Made by a program: the position numbers and the translations under genes. The notes beneath the pieces are model-generated. The model was not told where the DNA came from. It did no database searches and was given only the letters and a program-made list of their open reading frames with translations. DNA of 39,008 bases from Myxococcales bacterium. GTDB taxonomy: Bacteria; Myxococcota_A; Polyangia; Polyangiales; JAFGIB01. Shown in pieces: positions 1 through 39,008 of this stretch. The stretch spans positions 1-39,008 of the forward strand of contig JAPPOR010000414.1 in NCBI GenBank assembly GCA_028817905.1, given 5' to 3'. Every line of letters starts with the position of its first letter. Positions within the stretch are counted from its first letter, which is position 1.

Positions 1-1
1 G

Positions 2-883
2 CTAGAACAGGAGTACCTCGCCGGCATCTTCTGCCTGCTCCCCGGGATCTTCCACGGGGGGGGTCTCCGCGGTCACGGGGGCCGTCGCGTCGGCGCCCGC
101 ATCGCCGGCGCTTTCGACGATCAATCGCAGATCCAAACAAGCCCGCCGCAGGCGCTGGACCATGGGGTCCTGGTATTGCAGATGGGAAAGGGAGCGCTGG
201 GAGGCGCTAATGATCTCGGCGTAGTGGTTGGAGCCGCTCGAAATGGTGGTGCGAAGGGCACCTTCCAGGTGGCTGGTTGTCTGTTCTACGCGCTCGATGT
301 GCTCATGCAGGATACCGGAGAAGCTCTGGTTTTCCGCACGCATGGCTGCCGCCTGCTGGGCGATCTGGGGCAGTTGGCGGTTGAGCTTGGTGGCGAGCTC
401 GCCGACCAGGGCGTTGGCTTGTCCCACCGTTTGACTGAGCGCCTGCATCTCGGAGGCGATGGCGGCGAAGGCTGCGCTATCGCTGTTGCTTTGGGCTGCA
501 GTGATGCGCGCGTTGAGGGACAGGATGCGGGCCTCGATCGTGGCTTGCTCGATGGTGTCGCCTGCCTTGGAGATTTGTTCGCACTGCAGAGCCGCCAGGC
601 GCGCCACCTCCAACTGCTCATCGATTAGCGAGGAGATCTCCTCGAGGTAAGCCGCGGTTGCCTCGGACTGGGCGGCCGCCACCTGGCGCACGCTACCGCC
701 AGACCCCTCTGAAAACTGCTTCAGAGACTCCTCTAGATTGGCGCGCTGGCGTTTGGAGACCTCCATGATGGTTCCCACAGCTTGTCCGAGGGCCAGCGTT
801 TCGCGTTCGGAGATCTCCACGGCCTCGTTGACCCGTGCCAAAGCAGCCTGGATGGTGTGCTTGAGATTGTCGTCCAACGACAT
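2..883 (-). CDS. Soluble MCP-like helical protein with degenerate signalling hairpin
   Basis: The 293-residue protein has no membrane segment and is predicted almost wholly helical. Its middle (about residues 105-155) resembles the tip of the MCP signalling hairpin: 'EARILSLNARITAAQ' stands where receptors have '[15 protein letters not shown]', followed by 'AIASEMQALSQTV' in place of '[10 protein letters not shown]'. The usual Glu and Gly-rich turn are lost, so it is unlikely to be a full receptor. A later 'LQYQDPMVQRL' segment recalls LQFQD-type motifs of MCP-related helical proteins. The acidic Ala/Pro-rich tail ends in GEVLLF, close to the GEMVLF end of the CheX-like protein two genes upstream. 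It is last in a minus-strand trio with cheX-like and cheY genes, 18 bp after cheY. A role as scaffold or partner of that CheY is inference. The SD-like GGAG is about 12 nt from the ATG, so translation may depend on the upstream genes. Confidence 0.8.
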   Translation of the reverse strand: MSLDDNLKHTIQAALARVNEAVEISERETLALGQAVGTIMEVSKRQRANLEESLKQFSEGSGGSVRQVAAAQSEATAAYLEEISSLIDEQLEVARLAALQCEQISKAGDTIEQATIEARILSLNARITAAQSNSDSAAFAAIASEMQALSQTVGQANALVGELATKLNRQLPQIAQQAAAMRAENQSFSGILHEHIERVEQTTSHLEGALRTTISSGSNHYAEIISASQRSLSHLQYQDPMVQRLRRACLDLRLIVESAGDAGADATAPVTAETPPVEDPGEQAEDAGEVLLF

Positions 884-901
884 GCCCGCGTCTGCTCCGG
901 C

Positions 902-1273
902 TTAGGCAGTGAGCTTCTGCGCGGCGGCCACCAGGCGATCGGCCTTGAACGGTTTGACAATCCATCCGCATGCGCCTGCTTCCTTGGCCTTCTTGATCAG
1001 GGCGGGTTGGCCTTCGGTCGTCAGCATGACGATCGGCAGGTCTGCGTTCTTGCCATCGGCTTTGGCCTCAGACAGCATCTCAATGCCGTTCTTGTGTGGC
1101 ATGTTGACGTCGCAGATGACCAGGCGCAGCTCTTCGGTGGTCTCGATGAGCTTGAGGCCCTGGACCCCATCCACCGCCTCAACCACATCAAATCCCGCTG
1201 GGGACAAGGCGAGCGCGACCTGCTGTCGCACGGTTGCAGAATCGTCAACTACCAGAACCTTCTTGTTTGCCAT
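902..1273 (-). CDS. cheY: CheY-type single-domain response regulator
   Basis: The 123-residue protein is a stand-alone receiver. The acidic pair D10/D11, phospho-acceptor D55 in 'VICDVNMP', the T85/T86 switch position and K107 in 'WIVKPF' are all present, so it should be phosphorylatable. No output domain follows. A strong SD (GGGAGAGAG) precedes the ATG. It sits between a CheX-like phosphatase (20 bp upstream) and the MCP-like protein (18 bp downstream), which suggests that these three act as a phospho-CheY production and removal set. It could bind the flagellar switch or act as a phosphate sink; the sequence does not decide this. Confidence 0.93.
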   Translation of the reverse strand: MANKKVLVVDDSATVRQQVALALSPAGFDVVEAVDGVQGLKLIETTEELRLVICDVNMPHKNGIEMLSEAKADGKNADLPIVMLTTEGQPALIKKAKEAGACGWIVKPFKADRLVAAAQKLTA

Positions 1274-1293
1274 GTACTCTCTCCCAGTCGCTG

Positions 1294-1863
1294 CTAGAAA
1301 AGCACCATTTCGCCCTCGGATTGGGGCTCTTCGGTGCTTTCACTAATCACAAGATCGCTGTCCACTTCAGCGTCCCACCAGACGTGGGCTTGGTTTTCCG
1401 CGTCGGTAAACAAGAGTCGGGTCGCACGGCGGTGCACCGCCCCAAGGCGCAGGTGCGTGCCCTGCACCACGACCGGAGTGCTGAGCGCGAGTTCGACGCC
1501 GTTCGCGAGCAGCTTGTTCTTTAGGCGACCGAGCAACTGGTTGGCGAGTTCGCCGATCCAGTCTGTGGAGTTCGCCTTGCTATTCTCGGCGCCGCTGTCA
1601 TCCGTGGACAGGGGGTTCATGTCCTTGGCCAGGCGCTCATCGACAGCGATGGCTAGCACCCCACGAACGTGCTCGCTGGTGAACCCGATGGCAGCGCCCA
1701 GGGACAAGCTAAGACGTCGCTTCTCCTCTTTCGTACTTTCGCTGACCTGTAGGTCCTTTCCGTAATCAGAGAACAGGGCGATTGCGGCGGCTTGAAGGTG
1801 GTCGATCGCAAGTTTGTGAAATTCCTCGACAACACTTGCGTTCGCGGCGGCGGTGCTGGCCAT
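1294..1863 (-). CDS. cheX: CheX-like chemotaxis phosphatase
   Basis: The 189-residue protein is likely a CheC/CheX/FliY-family phosphatase that hydrolyses CheY-P. The signature D-x3-E-x2-N is present as 'DWIGELAN' (D101, E105, N108), followed by the expected helix 'QLLGRLKNKL'. The surrounding beta segments ('LGAAIGFTSEHVRGVLAIAV', 'HVWWDAEVD') fit the CheX fold. The acidic tail ends in GEMVLF, almost the same as the last residues of the MCP-like protein in the same operon. The start is supported by a strong SD (GGGAGGAGAG) directly before the ATG. It is the first gene of the minus-strand trio and is divergent from a second phosphatase gene at 2053. Direct partnership with the neighbouring CheY is inferred from gene order. 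Confidence 0.82.
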   Translation of the reverse strand: MASTAAANASVVEEFHKLAIDHLQAAAIALFSDYGKDLQVSESTKEEKRRLSLSLGAAIGFTSEHVRGVLAIAVDERLAKDMNPLSTDDSGAENSKANSTDWIGELANQLLGRLKNKLLANGVELALSTPVVVQGTHLRLGAVHRRATRLLFTDAENQAHVWWDAEVDSDLVISESTEEPQSEGEMVLF

Positions 1864-2052
1864 CTCTCCTCCCGGTGTTCATGCAATCGGTCGTGTCCCC
1901 GCCGTTCTTGAGTATCTAGGAAGAGCGCCACGGCGTTTCCCCAGCTCTTGATGCGCGCGTCTGTAGGGGCCGCTGAGCGACTCTAACGATTCAGGTGCAA
2001 GCCGTCGTTTGGAAAGCTAAGGGCGCCGTCCCCCGTGTCCTGTTGAGAATAC

Positions 2053-3069
2053 ATGTCCTACTCGATCGACCGAAGCCGGCCCGTCGCGCTCCAGCAGAGC
2101 GATGGTGTGTGGTCGCTTGAGGTGGAAGAGCTGATTCGGGTTACGCGCAACACGTTCCGACCGAAGCGCCAGAAGGTCACGGGGGTGGACGCGATCATGC
2201 AGCACTTGCAGCTGCACCAGGGACCCCTGGCGGGTGCGACCAGGGCGGTGTTCGAGCAGGCGGCTGGCGGTCTCGAGGCGCGCTTTGAGCTACGGGGTGG
2301 AGGCTGGGTTCCCGTTCCTGAGCTCGAGTCCCTGCCAGCGCAGCAGAGCCAGTCCGCAGTCGGGTCGGCAAGTGCAGGAATGCTGGAAGGCAGCGCCCGA
2401 CAAGAGTGGGATGCCATGCAGCAGCGGATCCAGCACCTGGAGCGGACCGTCGCACTGTTATCGGAAGAGCTGGCCAACGCGGCCATGGAAATGCCCCCTG
2501 CGTCTGCAGACCATGAAGCGGCTGATGAGATGGCGGCCACCGGGGAGGAGCCCCAAGCGTCGTCGGTTGAACCGGAGGCGGAACAGGAGCCCGAACCCGA
2601 CTTCGCGGCGCTCAAGGTTCCGCAACTGGACGCGGTCATGGACCTGGTGAAGGGGCTGGCTGGTGACGACGTGAGCCTGACGCCGGTCGACGCGACGGAG
2701 TGGGATTTTGAAGAGCGTGGGCAGGGTCACCTGGCGGTACTCAAGAACGACAGTGGCGAAGTCGTCGGCGCGTTGCTCATGGATCTCGAGGCGACGATTC
2801 GACTCGCGGGCGGGATGCTGATGGAGCCGGCAGAGGAGCTCGACTCCCAGGTAGAGGGGCAATCGCCGTCGGAGGACATACTGGATGCTGCTGGCGAGGT
2901 GCTCAATACGCTCACCTCGGCTGTCAATAAGGTGAGCGGCAACCCCCACGTCCGAGCGGGTGGCCTGGAGGTCATGGACTTCGAGGCCAACCCTTGGATG
3001 AAGAAACCGCGGGTCAGGTCAGACCTAAAGTGCAACATCGGTGGCACGGTTGTGATTCTTGGTCGGTGA
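2053..3069 (+). CDS. Long CheX-like protein with extra N-terminal region
   Basis: The 338-residue protein has three parts. Residues 1-92 are a domain I do not recognise, with alternating hydrophobic segments. Residues 115-180 contain a heptad-like helix ('RIQHLERTVALLSEELANAAM') and an acidic low-complexity linker. Residues 188-338 resemble the CheX/CheC phosphatase fold, with D278-x3-E282-x2-N285 in 'DAAGEVLN' and closing strands ('LKCNIGGTVVIL'). An amide/acid pair in this spacing is catalytic in CheX-family enzymes, so CheY-P hydrolysis is plausible. A second CheX-like gene follows after 30 bp. The SD before the ATG is weak (GAG at -9). The N-terminal region may dock to a flagellar or Che component, but this is a guess. 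Confidence 0.75.
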   Translation: MSYSIDRSRPVALQQSDGVWSLEVEELIRVTRNTFRPKRQKVTGVDAIMQHLQLHQGPLAGATRAVFEQAAGGLEARFELRGGGWVPVPELESLPAQQSQSAVGSASAGMLEGSARQEWDAMQQRIQHLERTVALLSEELANAAMEMPPASADHEAADEMAATGEEPQASSVEPEAEQEPEPDFAALKVPQLDAVMDLVKGLAGDDVSLTPVDATEWDFEERGQGHLAVLKNDSGEVVGALLMDLEATIRLAGGMLMEPAEELDSQVEGQSPSEDILDAAGEVLNTLTSAVNKVSGNPHVRAGGLEVMDFEANPWMKKPRVRSDLKCNIGGTVVILGR

Positions 3070-3099
3070 TCGTACGGCTAGGAGTGCTTGGAGGCTTTG

Positions 3100-3555
3100 G
3101 TGATCGGTGAATGGACTAAGGTAGCTTGTACGAGCGCCAAGAATGTTGCGACCACGATGGGGTTCGGGTCCTGCGAGGTTGGCGGTGGTGGAAGCGAAAT
3201 CCCGGATGGCCTGGGCGGGGCTTTTGTGCCACTCGTGGGCCAGCAAGCATCGATGCAGCTCGGCGTGATGGCTTCACCCCCGGATCAGGAATCGCTCGCG
3301 CGTATCATCCTGCAGATGGAGGATGATGAGGAGACCGATAGGGACTGCATCATGGATGCCATTGGCGAGCTTACCAACTGCATGGTCGGGCAGATGAAGG
3401 TTGCCATGCGGAAGGTCGACCCTTCACTCAAGATCGGTCTTCCTGTCTTCATCGAGGGTTCGGTGGAGGACATCGGCGGCGTTCAGCAGCGGGTCCTCGA
3501 AGCGCAGCTGGACGGCATCCCAGTCTCGATCGTCGTGCTCGCCAAGGATGGGTAG
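3100..3555 (+). CDS. cheX: CheX-like phosphatase, third in the cluster
   Basis: The protein is about 151 residues, close to a stand-alone CheX. It carries D-x3-E-x2-N in 'DAIGELTN' (D86, E90, N93 from this start), followed by 'CMVGQMKVAM', and ends in the strand 'GIPVSIVVLAKDG'. I chose GTG at 3100 because GGAGG lies 5 nt upstream. An in-frame TTG at 3088 with AGGAG only 3 nt upstream would add four residues. It lies 30 bp after the longer CheX-like gene and is probably co-transcribed with it. The motif identifies a CheY-P phosphatase family member; which CheY it serves is unknown. An intergenic repeat element begins 2 bp after its stop codon. Confidence 0.82.
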   Translation: MIGEWTKVACTSAKNVATTMGFGSCEVGGGGSEIPDGLGGAFVPLVGQQASMQLGVMASPPDQESLARIILQMEDDEETDRDCIMDAIGELTNCMVGQMKVAMRKVDPSLKIGLPVFIEGSVEDIGGVQQRVLEAQLDGIPVSIVVLAKDG

Positions 3556-3556
3556 C

Positions 3557-3643
3557 TAGCGACCTTGAGTCAGCGTTTTGTGGACGCTTGAAGCAAGTTT
3601 GCTCGCGTTACCCTGTTTGGGATGCGTCTGGACAAGGTCGCTA
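3557..3643. repeat. Intergenic element A, 87 bp, with 11-bp terminal inverted repeats
   Basis: The ends TAGCGACCTTG and CAAGGTCGCTA are perfect inverted repeats around 65 bp. A related element on the opposite strand lies at 32695-32783 (89 bp). Aligned in opposite orientation, the ends match except for two arm positions that change together (GA/TC here, CC/GG there). From inner base 10 to 42 about 22 of 33 bases match without gaps, including AGTTTG. The TA at both outer ends would suit a MITE with TA target duplication; the paired changes would also suit a structured RNA. It begins 2 bp after the CheX-like stop codon. Confidence 0.6.
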
Positions 3644-3775
3644 AGTCGCGCTGGCGCGCTCCTGGGATGAGCTGCCAGCGACAGTGGTTTCCGTTGGCGC
3701 CTGGATCACACGCGTTGGACGCGGCCGAGCCTCGCTAGGTTTCACCCAGGGAAGGGCGGGCAAGGGCGCGTGCCC

Positions 3776-3794
3776 AGTGGGCCCGAGGCCCACT
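3776..3794. terminator. Perfect GC-rich hairpin between convergent genes
   Basis: AGTGGGCC and GGCCCACT form an 8-bp perfect stem with a 3-base loop. It lies 25 bp beyond the stop codon of the minus-strand HPt gene and between convergent genes. There is no clear U-tract on either strand, so it may be an atypical terminator or an mRNA end stabiliser rather than a standard intrinsic terminator. Confidence 0.4.
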
Positions 3795-3818
3795 CGAGAA
3801 ATTGGAACTCCAGACCCG

Positions 3819-4223
3819 CTAGATCACCGCGGCCGTGCGAACTTCGCTGTCCAGATAGGCTCGTAGCCCGCGCTCGACTCCCGGTAGCTGCTCTGTCAGG
3901 CGCGCGATCAAGGTGTTGATCTCTTCCATCGTGCCGCTCGCACCGACGAGCTCTAGGTTCTTGCATAGCAATGTCATCTGAGCTGCCCCGAGATTCGCGG
4001 CGCCCGACTTCAGGCGGTGGGCTTCCCGCGCAATGGCGTCCGAGGGTCCCGCAGCGGACATTTCTTTCAGACGAGTACAAGTCTCGGTCGCATCTTCCAG
4101 GAAGACGTCGACCAACTCCTGCAACAGCTCGCCGTCCTCGTCTCCTGTTTGCTCCTGCAGCCTCACAAGTACGTCGGTGTCGACTGCCGGTAGGTCGATG
4201 TCGCTTTGCTGTGCTTCGGTCAT
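3819..4223 (-). CDS. Stand-alone histidine phosphotransfer (HPt) protein
   Basis: The 134-residue protein contains an HPt helical bundle with the phospho-accepting His in 'REAHRLKSGAANLGA' (H69). The preceding 'LLQELVDVFLEDATETCTRL' helix and the following 'LCKNLELVGA' helix match the family. I chose the ATG at 4223 because GAGGAGA lies 7 nt upstream; a longer reading to 4283 would add 20 residues without a comparable SD. Such a protein carries phosphate between a receiver and another receiver. Likely partners in the window are the receiver-kinase hybrid or the single receivers, but none is adjacent: it stands alone, convergent with the CheX-like genes and divergent from the cheA operon. Confidence 0.85.
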   Translation of the reverse strand: MTEAQQSDIDLPAVDTDVLVRLQEQTGDEDGELLQELVDVFLEDATETCTRLKEMSAAGPSDAIAREAHRLKSGAANLGAAQMTLLCKNLELVGASGTMEEINTLIARLTEQLPGVERGLRAYLDSEVRTAAVI

Positions 4224-4382
4224 CGCTGTCTCCTCAGTTTGATATCGGTCTGCGGGAGCCTCGACTTGACAGTCCCGGGACATGGGCGCCAGGCGTCAAG
4301 TTTTGTTCGCCCGCCGTCGATGGGATCCAGACCGCCGTGAAATCTACCGCTGCGGGTCTGTTCGGGAAGGGGAGAGCACCAG

Positions 4383-4586
4383 GTGTCGGATCAGATCATG
4401 ACCGTTGACGAGGTTGCGCGCTACCTGCGCCTGGGTCGACGTGTGGTCTATCGCCTTGCTCAAGAAGGCGTTCTTCCGGGGCGCAAGATCGCCAACCGCT
4501 GGCGCTTTCACCTGGAAGACATCGAAGCCTGGGTCCGTACGCAGCCCGCCCTTGAAGAACACTCCAAGGCGTCGGGCGCTGAGTAG
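4383..4586 (+). CDS. Excisionase/MerR-like helix-turn-helix protein
   Basis: The 67-residue protein is a compact winged HTH of the excisionase family: 'MTVDEVARYLRLGRRVVYRLAQEG' is the HTH, and 'PGRKIANRWRFHLEDIEAWV' the wing and final helix. The GTG start has GGAGAG 6 nt upstream; an ATG at 4398 is the alternative. It is the first gene of the chemotaxis run, 15 bp before cheA. No integrase or phage gene is near, so excision is unlikely. DNA-binding control of this operon or of motility genes is more plausible, but this is inference. Confidence 0.85.
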   Translation: MSDQIMTVDEVARYLRLGRRVVYRLAQEGVLPGRKIANRWRFHLEDIEAWVRTQPALEEHSKASGAE

Positions 4587-4601
4587 CTAAGGGGGGACGG
4601 C

Positions 4602-6839
4602 GTGGAGGGGGTCGCCAGTCTGATTCAGAGGATCACCGCCGTTGTGACGGCGGATTCCCTATCACGCGCTGATTTCGACTCCTTAGAGGCCCTGTTCAAG
4701 ACGCTACTGGACTTCGGCTGCGCTGCCGCCGACGACGACCTGGTCGCCTGCGGTGAGGAGGGTCTCGAGCTGCTGAAGCGTGCCCGCGAAGCTGAGGACC
4801 TGGCGGAGATGAAGGAGCAGCTGGGTGAGTACGCGGCGGCTCTTGCCACGGCGTATGCCGAGGACCAGCCGCCCCAGGCGTCTGAGACCGTCGCGATGGG
4901 TTCAGACCACTCGGACCCAACGCTGCAAGGAGTTCCCGAGGTCCCGGCTGCGGTCGAGCCCAATGCTCCCGAATCTGAGCGGCCGGCACCTGTTCCACTG
5001 GTGGACGCCGCGATGGCGGCGGCGAACCTGTCGCTCCGAGAGGAGGAGTCGGAAGAAGACGAGCTGCGGGACCCGGAAATACTGGCCGAGTTCGTCATAG
5101 AGGCCAATGAACACCTGAGCGAGGCCGAAGGGCATCTGCTCGCATTGGAGACCGATCCGACCGACAAGGCCGCCCTGGGGGCCCTGTTTCGCGGCTTTCA
5201 TACCATCAAGGGACTCGCCGGATTCTTGGCCTTTCCGGAGGTCGAACGCTTGGCGCACGCGGCCGAGGATCTGCTCGCACTTGCCCGCGACGAGCGCGAC
5301 CGGCTCCCCGCCGGCGCATCGGACCTGATCTTCGAAGCCGCCGACTGCCTTCAACGGTCGATGGAGGCGATCAAGACGGCATTCGAAGCGGGCGAAGCCC
5401 CCCGGGGGATTGCGGCGCCGCAGTTGATTGAACGGATCAAAACTCTTTGGTCAGAGACGCGGGGTCCCGCGAGTGTCGCAGGGGGGCCGCCAGTGCCGGA
5501 GGCGATCCCGCGCCCCAGCGACGACCCAACGGACAGCGAGCCGAGCGCAGACCTCGGCAGCGACGCTCCCGGTGTAGAGCTGGGCTTCGCGAAGGTCCCT
5601 GGACCCGATGAGCCCCGTACGAATACCGGCCAGGCCGGTGGCAGCCGCGCAAAGCGGGAAACCATCCGGGTGGACGCGGAGCGTCTGGACCGACTCGTGG
5701 ACATGGTCGGCGAACTGGTGATCACCGAAAGCATGGTGACACGCGGTGTGGGGGAGCTTTCAGCAGCATCGAGTCTCGTGCGCCACCTGGGTCGTATGGA
5801 TAAGATCACCCGGGAGCTTCACGAACTCGCCGGTTCTCTGCGCATGATCCCGGTTCGGTCGACCTTCCGCAAGATGGCTAGGTTGGCCCGGGACGTTGCA
5901 CGGAAGTCGGGGAAACGTGTGTCGTTTGAAGTTCACGGAGAGGAGGCCGAGCTCGACAAGACTCTGGTCGACCGGATCGGGGACCCCCTTGTGCACATGG
6001 TGCGCAACGCGATCGATCACGGCCTAGAACCGAACCCTGAAGCGCGCGTCGCAGCCGGCAAGCCACCCGTCGGCAATGTCACGCTCCGGGCGCTTCATCG
6101 GGGAGGAAGCATCTACATCGAGGTGGAGGACGACGGCCGCGGCCTCGACCCGGAAAAGATTCTCTCACGTGCGGAAGAGCGGGGTCTAATACGACCGGGG
6201 GAGATCCTCGGAAAGAGGGACATCATTCGGCTTATTTGCGAGCCGGGCTTTTCCACTGCGGAACAGATTACCTCCATTTCCGGTCGCGGCGTTGGGATGG
6301 ACGTTGTCCGCCAGCAGATCGAGGCGATGAACGGTAGCCTCGAAGTAGAGTCGGAGCTCGGCCGCGGTACCTGTTTCTCCATGCAGCTGCCGCTGACCCT
6401 CGCTGTCATTGACGGCATGGTCATGCGGGTCGGAGAGGATCGCTTCGTTGTGCCGACGCTCTCGGTGGTTCGATTGGTCCAGCCAGGCTCCACCAATATC
6501 TGTACGGTTCTCGGGCGCGGAGAGGTTCTGAGGCTCGGCGACCATCTGGTGCCCGTGGCGCGACCGGATGAACTCTTCGAGATCGAGCTGAATCGCGACC
6601 GCGACCCGATGGCGATCGTTGTCGAAGTCGACCACGGGCAGGTCGCCATGTTGGTCGACGAGCTGTTGGGACAGCAGCAGGTCGTCATCAAGAGTCTGGG
6701 TGAAGGCCTTGGAGACGTCCCCGGCATCGCCGGCTGCGCAATTATGCCGGACGGGCGAGTGGGTCTTGTGCTCGACATCGGTGGCATCGTTAGAAGACGT
6801 CAGGCGGGGCTCAGCGAGCCCCCGCGAGAGGTCGGCTAG
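4602..6839 (+). CDS. cheA: Chemotaxis histidine kinase CheA (first copy)
   Basis: The 745-residue protein has an unusual N-terminal helical region (1-85) and acidic linker before the HPt (P1) domain at about 155-265, with phospho-His H200 in 'GFHTIKGLAGF'. No recognisable P2 domain is seen in the 280-350 linker. The dimerisation region is about 352-415 ('RLDRLVDMVGELVITESM'). The ATPase has N469/D472 in 'VRNAIDHG', 'DDGRG' (510-514), 'GRGVGMD' (561-567) and 'GRGT' (587-590). A CheW-like domain fills about 600-735. It should autophosphorylate under control of receptor and CheW, then pass phosphate to CheY and CheB. The GTG start has AAGGGGGGA just upstream. cheW follows after 28 bp. Confidence 0.95.
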   Translation: MEGVASLIQRITAVVTADSLSRADFDSLEALFKTLLDFGCAAADDDLVACGEEGLELLKRAREAEDLAEMKEQLGEYAAALATAYAEDQPPQASETVAMGSDHSDPTLQGVPEVPAAVEPNAPESERPAPVPLVDAAMAAANLSLREEESEEDELRDPEILAEFVIEANEHLSEAEGHLLALETDPTDKAALGALFRGFHTIKGLAGFLAFPEVERLAHAAEDLLALARDERDRLPAGASDLIFEAADCLQRSMEAIKTAFEAGEAPRGIAAPQLIERIKTLWSETRGPASVAGGPPVPEAIPRPSDDPTDSEPSADLGSDAPGVELGFAKVPGPDEPRTNTGQAGGSRAKRETIRVDAERLDRLVDMVGELVITESMVTRGVGELSAASSLVRHLGRMDKITRELHELAGSLRMIPVRSTFRKMARLARDVARKSGKRVSFEVHGEEAELDKTLVDRIGDPLVHMVRNAIDHGLEPNPEARVAAGKPPVGNVTLRALHRGGSIYIEVEDDGRGLDPEKILSRAEERGLIRPGEILGKRDIIRLICEPGFSTAEQITSISGRGVGMDVVRQQIEAMNGSLEVESELGRGTCFSMQLPLTLAVIDGMVMRVGEDRFVVPTLSVVRLVQPGSTNICTVLGRGEVLRLGDHLVPVARPDELFEIELNRDRDPMAIVVEVDHGQVAMLVDELLGQQQVVIKSLGEGLGDVPGIAGCAIMPDGRVGLVLDIGGIVRRRQAGLSEPPREVG

Positions 6840-6867
6840 CCGACACATCGTAGAACGCGAGGAAACC

Positions 6868-7407
6868 ATGGAACAGACATCGGTGAGCGCAGCCGCAAAA
6901 GAGGTGGGCGCGGCAGAAAAGAAGGGTGGAAAGTACCTTACGTTCGAGCTCGGCCAGGAAGAGTACGGGCTCGAGCTTCTGCGTGTCCGCGAGATCATCG
7001 CGCTGATGGACATCACGTCGGTTCCACTCACGCCGCCGTACGTGCGCGGTGTCATGAACCTCCGAGGAAAAGTGATTCCGGTTGTGGACCTGCGGTGCAA
7101 GTTTGGCATGGAGCGCACTGAGGATCACGACCGCAAATGCATCATCGTCGTGGACGTGCTGAAGGGCGACCAAGCGATTCAGATGAGCATTCTGGTGGAC
7201 GCGGTCTCTGAGGTCCTCCACATCGACGAGGCTGACATCGAAGTGGTGGCCTCGATCAATGCGGGGCTTGAAGCCGATTTCATCCAGGGCATGGCGAAGG
7301 CCAAGGGGGGCGTAAAGATCCTCCTCAATATTGATGCGGTCCTATCGAGTGTGGCGACCGTCGACATGCAGTCCATCGTGAACCAGGCGAACGACGTCGA
7401 AAGCTGA
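6868..7407 (+). CDS. cheW: CheW coupling protein
   Basis: The 179-residue protein is a single CheW domain after a short Ala/Lys-rich N-terminus. Typical signatures are '[21 protein letters not shown]', cut here to its two beta strands around 'FELGQEEYG', then '[18 protein letters not shown]' and '[10 protein letters not shown]'. It links MCPs to CheA. The ATG at 6868 is preceded by GAGGA at a good distance, whereas reading further upstream would run into the cheA coding region in another frame. It lies between cheA and the PAS-MCP gene, so these three probably form one signalling array. Confidence 0.94.
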
Positions 7408-7426
7408 GGATTACCGGGAGAAACCA

Positions 7427-10117
7427 ATGGCACAGCGAAAGAAGAAGCAAAACGTGCAGACGACCGTTGTGGAGCACCTTCCGGTTGCTGCCTTCGCCGT
7501 CGATGCGAGCGGCAAGATCGTGTATTGGAATGAGCGAGCCGCCCAAGCCACCGGTCGGGCCGCGGAGGATGTCGTCGGCAAGCTCGCCTGGCGTGCTTTC
7601 TACGACAAGAGGACGCCAACGCCGATCGATGACGCCTTGGACGGGGATGGCTCCATCGAGGAGCAGCTCACGTTCTATCGCACCGATGGGGAAGAGGTTA
7701 CGGCGACGCTGAGCGTGACGGCGGTGGCCGCGGGTGGCGATGTGGCTGCGGTGGCAACCCTGGCTGACTCAGGGGAGCAGGAGTCGGCCTGGAAGGGCGC
7801 GATCGAAGGGTCCGCGACCCCAATGATGATGATCGACCTGGACCGGGTGATTACCTACGCCAATCCGGCGACTGAGGCCTTGCTCTCCGCACATCTCGAA
7901 ACGTTCAAGACGGCCTTTCCCGGCTTCGACGCTTCGAGGGTCGTGGGTAGCTGCATCGACCAGTTCCACAAGCGCCCCGAGCACCAGGCACGGCTACTCG
8001 CTGACCCGAACAACCTTCCGCACAAGGCGGACATTCGCGTTGGGGAACTAACTTTTGAGTTAAACATTTCGGCTACGCGCGACGCTGCTGGCAACCACAT
8101 CGGAGCAACACTCGAATGGCAGGACGCGACGGCGGAGCGCGCCCAGGAGGATCAGGCAGTCCGGCTCCAATCGGCCATCGACGGATCGGGCACGCCCATG
8201 ATGATGGTCGACCTGGACCGAGTGATCACGTACGCCAATCCGGCAACCATGGAGCTGCTCCGCAAGAACCGCGAGACCTTTTCCCGAGCGTTCCCAGGCT
8301 TCGACCCGGAGGCCGTCCTGGGGGGCTGCATCGACCGGTTCCACAAGAACCCGGATCATCAAGCGCGAATTCTTGGCGACGCCCGCAATCTTCCATACAC
8401 CGCCGATATCAAGGTCGAGGATCTCACATTCGAACTGAAGGTGTCTGCGATGCGCGACGCGCGCGGAGAGCACATCGGTGCGTGCCTCGAATGGCAGGAC
8501 GTGTCTGATGCGCGGCAGAAGGCGGTGGACGCAGCGCGCATGAGCTCGCAGATCGAGGGCTCGGGTACCTCCGTCATGGTGTGCGATACGGACCGTATCA
8601 TCACCTACTTCAACCCCAAGCTGCGAGCCATGCTGAGCAAGTACGAGGCCGAACTTCGGTCGGTATTTCCGGGCTTTTCGGTGGACAAGCTCGTCGGTAC
8701 CAGCATCGATGACTTCCATCGCAACCCATCCCACCAGGCAGGTCTGATGACGGACTTCAACCGTCATCCGCTGGAGACAGAGGTCAGCGTCGGAGGGCTG
8801 GAGTTCGGGCTGAACTTGACGTCGCTCTATGATGCGAACGGCAAGCACATCGGCAACGCCGTCGAGTGGGTCGACAACAACGACCGCGCAACCTATCGCA
8901 ACGAGGTCAACAAGGTCATCGATGCCTGCAAGGCCGGTCAGCTGTCGGAGCGTGGCGAGACGAGCCGGCTCAACGACGTCTACCGCCCGATGATGGAAGG
9001 CATCAACGAGGTCATCGATGCGCTGGTCACGCCCGTTCAGGAGGCAGGTCGCGTCATCGCGAGGCTATCTGGCCAGGACCTGACCGCGCGCATGACGGGT
9101 GAGTATCAGGGTGACAACGCGGTCATGAAGAATAACATCAACCAAATGGCGGATGTGCTGGAGACCGCGCTCGTCGGGGTCGGCCAGACCGCCGACCAGG
9201 TCAAGGCCGCGAGCACCCAGATAAGCTCAGGAAGCCAGAGCCTGTCGCAGGCCACCAACGAGCAGGCGAGCTCGCTCGAGCAGGTGTCCAGTACGATCGA
9301 GGAGGTCAGCTCGATGACCGAGCAGAACGCGAGTAACGCCAACGAAGCCAAGGGCCTCGCGGACGCTGCTCGCGGGGGGGCCCTTGGTGGCAAGAAGTCG
9401 ATGGACAACCTTTCGGATGCGATTGCGCGCATCAAGGGCTCGTCCGACCAGACGGCCAAGATCGTCAAGACGATCGACGAGATCGCGTTCCAGACCAACC
9501 TCCTGGCACTGAATGCGGCGGTCGAGGCTGCTCGGGCGGGGGATGCCGGAAAGGGCTTTGCTGTAGTTGCGGAGGAGGTTCGGAGCCTTGCTCAGCGCAG
9601 CGCGGAGGCCGCCAAGAATACCGCCGAGCTGATCGAGGGCTCGGTCAAGAACGCCGACTCGGGTGTGCGACTCAGCGAGGAGGTGGCTCAGCAACTCGAC
9701 GAGATCGTGACCGGTTCGACCAAGGTGAACGACATCGTGGCCGAAATCGCGGCGGCGTCTAACGAGCAGGCCAAGGGCATAGGTCAGATCAACCAAGCGA
9801 TCGGTCAGATCAACAAGGTGACTCAGCAGAACGCGGCGAATTCCGAGCAATCCGCTAGCGCTGCCGAAGAGCTGGCGGCGCAGGCCGGACAGTTGTCGAC
9901 GATGGTCGGACGCTTCAAGGTCAGCCGCTCGGTGGGCGGCATGGCCGCCGGTGGGGAGGCGATGTTCGACGAGGCGCCGCGGGCTGCCGCACCCACCCTG
10001 TCTGTCGTCCGCAGTGAGGCCACCAGCAACGGTCACGGTCGTTCCTCGGCGGCGGGTGGAGGGCTCCGGCCGGAGGACGTCATCCCGCTTTCGGAAAGCG
10101 ATACTCGGGACTTCTGA
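7427..10117 (+). CDS. Cytoplasmic MCP with four PAS units, three in tandem
   Basis: The 896-residue receptor has no membrane segment. A first PAS spans about 12-114. Three modules at exact 125-residue spacing follow (about 118-242, 243-367, 368-492). Each has 'FPGF', a His pair in 'ID.FHK.P.HQ' (H181/H186, H306/H311, H431/H436) and a late Trp in 'EW.D' (W231, W356, W481). In Aer2-type PAS domains a helix His binds heme and a late-strand Trp contacts O2, so gas sensing is a reasonable inference. HAMP-like helices (about 492-600) lead to the signalling bundle with tip '[18 protein letters not shown]'. The tail ends in SDTRDF, a possible tether for adaptation enzymes. cheR follows after 16 bp. 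Confidence 0.92.
7778..8902 (+). repeat. Three tandem 375-bp PAS-encoding modules
   Basis: Within the MCP gene, three consecutive 375-bp units encode the PAS modules. Landmark residues recur exactly 125 codons apart: His at 181, 306 and 431, and Trp at 231, 356 and 481. Units one and two are most alike ('[16 protein letters not shown]'); the third is more diverged ('[17 protein letters not shown]'). This indicates internal duplication. Confidence 0.85.
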
Positions 10118-10133
10118 AGGGGTGGTGTGACGG

Positions 10134-10964
10134 ATGGCGGCAGCAGGACGAGAGATCCAGCAGGAGCTAGACGAGGCAACGTTCGTCGCCATCCGTCGGA
10201 TCGTCTTCGAGCAAAGTGGCATATCGCTCAAGGGCGACAAGCGGACACTGGTGGCGGCGCGCCTCGGCAAGCGCATGCGGCGGTTGGGGATCCCCACGTA
10301 CCGGGCGTACTTGCAGCGGCTGCGAGATTGCAGGACCGGGGCGGAGCTGACGTTTCTGCTAGACGCCATCTCTACCAACGTGACCTCTTTCTTTCGGGAG
10401 GCTGACCACTTCGACCTGCTGCGGTGTGCGTATGGCGAGTGGCGCGGAAAGGGCCAAACCCGCTTCCGAATCTGGTGTGCTGCGTCTTCTAGCGGAGAAG
10501 AACCCTATTCGATGGGAATCACGCTGCACGACGTGGGCGTGCGCGGGTGCGACGTCAAAATTCTCGGGACCGATATCTCGACAGAGATTCTTCGCAAGGC
10601 CATGCGGGCGCGCTATGCCAAGAAGTCCATCGAGCCCGTGCCTGTGCTTCTGCGAGACCGCTATTTCAAGCGGCTGGCGCCGGATGAGTACGAAGTCACG
10701 CCAGCTGTTCGAGACATGGTTGTCTTCAGACAAACCAACCTTAGCAAGCTTCCGACCCCTCTGAAGGGGCCGCTCGACGTGGTCTTCTGCCGCAATGTGA
10801 TGATCTATTTCGAGGATGCGCTTCGGCGCAGGTTGGTCGAGGAGTTCGAGCGCCTGCTGAAGCCCGAAGGATATCTGGTGGTAGGACACAGTGAGAGTCT
10901 CGTGGGCATGCAGGGGGGACTCAAGATGGTCCGACCGTCGGTCTATCGGAAGGGTGGCGCATGA
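10134..10964 (+). CDS. cheR: MCP methyltransferase CheR (first copy)
   Basis: The 276-residue enzyme transfers methyl groups from S-adenosylmethionine to receptor glutamates. An N-terminal helical CheR domain (about 12-80, ending 'ISTNVTSFFREADHF') precedes the SAM-binding domain with 'CAASSSGEEPYSM', 'ILGTDIST' and 'DVVFCRNVMIYF'. The late 'GYLVVGHSESL' also matches the family. Its stop overlaps the cheB start by four bases (ATGA), indicating translational coupling of methylase and demethylase. The likely substrate is the PAS-MCP just upstream. Confidence 0.96.
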   Translation: MAAAGREIQQELDEATFVAIRRIVFEQSGISLKGDKRTLVAARLGKRMRRLGIPTYRAYLQRLRDCRTGAELTFLLDAISTNVTSFFREADHFDLLRCAYGEWRGKGQTRFRIWCAASSSGEEPYSMGITLHDVGVRGCDVKILGTDISTEILRKAMRARYAKKSIEPVPVLLRDRYFKRLAPDEYEVTPAVRDMVVFRQTNLSKLPTPLKGPLDVVFCRNVMIYFEDALRRRLVEEFERLLKPEGYLVVGHSESLVGMQGGLKMVRPSVYRKGGA

Positions 10965-12004
10965 CTATTCGCGTGCTGGCCATCGACGACTCCGCGGTGG
11001 TCCGATCGGTTCTCACACGGATCCTCTCCCGGGACCCAGAAATCGAGGTGGTGGGCACGGCCCCCGACCCGTTTGTGGGCCGCGACAAGATCGTGCAACT
11101 GCAGCCAGACGTGGTCCTGTTGGACCTCGAGATGCCGCGCATGGACGGGATCACCTTTCTGCGCAAGCTAATGAGCGCCAAGCCGATGCCCGTACTGGTC
11201 GTGTCATCGCTGACCAGAGACAACAGCAAGATCATGCTCGAGGCGCTCTCGGCAGGCGCGGTTGACGTGGTGTCAAAGCCCCGTGGCGCGCACACCTTGG
11301 AAGAGGTTGGCGTTGAGCTGATCGAAAAGATCAAGTCGGCTCGCCACGCCCGGGTCCAGCGCCGTGCGGCGTCCACGAGCGTTCAGCAGCCCGCCAAACT
11401 CGCCCACTTCGACGCGTCTCACCAGGTGGTTGCGATTGGCGCATCCACTGGTGGAACCCGGGCCCTTGAGGATGTGCTGATGGGGCTGCCGGCGGGGGCT
11501 CCGGCGACGGTGGTCGTGCAGCACATGCCGGAGGAGTTTACCCGCAGCTTCGCCCAACGACTCGATGAGCTCGGGGCCATGCGAGTCAAGGAAGGGGAGC
11601 ACGGTGACATCTTGGCGCCGGGTACCATGGTGATTGCGCCGGGTAATCAACATATGGAGCTTGTGCGTTCGGGCGCGCTCTTCAAGCTGCGGCTCCACGA
11701 TGCTGCGCCGGTGCGGCGTCATCGGCCCTCCGTCGACGTGCTCTTCCAGTCGGTGGCGGTGGCGGCGGGCCGGAACGCGCTCGGTGTACTGTTGACTGGT
11801 ATGGGTGACGACGGTGCTCGGGGCCTTCTAGCGATGCGCAAGGCCGGCGCGAAGACGGTTGCGCAAGACGAGGCCTCTTCGGTGGTGTATGGCATGCCCA
11901 AGGCCGCGGTGGATATTGGTGCTGCAGACAAGCAGCTTGCCCTCGGGCAGGTCGCGCCGGCGATCATGAACTGGGCCACCAGTGCCCGTGCAAAGGTGGG
12001 GTGA
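10961..12004 (+). CDS. cheB: Receptor methylesterase CheB (first copy)
   Basis: The 347-residue enzyme has an N-terminal receiver (D9/D10, phospho-acceptor D55 in 'VLLDLEMPRMDG', K107) and a C-terminal methylesterase. The catalytic triad is visible as S162 in 'IGASTGG', H188 in 'VVQHMP' and D284 in 'TGMGDDG'. It removes methyl groups from MCP glutamates, and can deamidate glutamines, when phosphorylated by CheA. It overlaps cheR by four bases and directly abuts the next gene, whose GTG follows its TGA without a gap. Confidence 0.96.
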   Translation: MTIRVLAIDDSAVVRSVLTRILSRDPEIEVVGTAPDPFVGRDKIVQLQPDVVLLDLEMPRMDGITFLRKLMSAKPMPVLVVSSLTRDNSKIMLEALSAGAVDVVSKPRGAHTLEEVGVELIEKIKSARHARVQRRAASTSVQQPAKLAHFDASHQVVAIGASTGGTRALEDVLMGLPAGAPATVVVQHMPEEFTRSFAQRLDELGAMRVKEGEHGDILAPGTMVIAPGNQHMELVRSGALFKLRLHDAAPVRRHRPSVDVLFQSVAVAAGRNALGVLLTGMGDDGARGLLAMRKAGAKTVAQDEASSVVYGMPKAAVDIGAADKQLALGQVAPAIMNWATSARAKVG

Positions 12005-13228
12005 GTGCGCGCCCTGGTAGCCGACGACGAAGCCACCAACCGGATTCTGCTCAAGCGGCTATTGGGCAAGTGGGGCTACGACGTCGAGGTGGCGGAGAAT
12101 GGTACCCGGGCGTGGGAGGTCCTGTCCGGAGACGACGGGCCCCGCTTGGCCGTACTCGACTGGCAAATGCCGGGGATCGACGGGGTCGATATCTGTCGCC
12201 GCCTGAAGGGCCAACGCGGAGATGGCTACGTCTATACGGTTCTCGTCACACACAAGGCCGGTAAGAATGACCTTTCGACCGGTTTGGATGCCGGAGCTGA
12301 CGACTTCATCCGAAAGCCGGTTGATCCGGCGGAGCTCCGAAGTCGGCTAGGCGTCGCCAAGCGTGTGTTGGCATATGACGCCAAGCTCGCCGACACCAAC
12401 CGGCTGCTACACCAGTACGCCGCCGAGATGGAGGCGCTCGCAGAGGAGCGGGCGAAACAGTTGGTCCACGCTGACAGAATGGCAACACTGGGAGTCCTGT
12501 CAGCGGGGGTGGCGCACGAAGTCAATAACCCGGCAACCTTTATTTCGGGCAACGCGCAGACGCTCGAGCGCTTCTGCAAGGACCTGATTCCCTTGCTCGA
12601 CGGTCAGGTGGAGAAACTGCCGGCTGAGGACGCACGGAAGGTCAGATTCATTCTGGAGGAAGCACCAGCGACGATCGCTGGGATCCAAAACGGCGTCGCG
12701 CGCATTGCCAAGATCGTGAGCGGGTTGAAAGCGTACGCGCGCCAGGAGCGGGGTGAACGCTCCCTGTGTGCGCTTGCCGAATGTGTCCAGCGGGCAACCG
12801 AGCTATGCGCGTTTCAGCTCGGCCAAAAGAGCGTGCTGATCGAGAGCAAGGTGGACGAGACATTGCCCCAGGTGCGGGTTGATGCGCAGCAGATCGAGCA
12901 GGTGCTCGTCAATCTGATCGTGAACGCGGCGGACGCCATGGATGGACGCGACGATGCGACCATCCGAATCTCATCGGTGGTTGAAGGGGATATGGTCGTG
13001 CTGATCGTCCAGGACAACGGTCCGGGGATCCCGGAGACAGTGATGTCGAAGGTGTTCGACCCGTTCTTTACCACCAAGGCTCCGGGCAAGGGCACAGGGC
13101 TGGGGCTATCCATTTGCCGGAGAATCGTGGACGACCACGCGGGCCGGCTCTCCGCGCACAACCTCGCGGAAGGGGGAGCGCGTTTTCGAGTGGCGTTGCC
13201 GTGGGGGGCGGAAGGGAAAGTGGCATGA
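12005..13228 (+). CDS. Receiver-histidine kinase hybrid (REC-HisKA-HATPase)
   Basis: The 407-residue protein starts with a receiver (acceptor D52 in '[12 protein letters not shown]', K104), then a coiled helix (about 125-155), a HisKA domain with H171 in '[14 protein letters not shown]', and a HATPase with '[12 protein letters not shown]', 'VQDNGPGIP' and '[13 protein letters not shown]'. No sensor or membrane region is present, so its input is probably phosphorylation of its own receiver, perhaps by a CheA. The phosphate may go to the single receiver encoded next, which overlaps it by four bases (ATGA). This would give a side branch off the Che pathway. The start is the GTG directly after the cheB stop, with AAAGGTGGGG upstream. 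Confidence 0.92.
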
Positions 13229-13662
13229 AGGGGCGGATTCTGGTCGTCGATGACGAGCGCGAGATTCGAGATTTTCTCAGTCGGCACCTTCGGTACTGCG
13301 GCTATGAGGTGGAAACCGCCTGTGACGGCGTCGAGGCCCTCGAGAAATTGGAGCAGGTGCGGGTCGACGTGATGGTCTCGGACATTCGCATGCCGCGGAT
13401 GGATGGAGTCATGCTCTTGGAGCACGTCCGCAGGGAGTTTCCGATGGTCCGTACGATTATGATTACGGGCTATGTGGCGCAGGAAGCGATCCTTGCGTGC
13501 ATGCGAGAAGGGGCGGAGACGTGTGTCTTCAAGCCGCTTGAGGACCTGTCGGAACTCGAGGACGCCGTAGAAGCCGCTGTCAGCGTCATCCGCAAGTGGT
13601 GGCAGATTCTCGGGAACCTGCGATCGGTGCGGCCGGACCAATCGGGGGCCGGCGGTGGATAG
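13225..13662 (+). CDS. Single-receiver response regulator
   Basis: The 145-residue protein is a receiver with D9/D10, acceptor D53 in '[11 protein letters not shown]' and a Lys in 'VFKPLEDL'. After the receiver a short helix ('[15 protein letters not shown]') and Gly-rich tail follow, with no DNA-binding domain. The ATG overlaps the stop of the receiver-kinase gene (ATGA), which suggests the two are partners. Its own end overlaps the start of the second cheA by eight bases. It could relay or drain phosphate between the kinase and CheA. Confidence 0.9.
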
Positions 13663-15772
13663 CGATTCTGAAGAGATCGATCCAGAGATCTTGATGATCT
13701 TCATCGAGGAGGCGCTCGAGTCCCTCGCTGAGCTGGATACACGTTTCCTGGCCCTGGAAGAACGGCCGGACGATCGCGAGAGCTTGGCCGCGATCTTTCG
13801 GGTGATGCACACGATCAAGGGGAACTCGGCCTTCTTCGGGCTGATGCGCGTCAAGAAGCTCGCGCATCAGATGGAAGACCTGATGGCGCTCATGCGCGAG
13901 GGGCGGGTAGCGGCTGGCCCCAAGCACATCAAGGTGATGCTCCGCGGGCTCGATGCACTGCGAAGTATGCTGTGCTCGGTGCAGAGTGGCGGCGCGGAGG
14001 GTGCAGGGTTCGCGAAGGACGCGTATCAGGCGCTGCTTGGTGAGGTGGCAGGGCTGTGCACGGAGGGGGGGAAGGCAGGTAACCCGATCGCATGTGTGAT
14101 CGAGGAACTCGACGCCATCCTGGCCGGGCCGGTGGACTTCCAGGTGATGCGCGAGCGGCTCAAAGCCCTGCGGGCAGGCCTCCAGGACCTCGAGGCGCCG
14201 AACAAGCTGGATGATGGGCTTGCCCGGGATGCGAGCCCGGACCCGAAGACAGAGCTGCGGCGGATTCTCGAGCGGCCCTTCGACGACCAGATGCCGGAGC
14301 CGGACGCAAGGCGGGTAAACGAGCTGCTCGCGGCCCTGAGGGAAAGCGCAGACGGTGCCGCGGGCGAGGTGCTCGAACGATTGCGAGGGGAGCACGACCG
14401 CCTGATCGCTGAGGTTGGCTTTACGGACTTTCTGGCACAAGGGCTTCTGTCAGGGCTTGCGGAGCTCGAAGCGCTTGCGCAAGGGGCGCAGGACGGCCCG
14501 GGGCCTGAAGCGCCTGAGCCGGAGGGGCCGGAGGTCGACAGCGCAGAAGAGGGAAGTTCGGATCGCAAGCGGCGGGACGCGGTGGCCCGCAGTATGCGGG
14601 TGGACGAGAGCAAGATCGACGAGTTCTTGGACTATGTGGGAGAGCTCATCATCGTCCGAGAGATGTTCGTGAATGTGGGAACGCGTCTGAGGGAAACCGC
14701 GGAGAGCAGCTCACTGTCTGCCGAGTATCAGCGCGCGCTCGAGGCCTTCACGCTTCTTTCTCACAGCCTTCAATACAGCATCATGGAGATTCGTAAGGTG
14801 CCCGTGAAGGCCGCGCTTCAAAAGGTTCCCCGGCTTGCGAGGGACCTGGCAAGCGCTCGCAGCAAGCACGTCCGGGTCCGGATCGTGGGCGAAGAGGTGC
14901 CGATCGACAAGAGCCTGTTGGAAGCACTCGAAGGCCCCCTCACGCATATGATTCGCAACGCCGTCGACCACGGGATCGAGGTACCGAGTGAACGTGAAAA
15001 AGCCGGCAAAGATCCGACCGGGACGCTGTCCGTATCGGCGTTTGAGGATCCGGACCATGTGCGGCTCGAGGTGACCGATGACGGCGGGGGGATCAATGTC
15101 GACAAACTCAAGGCCAAGGCGACCGCCTGCGGGATCATCACGCAGGTGCATGCCCAACGGATGGGAGACGACGAAGCGCGCAACCTGCTGTTTGCGGCCG
15201 GGTTGAGCACGGCGGCCGAGGTCACCGACATCTCTGGGCGCGGTGTGGGTATGGATGTCGTCCGCCGGAACGTCGTGGACCTCGGTGGAGAGATCACCAT
15301 CGAGAGCGAACTCGGGAAGGGTACGACGTTCTGTCTGGTTCTACCGAAGGCGGTCACAGTTCAAATCCTCGATGGCTTTCTGGTGCGCGTGGCAGGTCAC
15401 CGCTTCGTGCTTCCACTGGGCACGATCCGGGAGTCGTTTCGGCCTGATGCGACCCATGTGGTGACGGTTGCGGAACGCGGAGAGTTCATCAGCAGGCGCG
15501 GGCAGGTGTTCCCGCTCGTTCGCTTCGGGGATGTGTTGCGCCTGGGCGGCTCACGGACAGCGCCGGAGGAGGCGATCGTGGTGTCGGTGGACTTGGGCGC
15601 GGGCGCCTCTGCCGGGCTCTTGGTGGATGAAGTGTTGGGTGTGCAGCAGGTGGTCTTGAGGGAAGTGCACGGGATCCAGGACCAGAGCTCGCCCTTCTCG
15701 GGGGGAGCGGTACTCGGTGATGGTCGTGTTGCCATGGTGGTCGATGTGGACCATCTGGGAGGCCTGGTCTGA
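13655..15772 (+). CDS. cheA: Chemotaxis histidine kinase CheA (second copy)
   Basis: The 705-residue protein has an HPt domain at the very N-terminus with H52 in '[14 protein letters not shown]', a long helical middle (about 130-300) of unclear fold, a dimerisation region ('[18 protein letters not shown]'), an ATPase with 'IRNAVDHG', 'DDGGG', 'GRGVGMD' and 'GKGT', and a C-terminal CheW-like domain. Every kinase motif is intact. It starts at a GTG overlapping the preceding receiver gene by eight bases and is followed after 3 bp by the CheD-receiver gene. No separate cheW or MCP gene lies in this sub-block, so it probably shares CheW and receptors with the first CheA, or takes another input. 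Confidence 0.94.
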
Positions 15773-15775
15773 AGC

Positions 15776-16687
15776 ATGCGCAAGGAATTCCTGCTTCCAA
15801 CGGACATGGTGAACGCCCGGGGTGAGGCTCATTTTCGGACGTTGCTGGGCTCGTGCGTCAGCGTCTGCTTGTCCAATGTGCGGCGAAACATCTTCGCGAT
15901 GAACCACTTCATGCTCCCCACCAATCCCGGACGGGATGACGTGGGGAGGTATGGGGACACTGCCACGGACCGTGTGGTTCGAACGCTCATGGCGGTGGAT
16001 CCAGATGTGAGCCATTACTGGGTCGGGGTGTACGGCGGAGCGTCCGTGACGGGGCATCTCGGTGCGGAGAGCGGCATCGGCGAGCGGAACGTCAAAATGG
16101 CGATAGCGGTGCTGCGCCGGCACGGGCTCGTGGTTCGTGAATCGGACGTGGGCGGCCGACTTGGCAGGAAGGTCGACTTTTGGACAGCCGAAAACCGTGT
16201 GCACTGTCGCTCGATCGAGGAGGACCGCGTGGCTCGCATGGGGGGAGCGGCGAAGCCGAGCCGACGCGGCCAGGGCTTGCGGGTTCTCGTAGTCGACGAC
16301 TCCGCCGCGGCCAGAGCGGTGATCCGGGCGGGGCTGGAGCAGGCGGGCATGCACGTCATCGGGGAGGCCGCGAATGCGTTCGATGCCCGCGAGTTGATCG
16401 TCCGGGATCGGCCAGACGTGGTGACCTTGGATCTCGAGATGCCCATGATCAACGGGCTCGCATTCCTGCGTCAGCTCAACAAGCATTTCCCGCTTCCGGT
16501 CGTTGTGGTCTCTTCGAGTGCGCCGTCCGGATCGGAGCGCGCGCGCGAAGTTCTCGAGGCCGGAGCCCAGGCCGTCGTCGACAAGGCCGACCTGGACATG
16601 TCCCGCGGAACGACGAACGTGGGACGGGTGTTGGTGCCGCGAGTCAAGCTGGCCGGCCTATCACGGCTTGTCAGCGACGGCCGTTGA
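15776..16687 (+). CDS. cheD: CheD fused to a receiver domain
   Basis: The 303-residue protein has two domains. Residues 1-155 are CheD, the receptor glutamine deamidase: C27 in 'RTLLGSCVSVCL' and H44 in 'MNHFMLP' are the expected catalytic Cys and His, and 'GGASV', 'IGERNV' follow. Residues 167-285 are a receiver with D174/D175, acceptor D219 in 'VTLDLEMPMING', S247 and K270. This receiver resembles the CheB N-terminus ('VVVVSSSAPSGS') but no methylesterase follows. In other bacteria CheD is controlled by binding CheC; here phosphorylation of an attached receiver may control it instead (inference). It lies directly after the second cheA, a likely phosphodonor, and before a CheY gene. Confidence 0.92.
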   Translation: MRKEFLLPTDMVNARGEAHFRTLLGSCVSVCLSNVRRNIFAMNHFMLPTNPGRDDVGRYGDTATDRVVRTLMAVDPDVSHYWVGVYGGASVTGHLGAESGIGERNVKMAIAVLRRHGLVVRESDVGGRLGRKVDFWTAENRVHCRSIEEDRVARMGGAAKPSRRGQGLRVLVVDDSAAARAVIRAGLEQAGMHVIGEAANAFDARELIVRDRPDVVTLDLEMPMINGLAFLRQLNKHFPLPVVVVSSSAPSGSERAREVLEAGAQAVVDKADLDMSRGTTNVGRVLVPRVKLAGLSRLVSDGR

Positions 16688-16709
16688 AGTGGACAGTATA
16701 GGAGGGACG

Positions 16710-17111
16710 ATGCGTTGTTTGATTGTGGAAGATGAGTTCACGAGCCGGAGAATTCTGCAGCGAATTCTCCAGGATTTCGGCGAGGCCGACGTGGCGGTCG
16801 ACGGGGGGGAGGCCGAAGACGCCTTCTGTTTGGCGCTCGATGAGAAGGCCCCCTACGACGCTGTCTTCTTGGACATTATGCTTCCGGGAATGGATGGGCA
16901 GCAGGTGCTCGAGGCCCTCCGACGGGCGGAGGCGCAGCGCGGATACGACGTAGGGACCGGTGCGAAGGTCATCATGACTACGTCGCTCAGCGACGCGACG
17001 AACGTGATGCGTGCCTTCCGTGGTGGGTGCGAATCGTACCTGGTCAAGCCCATCGAACGGGACAAAGTAGTCGAAGAGCTTACCAAGCTCGGTCTACTGA
17101 ACGCGGCCTAG
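16710..17111 (+). CDS. cheY: CheY-type response regulator
   Basis: The 133-residue receiver has E7/D8, acceptor D55 in 'VFLDIMLPGMDG', a Thr pair in 'IMTTSLSD' and a Lys in 'SYLVKPI'. I chose the ATG at 16710 with GGAGGG a few bases upstream; the reading frame stays open further upstream only as a shadow of the CheD-receiver gene. It is the last gene of the first chemotaxis run, 22 bp after cheD-REC, and a likely phosphate acceptor of the second CheA. Confidence 0.93.
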   Translation: MRCLIVEDEFTSRRILQRILQDFGEADVAVDGGEAEDAFCLALDEKAPYDAVFLDIMLPGMDGQQVLEALRRAEAQRGYDVGTGAKVIMTTSLSDATNVMRAFRGGCESYLVKPIERDKVVEELTKLGLLNAA

Positions 17112-17174
17112 GCCGGATCATTCATCAACGCCGCCTTGGATCGCGAGTGGATACGGCCTGAGCGTGGTGGAGCC

Positions 17175-17202
17175 TAAAAAAACCGCACCTTCTATCCGAT
17201 TA
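17175..17202 (+). promoter_or_regulatory. Candidate sigma-28 (FliA-type) promoter
   Basis: TAAA at 17175 and TCCGATTA at 17195-17202 are separated by 16 bases, against the enteric consensus TAAA-N15-GCCGATAA. The 'CCGAT' core is intact but spacing is one base long. It lies about 80 bp before the second chemosensory operon, in the only gap of notable size between the two Che runs. Late-class motility genes are the usual targets of this sigma factor. Confidence 0.42.
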
Positions 17203-17281
17203 ATACGTTGTGGGAGCCGACGGTGGAGGGCCGGGGTCCCAGTGAGTTGCGCGCAAGCCCTCGCCAAAAGGAGTCAATGAC

Positions 17282-18427
17282 GTGACCACCATCCTGACAA
17301 TCGATGACGCGCGGGCGGTGCGCATGCTGGTCCGCAAGGCCCTCAAGGAGATGCCCTTCGACATCGAGGAGGCGGAAGACGGCGAAAAGGGCCTGGAGAA
17401 GGTTGGAGAGTGCACCCCAGACCTGATCTTGCTGGACGTCACGATGCCGGTGATGGATGGGCCGGCGATGCTCGAGAAGCTTCGTGCGCAGGGTGACCAG
17501 ACGCCCGTCATCCTGCTGACAGCGGAATCGGGCTCGGCCATCATCGGACCAATGCTGCAGCGGGGCGGCGTTTGCGACTACGTCATCAAGCCGTTCAAGC
17601 CGGAGCAGTTGCGCGCCAAGGTCATCGAAGCACTCCAGAGTCAAGGCGCCGTGCCGGATCTCTCGGCGCCCGCCAAGCCAGCCCCGGATCGCAAGAAGGG
17701 CAACTTTCAGCCCGCTGGAAAGACGTTTGTCGACGTCCTCGTCGTCGACGACATGGAAAACGTCGCGAAGAAGTTCAAGGGCATGCTTCCGGATCATCTG
17801 TCCTTCAACAGCTGTATCGATCGGCAGTCGTCTCTGAGTATGTGCCGGGATCGGGTGTATCGTACGATTGTCATCGACACTGAGATCCCGGACGTCGACA
17901 GCGTGGAGCTGTACCGAGACCTGCGGATCCTCCAGCCCACCGCCGCGTTCGTAGCGCTGGTGCTGCGAACTACGGACAAACCCGAGTCGTTCGTTGAGGA
18001 GAAGGGCTTTGACAGCTTCCTAGTGAAGCCCTTCAACGCGGCCCAAATCGCCGAGTTCCTGGGGGCCTATTTCGAGAGCCTAGACGTGCTTCAGATCGAC
18101 GAAAACGTCATGAAGCCGGCGCCCTTTGCAGGGCCTGCCGAGGGGCAGGAAGCGTTCTTCAAGCGCTTGGGCCAGGCCGCCCATGACGCGCTCGACGACG
18201 CGGCCGCCGCCTGCTACGAGGACGTAATCATGGATCTCGATGAGATCCCGGCGTCCCAGAAGTTGCAGAAGATGCTGGTGAAGCTTGCCGAGCGTAGCGA
18301 AGAGGTTGGACTCACGTTGCGGGTGGTGGCCAACGATGAGGTGGACAAGCTGCTCAAGCAGTTGGTCGAGACGGCCAATATTGCCGTATTCCCAACGCTC
18401 GGCGAGGCCCAGGCGGCGGCCAAGTAG
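17282..18427 (+). CDS. Double receiver protein with STAS-like C-terminus
   Basis: The 381-residue protein starts at a GTG with AAAAGGAG 8 nt upstream. Residues 1-120 are a canonical receiver (D52 in 'LLDVTMPVMDG', T80, K104). Residues 148-262 are a second receiver: D156/D157 and D199 in 'IVIDTEIPDVDS' remain, but the neighbouring motifs are weak. Residues 290-380 resemble a STAS domain: 'VIMDLDEIPAS', a helix, 'GLTLRVVANDEVDKLLKQL' and 'IAVFPTLGEAQ' follow the order of anti-sigma-antagonist folds. It may link CheA output to a partner-switching or scaffold protein. It is first in the second operon, 8 bp before the HDOD gene. The STAS call rests on pattern only. Confidence 0.8.
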   Translation: MTTILTIDDARAVRMLVRKALKEMPFDIEEAEDGEKGLEKVGECTPDLILLDVTMPVMDGPAMLEKLRAQGDQTPVILLTAESGSAIIGPMLQRGGVCDYVIKPFKPEQLRAKVIEALQSQGAVPDLSAPAKPAPDRKKGNFQPAGKTFVDVLVVDDMENVAKKFKGMLPDHLSFNSCIDRQSSLSMCRDRVYRTIVIDTEIPDVDSVELYRDLRILQPTAAFVALVLRTTDKPESFVEEKGFDSFLVKPFNAAQIAEFLGAYFESLDVLQIDENVMKPAPFAGPAEGQEAFFKRLGQAAHDALDDAAAACYEDVIMDLDEIPASQKLQKMLVKLAERSEEVGLTLRVVANDEVDKLLKQLVETANIAVFPTLGEAQAAAK

Positions 18428-18435
18428 GAGGACCG

Positions 18436-19311
18436 GTGAGTCAGGCTGTCAACGTTGTTGGGCTACAGGAAAAGCTCCAGGCACTGCTTGTCGGTAAGAT
18501 CGAGGGCAACAAGCTGGTACTGCCCGCGATCCCTACGACGGCTGCGAAAACCATCGAGGTTCTCGAGAACTCGGAGCTCGACATTGGGCGCGTGACCCAA
18601 CTACTGGAGGGCGACCCGGTGCTGTCGCTGGATGTGCTCCGGCTGGTCAACAGCTCTGCTTTTGCGCCGAAGGTTCCGATCGAGAGCATTGCGCGGGCGG
18701 TTTCCATGTTGGGCGCCAAGCGGCTGCGCACCTTCTTGATCACATCGTCGGCGCGTCAGATCTTCGTCTCGCGGATCCCGGAGGTTCGGGAGATCTTCAG
18801 TCAACTCTGGACGCATTCGGTGGGTGTTGCCGTTGCCTCGCGGCAAATTGCGGTGCATGCGGGTTTCGAGGACAAAGAAGCACCCTACATGGCCGGCCTG
18901 ATGCACGATATCGGAAAACCGATCGTGGGCATTCACCTGCTGGAGCTGGAGAAGTCGGTGTCGCGCTGGCAGCAGAGCAAGTGGATCGATCCGGCAGCCT
19001 GGCTTTCGATCGTCGAGGCAACCCATCGGGCAGTCGGTATCGCAGTGGCCAAGAAGTGGAAGCTCTCGGCGCAGGTCTGCGATGCCATCGAGGATTGTGT
19101 CGAATACGACCCGGGCGACCGCCTTTCGGCGGCCAACGCCGTGCGCTTCGCAAACGCGCTGGCCAAGCGTGAGGGTGTGTGTGTGGGCGATGTCGACATG
19201 GAGCAGGTCAACACGGTGCTCATGATCGGGCGGTCCATCCTGGGTCTCGAGGAGGAGGCGGTCGACGGAATGTCGAGCGCGCTACATGAGGCAGTGCGTG
19301 AGTTCGGCTAG
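18436..19311 (+). CDS. HDOD-domain signalling protein
   Basis: The 291-residue protein is one HDOD domain. Family landmarks are 'LLEGDPVLSLDVLRLVNSSAF', given here as the 'D-P-x-L-x3-V-L-R-L-V-N-S' pattern, then 'SIARAVSMLGAKRLRTFL' and 'AGLMHDIGK'. The HD pair is retained, unlike in many HDOD proteins, so residual phosphohydrolase activity cannot be excluded. HDOD proteins are often regulatory partners of receivers and chemotaxis kinases. A GTG start follows AGGAGGA. It lies 8 bp after the double-receiver gene and 84 bp before the third cheA. Confidence 0.9.
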   Translation: MSQAVNVVGLQEKLQALLVGKIEGNKLVLPAIPTTAAKTIEVLENSELDIGRVTQLLEGDPVLSLDVLRLVNSSAFAPKVPIESIARAVSMLGAKRLRTFLITSSARQIFVSRIPEVREIFSQLWTHSVGVAVASRQIAVHAGFEDKEAPYMAGLMHDIGKPIVGIHLLELEKSVSRWQQSKWIDPAAWLSIVEATHRAVGIAVAKKWKLSAQVCDAIEDCVEYDPGDRLSAANAVRFANALAKREGVCVGDVDMEQVNTVLMIGRSILGLEEEAVDGMSSALHEAVREFG

Positions 19312-19395
19312 CTCGCATTCCAGGCGGGTGCATGCCCCGACCGAACCTGGAGGGCCCCTGCCCGCGCGCTGGAGCTTTACAGAAACACCGGTTTC

Positions 19396-21663
19396 ATGGA
19401 TGAGCTTGACGACATAGTTCGGGAGTTCCTGGTAGAGAGCTCGGAGAATCTCGACCAGCTCGAGCGCGACCTCGTTCAGCTGGAGGACACACCTGACGAC
19501 CCGGACCTTCTGGCGAGCGTCTTCCGAACCATCCATACGATCAAGGGCACCTGTGGGTTTCTCGGCTACACGAAGCTTCAAGGAATCACCCACGTGGGTG
19601 AGAACCTGCTGAGCAAGGTCCGGGATGGGGATCTTCGTCTGAGCGGCGACGTCGCCACGGTCCTGTTGGACATGGTCGACGCCGTTCGCGAGATCTTGGC
19701 GCAGATCGAGGGGACCGGGACAGAGGGGGACACGAACTACACCGCTTTGGTGGCGCGTCTGGAAGCGCTCGTCGAAGATGCCCCGGCTGATGCGCTCGAG
19801 ATCTCGCCAGAGCTTCTGCGATCTCCCAGTGCCAGCAACGAAGCGCTGTCCGAGGAATCAGTACTCTCATCGGGCCCCGAAAGTGCGGAAACGGTCGAAG
19901 CGGTGTCCGTCGGTCAGCCGCCGCCCTTGCCGGCTGCACCGCACATCCAGAAACCCGCTCCACGGTCCGACGGCGGCCAGGCCCCCCGGCAGGGCGTGCA
20001 AGCGGTGGATTCCAGTATTCGCGTTCACGTGGACCTGCTGGACCGTTTGATGAACCTGGTCGGCGAGTTGGTACTGGCGCGCAATCAGATCGTGCGCCTC
20101 GCGGAGGAGCTCCGCGACCCAGCGTTGTTAGCCACCACCCAGCGCCTCAATCAGGTTACCAGCGAGTTGCAGGAAGGCGTCATGACGACTCGCATGCAGC
20201 CGATCGGGACCCTCTGGACCAAGTTGCCGCGGGTCGTGCGGGAGCTCGCAAGGGGCTTCTGCAAGCAAGTGCGGGTGGAGATGGAGGGCGAGGAAACGGG
20301 GCTCGATAAGACCCTGATCGAGGCCATCAAGGACCCGCTGACGCATCTGGTCCGAAACGCTGTCGACCATGGGCTCGAGCTGCCCGACGAACGGATGGCC
20401 GCATGCAAGGAACCGGAAGGTACGCTGCGCCTGCGTGCCTATCACGAGGGGGGACAGGTCAACCTCGAGATTTCGGATGACGGTGCGGGGATCGACCCCG
20501 TCAAGCTCATCGCACGTGCCGTCGAACGTGGGCTCATTGCGTCGGAACGTGCGGAAAAGCTCACCAAACGCCAGGCCCTCAACCTGCTGTTCTTGCCAGG
20601 ACTGTCGACCGCCCGAAAAGTGACCAACATTTCCGGTCGCGGCGTTGGCATGGACGTCGTGAAGAACAACGTCGAGCGCATTGGTGGATCCATCGACATT
20701 GCGACCGAGGTGGGTGAGGGCACGACGTTTCGCCTCAAGATTCCCCTCACCTTGGCGATCGTCCCCGCCCTCTTCGTCCGGGCTGGTGACCAGCGCTACG
20801 CGATTCCACAGGTGAACCTGCTCGAGCTGGTGCGTCTGGAGCGGGAGGAGGAACTCGAGGAGATCCATGGCTCGCCGGTATTTCTTCTGCGCGGGCGTCT
20901 GCTACCGATTCTGAACCTGGGTAGAGAGCTGGGGCTGCTCGACGTCGCGGATACTGGAGAACGTGGCGTGCGGCACATCCTGGTGCTACAGGCGGAGGAC
21001 CAGCGCTTCGGATTGGTGGTCGATGACGTGCAGGACACGGAGGAGATCGTCGTCAAGCCGCTGGGCGAACATGTCAAGGAGATCGGGGCGTTCGCGGGGG
21101 CCACGATCATGGGTGACGGCCAGGTGGCGCTGATCCTGGATGTCGTCGGGCTCGCGCAGCGAGGGGGCATCGCGCGTCGCGTGGAGAACAGCGAGCCGCC
21201 TGATGCGCTGGGTGACAGTCTTGCGTGCATCGACGAATCGACGTCGCTGCTGATAGCGGAGGGGGCTGCGCGCGTGTGCGCCGTTCCGCTCGAGCGCGTG
21301 CAGCGCCTCGAGGAGATCAGTACCGAGCGTGTGGAGTTCGTGGGTGACCAGGCGGTGTTCCAGTATCGCGGTGGAATCCTTCCGCTGATCTACCTCGATG
21401 ACGCGGATGCGGATGACATCGGTGTGGAGGCACTGCAGGTGGTCGTCTTCGACTACCGTGGGCACTCCGTCGGGGTCGTCGTCCGGAGGATCGTTGATAT
21501 CCTGTCGGAACACATAGACGTTCGAGGTGTAGGTATCCGCCCAGGGGTCGCGGGGACTGCGATCATCGGCGACTGCGTGGTCGAGGTGATCGACCTGGAT
21601 GGGCTAGCGGATCTTCGCGGCCTGCAGCTGTCGGGGCAAACGGCGCTTCGGGAGGCAGGATGA
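19396..21663 (+). CDS. cheA: Chemotaxis kinase CheA with two CheW domains (third copy)
   Basis: The 755-residue protein has an HPt domain with H47 in 'RTIHTIKGTCGFLG', a proline-rich linker (about 140-200), a dimerisation region ('LLDRLMNLVGELVLARNQ'), and an ATPase with 'VRNAVDHG', 'DDGAG', 'GRGVGMD' and 'GEGT'. A first CheW-like domain covers about 456-590 and a second, more diverged one about 607-745 ('RGGILPLIYLDDAD', 'VVVDIV'-like strands). CheA normally has one such domain, so the second may add a binding face for CheW rings or other partners. The ATG has only a weak SD. Its stop overlaps the next cheW start (ATGA). Confidence 0.94.
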   Translation: MDELDDIVREFLVESSENLDQLERDLVQLEDTPDDPDLLASVFRTIHTIKGTCGFLGYTKLQGITHVGENLLSKVRDGDLRLSGDVATVLLDMVDAVREILAQIEGTGTEGDTNYTALVARLEALVEDAPADALEISPELLRSPSASNEALSEESVLSSGPESAETVEAVSVGQPPPLPAAPHIQKPAPRSDGGQAPRQGVQAVDSSIRVHVDLLDRLMNLVGELVLARNQIVRLAEELRDPALLATTQRLNQVTSELQEGVMTTRMQPIGTLWTKLPRVVRELARGFCKQVRVEMEGEETGLDKTLIEAIKDPLTHLVRNAVDHGLELPDERMAACKEPEGTLRLRAYHEGGQVNLEISDDGAGIDPVKLIARAVERGLIASERAEKLTKRQALNLLFLPGLSTARKVTNISGRGVGMDVVKNNVERIGGSIDIATEVGEGTTFRLKIPLTLAIVPALFVRAGDQRYAIPQVNLLELVRLEREEELEEIHGSPVFLLRGRLLPILNLGRELGLLDVADTGERGVRHILVLQAEDQRFGLVVDDVQDTEEIVVKPLGEHVKEIGAFAGATIMGDGQVALILDVVGLAQRGGIARRVENSEPPDALGDSLACIDESTSLLIAEGAARVCAVPLERVQRLEEISTERVEFVGDQAVFQYRGGILPLIYLDDADADDIGVEALQVVVFDYRGHSVGVVVRRIVDILSEHIDVRGVGIRPGVAGTAIIGDCVVEVIDLDGLADLRGLQLSGQTALREAG

Positions 21664-22115
21664 GGCACGCCGACGAGGTCTGCACGTTCACCCTGGGCGA
21701 GCTCACCTTCGGTGTGGCTGTCAACCAGATTCGCGAGGTACTCCGGGCCCAACCGATGACCCGAGTGCCGCTGGCGTCCCCGATGGTGGCCGGTCTGATC
21801 AACCTGCGCGGGCAGATCGTCACTGCGCTGGACCTTCGTGCGCGCTTCGAGTTGGAGCCACGGAAGCCCGGCGCGCCATCGCTCAACGTCGTTGTCAAGA
21901 CAACGGAGAGCGCAGTTAGCTTGATCGTGGACGACGTCGGCGACGTCATCGAACTGCTTCCGGCCAAGGTAGAGGAGGCCCCTAGCACGCTGCGTGGTCC
22001 AGTCAGGGAGCTCGTAAAGAGCGTGTTCAAACACGACAGTGGCCTGATTCTACTATTGGACGTCCCCCGGGCGGTATCCATTGGTGGCGAAACGGACGAC
22101 GGAGTAGCCGCATGA
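21660..22115 (+). CDS. cheW: CheW coupling protein (second copy)
   Basis: The 151-residue protein is a CheW domain: '[21 protein letters not shown]', represented by the beta pair around 'TLGELTFGV', then '[19 protein letters not shown]' and '[12 protein letters not shown]'. It overlaps the third cheA by four bases upstream and the soluble MCP by four bases downstream, so the three products should be made together and form one array. It has few residues beyond the core domain. Confidence 0.94.
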
Positions 22116-23728
22116 CGAGCGCGGGCGAATTCGGTCTGGGGAGCGAAACCACGCCCGCCATAGGCGAGTTGCTTGAGAGTATTCTCACGTCGGCAGCGTT
22201 CGAGGATGTGACTGCCAGTGAGATCACGGCACTTTCGGATGCCCTGCAGGAATGCCTGAGCGGTTCCCTGTCCGGTGACGCGACGGCGTCCGAGCTGTGG
22301 GAGCGGTTGGGCTTTCGCCCGGATCGCGCACGCGCGATCGCCCAGGTGCTCGTCGAAACCGGCGTGGCGGGCGGCGAGCAAGGGGATGACGCGGTGGATC
22401 CGGCGAGCGCAGGGGCCTCGCCCGCCGCGGATGTCCCCAAGAAGACAGCAAATGACAATGCCCGGGAGGGCAGGACAACGCACAAGCGGAACAAGTCAGG
22501 TCGCAAAGAAATGGCAAAACGTTCAAAGACTGCGGCGAGCGCGGCCGAAGAAGCCTCGGATAGCCAAACGACCCTCGACCAGATGGAGGCTTTCTTCGAC
22601 GTGATCGAAGCGCCGGTCATCATCGCGGACGAGGACCAGACCATCGTGCACATCAACCGGGCGGGCCTCGACCTCCTCGAGCCCGTTTCCGATGAGCTCG
22701 AGCAGCTGTGCGGGCTTTCGCTGGGCAGCTTGATCGGCGCAGCGCTGTACGACCTCATGGGCGGCCATACTGTGGGCAAGCGTCGCTTGAAGTCCCTCCC
22801 GAAGCGCACCTGCGAAGCGGCCATGGTGCTCGGCGGGCGGAAGGTCACTGTGAAGGTGAACGCCTTCGAGGCGCCGTTCTGGAGCTTCTCTGGGGCGCTA
22901 GCGACTCTTTCGAGCGAGGAGGACGACACGCCACAGGAAGGCACCCAAAAGGTAGCTGGCCGGGGAGCCACCGTTCAGCTCGCTGCCAGCGCTGAAGAGC
23001 TTCTGAGCGTAAGCCATCGGCTCGCCTCTACGGCAGAGGAGACGTCGTCGCAAGCGCAGATCGTGTCTGCTGCTTCTGAGGAGGTAAGTCAGAATCTCCA
23101 GACAGTCGCGGGCGGCATGGAAGAGCTCAGCCACAGCATCTCGGAGATCGCGCGAAGTGCGAGCAAGGCCTCGACTGTTGCGGCTACGGGCGTGGAGCTG
23201 GCCGAGACGACCAATCACACGGTCGCGAAACTCGGGGACAGCAGCAGCGAGATCGGCAAGGTCATCAAGGTCATCACGACGATCGCCCAGCAGACGAACC
23301 TGCTGGCTCTCAATGCGACGATCGAAGCGGCCCGGGCGGGCGAGGCTGGCAAGGGCTTTGCTGTGGTGGCCAACGAGGTCAAGGAGCTTGCCAAGGAAAC
23401 CGCCACGGCATCCGAAGACATTAGCCGCAAGGTCGAGGCGATTCAGACGGGCACATCGGACGCTGTCGCGGCCATCAGCGAGATCAACAACATAGTCAAC
23501 CAAATCAACGAGATTCAGCTGAACATCGCTGCCGCCGTCGAGCAGCAAACCGCGACGGCTGGAGAGATTGGGCGAAATATCGGTGGCGCGGCGCGAGGAA
23601 GTTCGGAAATCACCGACAACATTTCGGCGGTGGCGGCGGCCGCCCGCAGCACGAGTGAGGGTGCGATGGACACAAAGCGTGCCGCCGAGGACCTGAATCG
23701 GCTCGCTTCGCAGTGGGGGGGCAAGTGA
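22112..23728 (+). CDS. Soluble PAS-containing MCP
   Basis: The 538-residue receptor lacks membrane segments. Residues 1-90 are an unfamiliar helical region, followed by a basic, low-complexity linker (about 105-140). A PAS-like domain spans about 155-270 ('[22 protein letters not shown]'; note the strand '[11 protein letters not shown]'). The signalling bundle follows, with tip '[19 protein letters not shown]' and '[14 protein letters not shown]'. The input signal is unknown. It overlaps cheW upstream by four bases, so it is the natural receptor for the third CheA. An internal ATG at 22511 could give a shorter form without the N-terminal region, but its SD is weak. Confidence 0.9.
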
Positions 23729-23813
23729 ACCCGACCGTACGTAGCGCACCCCGGGAAGGGCGGGCTGTTGAGGGCTCCGTGCTGGCATCGTACGCCGCTA
23801 TGAGGAGTGGGGC

Positions 23814-24893
23814 ATGAGTGCGATTCGCGTAGTGCTGGCGGACGATTCGGTGGTCGTTCGCCGCATCATGGCGGATGTCTTCGCCCGCGCCGAGGGCTTT
23901 GAGTTGGTCGCGAACGTCGCCAACGGTCGCGAAGCCGTTGAGATCGTGGACGAGCTGGACCCGGATGTGGTGGTTCTCGACATTGAGATGCCCGAGATGG
24001 ATGGGATCGAGGCGCTGCAGGCCATTCGCCAGCGGCGGCCTCGCCTGCCCGTCGTCATGTTCAGCACGGTGGCGCGGCGGGGTGCCGCGGCAACCATGGA
24101 GGCGCTGGCGCTTGGCGCCAGTGACTATGTGACCAAGCCCGGCACGCTGAGCGGTGTGCGGGAGGCGATCGAGTCCATGGAGCAGGAGCTGCTGCCCCGT
24201 TTGAAGGCCCTCGGAAGGAGGCCCCGTGCGCTGGGCAGTGCGCCTCCGGCTGTTAGGCCGAGTGGTCCGGGCGGTGCGAAGCGTTGCATCGCTGGAGGAG
24301 CGGAGGTTGTCGTCGTAGGAGCCTCAACCGGTGGCCCCGTGGCAGTGAGCAAGTTGATCGGCCAGTTGCCGTCCGACTTCGACGTTCCGGTCGTCGTCGT
24401 ACAGCATATGCCGCCGCTCTTTACGAAGCACTTCGCCGAGCAGCTCGCGCAGCGCGTCAGGCTCCCCGTGGCAGAGGTCGAGGATGGTCAGCCGGTTCAG
24501 GGAGGGGAGATCTGGATCGGGCGTGGAGGTCACCATGTGGAGCTCACCCGGGGCGCGAACGGGGAGCTGCTCTTGAAGCTGACCGACGACGAGCCCGTCC
24601 ACTTCTGTCGTCCGGCGGTCGACGTGCTCTTCAAGTCGACCGCTCGCGTGTGTGGTCGCAGGAGTCTGGCTGTCGTCATGACTGGCATGGGCCAGGACGG
24701 CCTGGAGGGGGCTCGAAGCATCGTCGACGCGGGCGGTGTCGTCGTCGCCCAGGATGAGGCGAGCTCGGTGGTATGGGGCATGCCCGGCAGCGTCGCGCGT
24801 GCTGGGCTTGCCACCTATCTCGGCGACCCGGAGGTCCTTGCGCAGCATGTAGCACTTGTCGCCGGGTCTCCGCCTGTCAGGCAGTCGGGCTAG
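23814..24893 (+). CDS. cheB: Receptor methylesterase CheB (second copy)
   Basis: The 359-residue enzyme has a receiver (D10/D11, D56 in 'VVLDIEMPEMDG', K108) and a methylesterase domain with S171 in 'VGASTGG', H198 in 'VVQHMP' and an Asp in 'TGMGQDG'. The ATG follows a good GAGGAG. It lies 85 bp after the soluble MCP gene and 3 bp before cheR, so it completes the adaptation pair of the second system. Its linker (about 130-160) is rich in Arg, Pro and Gly. Confidence 0.96.
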   Translation: MSAIRVVLADDSVVVRRIMADVFARAEGFELVANVANGREAVEIVDELDPDVVVLDIEMPEMDGIEALQAIRQRRPRLPVVMFSTVARRGAAATMEALALGASDYVTKPGTLSGVREAIESMEQELLPRLKALGRRPRALGSAPPAVRPSGPGGAKRCIAGGAEVVVVGASTGGPVAVSKLIGQLPSDFDVPVVVVQHMPPLFTKHFAEQLAQRVRLPVAEVEDGQPVQGGEIWIGRGGHHVELTRGANGELLLKLTDDEPVHFCRPAVDVLFKSTARVCGRRSLAVVMTGMGQDGLEGARSIVDAGGVVVAQDEASSVVWGMPGSVARAGLATYLGDPEVLAQHVALVAGSPPVRQSG

Positions 24894-24896
24894 AGC

Positions 24897-25718
24897 GTGG
24901 AGTCCTCTACCATCCAGCGAGAGGACTTCGCCTGGCTTTGCCAGATGTTGCGGGATGAGACCGCCATCGTTGTGGACGCGGCGAAGGCCTATTTGGTGGA
25001 AGCCCGGCTGCTCCCCTTGGCGCGCTCCAAGGGAATGCCGGTAGCCGAGCTGATCCGTCGCGCCAGAGCGGACACCCGCGCGGAGAAGGAGCGTCGCCAG
25101 GTAATTGAGGCGATGACCACGAACGAGACCAGTTTCTTTCGAGACCGGAGGATCTTCGACTCGATCACAGACCAGGTGGTCGGGCGGGTGCTCGAGGAAC
25201 AGAAAGGTGAGATCAGGATCTGGTGCGCGGCTGCCTCTACCGGGCAGGAACCCTACAGCCTTGCGATGGCCCTCGCGAGCAGGTACCCCAGCGATCAGTC
25301 GCGCGTGCGAATCGTCGCATCCGACATCGACACCCAGGCGTTGGCTCGCGCGCGGCTCGCGGAGTACTCGCAGCTCGAGTTGAGCCGGGGCCTTCCGTCG
25401 TGCATGAAGAAGTACTTCGACCGACAGGGCGATCGATGGCGTATTCGCCAGGAGATTCGCGAGATGGTGGAGTTCAGGCAGCTCAACCTCGTAAAGCCGT
25501 GGCCATCGGTGGCTCGCATGGACCTGGTGCTGGTTCGCAACGTGTTGATCTACTTTGAGCCGAAGGTAAAGGCCGAAATTCTGACACGCATGGCGCGCAA
25601 GGTCCTACCAACAGGGTTCATCATTCTGGGCAGCACGGAGAGCGCGCTAGGTTGCGACGTTCCGCTCCGGGCGCAGAAGATCGGACAATGCACCGTGTAC
25701 AGCAGAACAGCGAGCTAG
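24897..25718 (+). CDS. cheR: MCP methyltransferase CheR (second copy)
   Basis: The 273-residue enzyme has the N-terminal CheR helices (ending 'MTTNETSFFRDRRIF') and the SAM domain with 'CAAASTGQEPYSLAM', 'IVASDIDT' and 'DLVLVRNVLIYF'. 'GFIILGSTES' near the end matches the family. It starts at a GTG 3 bp after cheB and should methylate the soluble MCP of this operon. The EAL-HDOD gene follows after 28 bp. Confidence 0.95.
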   Translation: MESSTIQREDFAWLCQMLRDETAIVVDAAKAYLVEARLLPLARSKGMPVAELIRRARADTRAEKERRQVIEAMTTNETSFFRDRRIFDSITDQVVGRVLEEQKGEIRIWCAAASTGQEPYSLAMALASRYPSDQSRVRIVASDIDTQALARARLAEYSQLELSRGLPSCMKKYFDRQGDRWRIRQEIREMVEFRQLNLVKPWPSVARMDLVLVRNVLIYFEPKVKAEILTRMARKVLPTGFIILGSTESALGCDVPLRAQKIGQCTVYSRTAS

Positions 25719-25746
25719 CATAGAACCAAATCGGGGGGATAGGCGG

Positions 25747-26997
25747 ATGCAGGAGGCTAAGGTTCGGGTCGATGAAAGGCCTGTCGTGTGTGTGGGGCGC
25801 CAGGCCATCCTGGACCAGGATCGAAAGGTCGTCGGCTACGAGCTTCTCTACCGCGATAGCAGCAATTCTCAGCGAGCGAATGTCATTGACGACACCGCGG
25901 CCACCGCAACAGTAGTGGTGAACACGGTTGCGGAGATGGGATGTGAAACGGTCGTGGGGAAGCGGGACATGTTCATCAACTGCAGCCGCGAGGTCCTGGA
26001 GCTGGATCTCGGCACGCTTCTTCCCCCGGACAAGGTTGTCCTTGAGATCCTGGAGAGTGTTGAGGTCAACGAGTCGCTGATCGAACGTATCGACGAATTG
26101 CGTGGGATGGGTTTTCGGATCGCCCTGGACGACGTCGTGACCGAGGACCCCCGCAGTCAACTCGTCGAGCACGTCGACTTGGTCAAAGTCGATCTCATGT
26201 CGGTGCCAGAGCGAAGTCTCGAGCGACTTGTGAAGACCGAGCTGCGCGGTTTCACTGGCCAGCTGCTGGCGGAGAAGGTTGAGGATGAGCCCATCTTTGA
26301 GCTCTGCCGCGGCCTCGGTTTCGGGCTGTTCCAGGGCTACTTCTTCTGCAAGCCGAATGTGGTCGCGCAGAAGGCATCACCCGAGGACCGCAGCAACGTT
26401 ATCCGCATTCTCAGTGAGGTCAGGCGCCCCGATATCACGGTCGACGAAGCCGTCGAGCTGATCCGCCAGGACGTGACCGTGAGTTATCGTCTGCTCAAGT
26501 GCCTAAACTCGGTGGTGTTCGGCGTACGACATCCGGTCGAGTCGTTGCGCCAGGCGCTGGTCCTCCTGGGAATGCCACGAGTCAGGGCGTGGCTCTCGCT
26601 CATGGCGCTATCGATGGTGAAGGGTAAGTCGAGCGAGCTCATGCGACTCGCCCTGGTCAGGGCCAATATGTGCCAGGAGCTGGCTCGCGTATGCCAGATC
26701 GGAGAACCGGACACGCTCTTTACGGTGGGGCTGCTGTCGGTACTCGACGCGGTGCTCGACTTGCCCATGGGGGAGGTTCTCGAGCAGTTGCCCCTGTCAG
26801 AGACGATCAAGCATGCCCTGCTTGGGCAGGCCTCCCCGGAAGCGGACGTCCTCGGCTCCGTGCTGGAGTACGAGCAAGGGCAATTCGTCCGAGCTGTCTC
26901 CGAGCGAACGGGAATCGACCTCGACGCCCTGAGCACCGCATGGCTGGTCGCGGTACGCAGGGCGGACAGTACGGCGTCCGCGCTGCTTGACTGCTAG
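25747..26997 (+). CDS. EAL-HDOD signalling protein
   Basis: The 416-residue protein has an EAL domain (about 12-205) and an HDOD domain (about 210-400). EAL motifs are altered: 'YELLYR' keeps E-x-L-x-R, 'EILES' stands for the ELTE region, 'ALDDVVTED' for the DDFGTG loop, 'KVDLM' for KID, and 'AEKVED' for AEGVE. The late 'FQGYFFCKP' is typical. Such EAL-HDOD proteins (YuxH/CdgJ type) are often inactive as c-di-GMP phosphodiesterases and act by binding; I cannot settle activity here. It closes the second chemosensory operon and ties it to c-di-GMP signalling. It ends 23 bp from a convergent small gene. Confidence 0.92.
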   Translation: MQEAKVRVDERPVVCVGRQAILDQDRKVVGYELLYRDSSNSQRANVIDDTAATATVVVNTVAEMGCETVVGKRDMFINCSREVLELDLGTLLPPDKVVLEILESVEVNESLIERIDELRGMGFRIALDDVVTEDPRSQLVEHVDLVKVDLMSVPERSLERLVKTELRGFTGQLLAEKVEDEPIFELCRGLGFGLFQGYFFCKPNVVAQKASPEDRSNVIRILSEVRRPDITVDEAVELIRQDVTVSYRLLKCLNSVVFGVRHPVESLRQALVLLGMPRVRAWLSLMALSMVKGKSSELMRLALVRANMCQELARVCQIGEPDTLFTVGLLSVLDAVLDLPMGEVLEQLPLSETIKHALLGQASPEADVLGSVLEYEQGQFVRAVSERTGIDLDALSTAWLVAVRRADSTASALLDC

Positions 26998-27020
26998 TGG
27001 TCTTGTATGCAGGCTTCTGA

Positions 27021-27284
27021 CTACTCAGAGGCGGTCTGTGCTGCGTCCCCGGGCAGGGCGGCGTCGCCTTCGGGCTCCCCGGCATCGAGGGGTGGCATGG
27101 GTACCGTCGCGTCTATGGAAGTGCCCCCGTCCTGGCCCGATGCTTGGCACAGGCCCATCCGGCAAGTGCTGTCCCAGGGGCAGTCACTGTTGCGGGTGCA
27201 GCCGCCGCCGCAGGCACCTGCCTCGAGCCCCAGGAGGCCCAGCATCAGCGCAGCAAAGGCGCGTCTATTCGAGTGCCAGGTCAA
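27021..27284 (-). CDS. Small Cys-rich exported protein, possible lipoprotein
   Basis: From a TTG at 27284 with GGGAG 8 nt upstream the product is 87 residues. It begins with basic residues and a hydrophobic stretch ('RRAFAALMLGLLGLEAGAC'), a signal peptide with a weak lipobox. The mature part has the 'SDCPWDSTCRMGLCQ' pattern that is common in secreted myxobacterial proteins, then an acidic Pro/Ala-rich tail. The start overlaps the end of the upstream outer-membrane-type gene by 20 bp, so the two are probably co-transcribed. Function unknown. Confidence 0.62.
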   Translation of the reverse strand: MTWHSNRRAFAALMLGLLGLEAGACGGGCTRNSDCPWDSTCRMGLCQASGQDGGTSIDATVPMPPLDAGEPEGDAALPGDAAQTASE

Positions 27285-27786
27285 TTCCGAGACTCCCGGT
27301 GAGCTGAAGGAGGGTCGCATCTTCAGGCACGTTGTTGCCGACCAGAAACATCGTGACTGCGAGTCCGCCGAGTAGCCCAAACCCATGTGATAGCGGGAGG
27401 CGAACGCCGGCGGACAGTTCCGGGCCCAGCATCGTCATCGGAGCGACAAAGAAGGGCAGGGCAGCACCCGGGCGAAGTTCGAGGTCTCCCAGCCCATGCC
27501 GCAGTTCGATCCGAGGAGCGATGCCGATCGCCCCTCCGGAGTTGAGTTCCGCGATCAGGGAGCCCCCCCAGGCGATGCGTGTGGCTTCATCCGTCCACAT
27601 GCGAACACTCGCATCGACCATCAATGGTGTGAGCGCGGTGGCCCCGCCGCCCTGTCCGGCGCTCCTCTCGATACCAAAGCGAAACGAGACCCCTGGGGTG
27701 ATCGCCTGGCTCTGGGCGGCGGCCGCAGCGGGTATTGCCATCCATGCCGTCAGCAATGTACCCACTATGCAGCGCCAGCGTTCCAT
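27265..27786 (-). CDS. Exported protein, probable small outer-membrane beta-barrel
   Basis: The 173-residue protein has a clear signal peptide ('TLLTAWMAIPAAAAAQS', cleavage near residue 24) and then repeated amphipathic strands rich in Gly, with 'FRFGIE', 'RIELRHGLGDLELRPG' and 'AGVRLPLSHGFGLLGGLAV'. The C-terminal residues 'SLGIDLALE' do not end in the Phe or Tyr typical of barrels. I do not recognise a family. AAGGA lies almost on the ATG, closer than usual. It precedes and overlaps the small Cys-rich gene. Confidence 0.7.
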   Translation of the reverse strand: MERWRCIVGTLLTAWMAIPAAAAAQSQAITPGVSFRFGIERSAGQGGGATALTPLMVDASVRMWTDEATRIAWGGSLIAELNSGGAIGIAPRIELRHGLGDLELRPGAALPFFVAPMTMLGPELSAGVRLPLSHGFGLLGGLAVTMFLVGNNVPEDATLLQLTGSLGIDLALE

Positions 27787-27800
27787 TCCTTGGCACCCTG

Positions 27801-27819
27801 ACGCAAGGTTCGTGCCGGG
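27801..27819 (-). promoter_or_regulatory. Possible sigma-54 promoter before the exported-protein gene
   Basis: On the minus strand CCGGCACGAACCTTGCG keeps GG-N10-GC and the CACG and TTGC cores of the -24/-12 consensus. The predicted transcript start would lie only about 5 bases before the ATG at 27786, which is tight. This may be a chance match or imply a very short leader. Confidence 0.35.
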
Positions 27820-27836
27820 CGTCAGCGAGAAGCAGG

Positions 27837-28184
27837 TCAGGCTTCAGTGTCGACGCTGCGACTCTTCTTTGGGTTGTCTGGCCGATAGCCGCGCGCTGCG
27901 TGGCGCGCGGTTACGACTTGCTCAGCCTGATTGGCTAAGGATTTTCGCCGTTCTGCAAGCGCGCACAGCGCACGCTGCGTATCGTCGTGCAGGTACGTGA
28001 GCTTCTCGCGCACGTTGTCGACTGCACTCTTGGGAATCGCAGCCATGTCATGCTTTTGAACCTGATCGAGTAGAACCTGACGCTTCTGGAGGTTTCCGAC
28101 CAGCAGCTGGAGGTCGCCCTCAGGGTCGAGCTTGACCGCCGCGAGCTCCTCCAGCTGGGAAAGCAGTTGTCCCGTTTCAGACAT
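27837..28184 (-). CDS. FliT-like flagellar export chaperone (probable)
   Basis: The 115-residue protein is a run of amphipathic helices ('LLSQLEELAAVKL', 'LLVGNLQKRQVLLDQVQ', 'LCALAERRKSLANQAEQV') with a basic tail containing 'ARGYRPDNP'. No catalytic motif is seen. Its place directly after fliS, overlapping it by eight bases, is where FliT-type chaperones for FliD are commonly encoded. Size and helix content fit. The assignment depends mainly on context, since these chaperones are poorly conserved in sequence. Confidence 0.65.
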   Translation of the reverse strand: MSETGQLLSQLEELAAVKLDPEGDLQLLVGNLQKRQVLLDQVQKHDMAAIPKSAVDNVREKLTYLHDDTQRALCALAERRKSLANQAEQVVTARHAARGYRPDNPKKSRSVDTEA

Positions 28185-28548
28185 TGCGTTTCGCTAGCTC
28201 GGCCCAGGCAGCTCGCAGCTCGCGCATCACCTTGATGGCACTTGCAACCTGCTCGGTGCCGTTGCTAAGGGTCGACTGTGTAATCGTGTGAAGTACGTAC
28301 TCATACAGCCTATCCAGGTCACTGCAGAGCTCGGGCGCGTGGGTGTGCACCAAAGAGGCCTGTAGCTCGGTTACGATCGCGTGGGCCCTTCGGAGCTTGG
28401 CGTTGCGCTCGTTCGGTTTGTTTTCCTTGCCGGCCTGCTCGGCCTGCGTCAAGAAACGAATCGCCGCGTCATAGAGACGGACCACTATCTGAACGGGCGA
28501 GGCCGTTTCCACGGTGGCGGCGCGGTACTGTGCGGCTGCGAACGACAT
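28177..28548 (-). CDS. fliS: Flagellin chaperone FliS
   Basis: The 123-residue helical protein has the FliS hallmarks: 'YRAATVETASPVQIVVRLYD' (given by the pattern Y-x9-P-x5-L-Y-D), 'AIRFLTQAEQA', and 'LDRLYEYVLHTIT'. It binds the C-terminal helices of flagellin in the cytoplasm and prevents early polymerisation. An AAAGGAG SD precedes the ATG. It lies between fliD and the FliT-like gene on the minus strand, downstream of fliC, which encodes its client. Confidence 0.94.
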   Translation of the reverse strand: MSFAAAQYRAATVETASPVQIVVRLYDAAIRFLTQAEQAGKENKPNERNAKLRRAHAIVTELQASLVHTHAPELCSDLDRLYEYVLHTITQSTLSNGTEQVASAIKVMRELRAAWAELAKRNV

Positions 28549-28585
28549 GGCTCAAAACTCCTTTGGGTTTGGTAGCGAGGTGGCT

Positions 28586-29926
28586 CTAGGCCAGGCCTCC
28601 AAGCATGGCAGCGAGCTGGGCCCCCTGCCCTTGAGCAAGGCTCACAGCTGTCTCCATAGCCGTGAACTCCGCGCGGATGCGATCCTCGAAGTCCCCGATC
28701 CGCAGCTCCATGCGTGCGATCTGGTCGTCGAGGTTATCGATGCGTAGGTCGATGCCCTTCTTGCGGGTGGTGATCAGGCCATCGGTCGAGTTCGTCAGCT
28801 GGTCGATGGTCTCATCCATGAGCGCCATCAGGCCGTCAGTACTCGTACTCTCATCGCCTGCCAGTAACTTCGAGACCGCTTCCGGGTCATCGGCGAGCGC
28901 CTCTTCGAGCTCCGTGCGCTCGAACTCGAGCTTGCCGGCGCGGTCGATCGAGACCCCGATACTAGCCAGGTAGTTGTAGGGGGAGCTAAGGCCGTCGACG
29001 GTGTCTATCAGCGTGTTGCGCAGGTTGCGTGACACGGTCCGTACGGTGGAGTCACTCGCCAGGCTGTCCCCCTCCTGGGAGTCCCGTGACAGTTCATAGG
29101 CGACGCGTTCGTTTACCGCATTGTAGGCGTTGACGTACTCCTGGACCAGATCCGCGAGGGCATCGGGGTCGCGCTGGACAGTGACCTCGGCGGCTCCCGT
29201 GGTCTGGGCCCTGAGATCGAGCGTGACACCGGAGATGGCGTCCGTGATCAGGTTGGTGGAGCGCGAGACGTCAAAGCCGTCTACGACCAACTCGGCATCT
29301 TGGGCCGCCTGAACCTCCGCGAGGTTGAGCCCGATGCCCGTGTCGCCAGTGAACGCGATTGTCTGATCCGCGCCGGTGTTGTTACCGGTGATCTGGAGCC
29401 GGTAGCCGAGGTCGGTCGACAGCACGCCGGCTGTCACGTCGGCACCCGACGCGTTGATCGCCGCTGCCAATGAATCCAGGGTCGTGTTGGCGTCCACGTC
29501 GACGGTGATTTCGCTCTCCGACCCAACCGTGATGCCCAGCGTTCCGGCGGTTAGCAGTCCCGCCTCGTCGCTCGCGGAGAAGGGGTCGCTGTAGGAGCGC
29601 TCGGCTTTGGCCAGCTCCGAGACCGTGATGCTATAGGTGCCAAGCGACGCCCCGCCGTCCGCTGTCACAGTGAGGGCGTCGTCCTGGCTGGAACTGGCGC
29701 TCGAGGTCAGAACCTTGGTGCGCTCGTCGAGCGCTTCACCCTTGGTCTGAAGGGTGCTGAGCAGTCCGGAGAGCGTATCGAGTTTGGACTGCTTGCCCCG
29801 CAGGTCCGTCTGCTGCTTCTCCATGCGGGTGATCGGCTGGCGTTCGATCTGAACCAGGCCACGAACGATCGAGGCGGTGTCGATGCCTGACGCGATGCCG
29901 CTGAATGAGAAGAGCGGTTCAACCAT
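28586..29926 (-). CDS. fliD: Flagellar filament cap protein FliD
   Basis: The 446-residue protein has the conserved N-terminal 'FSGIASGIDTASIVRGLVQIE' start (seen as 'SGIASGIDT') and helical region for filament binding, a central Ala/Thr/Asp-rich variable part with 'ITGNNTGADQTIAFTG', and a C-terminal coiled region ('RIDNLDDQIARMELRIGDF'). It caps the filament and helps flagellin fold outside the cell. The C-terminus is rich in Gln, Ala and Gly ('GQGAQLAAMLGGLA'). It follows fliC after a strong hairpin and precedes fliS by 37 bp. No separate promoter was recognised. Confidence 0.94.
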   Translation of the reverse strand: MVEPLFSFSGIASGIDTASIVRGLVQIERQPITRMEKQQTDLRGKQSKLDTLSGLLSTLQTKGEALDERTKVLTSSASSSQDDALTVTADGGASLGTYSITVSELAKAERSYSDPFSASDEAGLLTAGTLGITVGSESEITVDVDANTTLDSLAAAINASGADVTAGVLSTDLGYRLQITGNNTGADQTIAFTGDTGIGLNLAEVQAAQDAELVVDGFDVSRSTNLITDAISGVTLDLRAQTTGAAEVTVQRDPDALADLVQEYVNAYNAVNERVAYELSRDSQEGDSLASDSTVRTVSRNLRNTLIDTVDGLSSPYNYLASIGVSIDRAGKLEFERTELEEALADDPEAVSKLLAGDESTSTDGLMALMDETIDQLTNSTDGLITTRKKGIDLRIDNLDDQIARMELRIGDFEDRIRAEFTAMETAVSLAQGQGAQLAAMLGGLA

Positions 29927-29960
29927 GGGGGACTTCTTATGAGACTAGGGGAAATAAGGT

Positions 29961-29993
29961 GCCGGGGGCGACGCTGCGCGCGCCGCCCCCGGC
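29961..29993 (-). terminator. Strong hairpin between fliC and fliD
   Basis: GCCGGGGGCG and CGCCCCCGGC form a 10-bp perfect stem around a 13-base loop. It starts 10 bases after the fliC stop codon in the direction of transcription. The following ACCTTATTTCCCC is only moderately U-rich. A partial terminator or mRNA end barrier would make flagellin mRNA far more abundant than fliD-fliS mRNA, as filament stoichiometry requires. Confidence 0.65.
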
Positions 29994-30003
29994 GGGTGAG
30001 GGG

Positions 30004-30855
30004 CTATCCGATGAGTGACAGGGCCATAGAGGGTGACTGGTTGGCCTGGGCCAACACAGCCACGCCGGCCTGCATCAAAATCGAGTTACGCGTCATCTCG
30101 GCCGTCTCTTCGGCGACGTCGACATCGCGGATGCGCGAGTCAGCGGCTGTGAGGTTTTCTCGCATGCTGCCCAGGTTGGCCATGGAGGTAGAGAGTCGGT
30201 TCTGGGCTGTGCCGATGTCCGCGCGGGCCGTCACCACGTCTTCGATCGCGTCGTCGATCGAGTCGAGGGCGAGCTGGGCGTCGCTCTTCGAATCGACCGA
30301 CGTTGCACGCAAGCTCGCGGGCGTGCCGGCGGTGCCGATCTGGTCGGTGGTGACCTGGTCGATCGTTACCGTGACACGGTCGTTGGAGGTGTTCTCGATG
30401 CCGATCTGGAAGTCCAGACTCGCTCCGCCGGTCTGATTGAGCAGCTGGGTGCCGTTGAACTCAGTGACGTTGGCGATGCGGTCGATTTCCGAGATGAGGT
30501 CCTGGAACTCCAAATCCAGGAAGCCACGCTCCGTGTCCGAGTTGGTGTCCGTGGAGGACTGGATCGCGAGCTCGCGCATGCGGGTCAGGATGCCGTTGAT
30601 CTCGTTCATCGCGCCCTCGGCCGTCTGCAGCATGCTGACGCCGTCCATGCCGTTTCGCTCGGCCTGTGCCAAGCTGCGGGTCTGGGAGCGGAGTTTTTCT
30701 GAGATCGCAAGACCGGCGGCGTCGTCGCCCGACCGGTTGATACGCAGACCTGAGGACAGTCGCCCCATGTTCTGCGTCAAGCGTTGCTGGGTCCGGCCCA
30801 GGTTCCGCTGCGCGTTTATCGAAGAAACGTTACTAACGATCGACATGAGTGGCAT
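30004..30855 (-). CDS. fliC: Flagellin
   Basis: The 283-residue flagellin has both conserved ends: N-terminal 'SSINAQRNLGRTQQRL' and 'LSSGLRINRSGDDAAGLAIS', and C-terminal 'ILMQAGVAVLAQANQ' plus 'LSLIG'. The central part is short, so it is a compact flagellin of D0/D1 domains only. I chose the ATG at 30855 with AAGGAGAA 7 nt upstream; a second in-frame ATG at 30846 and a longer upstream reading to 30885 are less likely. It is the first gene of the minus-strand flagellar set. A 6-bp stem dyad lies in its leader. No clear sigma-28 or sigma-54 site was found for it. Confidence 0.96.
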   Translation of the reverse strand: MPLMSIVSNVSSINAQRNLGRTQQRLTQNMGRLSSGLRINRSGDDAAGLAISEKLRSQTRSLAQAERNGMDGVSMLQTAEGAMNEINGILTRMRELAIQSSTDTNSDTERGFLDLEFQDLISEIDRIANVTEFNGTQLLNQTGGASLDFQIGIENTSNDRVTVTIDQVTTDQIGTAGTPASLRATSVDSKSDAQLALDSIDDAIEDVVTARADIGTAQNRLSTSMANLGSMRENLTAADSRIRDVDVAEETAEMTRNSILMQAGVAVLAQANQSPSMALSLIG

Positions 30856-30886
30856 GAGGGGGTTCTCCTTACTTACTGACGCCAAG

Positions 30887-30904
30887 GGTCGGTGCCTGCC
30901 GACC
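30887..30904. promoter_or_regulatory. Dyad in the flagellin leader
   Basis: GGTCGG and CCGACC flank a 6-base spacer, 31 bases before the fliC start codon. It could form a small leader hairpin in fliC mRNA just upstream of the SD, or be an operator. Nothing further in the sequence decides between these. Confidence 0.35.
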
Positions 30905-30964
30905 TCGAAAAGCGCACGGCGTTTGGCTTACCGCGGTGGGTGGCCTCAGCCGTCTTCACGTAAC

Positions 30965-30978
30965 CCTTCGTACGAAGG
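30965..30978. promoter_or_regulatory. Perfect 14-bp palindrome between fliC and the GGDEF gene
   Basis: CCTTCGTACGAAGG is a perfect palindrome. It lies about 110 bp before the fliC start and about 130 bp before the sigma-54-like site at 31107. That distance suits an enhancer bound by a sigma-54 activator, and the position would let one site serve both divergent genes. The binding protein is unknown. Confidence 0.45.
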
Positions 30979-31106
30979 CTTGGGTGGGTTGAGGCAAAAT
31001 GTGGCGGACCCCTGTCGCTTTTCACGGTCGAACGCCAGAGGCTTGACGTTCGCGCGCGCCAGAAGTCCTCGTTTTCAGGAAAAGAACGGGTTTTCGCCTG
31101 TTGCTC

Positions 31107-31123
31107 TTGGCATACCGATTGCT
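31107..31123 (+). promoter_or_regulatory. Sigma-54 promoter for the GGDEF gene
   Basis: TTGGCATACCGATTGCT keeps the GG and GC doublets 10 bases apart, and TGGCA and TTGCT match the -24/-12 consensus at nearly every position. Transcription would begin near 31134. That places the first in-frame ATG (31136) almost at the 5' end and favours translation from the ATG at 31193. Confidence 0.65.
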
Positions 31124-31192
31124 CAATCCATTGCCATGTCTCACTCAAGGAAACGCGTTCAGCGTCCGATCCAGATTACGGGTGAAGGACTG

Positions 31193-31876
31193 ATGAACCA
31201 CGCGATGATCGAGGCGCTGACCGCAGTGGCGGCGGCGCGCACACCATGGGATACGTTTCACGCCCTGACGCAGGCGCGGGAGCTGCTGGGTGACGAGGCA
31301 GATGATTACTGGCCGCTGCTGGAGTCGATCGCTCGGCGACAGACCGAGATCGAGCAGCTCGAGCGGTTGGCGGGTTCCGATCCCATGACCGGTGTCGGGA
31401 ACCGGCGCACGTTTGGTCGGGCACTGGACCGCGAAGTAGCGCGCTATGGACGCAGTGGCGATCCTTTCGCGGTCATCCTACTGGATCTGGATGACCTCAA
31501 GGGTCGCAACGACACCTTGGGCCACGCAGCTGGCGATGCAGCCATCATGGCCGTAGCGAACGTGTGTCAAGAGGCGGTACGTTCCACCGATGTGGTTGCC
31601 CGTTTGGGCGGCGACGAGTTTGCGCTGCTCTTGGCTGGGTCGAATCTCGCGGGCGCCTGGGCGTTCGCCGAGCGGCTTCGCGAGCGGGTCGAGGAAGTGA
31701 CCATCGACCACATGCCTCTGCGGGTAAGTCTGGGGGTCGCCGCGGTAGCCGACGGCATGGATGGAGATGCGGTGCTGGCGTCCGCCGACGCAGCGCTCTA
31801 TCGCGACAAGGCGGCTCGCAAGGCGGAGGACGAGGACGTTGCAGAGGTTTCCTGCGACGCGGCCATGAGCGCGTGA
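31193..31876 (+). CDS. Diguanylate cyclase (GGDEF), cytoplasmic
   Basis: From the ATG at 31193 the product is 227 residues: a short helical N-terminus, then a GGDEF domain. 'DPMTGVGNRRTF' opens the domain, 'LGGDEFALLLAG' is the active-site loop, and 'RSTD' five residues before it is the inhibitory I-site, so the enzyme should make c-di-GMP and be product-inhibited. No membrane or sensor domain is present. AAGGA lies 3 nt before this ATG; the in-frame ATG at 31136 lacks an SD and sits at the predicted sigma-54 transcript start. Its stop overlaps the next gene's start (GTGA). It is divergent from fliC, across a 337-bp gap holding the dyads and promoter listed. Confidence 0.9.
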   Translation: MNHAMIEALTAVAAARTPWDTFHALTQARELLGDEADDYWPLLESIARRQTEIEQLERLAGSDPMTGVGNRRTFGRALDREVARYGRSGDPFAVILLDLDDLKGRNDTLGHAAGDAAIMAVANVCQEAVRSTDVVARLGGDEFALLLAGSNLAGAWAFAERLRERVEEVTIDHMPLRVSLGVAAVADGMDGDAVLASADAALYRDKAARKAEDEDVAEVSCDAAMSA

Positions 31877-32697
31877 CGGGAACAGGTCGCACGTGCCCCA
31901 CGGTCTGGGCCGCGCGGGGGCTGGTCATAGCGCTGACGATCTGCCTGTGCTCAAGCGCTGCCGGTGCCCAGGCGCCCGGCGGAAGCGCAGGCGCTTCTGA
32001 GCCCGACCGAGAGCGCCTGGCCCGCGGCATCTTCACGACGGGCCGACAGGCCTACCTGGCTGGACGCTACCTGGAGGCGGTCGAGGCGTTCGAGCGAGTG
32101 TTCGCGATGACGGGCTATCCGCTGATGCTGGTCAACGTGGGGAACGCCCGTGCGCGGCTCGGCGAGCCGGAGCGAGCGATCGCCGCCTATCGCCAGTACC
32201 TTGGACTGGTGCCAGAAGCACCGGAGCGGCTGGAGCTGGAGCACAGGATCGCAGAGCTCGAGGCCGAGGTCCTGAGCGCGGCCGCGCCACCGGTCGTTTC
32301 CGAGCCAGTAGCGCAACAGCCAACAGGTTTGTGGCTAGGGCGCACATGGACGTGGGTTGCAGGTGCCGGAGCCGTCGTTTCATTGGGGATCGCAGGAGCG
32401 CTGTGGGCCGATGCCAACGCCCGCTACGATTCGCTCGCGAGCACATGCGGCAGCATCCCCGGGGGCTGCGCCGGCAACGACGTCGCGGGCGTCTCCAGCG
32501 CAGTCACGCTGACGAACGTAGCCATGGGCGCCGCTATGCTCAGCGCACTCGGCGCGGTTTCACTGTGGTTCATCGAAGCGCCCACCGAAGCGCCCACCGA
32601 AGCGTCTACCGAAGCGTCTACCGAAGAGCGTCAGAAGGCGCCACGGATCGAGGCCAACCCCACCCTGGGTGGGATTCGCATAACAGGGCGCTTCTAG
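31873..32697 (+). CDS. TPR-containing exported membrane protein
   Basis: From the GTG at 31873 (overlapping the GGDEF stop) the product is 274 residues. A signal peptide or anchor ('LVIALTICLCSSAAGAQA') is followed by TPR-like helices ('GRQAYLAGRYLEAVEAFERV', 'NARARLGEPERAIAAYRQYL'), a transmembrane pair ('WVAGAGAVVSLGIAGALWA' and 'VAMGAAMLSALGAVSLWF') around a Cys-containing loop, and an acidic Thr/Pro tail. This layout is frequent in myxobacterial cell-envelope proteins of unknown role. Translational coupling to the diguanylate cyclase is suggested by the overlap. The function is not known. Confidence 0.75.
   Translation: MTGTGRTCPTVWAARGLVIALTICLCSSAAGAQAPGGSAGASEPDRERLARGIFTTGRQAYLAGRYLEAVEAFERVFAMTGYPLMLVNVGNARARLGEPERAIAAYRQYLGLVPEAPERLELEHRIAELEAEVLSAAAPPVVSEPVAQQPTGLWLGRTWTWVAGAGAVVSLGIAGALWADANARYDSLASTCGSIPGGCAGNDVAGVSSAVTLTNVAMGAAMLSALGAVSLWFIEAPTEAPTEASTEASTEERQKAPRIEANPTLGGIRITGRF
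32575..32622 (+). repeat. Four tandem 12-bp repeats in the TPR protein gene
   Basis: Two copies of GAAGCGCCCACC are followed by two of GAAGCGTCTACC, encoding E-A-P-T twice and E-A-S-T twice. The 12-bp unit preserves frame, so copy number changes would alter only the length of the acidic tail. Confidence 0.9.
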
Positions 32698-32783
32698 CCC
32701 CCTTGGCTTGCTGCCCTCTGCAGTACGCACAGCCCGTCCAAACTAGCCTCATTTGTCAACGAACATCCTGGTCAAGGGGGCTA
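32695..32783. repeat. Intergenic element B, 89 bp, related to element A
   Basis: Perfect inverted ends TAGCCCCCTTG and CAAGGGGGCTA (12 bp with one further C/G pair outside) enclose 67 bp. It is the reverse-oriented relative of the element at 3557-3643: the arms differ only at two positions and keep pairing, and the inner AGTTTG region aligns at equal distance from the end. Its left end supplies the TAG stop codon of the TPR gene. Confidence 0.6.
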
Positions 32784-32815
32784 GGGAAGGGTGCGGGCCG
32801 TCGTTGGTAACCTAG

Positions 32816-33727
32816 GTGAACCTCTCGGTGGGCATGTGGTGCTTCTGGCTGTCGATACCCGTCGCCGTCGCGGGTTGCTCCCTCGATCTGGCCGCGCTAG
32901 AAGGCGCGGCGCTGCAAGATGCGGGTGGGCTCGTGAGCGCCGTGGATGATCGTCGCCAACCACCGCCGGGCGATGGCGACGGCGACGGCGACGGCGATCG
33001 TGGCAGGGGTGACGAGATGGTCGGAGATGGTGATGGTGGCGGCGAGGGGCCGGGCGGCTTTGTGCCCGCCGAGCCCACACCGACACCGGATGGCGCGACC
33101 TGTGGGCTGGTAGGCCTGCCGTGTTGCAGGCCCGACAACCGCTGTGACATCGGCGCCTGTCTTCGGGGCGAATGCAGTGCCTATGCGGGCGCGTTCGCAA
33201 CGCGCGAGGGCTGCACCACAGCGATGTGCTCGGATCGTGACCCGTACTCTGCGGGTTGCGCGTGTCCTCAGGGCTTCCTCGAGGTCACCGCCGCACCGCT
33301 CGCAACTACCTGTGACGACGGCAGTCCGGCCCAGAAGGTCCTATCGGTGTGCCAATCCGAGCGTACGGACGCTTCCGGCTGGGGCGGCTTCTGGCTCCGC
33401 AGCGGGGGCCCCGCGTGCGGATCGTCCTGCGTTGTGTCCAACCCGTATACCGAGGATTGCTCCTGTCCGGCTGGCATGGCGCTCTTGACCGCCCCTGTCA
33501 GTCTCGGTGCCACGGGCTGTGCCGGCGACGTGGCGACCCTTGGAGTATGCATGCGATCGGGTCTGACAACGGGTCGCTTTGCCGGCGGCTACGTCCTGAC
33601 CGCGGGCGCTGGCAACGGCTGTGGGACACCCAATCCGGACACGGGCCTGTGCACATGCCCTCCGGCGGCGATGGAGCAGCGGATCACCCTGGGGGGCGGA
33701 GTGACGGTGGGACTATGCTCGCTGTAG
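32816..33727 (+). CDS. Cys-rich modular lipoprotein
   Basis: The 303-residue protein starts at a GTG and has a short signal peptide ending in a clear lipobox ('VAVAGC', Cys21). An Asp/Gly-rich linker follows (about 52-78), then a Cys-rich part. From about residue 123 three similar modules occur, each starting 'GAF', 'GGF' or 'GGY', with a central 'C.CP' ('GCACPQGF', 'DCSCPAGM', 'LCTCPPAA') and a closing Cys ('SVCQSE', 'GVCMRS', 'GLCSL'). These are probably disulphide-bonded repeats on the outer membrane. An upstream 'CGLVGLPCCRPDNRCDIGAC' segment is a separate Cys knot type. I do not recognise a named family. Confidence 0.78.
   Translation: MNLSVGMWCFWLSIPVAVAGCSLDLAALEGAALQDAGGLVSAVDDRRQPPPGDGDGDGDGDRGRGDEMVGDGDGGGEGPGGFVPAEPTPTPDGATCGLVGLPCCRPDNRCDIGACLRGECSAYAGAFATREGCTTAMCSDRDPYSAGCACPQGFLEVTAAPLATTCDDGSPAQKVLSVCQSERTDASGWGGFWLRSGGPACGSSCVVSNPYTEDCSCPAGMALLTAPVSLGATGCAGDVATLGVCMRSGLTTGRFAGGYVLTAGAGNGCGTPNPDTGLCTCPPAAMEQRITLGGGVTVGLCSL
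32969..32998 (+). repeat. Five tandem GGCGAY hexamers
   Basis: Five 6-bp units (GGCGAT, three GGCGAC, GGCGAT) encode a run of Gly-Asp in the lipoprotein linker. Units of six keep the frame, so slippage would change linker length, not switch the gene off. Confidence 0.85.
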
Positions 33728-33815
33728 CACTCATGGAACGAAGCGCCCGTGACTGTGGTCAGTCGGTCCTGCACTTCAACTTCGATCGCTTCCAGCCGTT
33801 TCTGGAAAAGGCCGG

Positions 33816-35150
33816 ATGAGCACCAAAGAGCATCAAGGTCCACTCATCGTCGCCATTGGCGGGGGCAAGGGCGGGGTCGGAAAGAGCGTTGTGGCTGCCA
33901 ATCTGGCGGTCGCCATGGCGCGCCACGGCGCACGCGTGATCGCCGTCGATGGCGATCTCGGGAGTGCGAATCTACACACCTTGTTTGCCATCGATCGACC
34001 TGGGATCACGCTTCGCGCCCTGTTCGAGGGTGAGGTCAAGGCGCTTCAGGAGGTGGCAATTCCCACCAAGGAACCGCGCCTTTCTTTGATTCCGGGTAAC
34101 GTGGCATTGCCGGGCTCCGCGAATCTCATGCACTCGCGGAAGCTGAAGCTGATTCGACACGTTCGCAAGCTCGACGCTGATGCCGTAGTGCTCGACTGCG
34201 GGGCCGGGGTTCATTTCAATGTGGTCGATCTCTACAACGCCGCAGACGCGCGTCTGCTGGTCGCAACCCCACAGCTCGTCTCCCTCCAGAACGCCTACGG
34301 CTTCACCAAGGCCGCAATTTATCGCCAGCTCAAGTACGTATGCCGCGGCCAGGCTGAGACCGACGCTCTGGCGGCGTGCATGACGCACAGTGAAACCGAG
34401 CGCATGCAACAGCTCCTGGAGCGGGTGGCGCAGAAGGAGCCCGGGCTCGCGTCGGCAATTCGGCAACAATTGGCCCATTTCGGCCTGACATTGCTCGGCA
34501 ATCAGGTGGGTGACCGCAAGGAGCTGAACCCCATTCACGCGCTGTCCCGCATGGTCGGCGACTTCCTGAGTATCGAGGTGCCGGTGGTTGGTGCGCTCAG
34601 GCGCAGCGGTCGCATTCACTACTCCGTGACAGCCCGCGAGCCGTTTCTCTCCGACACTCCCGGCGACATCGAGTCGCGCGTGTTGAAGGTGCTCGCGCGG
34701 TCGTACCTCGAGCTCGATCGCCAGGCGGTTCGAGCCAAGCGCACACGCCCAGCAGACTCGGCCAGACCTTCCCCGGAGCAAGCGGAAAAAAAAGTGCCGG
34801 GTCCGGATCCGGACCTGCCCGCCTCCATCTCGATCTACCAGCGCGCCCATGAGCGCATCGAGGTTGTCTGGCCGGTGGCGCTCGAGGTGGAAGGCTGTCG
34901 CTACGGGGCCCAGGTGCGCGACGTTTCCCGCGGTGGAGCCCGGCTCATCTGGGGTGGGCAGGTGCGAGCTGGCTCCCCGATCAGTCTCCATTTCGAACGG
35001 CTTCCCGACCGACCTTGTCTGAAGGGTAGAGTCGCCCATGTGCGTCCCGACGGGCTGGGCGTGGAGTTCGATCTGAACACCCCCGACGAGGTTCTCGATG
35101 CACTGATGGCCCGGGCCGCCGAACAGGCAGCCGAGGCCGAGGTCGCGTAG
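33816..35150 (+). CDS. FlhG/MinD-like ATPase fused to a PilZ domain
   Basis: The 444-residue protein has a P-loop ATPase of the MinD/FlhG family (1-285): deviant Walker A 'GGGKGGVGKS' (15-24), 'IAVDGDLGSANLHTLF' and 'VVLDCGAG'. After a Pro-rich linker, a PilZ domain (about 340-435) carries both c-di-GMP motifs: R343-x3-R347 in 'RAHER' and D369-x-S-x2-G374 in 'DVSRGG'. FlhG proteins set flagellar number and place. The fusion suggests that c-di-GMP tunes this directly (inference). The N-terminus is too short to hold the DQAxxLR motif of classical FlhG that activates FlhF. It ends 50 bp from a convergent GGDEF gene. Confidence 0.9.
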   Translation: MSTKEHQGPLIVAIGGGKGGVGKSVVAANLAVAMARHGARVIAVDGDLGSANLHTLFAIDRPGITLRALFEGEVKALQEVAIPTKEPRLSLIPGNVALPGSANLMHSRKLKLIRHVRKLDADAVVLDCGAGVHFNVVDLYNAADARLLVATPQLVSLQNAYGFTKAAIYRQLKYVCRGQAETDALAACMTHSETERMQQLLERVAQKEPGLASAIRQQLAHFGLTLLGNQVGDRKELNPIHALSRMVGDFLSIEVPVVGALRRSGRIHYSVTAREPFLSDTPGDIESRVLKVLARSYLELDRQAVRAKRTRPADSARPSPEQAEKKVPGPDPDLPASISIYQRAHERIEVVWPVALEVEGCRYGAQVRDVSRGGARLIWGGQVRAGSPISLHFERLPDRPCLKGRVAHVRPDGLGVEFDLNTPDEVLDALMARAAEQAAEAEVA

Positions 35151-35170
35151 AAGCTGGTTGGCGAGCGATC

Positions 35171-35192
35171 CTCTTGACAGGTGAGTCAAGAG
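35171..35192. terminator. Hairpin terminator between convergent genes
   Basis: CTCTTGAC and GTCAAGAG form an 8-bp perfect stem with a 6-base loop, midway between the stop codons of two convergent genes (35150 and 35200). It can serve both strands. U-tracts are short (ACTGTTTA on the plus side). Confidence 0.6.
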
Positions 35193-35199
35193 AAACTGT

Positions 35200-36231
35200 T
35201 TACACGCCGTCGACGGTGATGCGGCCGGGTGGATCGAGTGCCAGCGAGGCCGACGTCGGGGCGCACTCGATGCGGTTGCGGCCATTGTCCTTTGCTCGGT
35301 AGAGGGCCTGGTCGCACGCCTTGAGCAACTGTGCGGGGTCGTGCTCCGCCTCCATCCGACTGAGCCCCATCGAGATGGTTACGGACGGCAGCGCATCCCC
35401 GGAGGGGGTCGTGACGGTTGTCGTCTCCACTGCCTTGCGCAGGCGCTCTGCCGCACAATGGGCGCCCGGCAAGTCCGTGTCCGGAAGGATCAGAACGAAC
35501 TCCTCGCCGCCGTACCGGGCCACCAGGTCCGTGGGGCGCAACTTGTCCTGCAGCGTCTTGGCGACCGCCTTCAGGACCTCGTCTCCCGCCTCGTGGCCAT
35601 GGTCATCGTTGAAGCGCTTGAAGTGATCGACATCGATCAGGCCGACACTCAGGGGCCGGTGGGCGTGACGATGGCGAGACAGAAGGCGGGGCAGGGTCTC
35701 GTCGAGCCAGCGACGGTTATGAATGCTCGTGAGCGCATCGTAGAGCGCGGCCTTTTCGAACTGTTCGCGCAGCATGGTGTTTTCCACCACCGCGGTGTTG
35801 TTCGCTCGCAGGCGCTCGGCCAGCTTATGCATCAGTTGCACTGCGAAGCTGTGCGACATCTCGACAAGCTGCCAAAACCCCCGCTCGCCAAGGCTTAGCA
35901 GTTGGCAGACCTCGCTGGCGACCACATGGGCACTGGTGGGGCGCTGGTCGATGACCGACAGTTCTCCTACTACCTCCCCTGGTTTTACGAACGCGATGGG
36001 TTCGCTCGTCACGTCCCCCAGGTGGATCCGCAGGGTGCCAGACAGCAGGACGTAGGCGTGCCGGTTCACGACGCCAGAGGACAGGAGCTGCGCCTCGGGA
36101 GTCAGAGTCAAGACGGTGCACTGCGCGATCAGAGCCCTGAGAGCGTCATCGTCCACCGAGGAAAAGAGCGCGAAGCGACGGAGAACCTCGATTGGCAGTG
36201 TTTCCGTCGACGCAAGGTTCGTACTCGCCAT
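35200..36231 (-). CDS. Cyclic-nucleotide-binding-like GGDEF diguanylate cyclase
   Basis: The 343-residue protein has a Crp-type cNMP-binding fold at about 18-130 ('VLLSGTLRIHLGD', 'PGEVVGELSVIDQRPTSAHV'), a helix, and a GGDEF domain at about 165-325. 'DALTSIHNRRWL' opens the cyclase, 'YGGEEFVLILPDTD' is the active loop and 'RPTD' five residues earlier is the I-site, so activity and product inhibition are expected. In the binding domain the 'GELSVIDQRPTSA' loop resembles the phosphate-binding cassette but lacks the usual Arg pattern in part, so the ligand is uncertain. It starts directly after the stop of the REC-REC-PilZ gene and is last in the minus operon. Confidence 0.93.
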   Translation of the reverse strand: MASTNLASTETLPIEVLRRFALFSSVDDDALRALIAQCTVLTLTPEAQLLSSGVVNRHAYVLLSGTLRIHLGDVTSEPIAFVKPGEVVGELSVIDQRPTSAHVVASEVCQLLSLGERGFWQLVEMSHSFAVQLMHKLAERLRANNTAVVENTMLREQFEKAALYDALTSIHNRRWLDETLPRLLSRHRHAHRPLSVGLIDVDHFKRFNDDHGHEAGDEVLKAVAKTLQDKLRPTDLVARYGGEEFVLILPDTDLPGAHCAAERLRKAVETTTVTTPSGDALPSVTISMGLSRMEAEHDPAQLLKACDQALYRAKDNGRNRIECAPTSASLALDPPGRITVDGV

Positions 36232-37401
36232 TCAGGTATTCACCGTGGCTGCAAGGTCCAGGTCCCCGCTATCCTGCTGACACAGAGCATCGTAGCCGCG
36301 TTCGTACAACTCCAGGTCCTGTTGTGCACAGGCACACGCTTCGATCCGCATGCCGAAACCCGGTGGGGCCGCGCCTCCCATTTGACTGGGCTCGCGCCGC
36401 CAGACGACCTGTCCCCGCAAGTGGATGGCCGAGCCCTCGTGGGGGGCGCGCATCTCGAACCACAAGGTGCAGCCCGGGCGCGGCGGGTCGAGGGTCCTTA
36501 CGTACAAGCCCTGGCGACTGATGTTGTGGGTTAGTCCGTAGATCGGATAGAACGAGCCCGCCTCGCGGAACGCGCAAAGGCCGTGATGCAGCACCCGGCG
36601 GGACGCGCGCTGGTCTCGAACGTCGGCGCGAAGGGCCTCTTCGGCGAAAAACAAGAGCTTGCCGGCCTGCGCAGAGTCGGTGTTCTCTTCCTGGCTGACA
36701 ACCTCGTCGTCGCCAGCGGGAAGGATCAAGGCGGGCAGTTTGGCTCCCACGAGTTTCCGAACATCCGCGATGACCTGGCGCCCCCCGTCGGGCGGGAATG
36801 TGGGGTTTACGACCACGAGCGTCGGCTTGGGTTTCGCGACGACGAGGCGCACGAGCTCGCTGGAATCCGCGGCGAACAGGACCTCGAACCCTGCCTGTCG
36901 GAGGCTCCGTCCGAGGACGCGACGTCGGGGGAGGTCCGGGAAGCCGATCAACGCCAGGCCCTGATTCGCGGGTGGTCGTGCGTTCATGGGCCGGTTCGCC
37001 AGGTTTGCCAGCCGCCTGGTGATGCCACCGAGGTCACCCTTGACCAGCGTATCGTCCGCGCCGGCGGCGTAGGCTGCACGAAACTCCGCGTCCGATGGGT
37101 GAGGCACCAACGCGACAATCGGCATCGTGAAGAACCGGGCACGGTCCCGAACCCATGCGGCGAACGCCTCGAGACCGACCCGTTTGTCGATCAACACGCA
37201 GGTTGGCACGTCGAGCGCTTCGGAAAGCTGCTCCTGCGCTTCACCGATGTCCGCGCAGAAGGCCGTTTCCGCACTGGCGCGGTTTGCCGCAAACCGGATC
37301 GACTCCCGCTCGCCACCCGGCAGTTCTCCAACCACCAGGATCGCGGCATTTCCGCCCTGCGCCACAGCCGCACCGCTGTTCTGCATGCCGGGGTCTGCCA
37401 T
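36232..37401 (-). CDS. Tandem pseudo-receiver protein with PilZ domain
   Basis: From the ATG at 37401 the product is 389 residues. Two receiver-like domains (about 18-130 and 148-245) have the right strand order but lack the N-terminal acidic pair; the first keeps an Asp in 'VLIDKRVG', the second has Asn at the acceptor place ('VVVNPTFPPDGG'). They are probably not phosphorylated. The PilZ domain (about 270-375) has R-x3-R in 'RASRR' and N-x-S-x2-G in 'NISRQG', so c-di-GMP binding is likely. The start overlaps the stop of the upstream PilZ gene (ATGA), and the cNMP-GGDEF gene begins directly after its stop. It may read c-di-GMP made by that neighbour. Confidence 0.88.
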   Translation of the reverse strand: MADPGMQNSGAAVAQGGNAAILVVGELPGGERESIRFAANRASAETAFCADIGEAQEQLSEALDVPTCVLIDKRVGLEAFAAWVRDRARFFTMPIVALVPHPSDAEFRAAYAAGADDTLVKGDLGGITRRLANLANRPMNARPPANQGLALIGFPDLPRRRVLGRSLRQAGFEVLFAADSSELVRLVVAKPKPTLVVVNPTFPPDGGRQVIADVRKLVGAKLPALILPAGDDEVVSQEENTDSAQAGKLLFFAEEALRADVRDQRASRRVLHHGLCAFREAGSFYPIYGLTHNISRQGLYVRTLDPPRPGCTLWFEMRAPHEGSAIHLRGQVVWRREPSQMGGAAPPGFGMRIEACACAQQDLELYERGYDALCQQDSGDLDLAATVNT

Positions 37402-37778
37402 CAGTCCGGAAAGAAAATTGGGTCCTGGAGACTGGTGAACTCGCGAATGGAGTCCAGCTGGCGCTCGGTGAGCACGCGGAACTGAATGCCGAGTCCGGGC
37501 GGAATCTCCCCTTCCCGGTCCCGGGGATCTCGAACCCAGCGCACGACCCCGACCGTCTCGATTTCGGTGCCGTCGGGCAGCCCGAACTTGATCTCTATCT
37601 CCGTTCCTACGGGTTGGAGGTTGTAAGTGGCTACGAACAGGCCGCCTTCGGAGATGTTTTCGGAAAAGCCGACGTAGAAGTTGCTGTGGTCGTTGAAGCT
37701 GACCTCTACCTCCAAGTCGACGCGCGCCGCCTGCCTGCGGTGGCTGTGCTCTCGATCGCGTGTCGCTGGCTCGCCCAC
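37401..37778 (-). CDS. Single-domain PilZ protein, myxobacterial type
   Basis: The 125-residue protein is one PilZ domain. R-x3-R is seen in 'RRQAARVDLEVEV' and N-x-S-x2-G in 'SENISEGGLFVAT'; 'PVGTEIEIKFGLPDG' and 'VVRWVRDP' follow the pattern of the PilZ subfamily abundant in Myxococcus (TIGR02266-like, from memory). It probably binds c-di-GMP and acts on a protein partner. The GTG start has AGAGGA upstream. It is first in the minus operon that continues with REC-REC-PilZ and cNMP-GGDEF. Confidence 0.92.
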   Translation of the reverse strand: MGEPATRDREHSHRRQAARVDLEVEVSFNDHSNFYVGFSENISEGGLFVATYNLQPVGTEIEIKFGLPDGTEIETVGVVRWVRDPRDREGEIPPGLGIQFRVLTERQLDSIREFTSLQDPIFFPD

Positions 37779-38014
37779 TGTCGTTCCTCTCCCGCCTGCA
37801 ACAGCCTCGTAGGGCCTTCTCCATAAATCGGTCGCCCCCCGGGTTTCTGGAGATGGAGCCGACTTCGGGTCATCCAGAAAGTCACTGGAGTGGAAAAATA
37901 TACAATAACTGTGGCTAGATACGCCCCGTTCAAGCGAAAGAAAATAGTCAAAAGACTTTTATATTCAGTACCATGTGAAGTGGCCTGGTTCCTGCTTTGG
38001 GCTACTTCACGTTC
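37779..38014. promoter_or_regulatory. AT-rich divergent intergenic region
   Basis: The part near 37885-37980 is clearly richer in A and T than the rest of the window (for example AAAAATATACAATAACT and CTTTTATATTCAG). It separates the PilZ operon from the protease gene and should hold both promoters. A weak GG-N10-GC match (TGGCCTGGTTCCTGCT, 37981-37996) faces the protease gene. No firm promoter can be assigned. Confidence 0.4.
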
Positions 38015-38809
38015 ATGCTGCAACTTTCTGTTATTCGTTTTATCGGTGCTGTGGTGTTCGCCTGGCTCGTCGCTGGAGATGCCGCTGCGTACACCCTCAA
38101 GACTACGTCGGCCGGCAATACGGTGCGCTGGCCGGACTCGACGATGCGCATCGAGCTGCGGCTCGGCCGCGACGTGGAGGGTTTGCTGCCCCCAGGGCAC
38201 GTCTACGCCGCCGCCATGATGGCCGTCGAGGCCTGGCGCTTCCGCGGGGTCCCCGATGTGCATATCGCGGAAGGCGAGGCCGCACCGTACGATCCGCACG
38301 CGCGCAACAACGGTATCTACGTCTTGACGGATTGGCCGTTTGAGAACAACCGGCTGGCGGTGACGGTCACGAGTTACATGCCTAGTGGCGAGTTGATCGG
38401 CGCCGACGTCCTCATCAACGGCAACGTGGACTATGGCTTGCTGCCGGAAGGCAAGGCGCCGCGCAAGCTGGCTGGAAAACACGACCTGGCCGCCGTCATG
38501 ACCCACGAGGTGGGGCACGTGCTGGGGCTCGACGAGAGCGACGCGACGGACTCAGCGACCATGTGGCCGTACATCCGAGCGGGCGAAACACACCAGCGCT
38601 CGCTTGCCGACGACGACGAGGCCGGGGTGATCGAGCTCTACACCCATATACCCGCGCCACTGACTGATTCGGGCTGCGTCTCCAATACGGTGGCCGGACG
38701 GAGCGCGGCCAGCCGTCCGCTGGGTCCCCCCGCGCTTGCGCTTGCGGTCATTGCCCTGGCCGTACGGCGGCGGCGCCCGGTGCGGGGCCACCACCATCGC
38801 ACGCGATGA
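38015..38809 (+). CDS. Matrixin-like zinc metalloprotease with MYXO-CTERM-like tail
   Basis: From the ATG at 38015 the product is 264 residues, with a signal peptide ('FIGAVVFAWLVAGDAAA'). The catalytic segment 'THEVGHVLGLDESD' has the HExxH motif, but the third metal-ligand position of HExxHxxGxxH is Glu, not His. 'SATMWPY' fits the Met-turn that follows in metzincins. The C-terminus has 'DSGC', a hydrophobic helix ('ALALAVIALAV') and 'RRRR', matching the Cys/TM/Arg layout of MYXO-CTERM sorting tails, so it is probably surface anchored. A TTG at 37997 could add six residues. There is no sign of operon partners in the window. Confidence 0.85.
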   Translation: MLQLSVIRFIGAVVFAWLVAGDAAAYTLKTTSAGNTVRWPDSTMRIELRLGRDVEGLLPPGHVYAAAMMAVEAWRFRGVPDVHIAEGEAAPYDPHARNNGIYVLTDWPFENNRLAVTVTSYMPSGELIGADVLINGNVDYGLLPEGKAPRKLAGKHDLAAVMTHEVGHVLGLDESDATDSATMWPYIRAGETHQRSLADDDEAGVIELYTHIPAPLTDSGCVSNTVAGRSAASRPLGPPALALAVIALAVRRRRPVRGHHHRTR

Positions 38810-39008
38810 CCGCTCGACGTCAGCACAGCTGTCGGGCCCGTCCCGCGTCCAGTCTCCCAGTCCCGCTTAGCCCGCATCCATGGCCAAGGCACGTGATGAT
38901 CGTGCAAGTGATCGGCTTCCCAGGGCCTTCGGTGAGGGAAGGGAATACTCTCCGTATTTTCGACTGAGGCGAAAGCGCTGCGGAGTCGAGCAGTTGTGCG
39001 AGGGCGCG
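38810..39008. other. End of window without a recognised gene
   Basis: I see no convincing reading frame in these 199 bases. A short dyad (GCACG and CGTGC, 7 bases apart) lies near 38889-38905. The strand of the next gene cannot be told. Confidence 0.4.

Follow-up and report, generated by a model that had tools for sequence, protein, structure and literature searches.

The window, the whole 39,008-nucleotide stretch of DNA analysed here from a Myxococcales bacterium (contig JAPPOR010000414.1), encodes an Aer2-like soluble chemoreceptor that is very probably a cytoplasmic sensor of O2 or another gas in which three b-type heme PAS sensors are arranged in series. Its domains, assigned by Pfam and alignment, follow the order PAS0-PAS1-PAS2-PAS3-di-HAMP-MCP signalling domain, and its gene is located between cheW and cheR in a cheA-cheW-mcp-cheR-cheB cluster (Table 1). 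Family, residue positions, domain order, gene neighbourhood and the phylogeny of the PAS units were read from the sequence. A set of three heme sites already has a precedent among Aer2 receptors, as the tri-PAS-heme architecture was published in 2022 for V. vulnificus Aer2; the window receptor is a slightly rearranged form with a distinct N-terminal domain. As judged by its sequence, it places tri-PAS-heme receptors well outside the Vibrionaceae.

Table 1. Coordinates in the window of the receptor gene, its domains, its predicted heme-pocket residues and the neighbouring che genes
Feature	Position	Strand	Basis
CheA, upstream of receptor	4602..6839	+	Pfam
CheW, directly upstream of receptor; CheW domain at ORF residues 105-244	6619..7407	+	Pfam
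Aer2-like soluble chemoreceptor gene, 896 aa	7427..10117	+	ORF list, translation, Pfam, hydropathy
PAS0, residues 14-114, ordinary PAS without heme-His motif	7466..7768	+	Pfam PF00989/PF08448/PF13426
PAS1, Aer2-type heme-PAS unit, residues 118-242; H181, L212, W231	7778..8152	+	repeat alignment, PDB match
H181 codon, predicted heme ligand of PAS1 (PaAer2 H234 position)	7967..7969	+	alignment to 4HI4/3VOL
W231 codon, PAS1 (PaAer2 W283 position)	8117..8119	+	alignment
PAS2, Aer2-type heme-PAS unit, residues 243-367; H306, L337, W356	8153..8527	+	repeat alignment, PDB match
H306 codon, predicted heme ligand of PAS2 (PaAer2 H234 position)	8342..8344	+	alignment to 4HI4/3VOL
W356 codon, PAS2 (PaAer2 W283 position)	8492..8494	+	alignment
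PAS3, Aer2-type heme-PAS unit, residues 368-492; H431, L462, W481; adjoins HAMP	8528..8902	+	repeat alignment, PDB match
H431 codon, predicted heme ligand of PAS3 (PaAer2 H234 position)	8717..8719	+	alignment to 4HI4/3VOL
W481 codon, PAS3 (PaAer2 W283 position)	8867..8869	+	alignment
di-HAMP region, residues 493-579	8903..9163	+	Pfam PF18947 (HAMP_2) 519-579; alignment to relatives
MCP signalling domain, residues 644-799	9356..9823	+	Pfam PF00015, 1.3e-47
CheR, directly downstream of receptor	10134..10964	+	Pfam
CheB	10961..12004	+	Pfam
CheD fused to receiver domain, one ORF	15776..16687	+	Pfam

Nucleotides 7778-8902 (+) are in frame with the ORF 7427-10117 and code for residues 118-492, which consist of three PAS units of exactly 125 residues each that align without gaps; PAS_8 matches from Pfam fall within this array. 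Across the three units 42/125 positions are invariant. PAS1 and PAS2 share 77/125 residues (62% identity), and PAS3 shares 50/125 with PAS1 and 49/125 with PAS2 (39-40%). The motifs ID.FH..P.HQ and EW.D are kept in every unit, the latter as EWQD in PAS1 and PAS2 and as EWVD in PAS3 (the FH-motif stretches, of 22 and 11 protein letters, are not shown), and H181/H306/H431 as well as W231/W356/W481 are spaced exactly 125 apart. The original prediction of three tandem PAS units repeating at 125 residues, each with both motifs, is thus borne out down to the individual residues; it had left out a fourth PAS domain at residues 14-114. When each unit was searched alone against the PDB, the only significant matches were V. 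cholerae 6CEQ and P. aeruginosa 3VOL and 4HI4, with best E-values against Aer2 PAS of 3e-23 (PAS1), 2e-25 (PAS2) and 6e-24 (PAS3), so the triple repeat is far beyond chance. A chance repeat or a misread frame is ruled out by the in-frame, ungapped units and by the Aer2 matches of each.

H181, H306 and H431 align without gaps to chain position 66 of 4HI4, counted as residue 234; counting along the same chain, the second His of the motif is residue 239, the Leu of F-x-L residue 264 and the Trp residue 283. All three units keep the P. aeruginosa Aer2 (PaAer2) positions H234, L264 and W283 (L212/L337/L462 for the Leu). L264 and W283 of PaAer2 are residues of the distal pocket. H234 of PaAer2 is the heme ligand (PMC13401364). 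The first His of the motif, and not a pair, is therefore the predicted ligand, as it aligns to H234 and the second His to H239. The assignment to Aer2-type units with three potential heme sites, made earlier from the sequence, accordingly agrees with the intact positions, and of the His pair and Trp then proposed for heme binding and O2 response, the first His (on H234) and the Trp (on W283) stand as predictions, and the second His, at the H239 position, does not stand as a ligand. Bis-His ligation by the pair is unsupported, since only the equivalent of H234 is a known ligand. The deposited chain of 6CEQ has Leu at the Trp position, which is perhaps an engineered change; its relative in Candidatus Enterovibrio escacola has Trp. 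Among the units of the relatives the His is kept in 101/104 and the Trp in 102/104, counts that are biased, as the search for relatives relied in part on patterns that include those motifs.

An AlphaFold2 model of residues 118-612, built with 11 relatives (pLDDT 84), consists of three PAS folds joined by helices, the arrangement of the domains relative to each other not being reliable (pTM 0.41). Foldseek superposes the array model on 4HI4 with a TMt of 0.88 at 1.4 A, on 6CEQ with 0.91 (43% identity) and on 3VOL with 0.86. Pocket placement was judged by alignment and superposition scores only; by these no His appears to lie away from the ligand pocket, the outcome that had been named as evidence against the heme sites.

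Two HAMP domains stand between PAS3 and the MCP domain, the second scored by Pfam (519-579) and the first placed only by alignment with relatives. No clear transmembrane helix was seen in the 896-residue receptor (maximum 19-residue hydropathy 1.6, inside the PAS0 strands), which together with the MCP domain fits the soluble MCP that had been proposed. A C-terminal WxxF tether was not found: the receptor ends in SESDTRDF, without WEEF. Most HAMP-bearing relatives have WEEF or a similar C-terminus and others are without tether like the window receptor; the tether is a common, not a defining, feature of Aer2-type PAS-heme chemoreceptors. Signalling by Aer2 needs a conserved motif that joins PAS to HAMP (PMC13401364). 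In the window receptor the junction from PAS3 to HAMP reads DxN (N485), where most units have DxT, and DxS follows PAS2, so coupling could differ. The DxN at the HAMP-proximal PAS is encoded around window 8879-8881, and DxN also occurs in the closest relative found, L115 (EWSDLN).

In the proposed mechanism, the FH-motif His (H181, H306, H431) of each unit would hold the heme and the EW-motif Trp (W231, W356, W481) would stabilise bound O2. On ligand binding the beta-sheet would shift, and this change would travel via the inter-PAS helices to PAS3 and onward across both HAMPs to the tip of the MCP domain, and the tip would control the adjacent CheA through CheW; CheR, CheB and CheD would reset the receptor by methylation. 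Heme occupancy, O2 response, the order of the relay and the sign of the output are predicted. PAS3, which adjoins HAMP, is likely the output unit, and PAS1 and PAS2 more likely act as modulators than as partners in a set of three equal sensors.

It is possible, if somewhat doubtful, that only PAS3 or one unit senses gas, with PAS1 and PAS2 serving as spacers or dimerisation elements or binding heme without signalling. In one gammaproteobacterial relative (L008) an ordinary PAS that lacks the His motif forms the middle unit, L115 has one unit fewer, and PAS1 of V. vulnificus Aer2 reportedly adds little to O2 signalling, the wording of the review being ambiguous on this point; against this, PAS1 and PAS2 have diverged substantially (62% identity) and yet both keep His, Leu and Trp intact, a pattern suggestive of selection on the pocket. 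The graded or cooperative gas sensing that the original prediction derived from three sites, which would differ in affinity or bind cooperatively and so widen or sharpen the O2 response, is quite unlikely. Three intact candidate sites are present, the low identity of PAS3 to PAS1 and PAS2 (only 39-40%) means that its affinity could differ, and cooperative ligand binding is reported for globin-coupled sensors, another class of heme O2 sensors (PMC12805357). However, the close relationship of PAS1 and PAS2 speaks for similar affinity, and the three heme-PAS units of V. vulnificus Aer2 are similar in O2 affinity and act in a hierarchical relay in which PAS2 modulates PAS3 (PMC13401364; Stuffle et al. 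2022 as described there). Graded or cooperative sensing thus does not follow from the presence of three sites.

Least probable, and very unlikely, is that the units bind no heme, or bind another ligand or flavin, and retain His and Trp for structure. Sequence cannot prove heme binding, and the fold of PAS0 in this receptor is that of an ordinary PAS close to flavin PAS domains, but among solved structures each of the three units matches heme-PAS domains best, and the ligand His is in place in each. Three heme-PAS sensors in series remain the preferred reading.

For PAS0, Pfam PF00989 scores 2.3e-29 over the whole receptor protein with its best stretch at residues 14-104. A PDB sequence search with the first 117 residues gave weak hits only and no Aer2 match, and the nearest fold to the PAS0 model (pLDDT 77) is the NifL FAD-PAS with a TM of 0.74 and 24% identity (Foldseek). 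PAS0 is ruled out on sequence as a fourth heme site, being without FH motif and without Aer2 match. Homologues of PAS0 are present in other proteins of the same order, and the domain occupies the N-terminal slot that holds a globin (PF00042) in the relatives L002-L005, L007 and L008. A tentative and rather improbable idea is that the receptor combines two inputs, with PAS0, in an exchangeable slot (a globin in most close relatives), acting as a sensor of the redox or flavin type and the heme-PAS array having been lengthened independently in this lineage by duplication of the upstream unit, with a single HAMP-proximal unit and the DxN junction.

The closest relative found (genome G178, receptor L115) is 53% identical over 485 residues; its gene, cut by the contig end, encodes PAS0, a pair of heme-PAS units, di-HAMP and MCP. 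As L115 has only two heme-PAS units, PAS1 and PAS2 appear to be a recent tandem duplication. One tree puts the P. aeruginosa Aer2 PAS apart from the group of units to which those of the window receptor belong, and this PAS was the outgroup in a further unit tree. There PAS1 and PAS2 group together as sisters (99/92), the one upstream unit of L115 branches outside this pair (99/87), and PAS3 groups with the HAMP-adjacent unit of L115 (100/98). The triple array thus probably arose in the window lineage by duplication of the upstream unit after the split from L115. The evidence for this is moderate, since AU tests against the two alternatives gave p = 0.03 and 0.047; loss of one unit in L115 and later homogenisation of the array could also be the history. 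In the order, 18/184 genomes, the one with the window included, have a match at E <= 1e-15. In a genome of the same family a globin and a GAF domain are combined with two PAS units (L047).

Triple arrays with 125-residue spacing were found in L002 (KSB1) and in L003-L005 (Gammaproteobacteria); Candidatus Enterovibrio escacola (L006) has a triple array spaced about 126-128 residues, and arrays spaced 120 residues occur in Bdellovibrionota and others. L003-L005 also share the cluster order, which is cheA-cheW-mcp-cheR-cheD-cheB in L003 and L005 and cheW-mcp-cheR-cheD-cheB in L004. Unlike the window receptor, L002-L005, L007 and L008 carry the N-terminal globin, and those from Gammaproteobacteria have WEEF or WDEF at the C-terminus. 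L007 and L008 (Gammaproteobacteria) have a globin and two heme-type units; in L008:5488-8307 the first and last units of the array keep the His, and the ordinary PAS without it lies in the middle. A globin followed by three heme-type PAS units is encoded at L002:5413-7920, L003:5377-8265, L004:1162-4242 and L005:5482-8316, and each of these chemoreceptors may hold four heme sites, distributed over two unrelated folds. Chemoreceptors with globin and PAS have been noted in silico for Corallococcus Cc_4972 (PMC6194562), and in the literature no text was found on a globin with a triple heme-PAS array in one chemoreceptor.

The Aer2 proteins of V. vulnificus, V. cholerae and P. aeruginosa are PAS-heme O2 sensors (PMC13401364). 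Like V. vulnificus Aer2, the window receptor has three tandem N-terminal heme-PAS units in one chemoreceptor, here by sequence and fold only; unlike it, and compared by description only, it has the fourth, non-heme PAS ahead of the array and the DxN junction. Its PAS1 and PAS2 seem to stem from a separate duplication specific to the lineage, the receptor of Candidatus Enterovibrio escacola being the Vibrionaceae stand-in for V. vulnificus Aer2; the sister grouping of PAS1 and PAS2, with the single upstream unit of L115 outside, points to a possibly separate route to three units. V. cholerae Aer2 (6CEQ), in which two HAMPs and an MCP domain follow the PAS units (PMC7184735), has the solved PAS that is nearest in sequence to each of the three units and shares the order PAS, di-HAMP, MCP, but it has two PAS units and no PAS0. 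P. aeruginosa Aer2/McpB/TlpG (3VOL, 4HI4) agrees in the H234, L264 and W283 positions, in a di-HAMP after PAS and in being soluble, but has a single PAS, flanked N-terminally by three HAMPs (PMC13401364, PMC7184735). The natural variants, with two versus three units and with globin versus PAS in the N-terminal slot, could be used to probe why Aer2 receptors stack heme sensors.

The window holds three cheA genes and two cheX-like genes (1294-1863 -, 3088-3555 +). A second che cluster lies directly downstream (window 19396-25718) and consists of cheA (two stretches of CheW domain), cheW, mcp (weak PAS), cheB and cheR; it is followed by an HDOD-EAL gene and then by fliD on the other strand at 28586-29926.

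Follow-up and report, generated by a model that had tools for sequence, protein, structure and literature searches.

What does a receiver domain do when it is joined, in a single polypeptide, to the chemoreceptor deamidase CheD? The question is raised by a gene of a Myxococcales bacterium, found in a stretch of 39,008 nucleotides (contig JAPPOR010000414.1) that was analysed as a whole and is referred to here as the window. The gene, which has an ortholog in a second genome (labeled G333 and described below), is composed as follows.

15776..16687, + strand: cheD-receiver fusion gene, 303 amino acids, open from the ATG at 15776 to the stop at 16687; ortholog in G333
15776..16216, + strand: CheD domain, amino acids 1–147, with T22, C27, and H44 (PF03975, alignment with 2f9z_C, residues read)
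16217..16273, + strand: linker, amino acids 148–166, poorly conserved (identical to G333 at 5 of 14 aligned positions)
16274..16684, + strand: CheB-type receiver and tail, amino acids 167–303, with D174, D175, D219, S247, and K270 (PF00072, NF001965, tree, residues)

An earlier note on this DNA had described a CheD with intact Cys27 and His44 followed by a complete receiver with D219, S247, and K270, and this description holds: all of these residues, together with T22, D174, and D175, were read directly in the protein, and both Pfam models score above their cut-offs, i.e., PF03975 for CheD (amino acids 46–145, E-value 1e-16, 61.5 bits versus a curated cut-off of 25) and PF00072 for the receiver (amino acids 170–270, E-value 1.1e-20, 74.2 bits versus 30.2). 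T22, C27, and H44 are what we take to be the catalytic residues of CheD, while the acidic pair, the phospho-acceptor Asp, the Ser/Thr, and the Lys by which a response regulator is recognized are D174/D175, D219, S247, and K270. The only solved CheD that matches the fusion, T. maritima 2f9z_C (E-value 1.5e-13), aligns with it from the LGSC motif onward, and the best NCBIfam CheD model, NF010013, gives 84.7 bits, below its cut-off of 223, these models being lineage-specific equivalogs. An AlphaFold model of the fusion (mean pLDDT 63.8) is good in the receiver and poor in CheD, and gave no usable interface between the two.

The earlier note had also asked for the same fusion to be sought in relatives, and one further genome of a 377-genome phylum sample carries it. 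The CheD search of this sample gave 52 match rows in 42 genomes, and all 50 frames behind them, the window's own included, were screened for a receiver, which is present in two: the fusion of the window and that of G333, which belongs to the same class but to another family. A profile of both fusions run against 317 genomes of the class was matched at full length in the same two only, among the matches listed; the CheD-receiver fusion is therefore rare, at 2 of 377 genomes in the phylum sample and 2 of 317 in the class among those matches. Searches of a phage collection returned single-domain matches and no fusion, and viral contigs searched for the fusion returned no matches. A genome scan with exact short peptides pointed to four Pseudomonas loci, of which the one inspected matches through the chemoreceptor peptide QAGMHVIG and is no relative; such a scan is no proof of absence.

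The two fusion proteins are 45% identical and both keep all the catalytic residues. CheD (70 of 147 positions identical) and the receiver (48 of 102, 47%) are equally conserved, and the linker less so (5 of 14). G333 carries an additional stand-alone CheD (L024), and the window's genome has the fused CheD only. The E-values, taken with the orthologous fusion in a second genome, exclude a chance match. That the fusion is an artefact, be it an assembly or frameshift error or a gene yielding two products through internal initiation in the linker, is extremely improbable: the window's linker does hold a GAGGAGG stretch 5 nt ahead of an in-frame GTG (V152), but the second assembly has the same in-frame fusion with a linker that lacks this stretch. 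The G333 ortholog rules out an assembly error or separate genes, and an internal start, although possible in the window, is not conserved in G333.

Regarding the kind of receiver involved, the earlier note had likened it to the regulatory half of CheB without the methylesterase, a likeness that was borne out. The NCBIfam CheB model NF001965 gives 108.7 bits over amino acids 168–297, compared with 48.3 for the highest-scoring CheY model among those listed, and the best solved-structure matches of the receiver are those of CheB (1a2o, 6ymz, 3t8y). In a tree of 79 receivers, built on few columns, with open forks, and with rows from the window (win_RR3 left out), the window's genome, the phylum sample, and plasmids, the fusion receiver lies inside a 43-row CheB-type clade (support 99/98), apart from the CheY-like rows. 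The scores and the tree rule out a CheY-type identity, and by sequence the receiver is of the CheB type. The methylesterase domain PF01339 is absent from the fusion in the Pfam search, and for this reason the protein is not a CheB. Both fused receivers read Lys-Ala-Asp-Leu at K270, where 75 of the 79 aligned rows have Lys-Pro; beyond these two, the Pro is replaced by Ala in one Novosphingobium CheB and by Ser in one row.

The setting of the gene is a chemotaxis operon, in which the fusion stands, as the earlier note had stated, directly behind the second cheA, its start codon lying 3 nt past the cheA stop. The other members of the operon are the following.

4602..6839, + strand: first cheA; ortholog in G333
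6619..7407, + strand: cheW, open reading frame as listed; the true start is probably downstream, with the CheW domain from ~6931
7427..10117, + strand: Aer2-like chemoreceptor with Glu-Gln heptad pairs; probable substrate
10134..10964, + strand: cheR
10961..12004, + strand: complete cheB (receiver and methylesterase)
12005..13228, + strand: receiver-histidine kinase, with a conserved counterpart in the operon of G333
13655..15772, + strand: second cheA, with the Hpt histidine present, separated from the fusion by 3 nt; likely phosphodonor
16710..17111, + strand: response regulator behind the fusion, also in G333

In G333, the best matches to cheA, cheW, the chemoreceptor gene, cheR, cheB, the receiver-kinase, cheA, and the response regulator occur in the same order. 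The response regulator follows the fusion after 22 nt in the window; in G333 both junctions are overlaps, of one base between the 3' end of cheA and the fusion and of four between the fusion and the next response regulator. Gaps that depend on guessed starts of cheW (6862), a response regulator (13231), and the G333 cheA (9577) are left out of the comparison. The CheAs of the operon carry Hpt histidines, and in its receptor a heptad motif that we take to be of the methylation type is matched four times in succession within one methylation helix, each time with a Glu-Gln or Glu-Glu pair. This receptor scores 696 bits against the cut-off of 1200 of the Vibrio Aer2 model. There are five receptor matches in the window's genome and three in G333, so that a test of substrates would be small. 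F7/Aer2-type clusters, as described in parts of one source (PMC7184735), likewise combine an Aer2-like receptor with cheA, cheW, cheR, cheB, and cheD; their order is cheR, cheD, cheB, whereas in the window cheD is fused and placed behind the second cheA, and a receiver-kinase is added.

Several further features of these loci deserve mention. The sensor part of the operon receptor is swapped between the two genomes, with PAS domains in the window (7427-10117) and a protoglobin on the same signalling part in G333 (L063 3895-6051). The PAS domains show FHK-P-HQ-like motifs, which are presumably of the heme type. A third CheA of the window (19396-21663) ends in two CheW domains, two CheX-like phosphatases lie near the cluster (1294-1863, − strand, and 3088-3555, + strand), and G333 has a CheX-like phosphatase two genes after the fusion. 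The window also encodes an EAL-HDOD protein (25747-26997) and a protein that combines a ParA-type ATPase with a PilZ domain (33816-35150). A fliD gene lies near the che genes (28586-29926), G333 has fliD too, and the che cluster may thus serve flagellar motility.

The earlier note had proposed that control by CheA phosphorylation takes the place of CheC binding. The CheC contacts of CheD are M101/F102 in PMC3513319, and this Met-Phe pair (GGASMF in T. maritima CheD) is replaced by V91-T92 in the window fusion and by Val-Val in G333. A CheC search gave no match in G333, and the sole match in the window's genome, L077 (G000:C714:33737-33844), lies on another contig, toward the C terminus of a frame that encodes a hybrid histidine kinase-receiver. 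With the contact pair replaced and no stand-alone CheC in either genome, CheC is an unlikely partner of the fused CheD, as far as sequence can tell, and to this extent the proposal stands. The change was not made by this protein, however: only 2 of 58 aligned CheDs have the Met-Phe pair, and the passages of PMC3513319 on CheC-less species likewise report CheDs without it. The absence being common, the fusion would add control to a CheC-less CheD rather than replace CheC in this lineage. Among the CheD homologues, the catalytic Cys is replaced by Ser in L056 and L058, by Gly in L054, and by Thr in L059; these four may be inactive CheDs, and L056 and L058 lie directly upstream of a CheB. Another, L036 (G376:C204), has two CheD matches in one open frame and is possibly a tandem CheD.

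The reading that we prefer, and to which we give a probability of roughly 0.55, is that a receiver phosphorylated by CheA controls the engagement of CheD with receptors. The fusion would be a response regulator with the chemoreceptor deamidase CheD as its output domain, and we infer a phosphotransfer step, a gating step with its sign, and a substrate. A CheA of the same operon would hand a phosphoryl group to D219, and the state of the receiver would set whether CheD engages receptors, above all the Aer2-like one encoded in the operon. The logic would more probably be that of CheB, with the unphosphorylated receiver restraining CheD and phosphorylation freeing it, and as a result the conversion of Gln to Glu would track kinase activity.

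Gating by phosphorylation is favored because the phosphorylation site and the CheD residues are complete in both orthologs despite their 45% identity, and because CheD and the receiver are equally conserved and the linker less. It is also favored by the CheB type of the receiver, by the Hpt-bearing CheAs of the operon and the translational closeness of the fusion to one of them, by the operon order kept in G333, by the receptor's Glu-Gln pairs in heptads of the methylation type, and by the lack of both a CheC-contact phenylalanine and a stand-alone CheC. Moreover, CheB itself is activated through phosphorylation by CheA, according to sections of PMC12654446 in which the receptor specificity of CheD is also described. 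Against this, the CheB receiver packs on the methylesterase, which the fusion lacks, and the mechanism of CheB may not carry over; in addition, deamidation may already be carried out by the complete CheB of the operon.

Receivers bind CheA anyway, and the fused one could mainly serve as a docking arm, recruiting CheD to the array of CheA and receptors, with phosphorylation minor or serving for release only. The short, poorly conserved linker and the altered loop after K270, which is Lys-Ala in both fused receivers and thereby also a point against the preferred gating, are consistent with such an arm; yet it would not need D219, D174/D175, S247, and K270, all of which both orthologs keep, and we consider it unlikely. 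The same residues weigh against a receiver that acts as a phosphate sink, competing for the phosphoryl groups of CheA, or that is a decaying remnant with no effect on CheD. The fused receivers do sit on longer branches of the receiver tree than the operon CheBs (0.79 versus 0.44 and 0.34), but their identity of 47% equals that of CheD, other receivers of the operon could act as a sink, and a sink or a remnant is very unlikely.

The sign of the control could also be the reverse, phosphorylation withdrawing CheD from receptors, so that the fusion would be a built-in CheC/CheY-P and CheD binding, not catalysis, the working step. The precedent is B. subtilis, where, in the account given in parts of PMC3513319, the binding of CheD outweighs its deamidase activity and CheY-P removes it via CheC; control of CheD runs the other way there, which also counts against the preferred gating. 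The receiver is of CheB descent, where phosphorylation activates, and the CheC-contact residues are not kept in the fusion; withdrawal is for us quite unlikely, and activation, by analogy with CheB, the likelier sign of the preferred gating.

As to how such a protein arose, 20 of 48 unfused CheD loci of the phylum sample have a CheB-type receiver downstream in the fetched stretch, in nine cases at no more than 220 nt from the CheD domain, and 6 of 48 have one upstream. A plasmid search with the fusion matched 199 records, and among the best 20 of these, one single-piece match spans both domains: BFD69062.1, 350 amino acids, annotated as hypothetical, on plasmid pBdHAGR1 of Bdellovibrio sp. HAGR004. 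It is 34% identical to the fusion over 299 positions and has CheD and receiver in one chain; unlike the fusion, it retains a stump that aligns with the methylesterase start, and a scan of its flanking genes showed a CheW-domain gene but nothing else of a che operon. Inside a match of 61/178 identities to the CheB of the window, this tail is in register with the beginning of the methylesterase, although by itself it is below significance; a stop follows the stump, and no continuation was found downstream. This methylesterase-like stump points to a fusion of cheD with cheB and loss of the esterase, and we infer as the simplest history that a cheD and the cheB adjoining it downstream were fused and the methylesterase was then lost. 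The CheDs of the window and G333 form a clade (support 100/99), and the tests do not reject a group of these two plus Bdellovibrio, either with CheD (p-AU 0.657) or with the receiver (p-AU 0.117). The two fused receivers form no clade on the best receiver tree, and a constraint keeping them together is not rejected (p-AU 0.413); the trees are compatible with either one or several origins of the three fusions.

Compared with known systems, the fusion shares its domain and catalytic residues with the CheDs of T. maritima (2F9Z) and B. subtilis, from which it differs in having a receiver and in lacking the CheC-contact Met-Phe. With CheB it has in common the type of receiver and the expected logic of a receptor-modifying enzyme phosphorylated by CheA, but its receiver is C-terminal and its output enzyme is CheD instead of a methylesterase. 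The CheC/CheD/CheY-P loop of B. subtilis, described in portions of PMC3513319, feeds kinase output back on CheD, as is proposed for the fusion; control is exerted there through CheC in trans, and here the receiver is in cis. A CheA-CheY fusion is reported in passages of PMC2577667 that mention no CheD fusion, the relevant portions of PMC2829493 leave CheD out, and extracts of other works give context (PMC3447774, PMC9239204, PMC9321776, PMC11940527, PMC12270135). In the openly licensed full-text literature that was searched, no description of a CheD joined to a receiver was found. Che proteins with a fused receiver are a long-familiar arrangement, of which the CheD-receiver version is apparently undescribed.

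The literature considered here does not settle by what means CheD is controlled in species that lack CheC. A CheD tied to a receiver phosphorylated by CheA would give direct feedback from kinase activity to receptor deamidation, along a path that could be rebuilt in vitro from few proteins. The fusion might even be read as a 'Rosetta stone', a tentative and on balance doubtful proposal in which, in CheC-less bacteria with adjacent cheD and cheB, CheD would be under trans control by the CheB receiver, the link being covalent here. If this were true, deamidation and demethylation would be two outputs of one phospho-switch, and it is such a link between CheB and CheD in ordinary CheC-less pathways that the fusion suggests.
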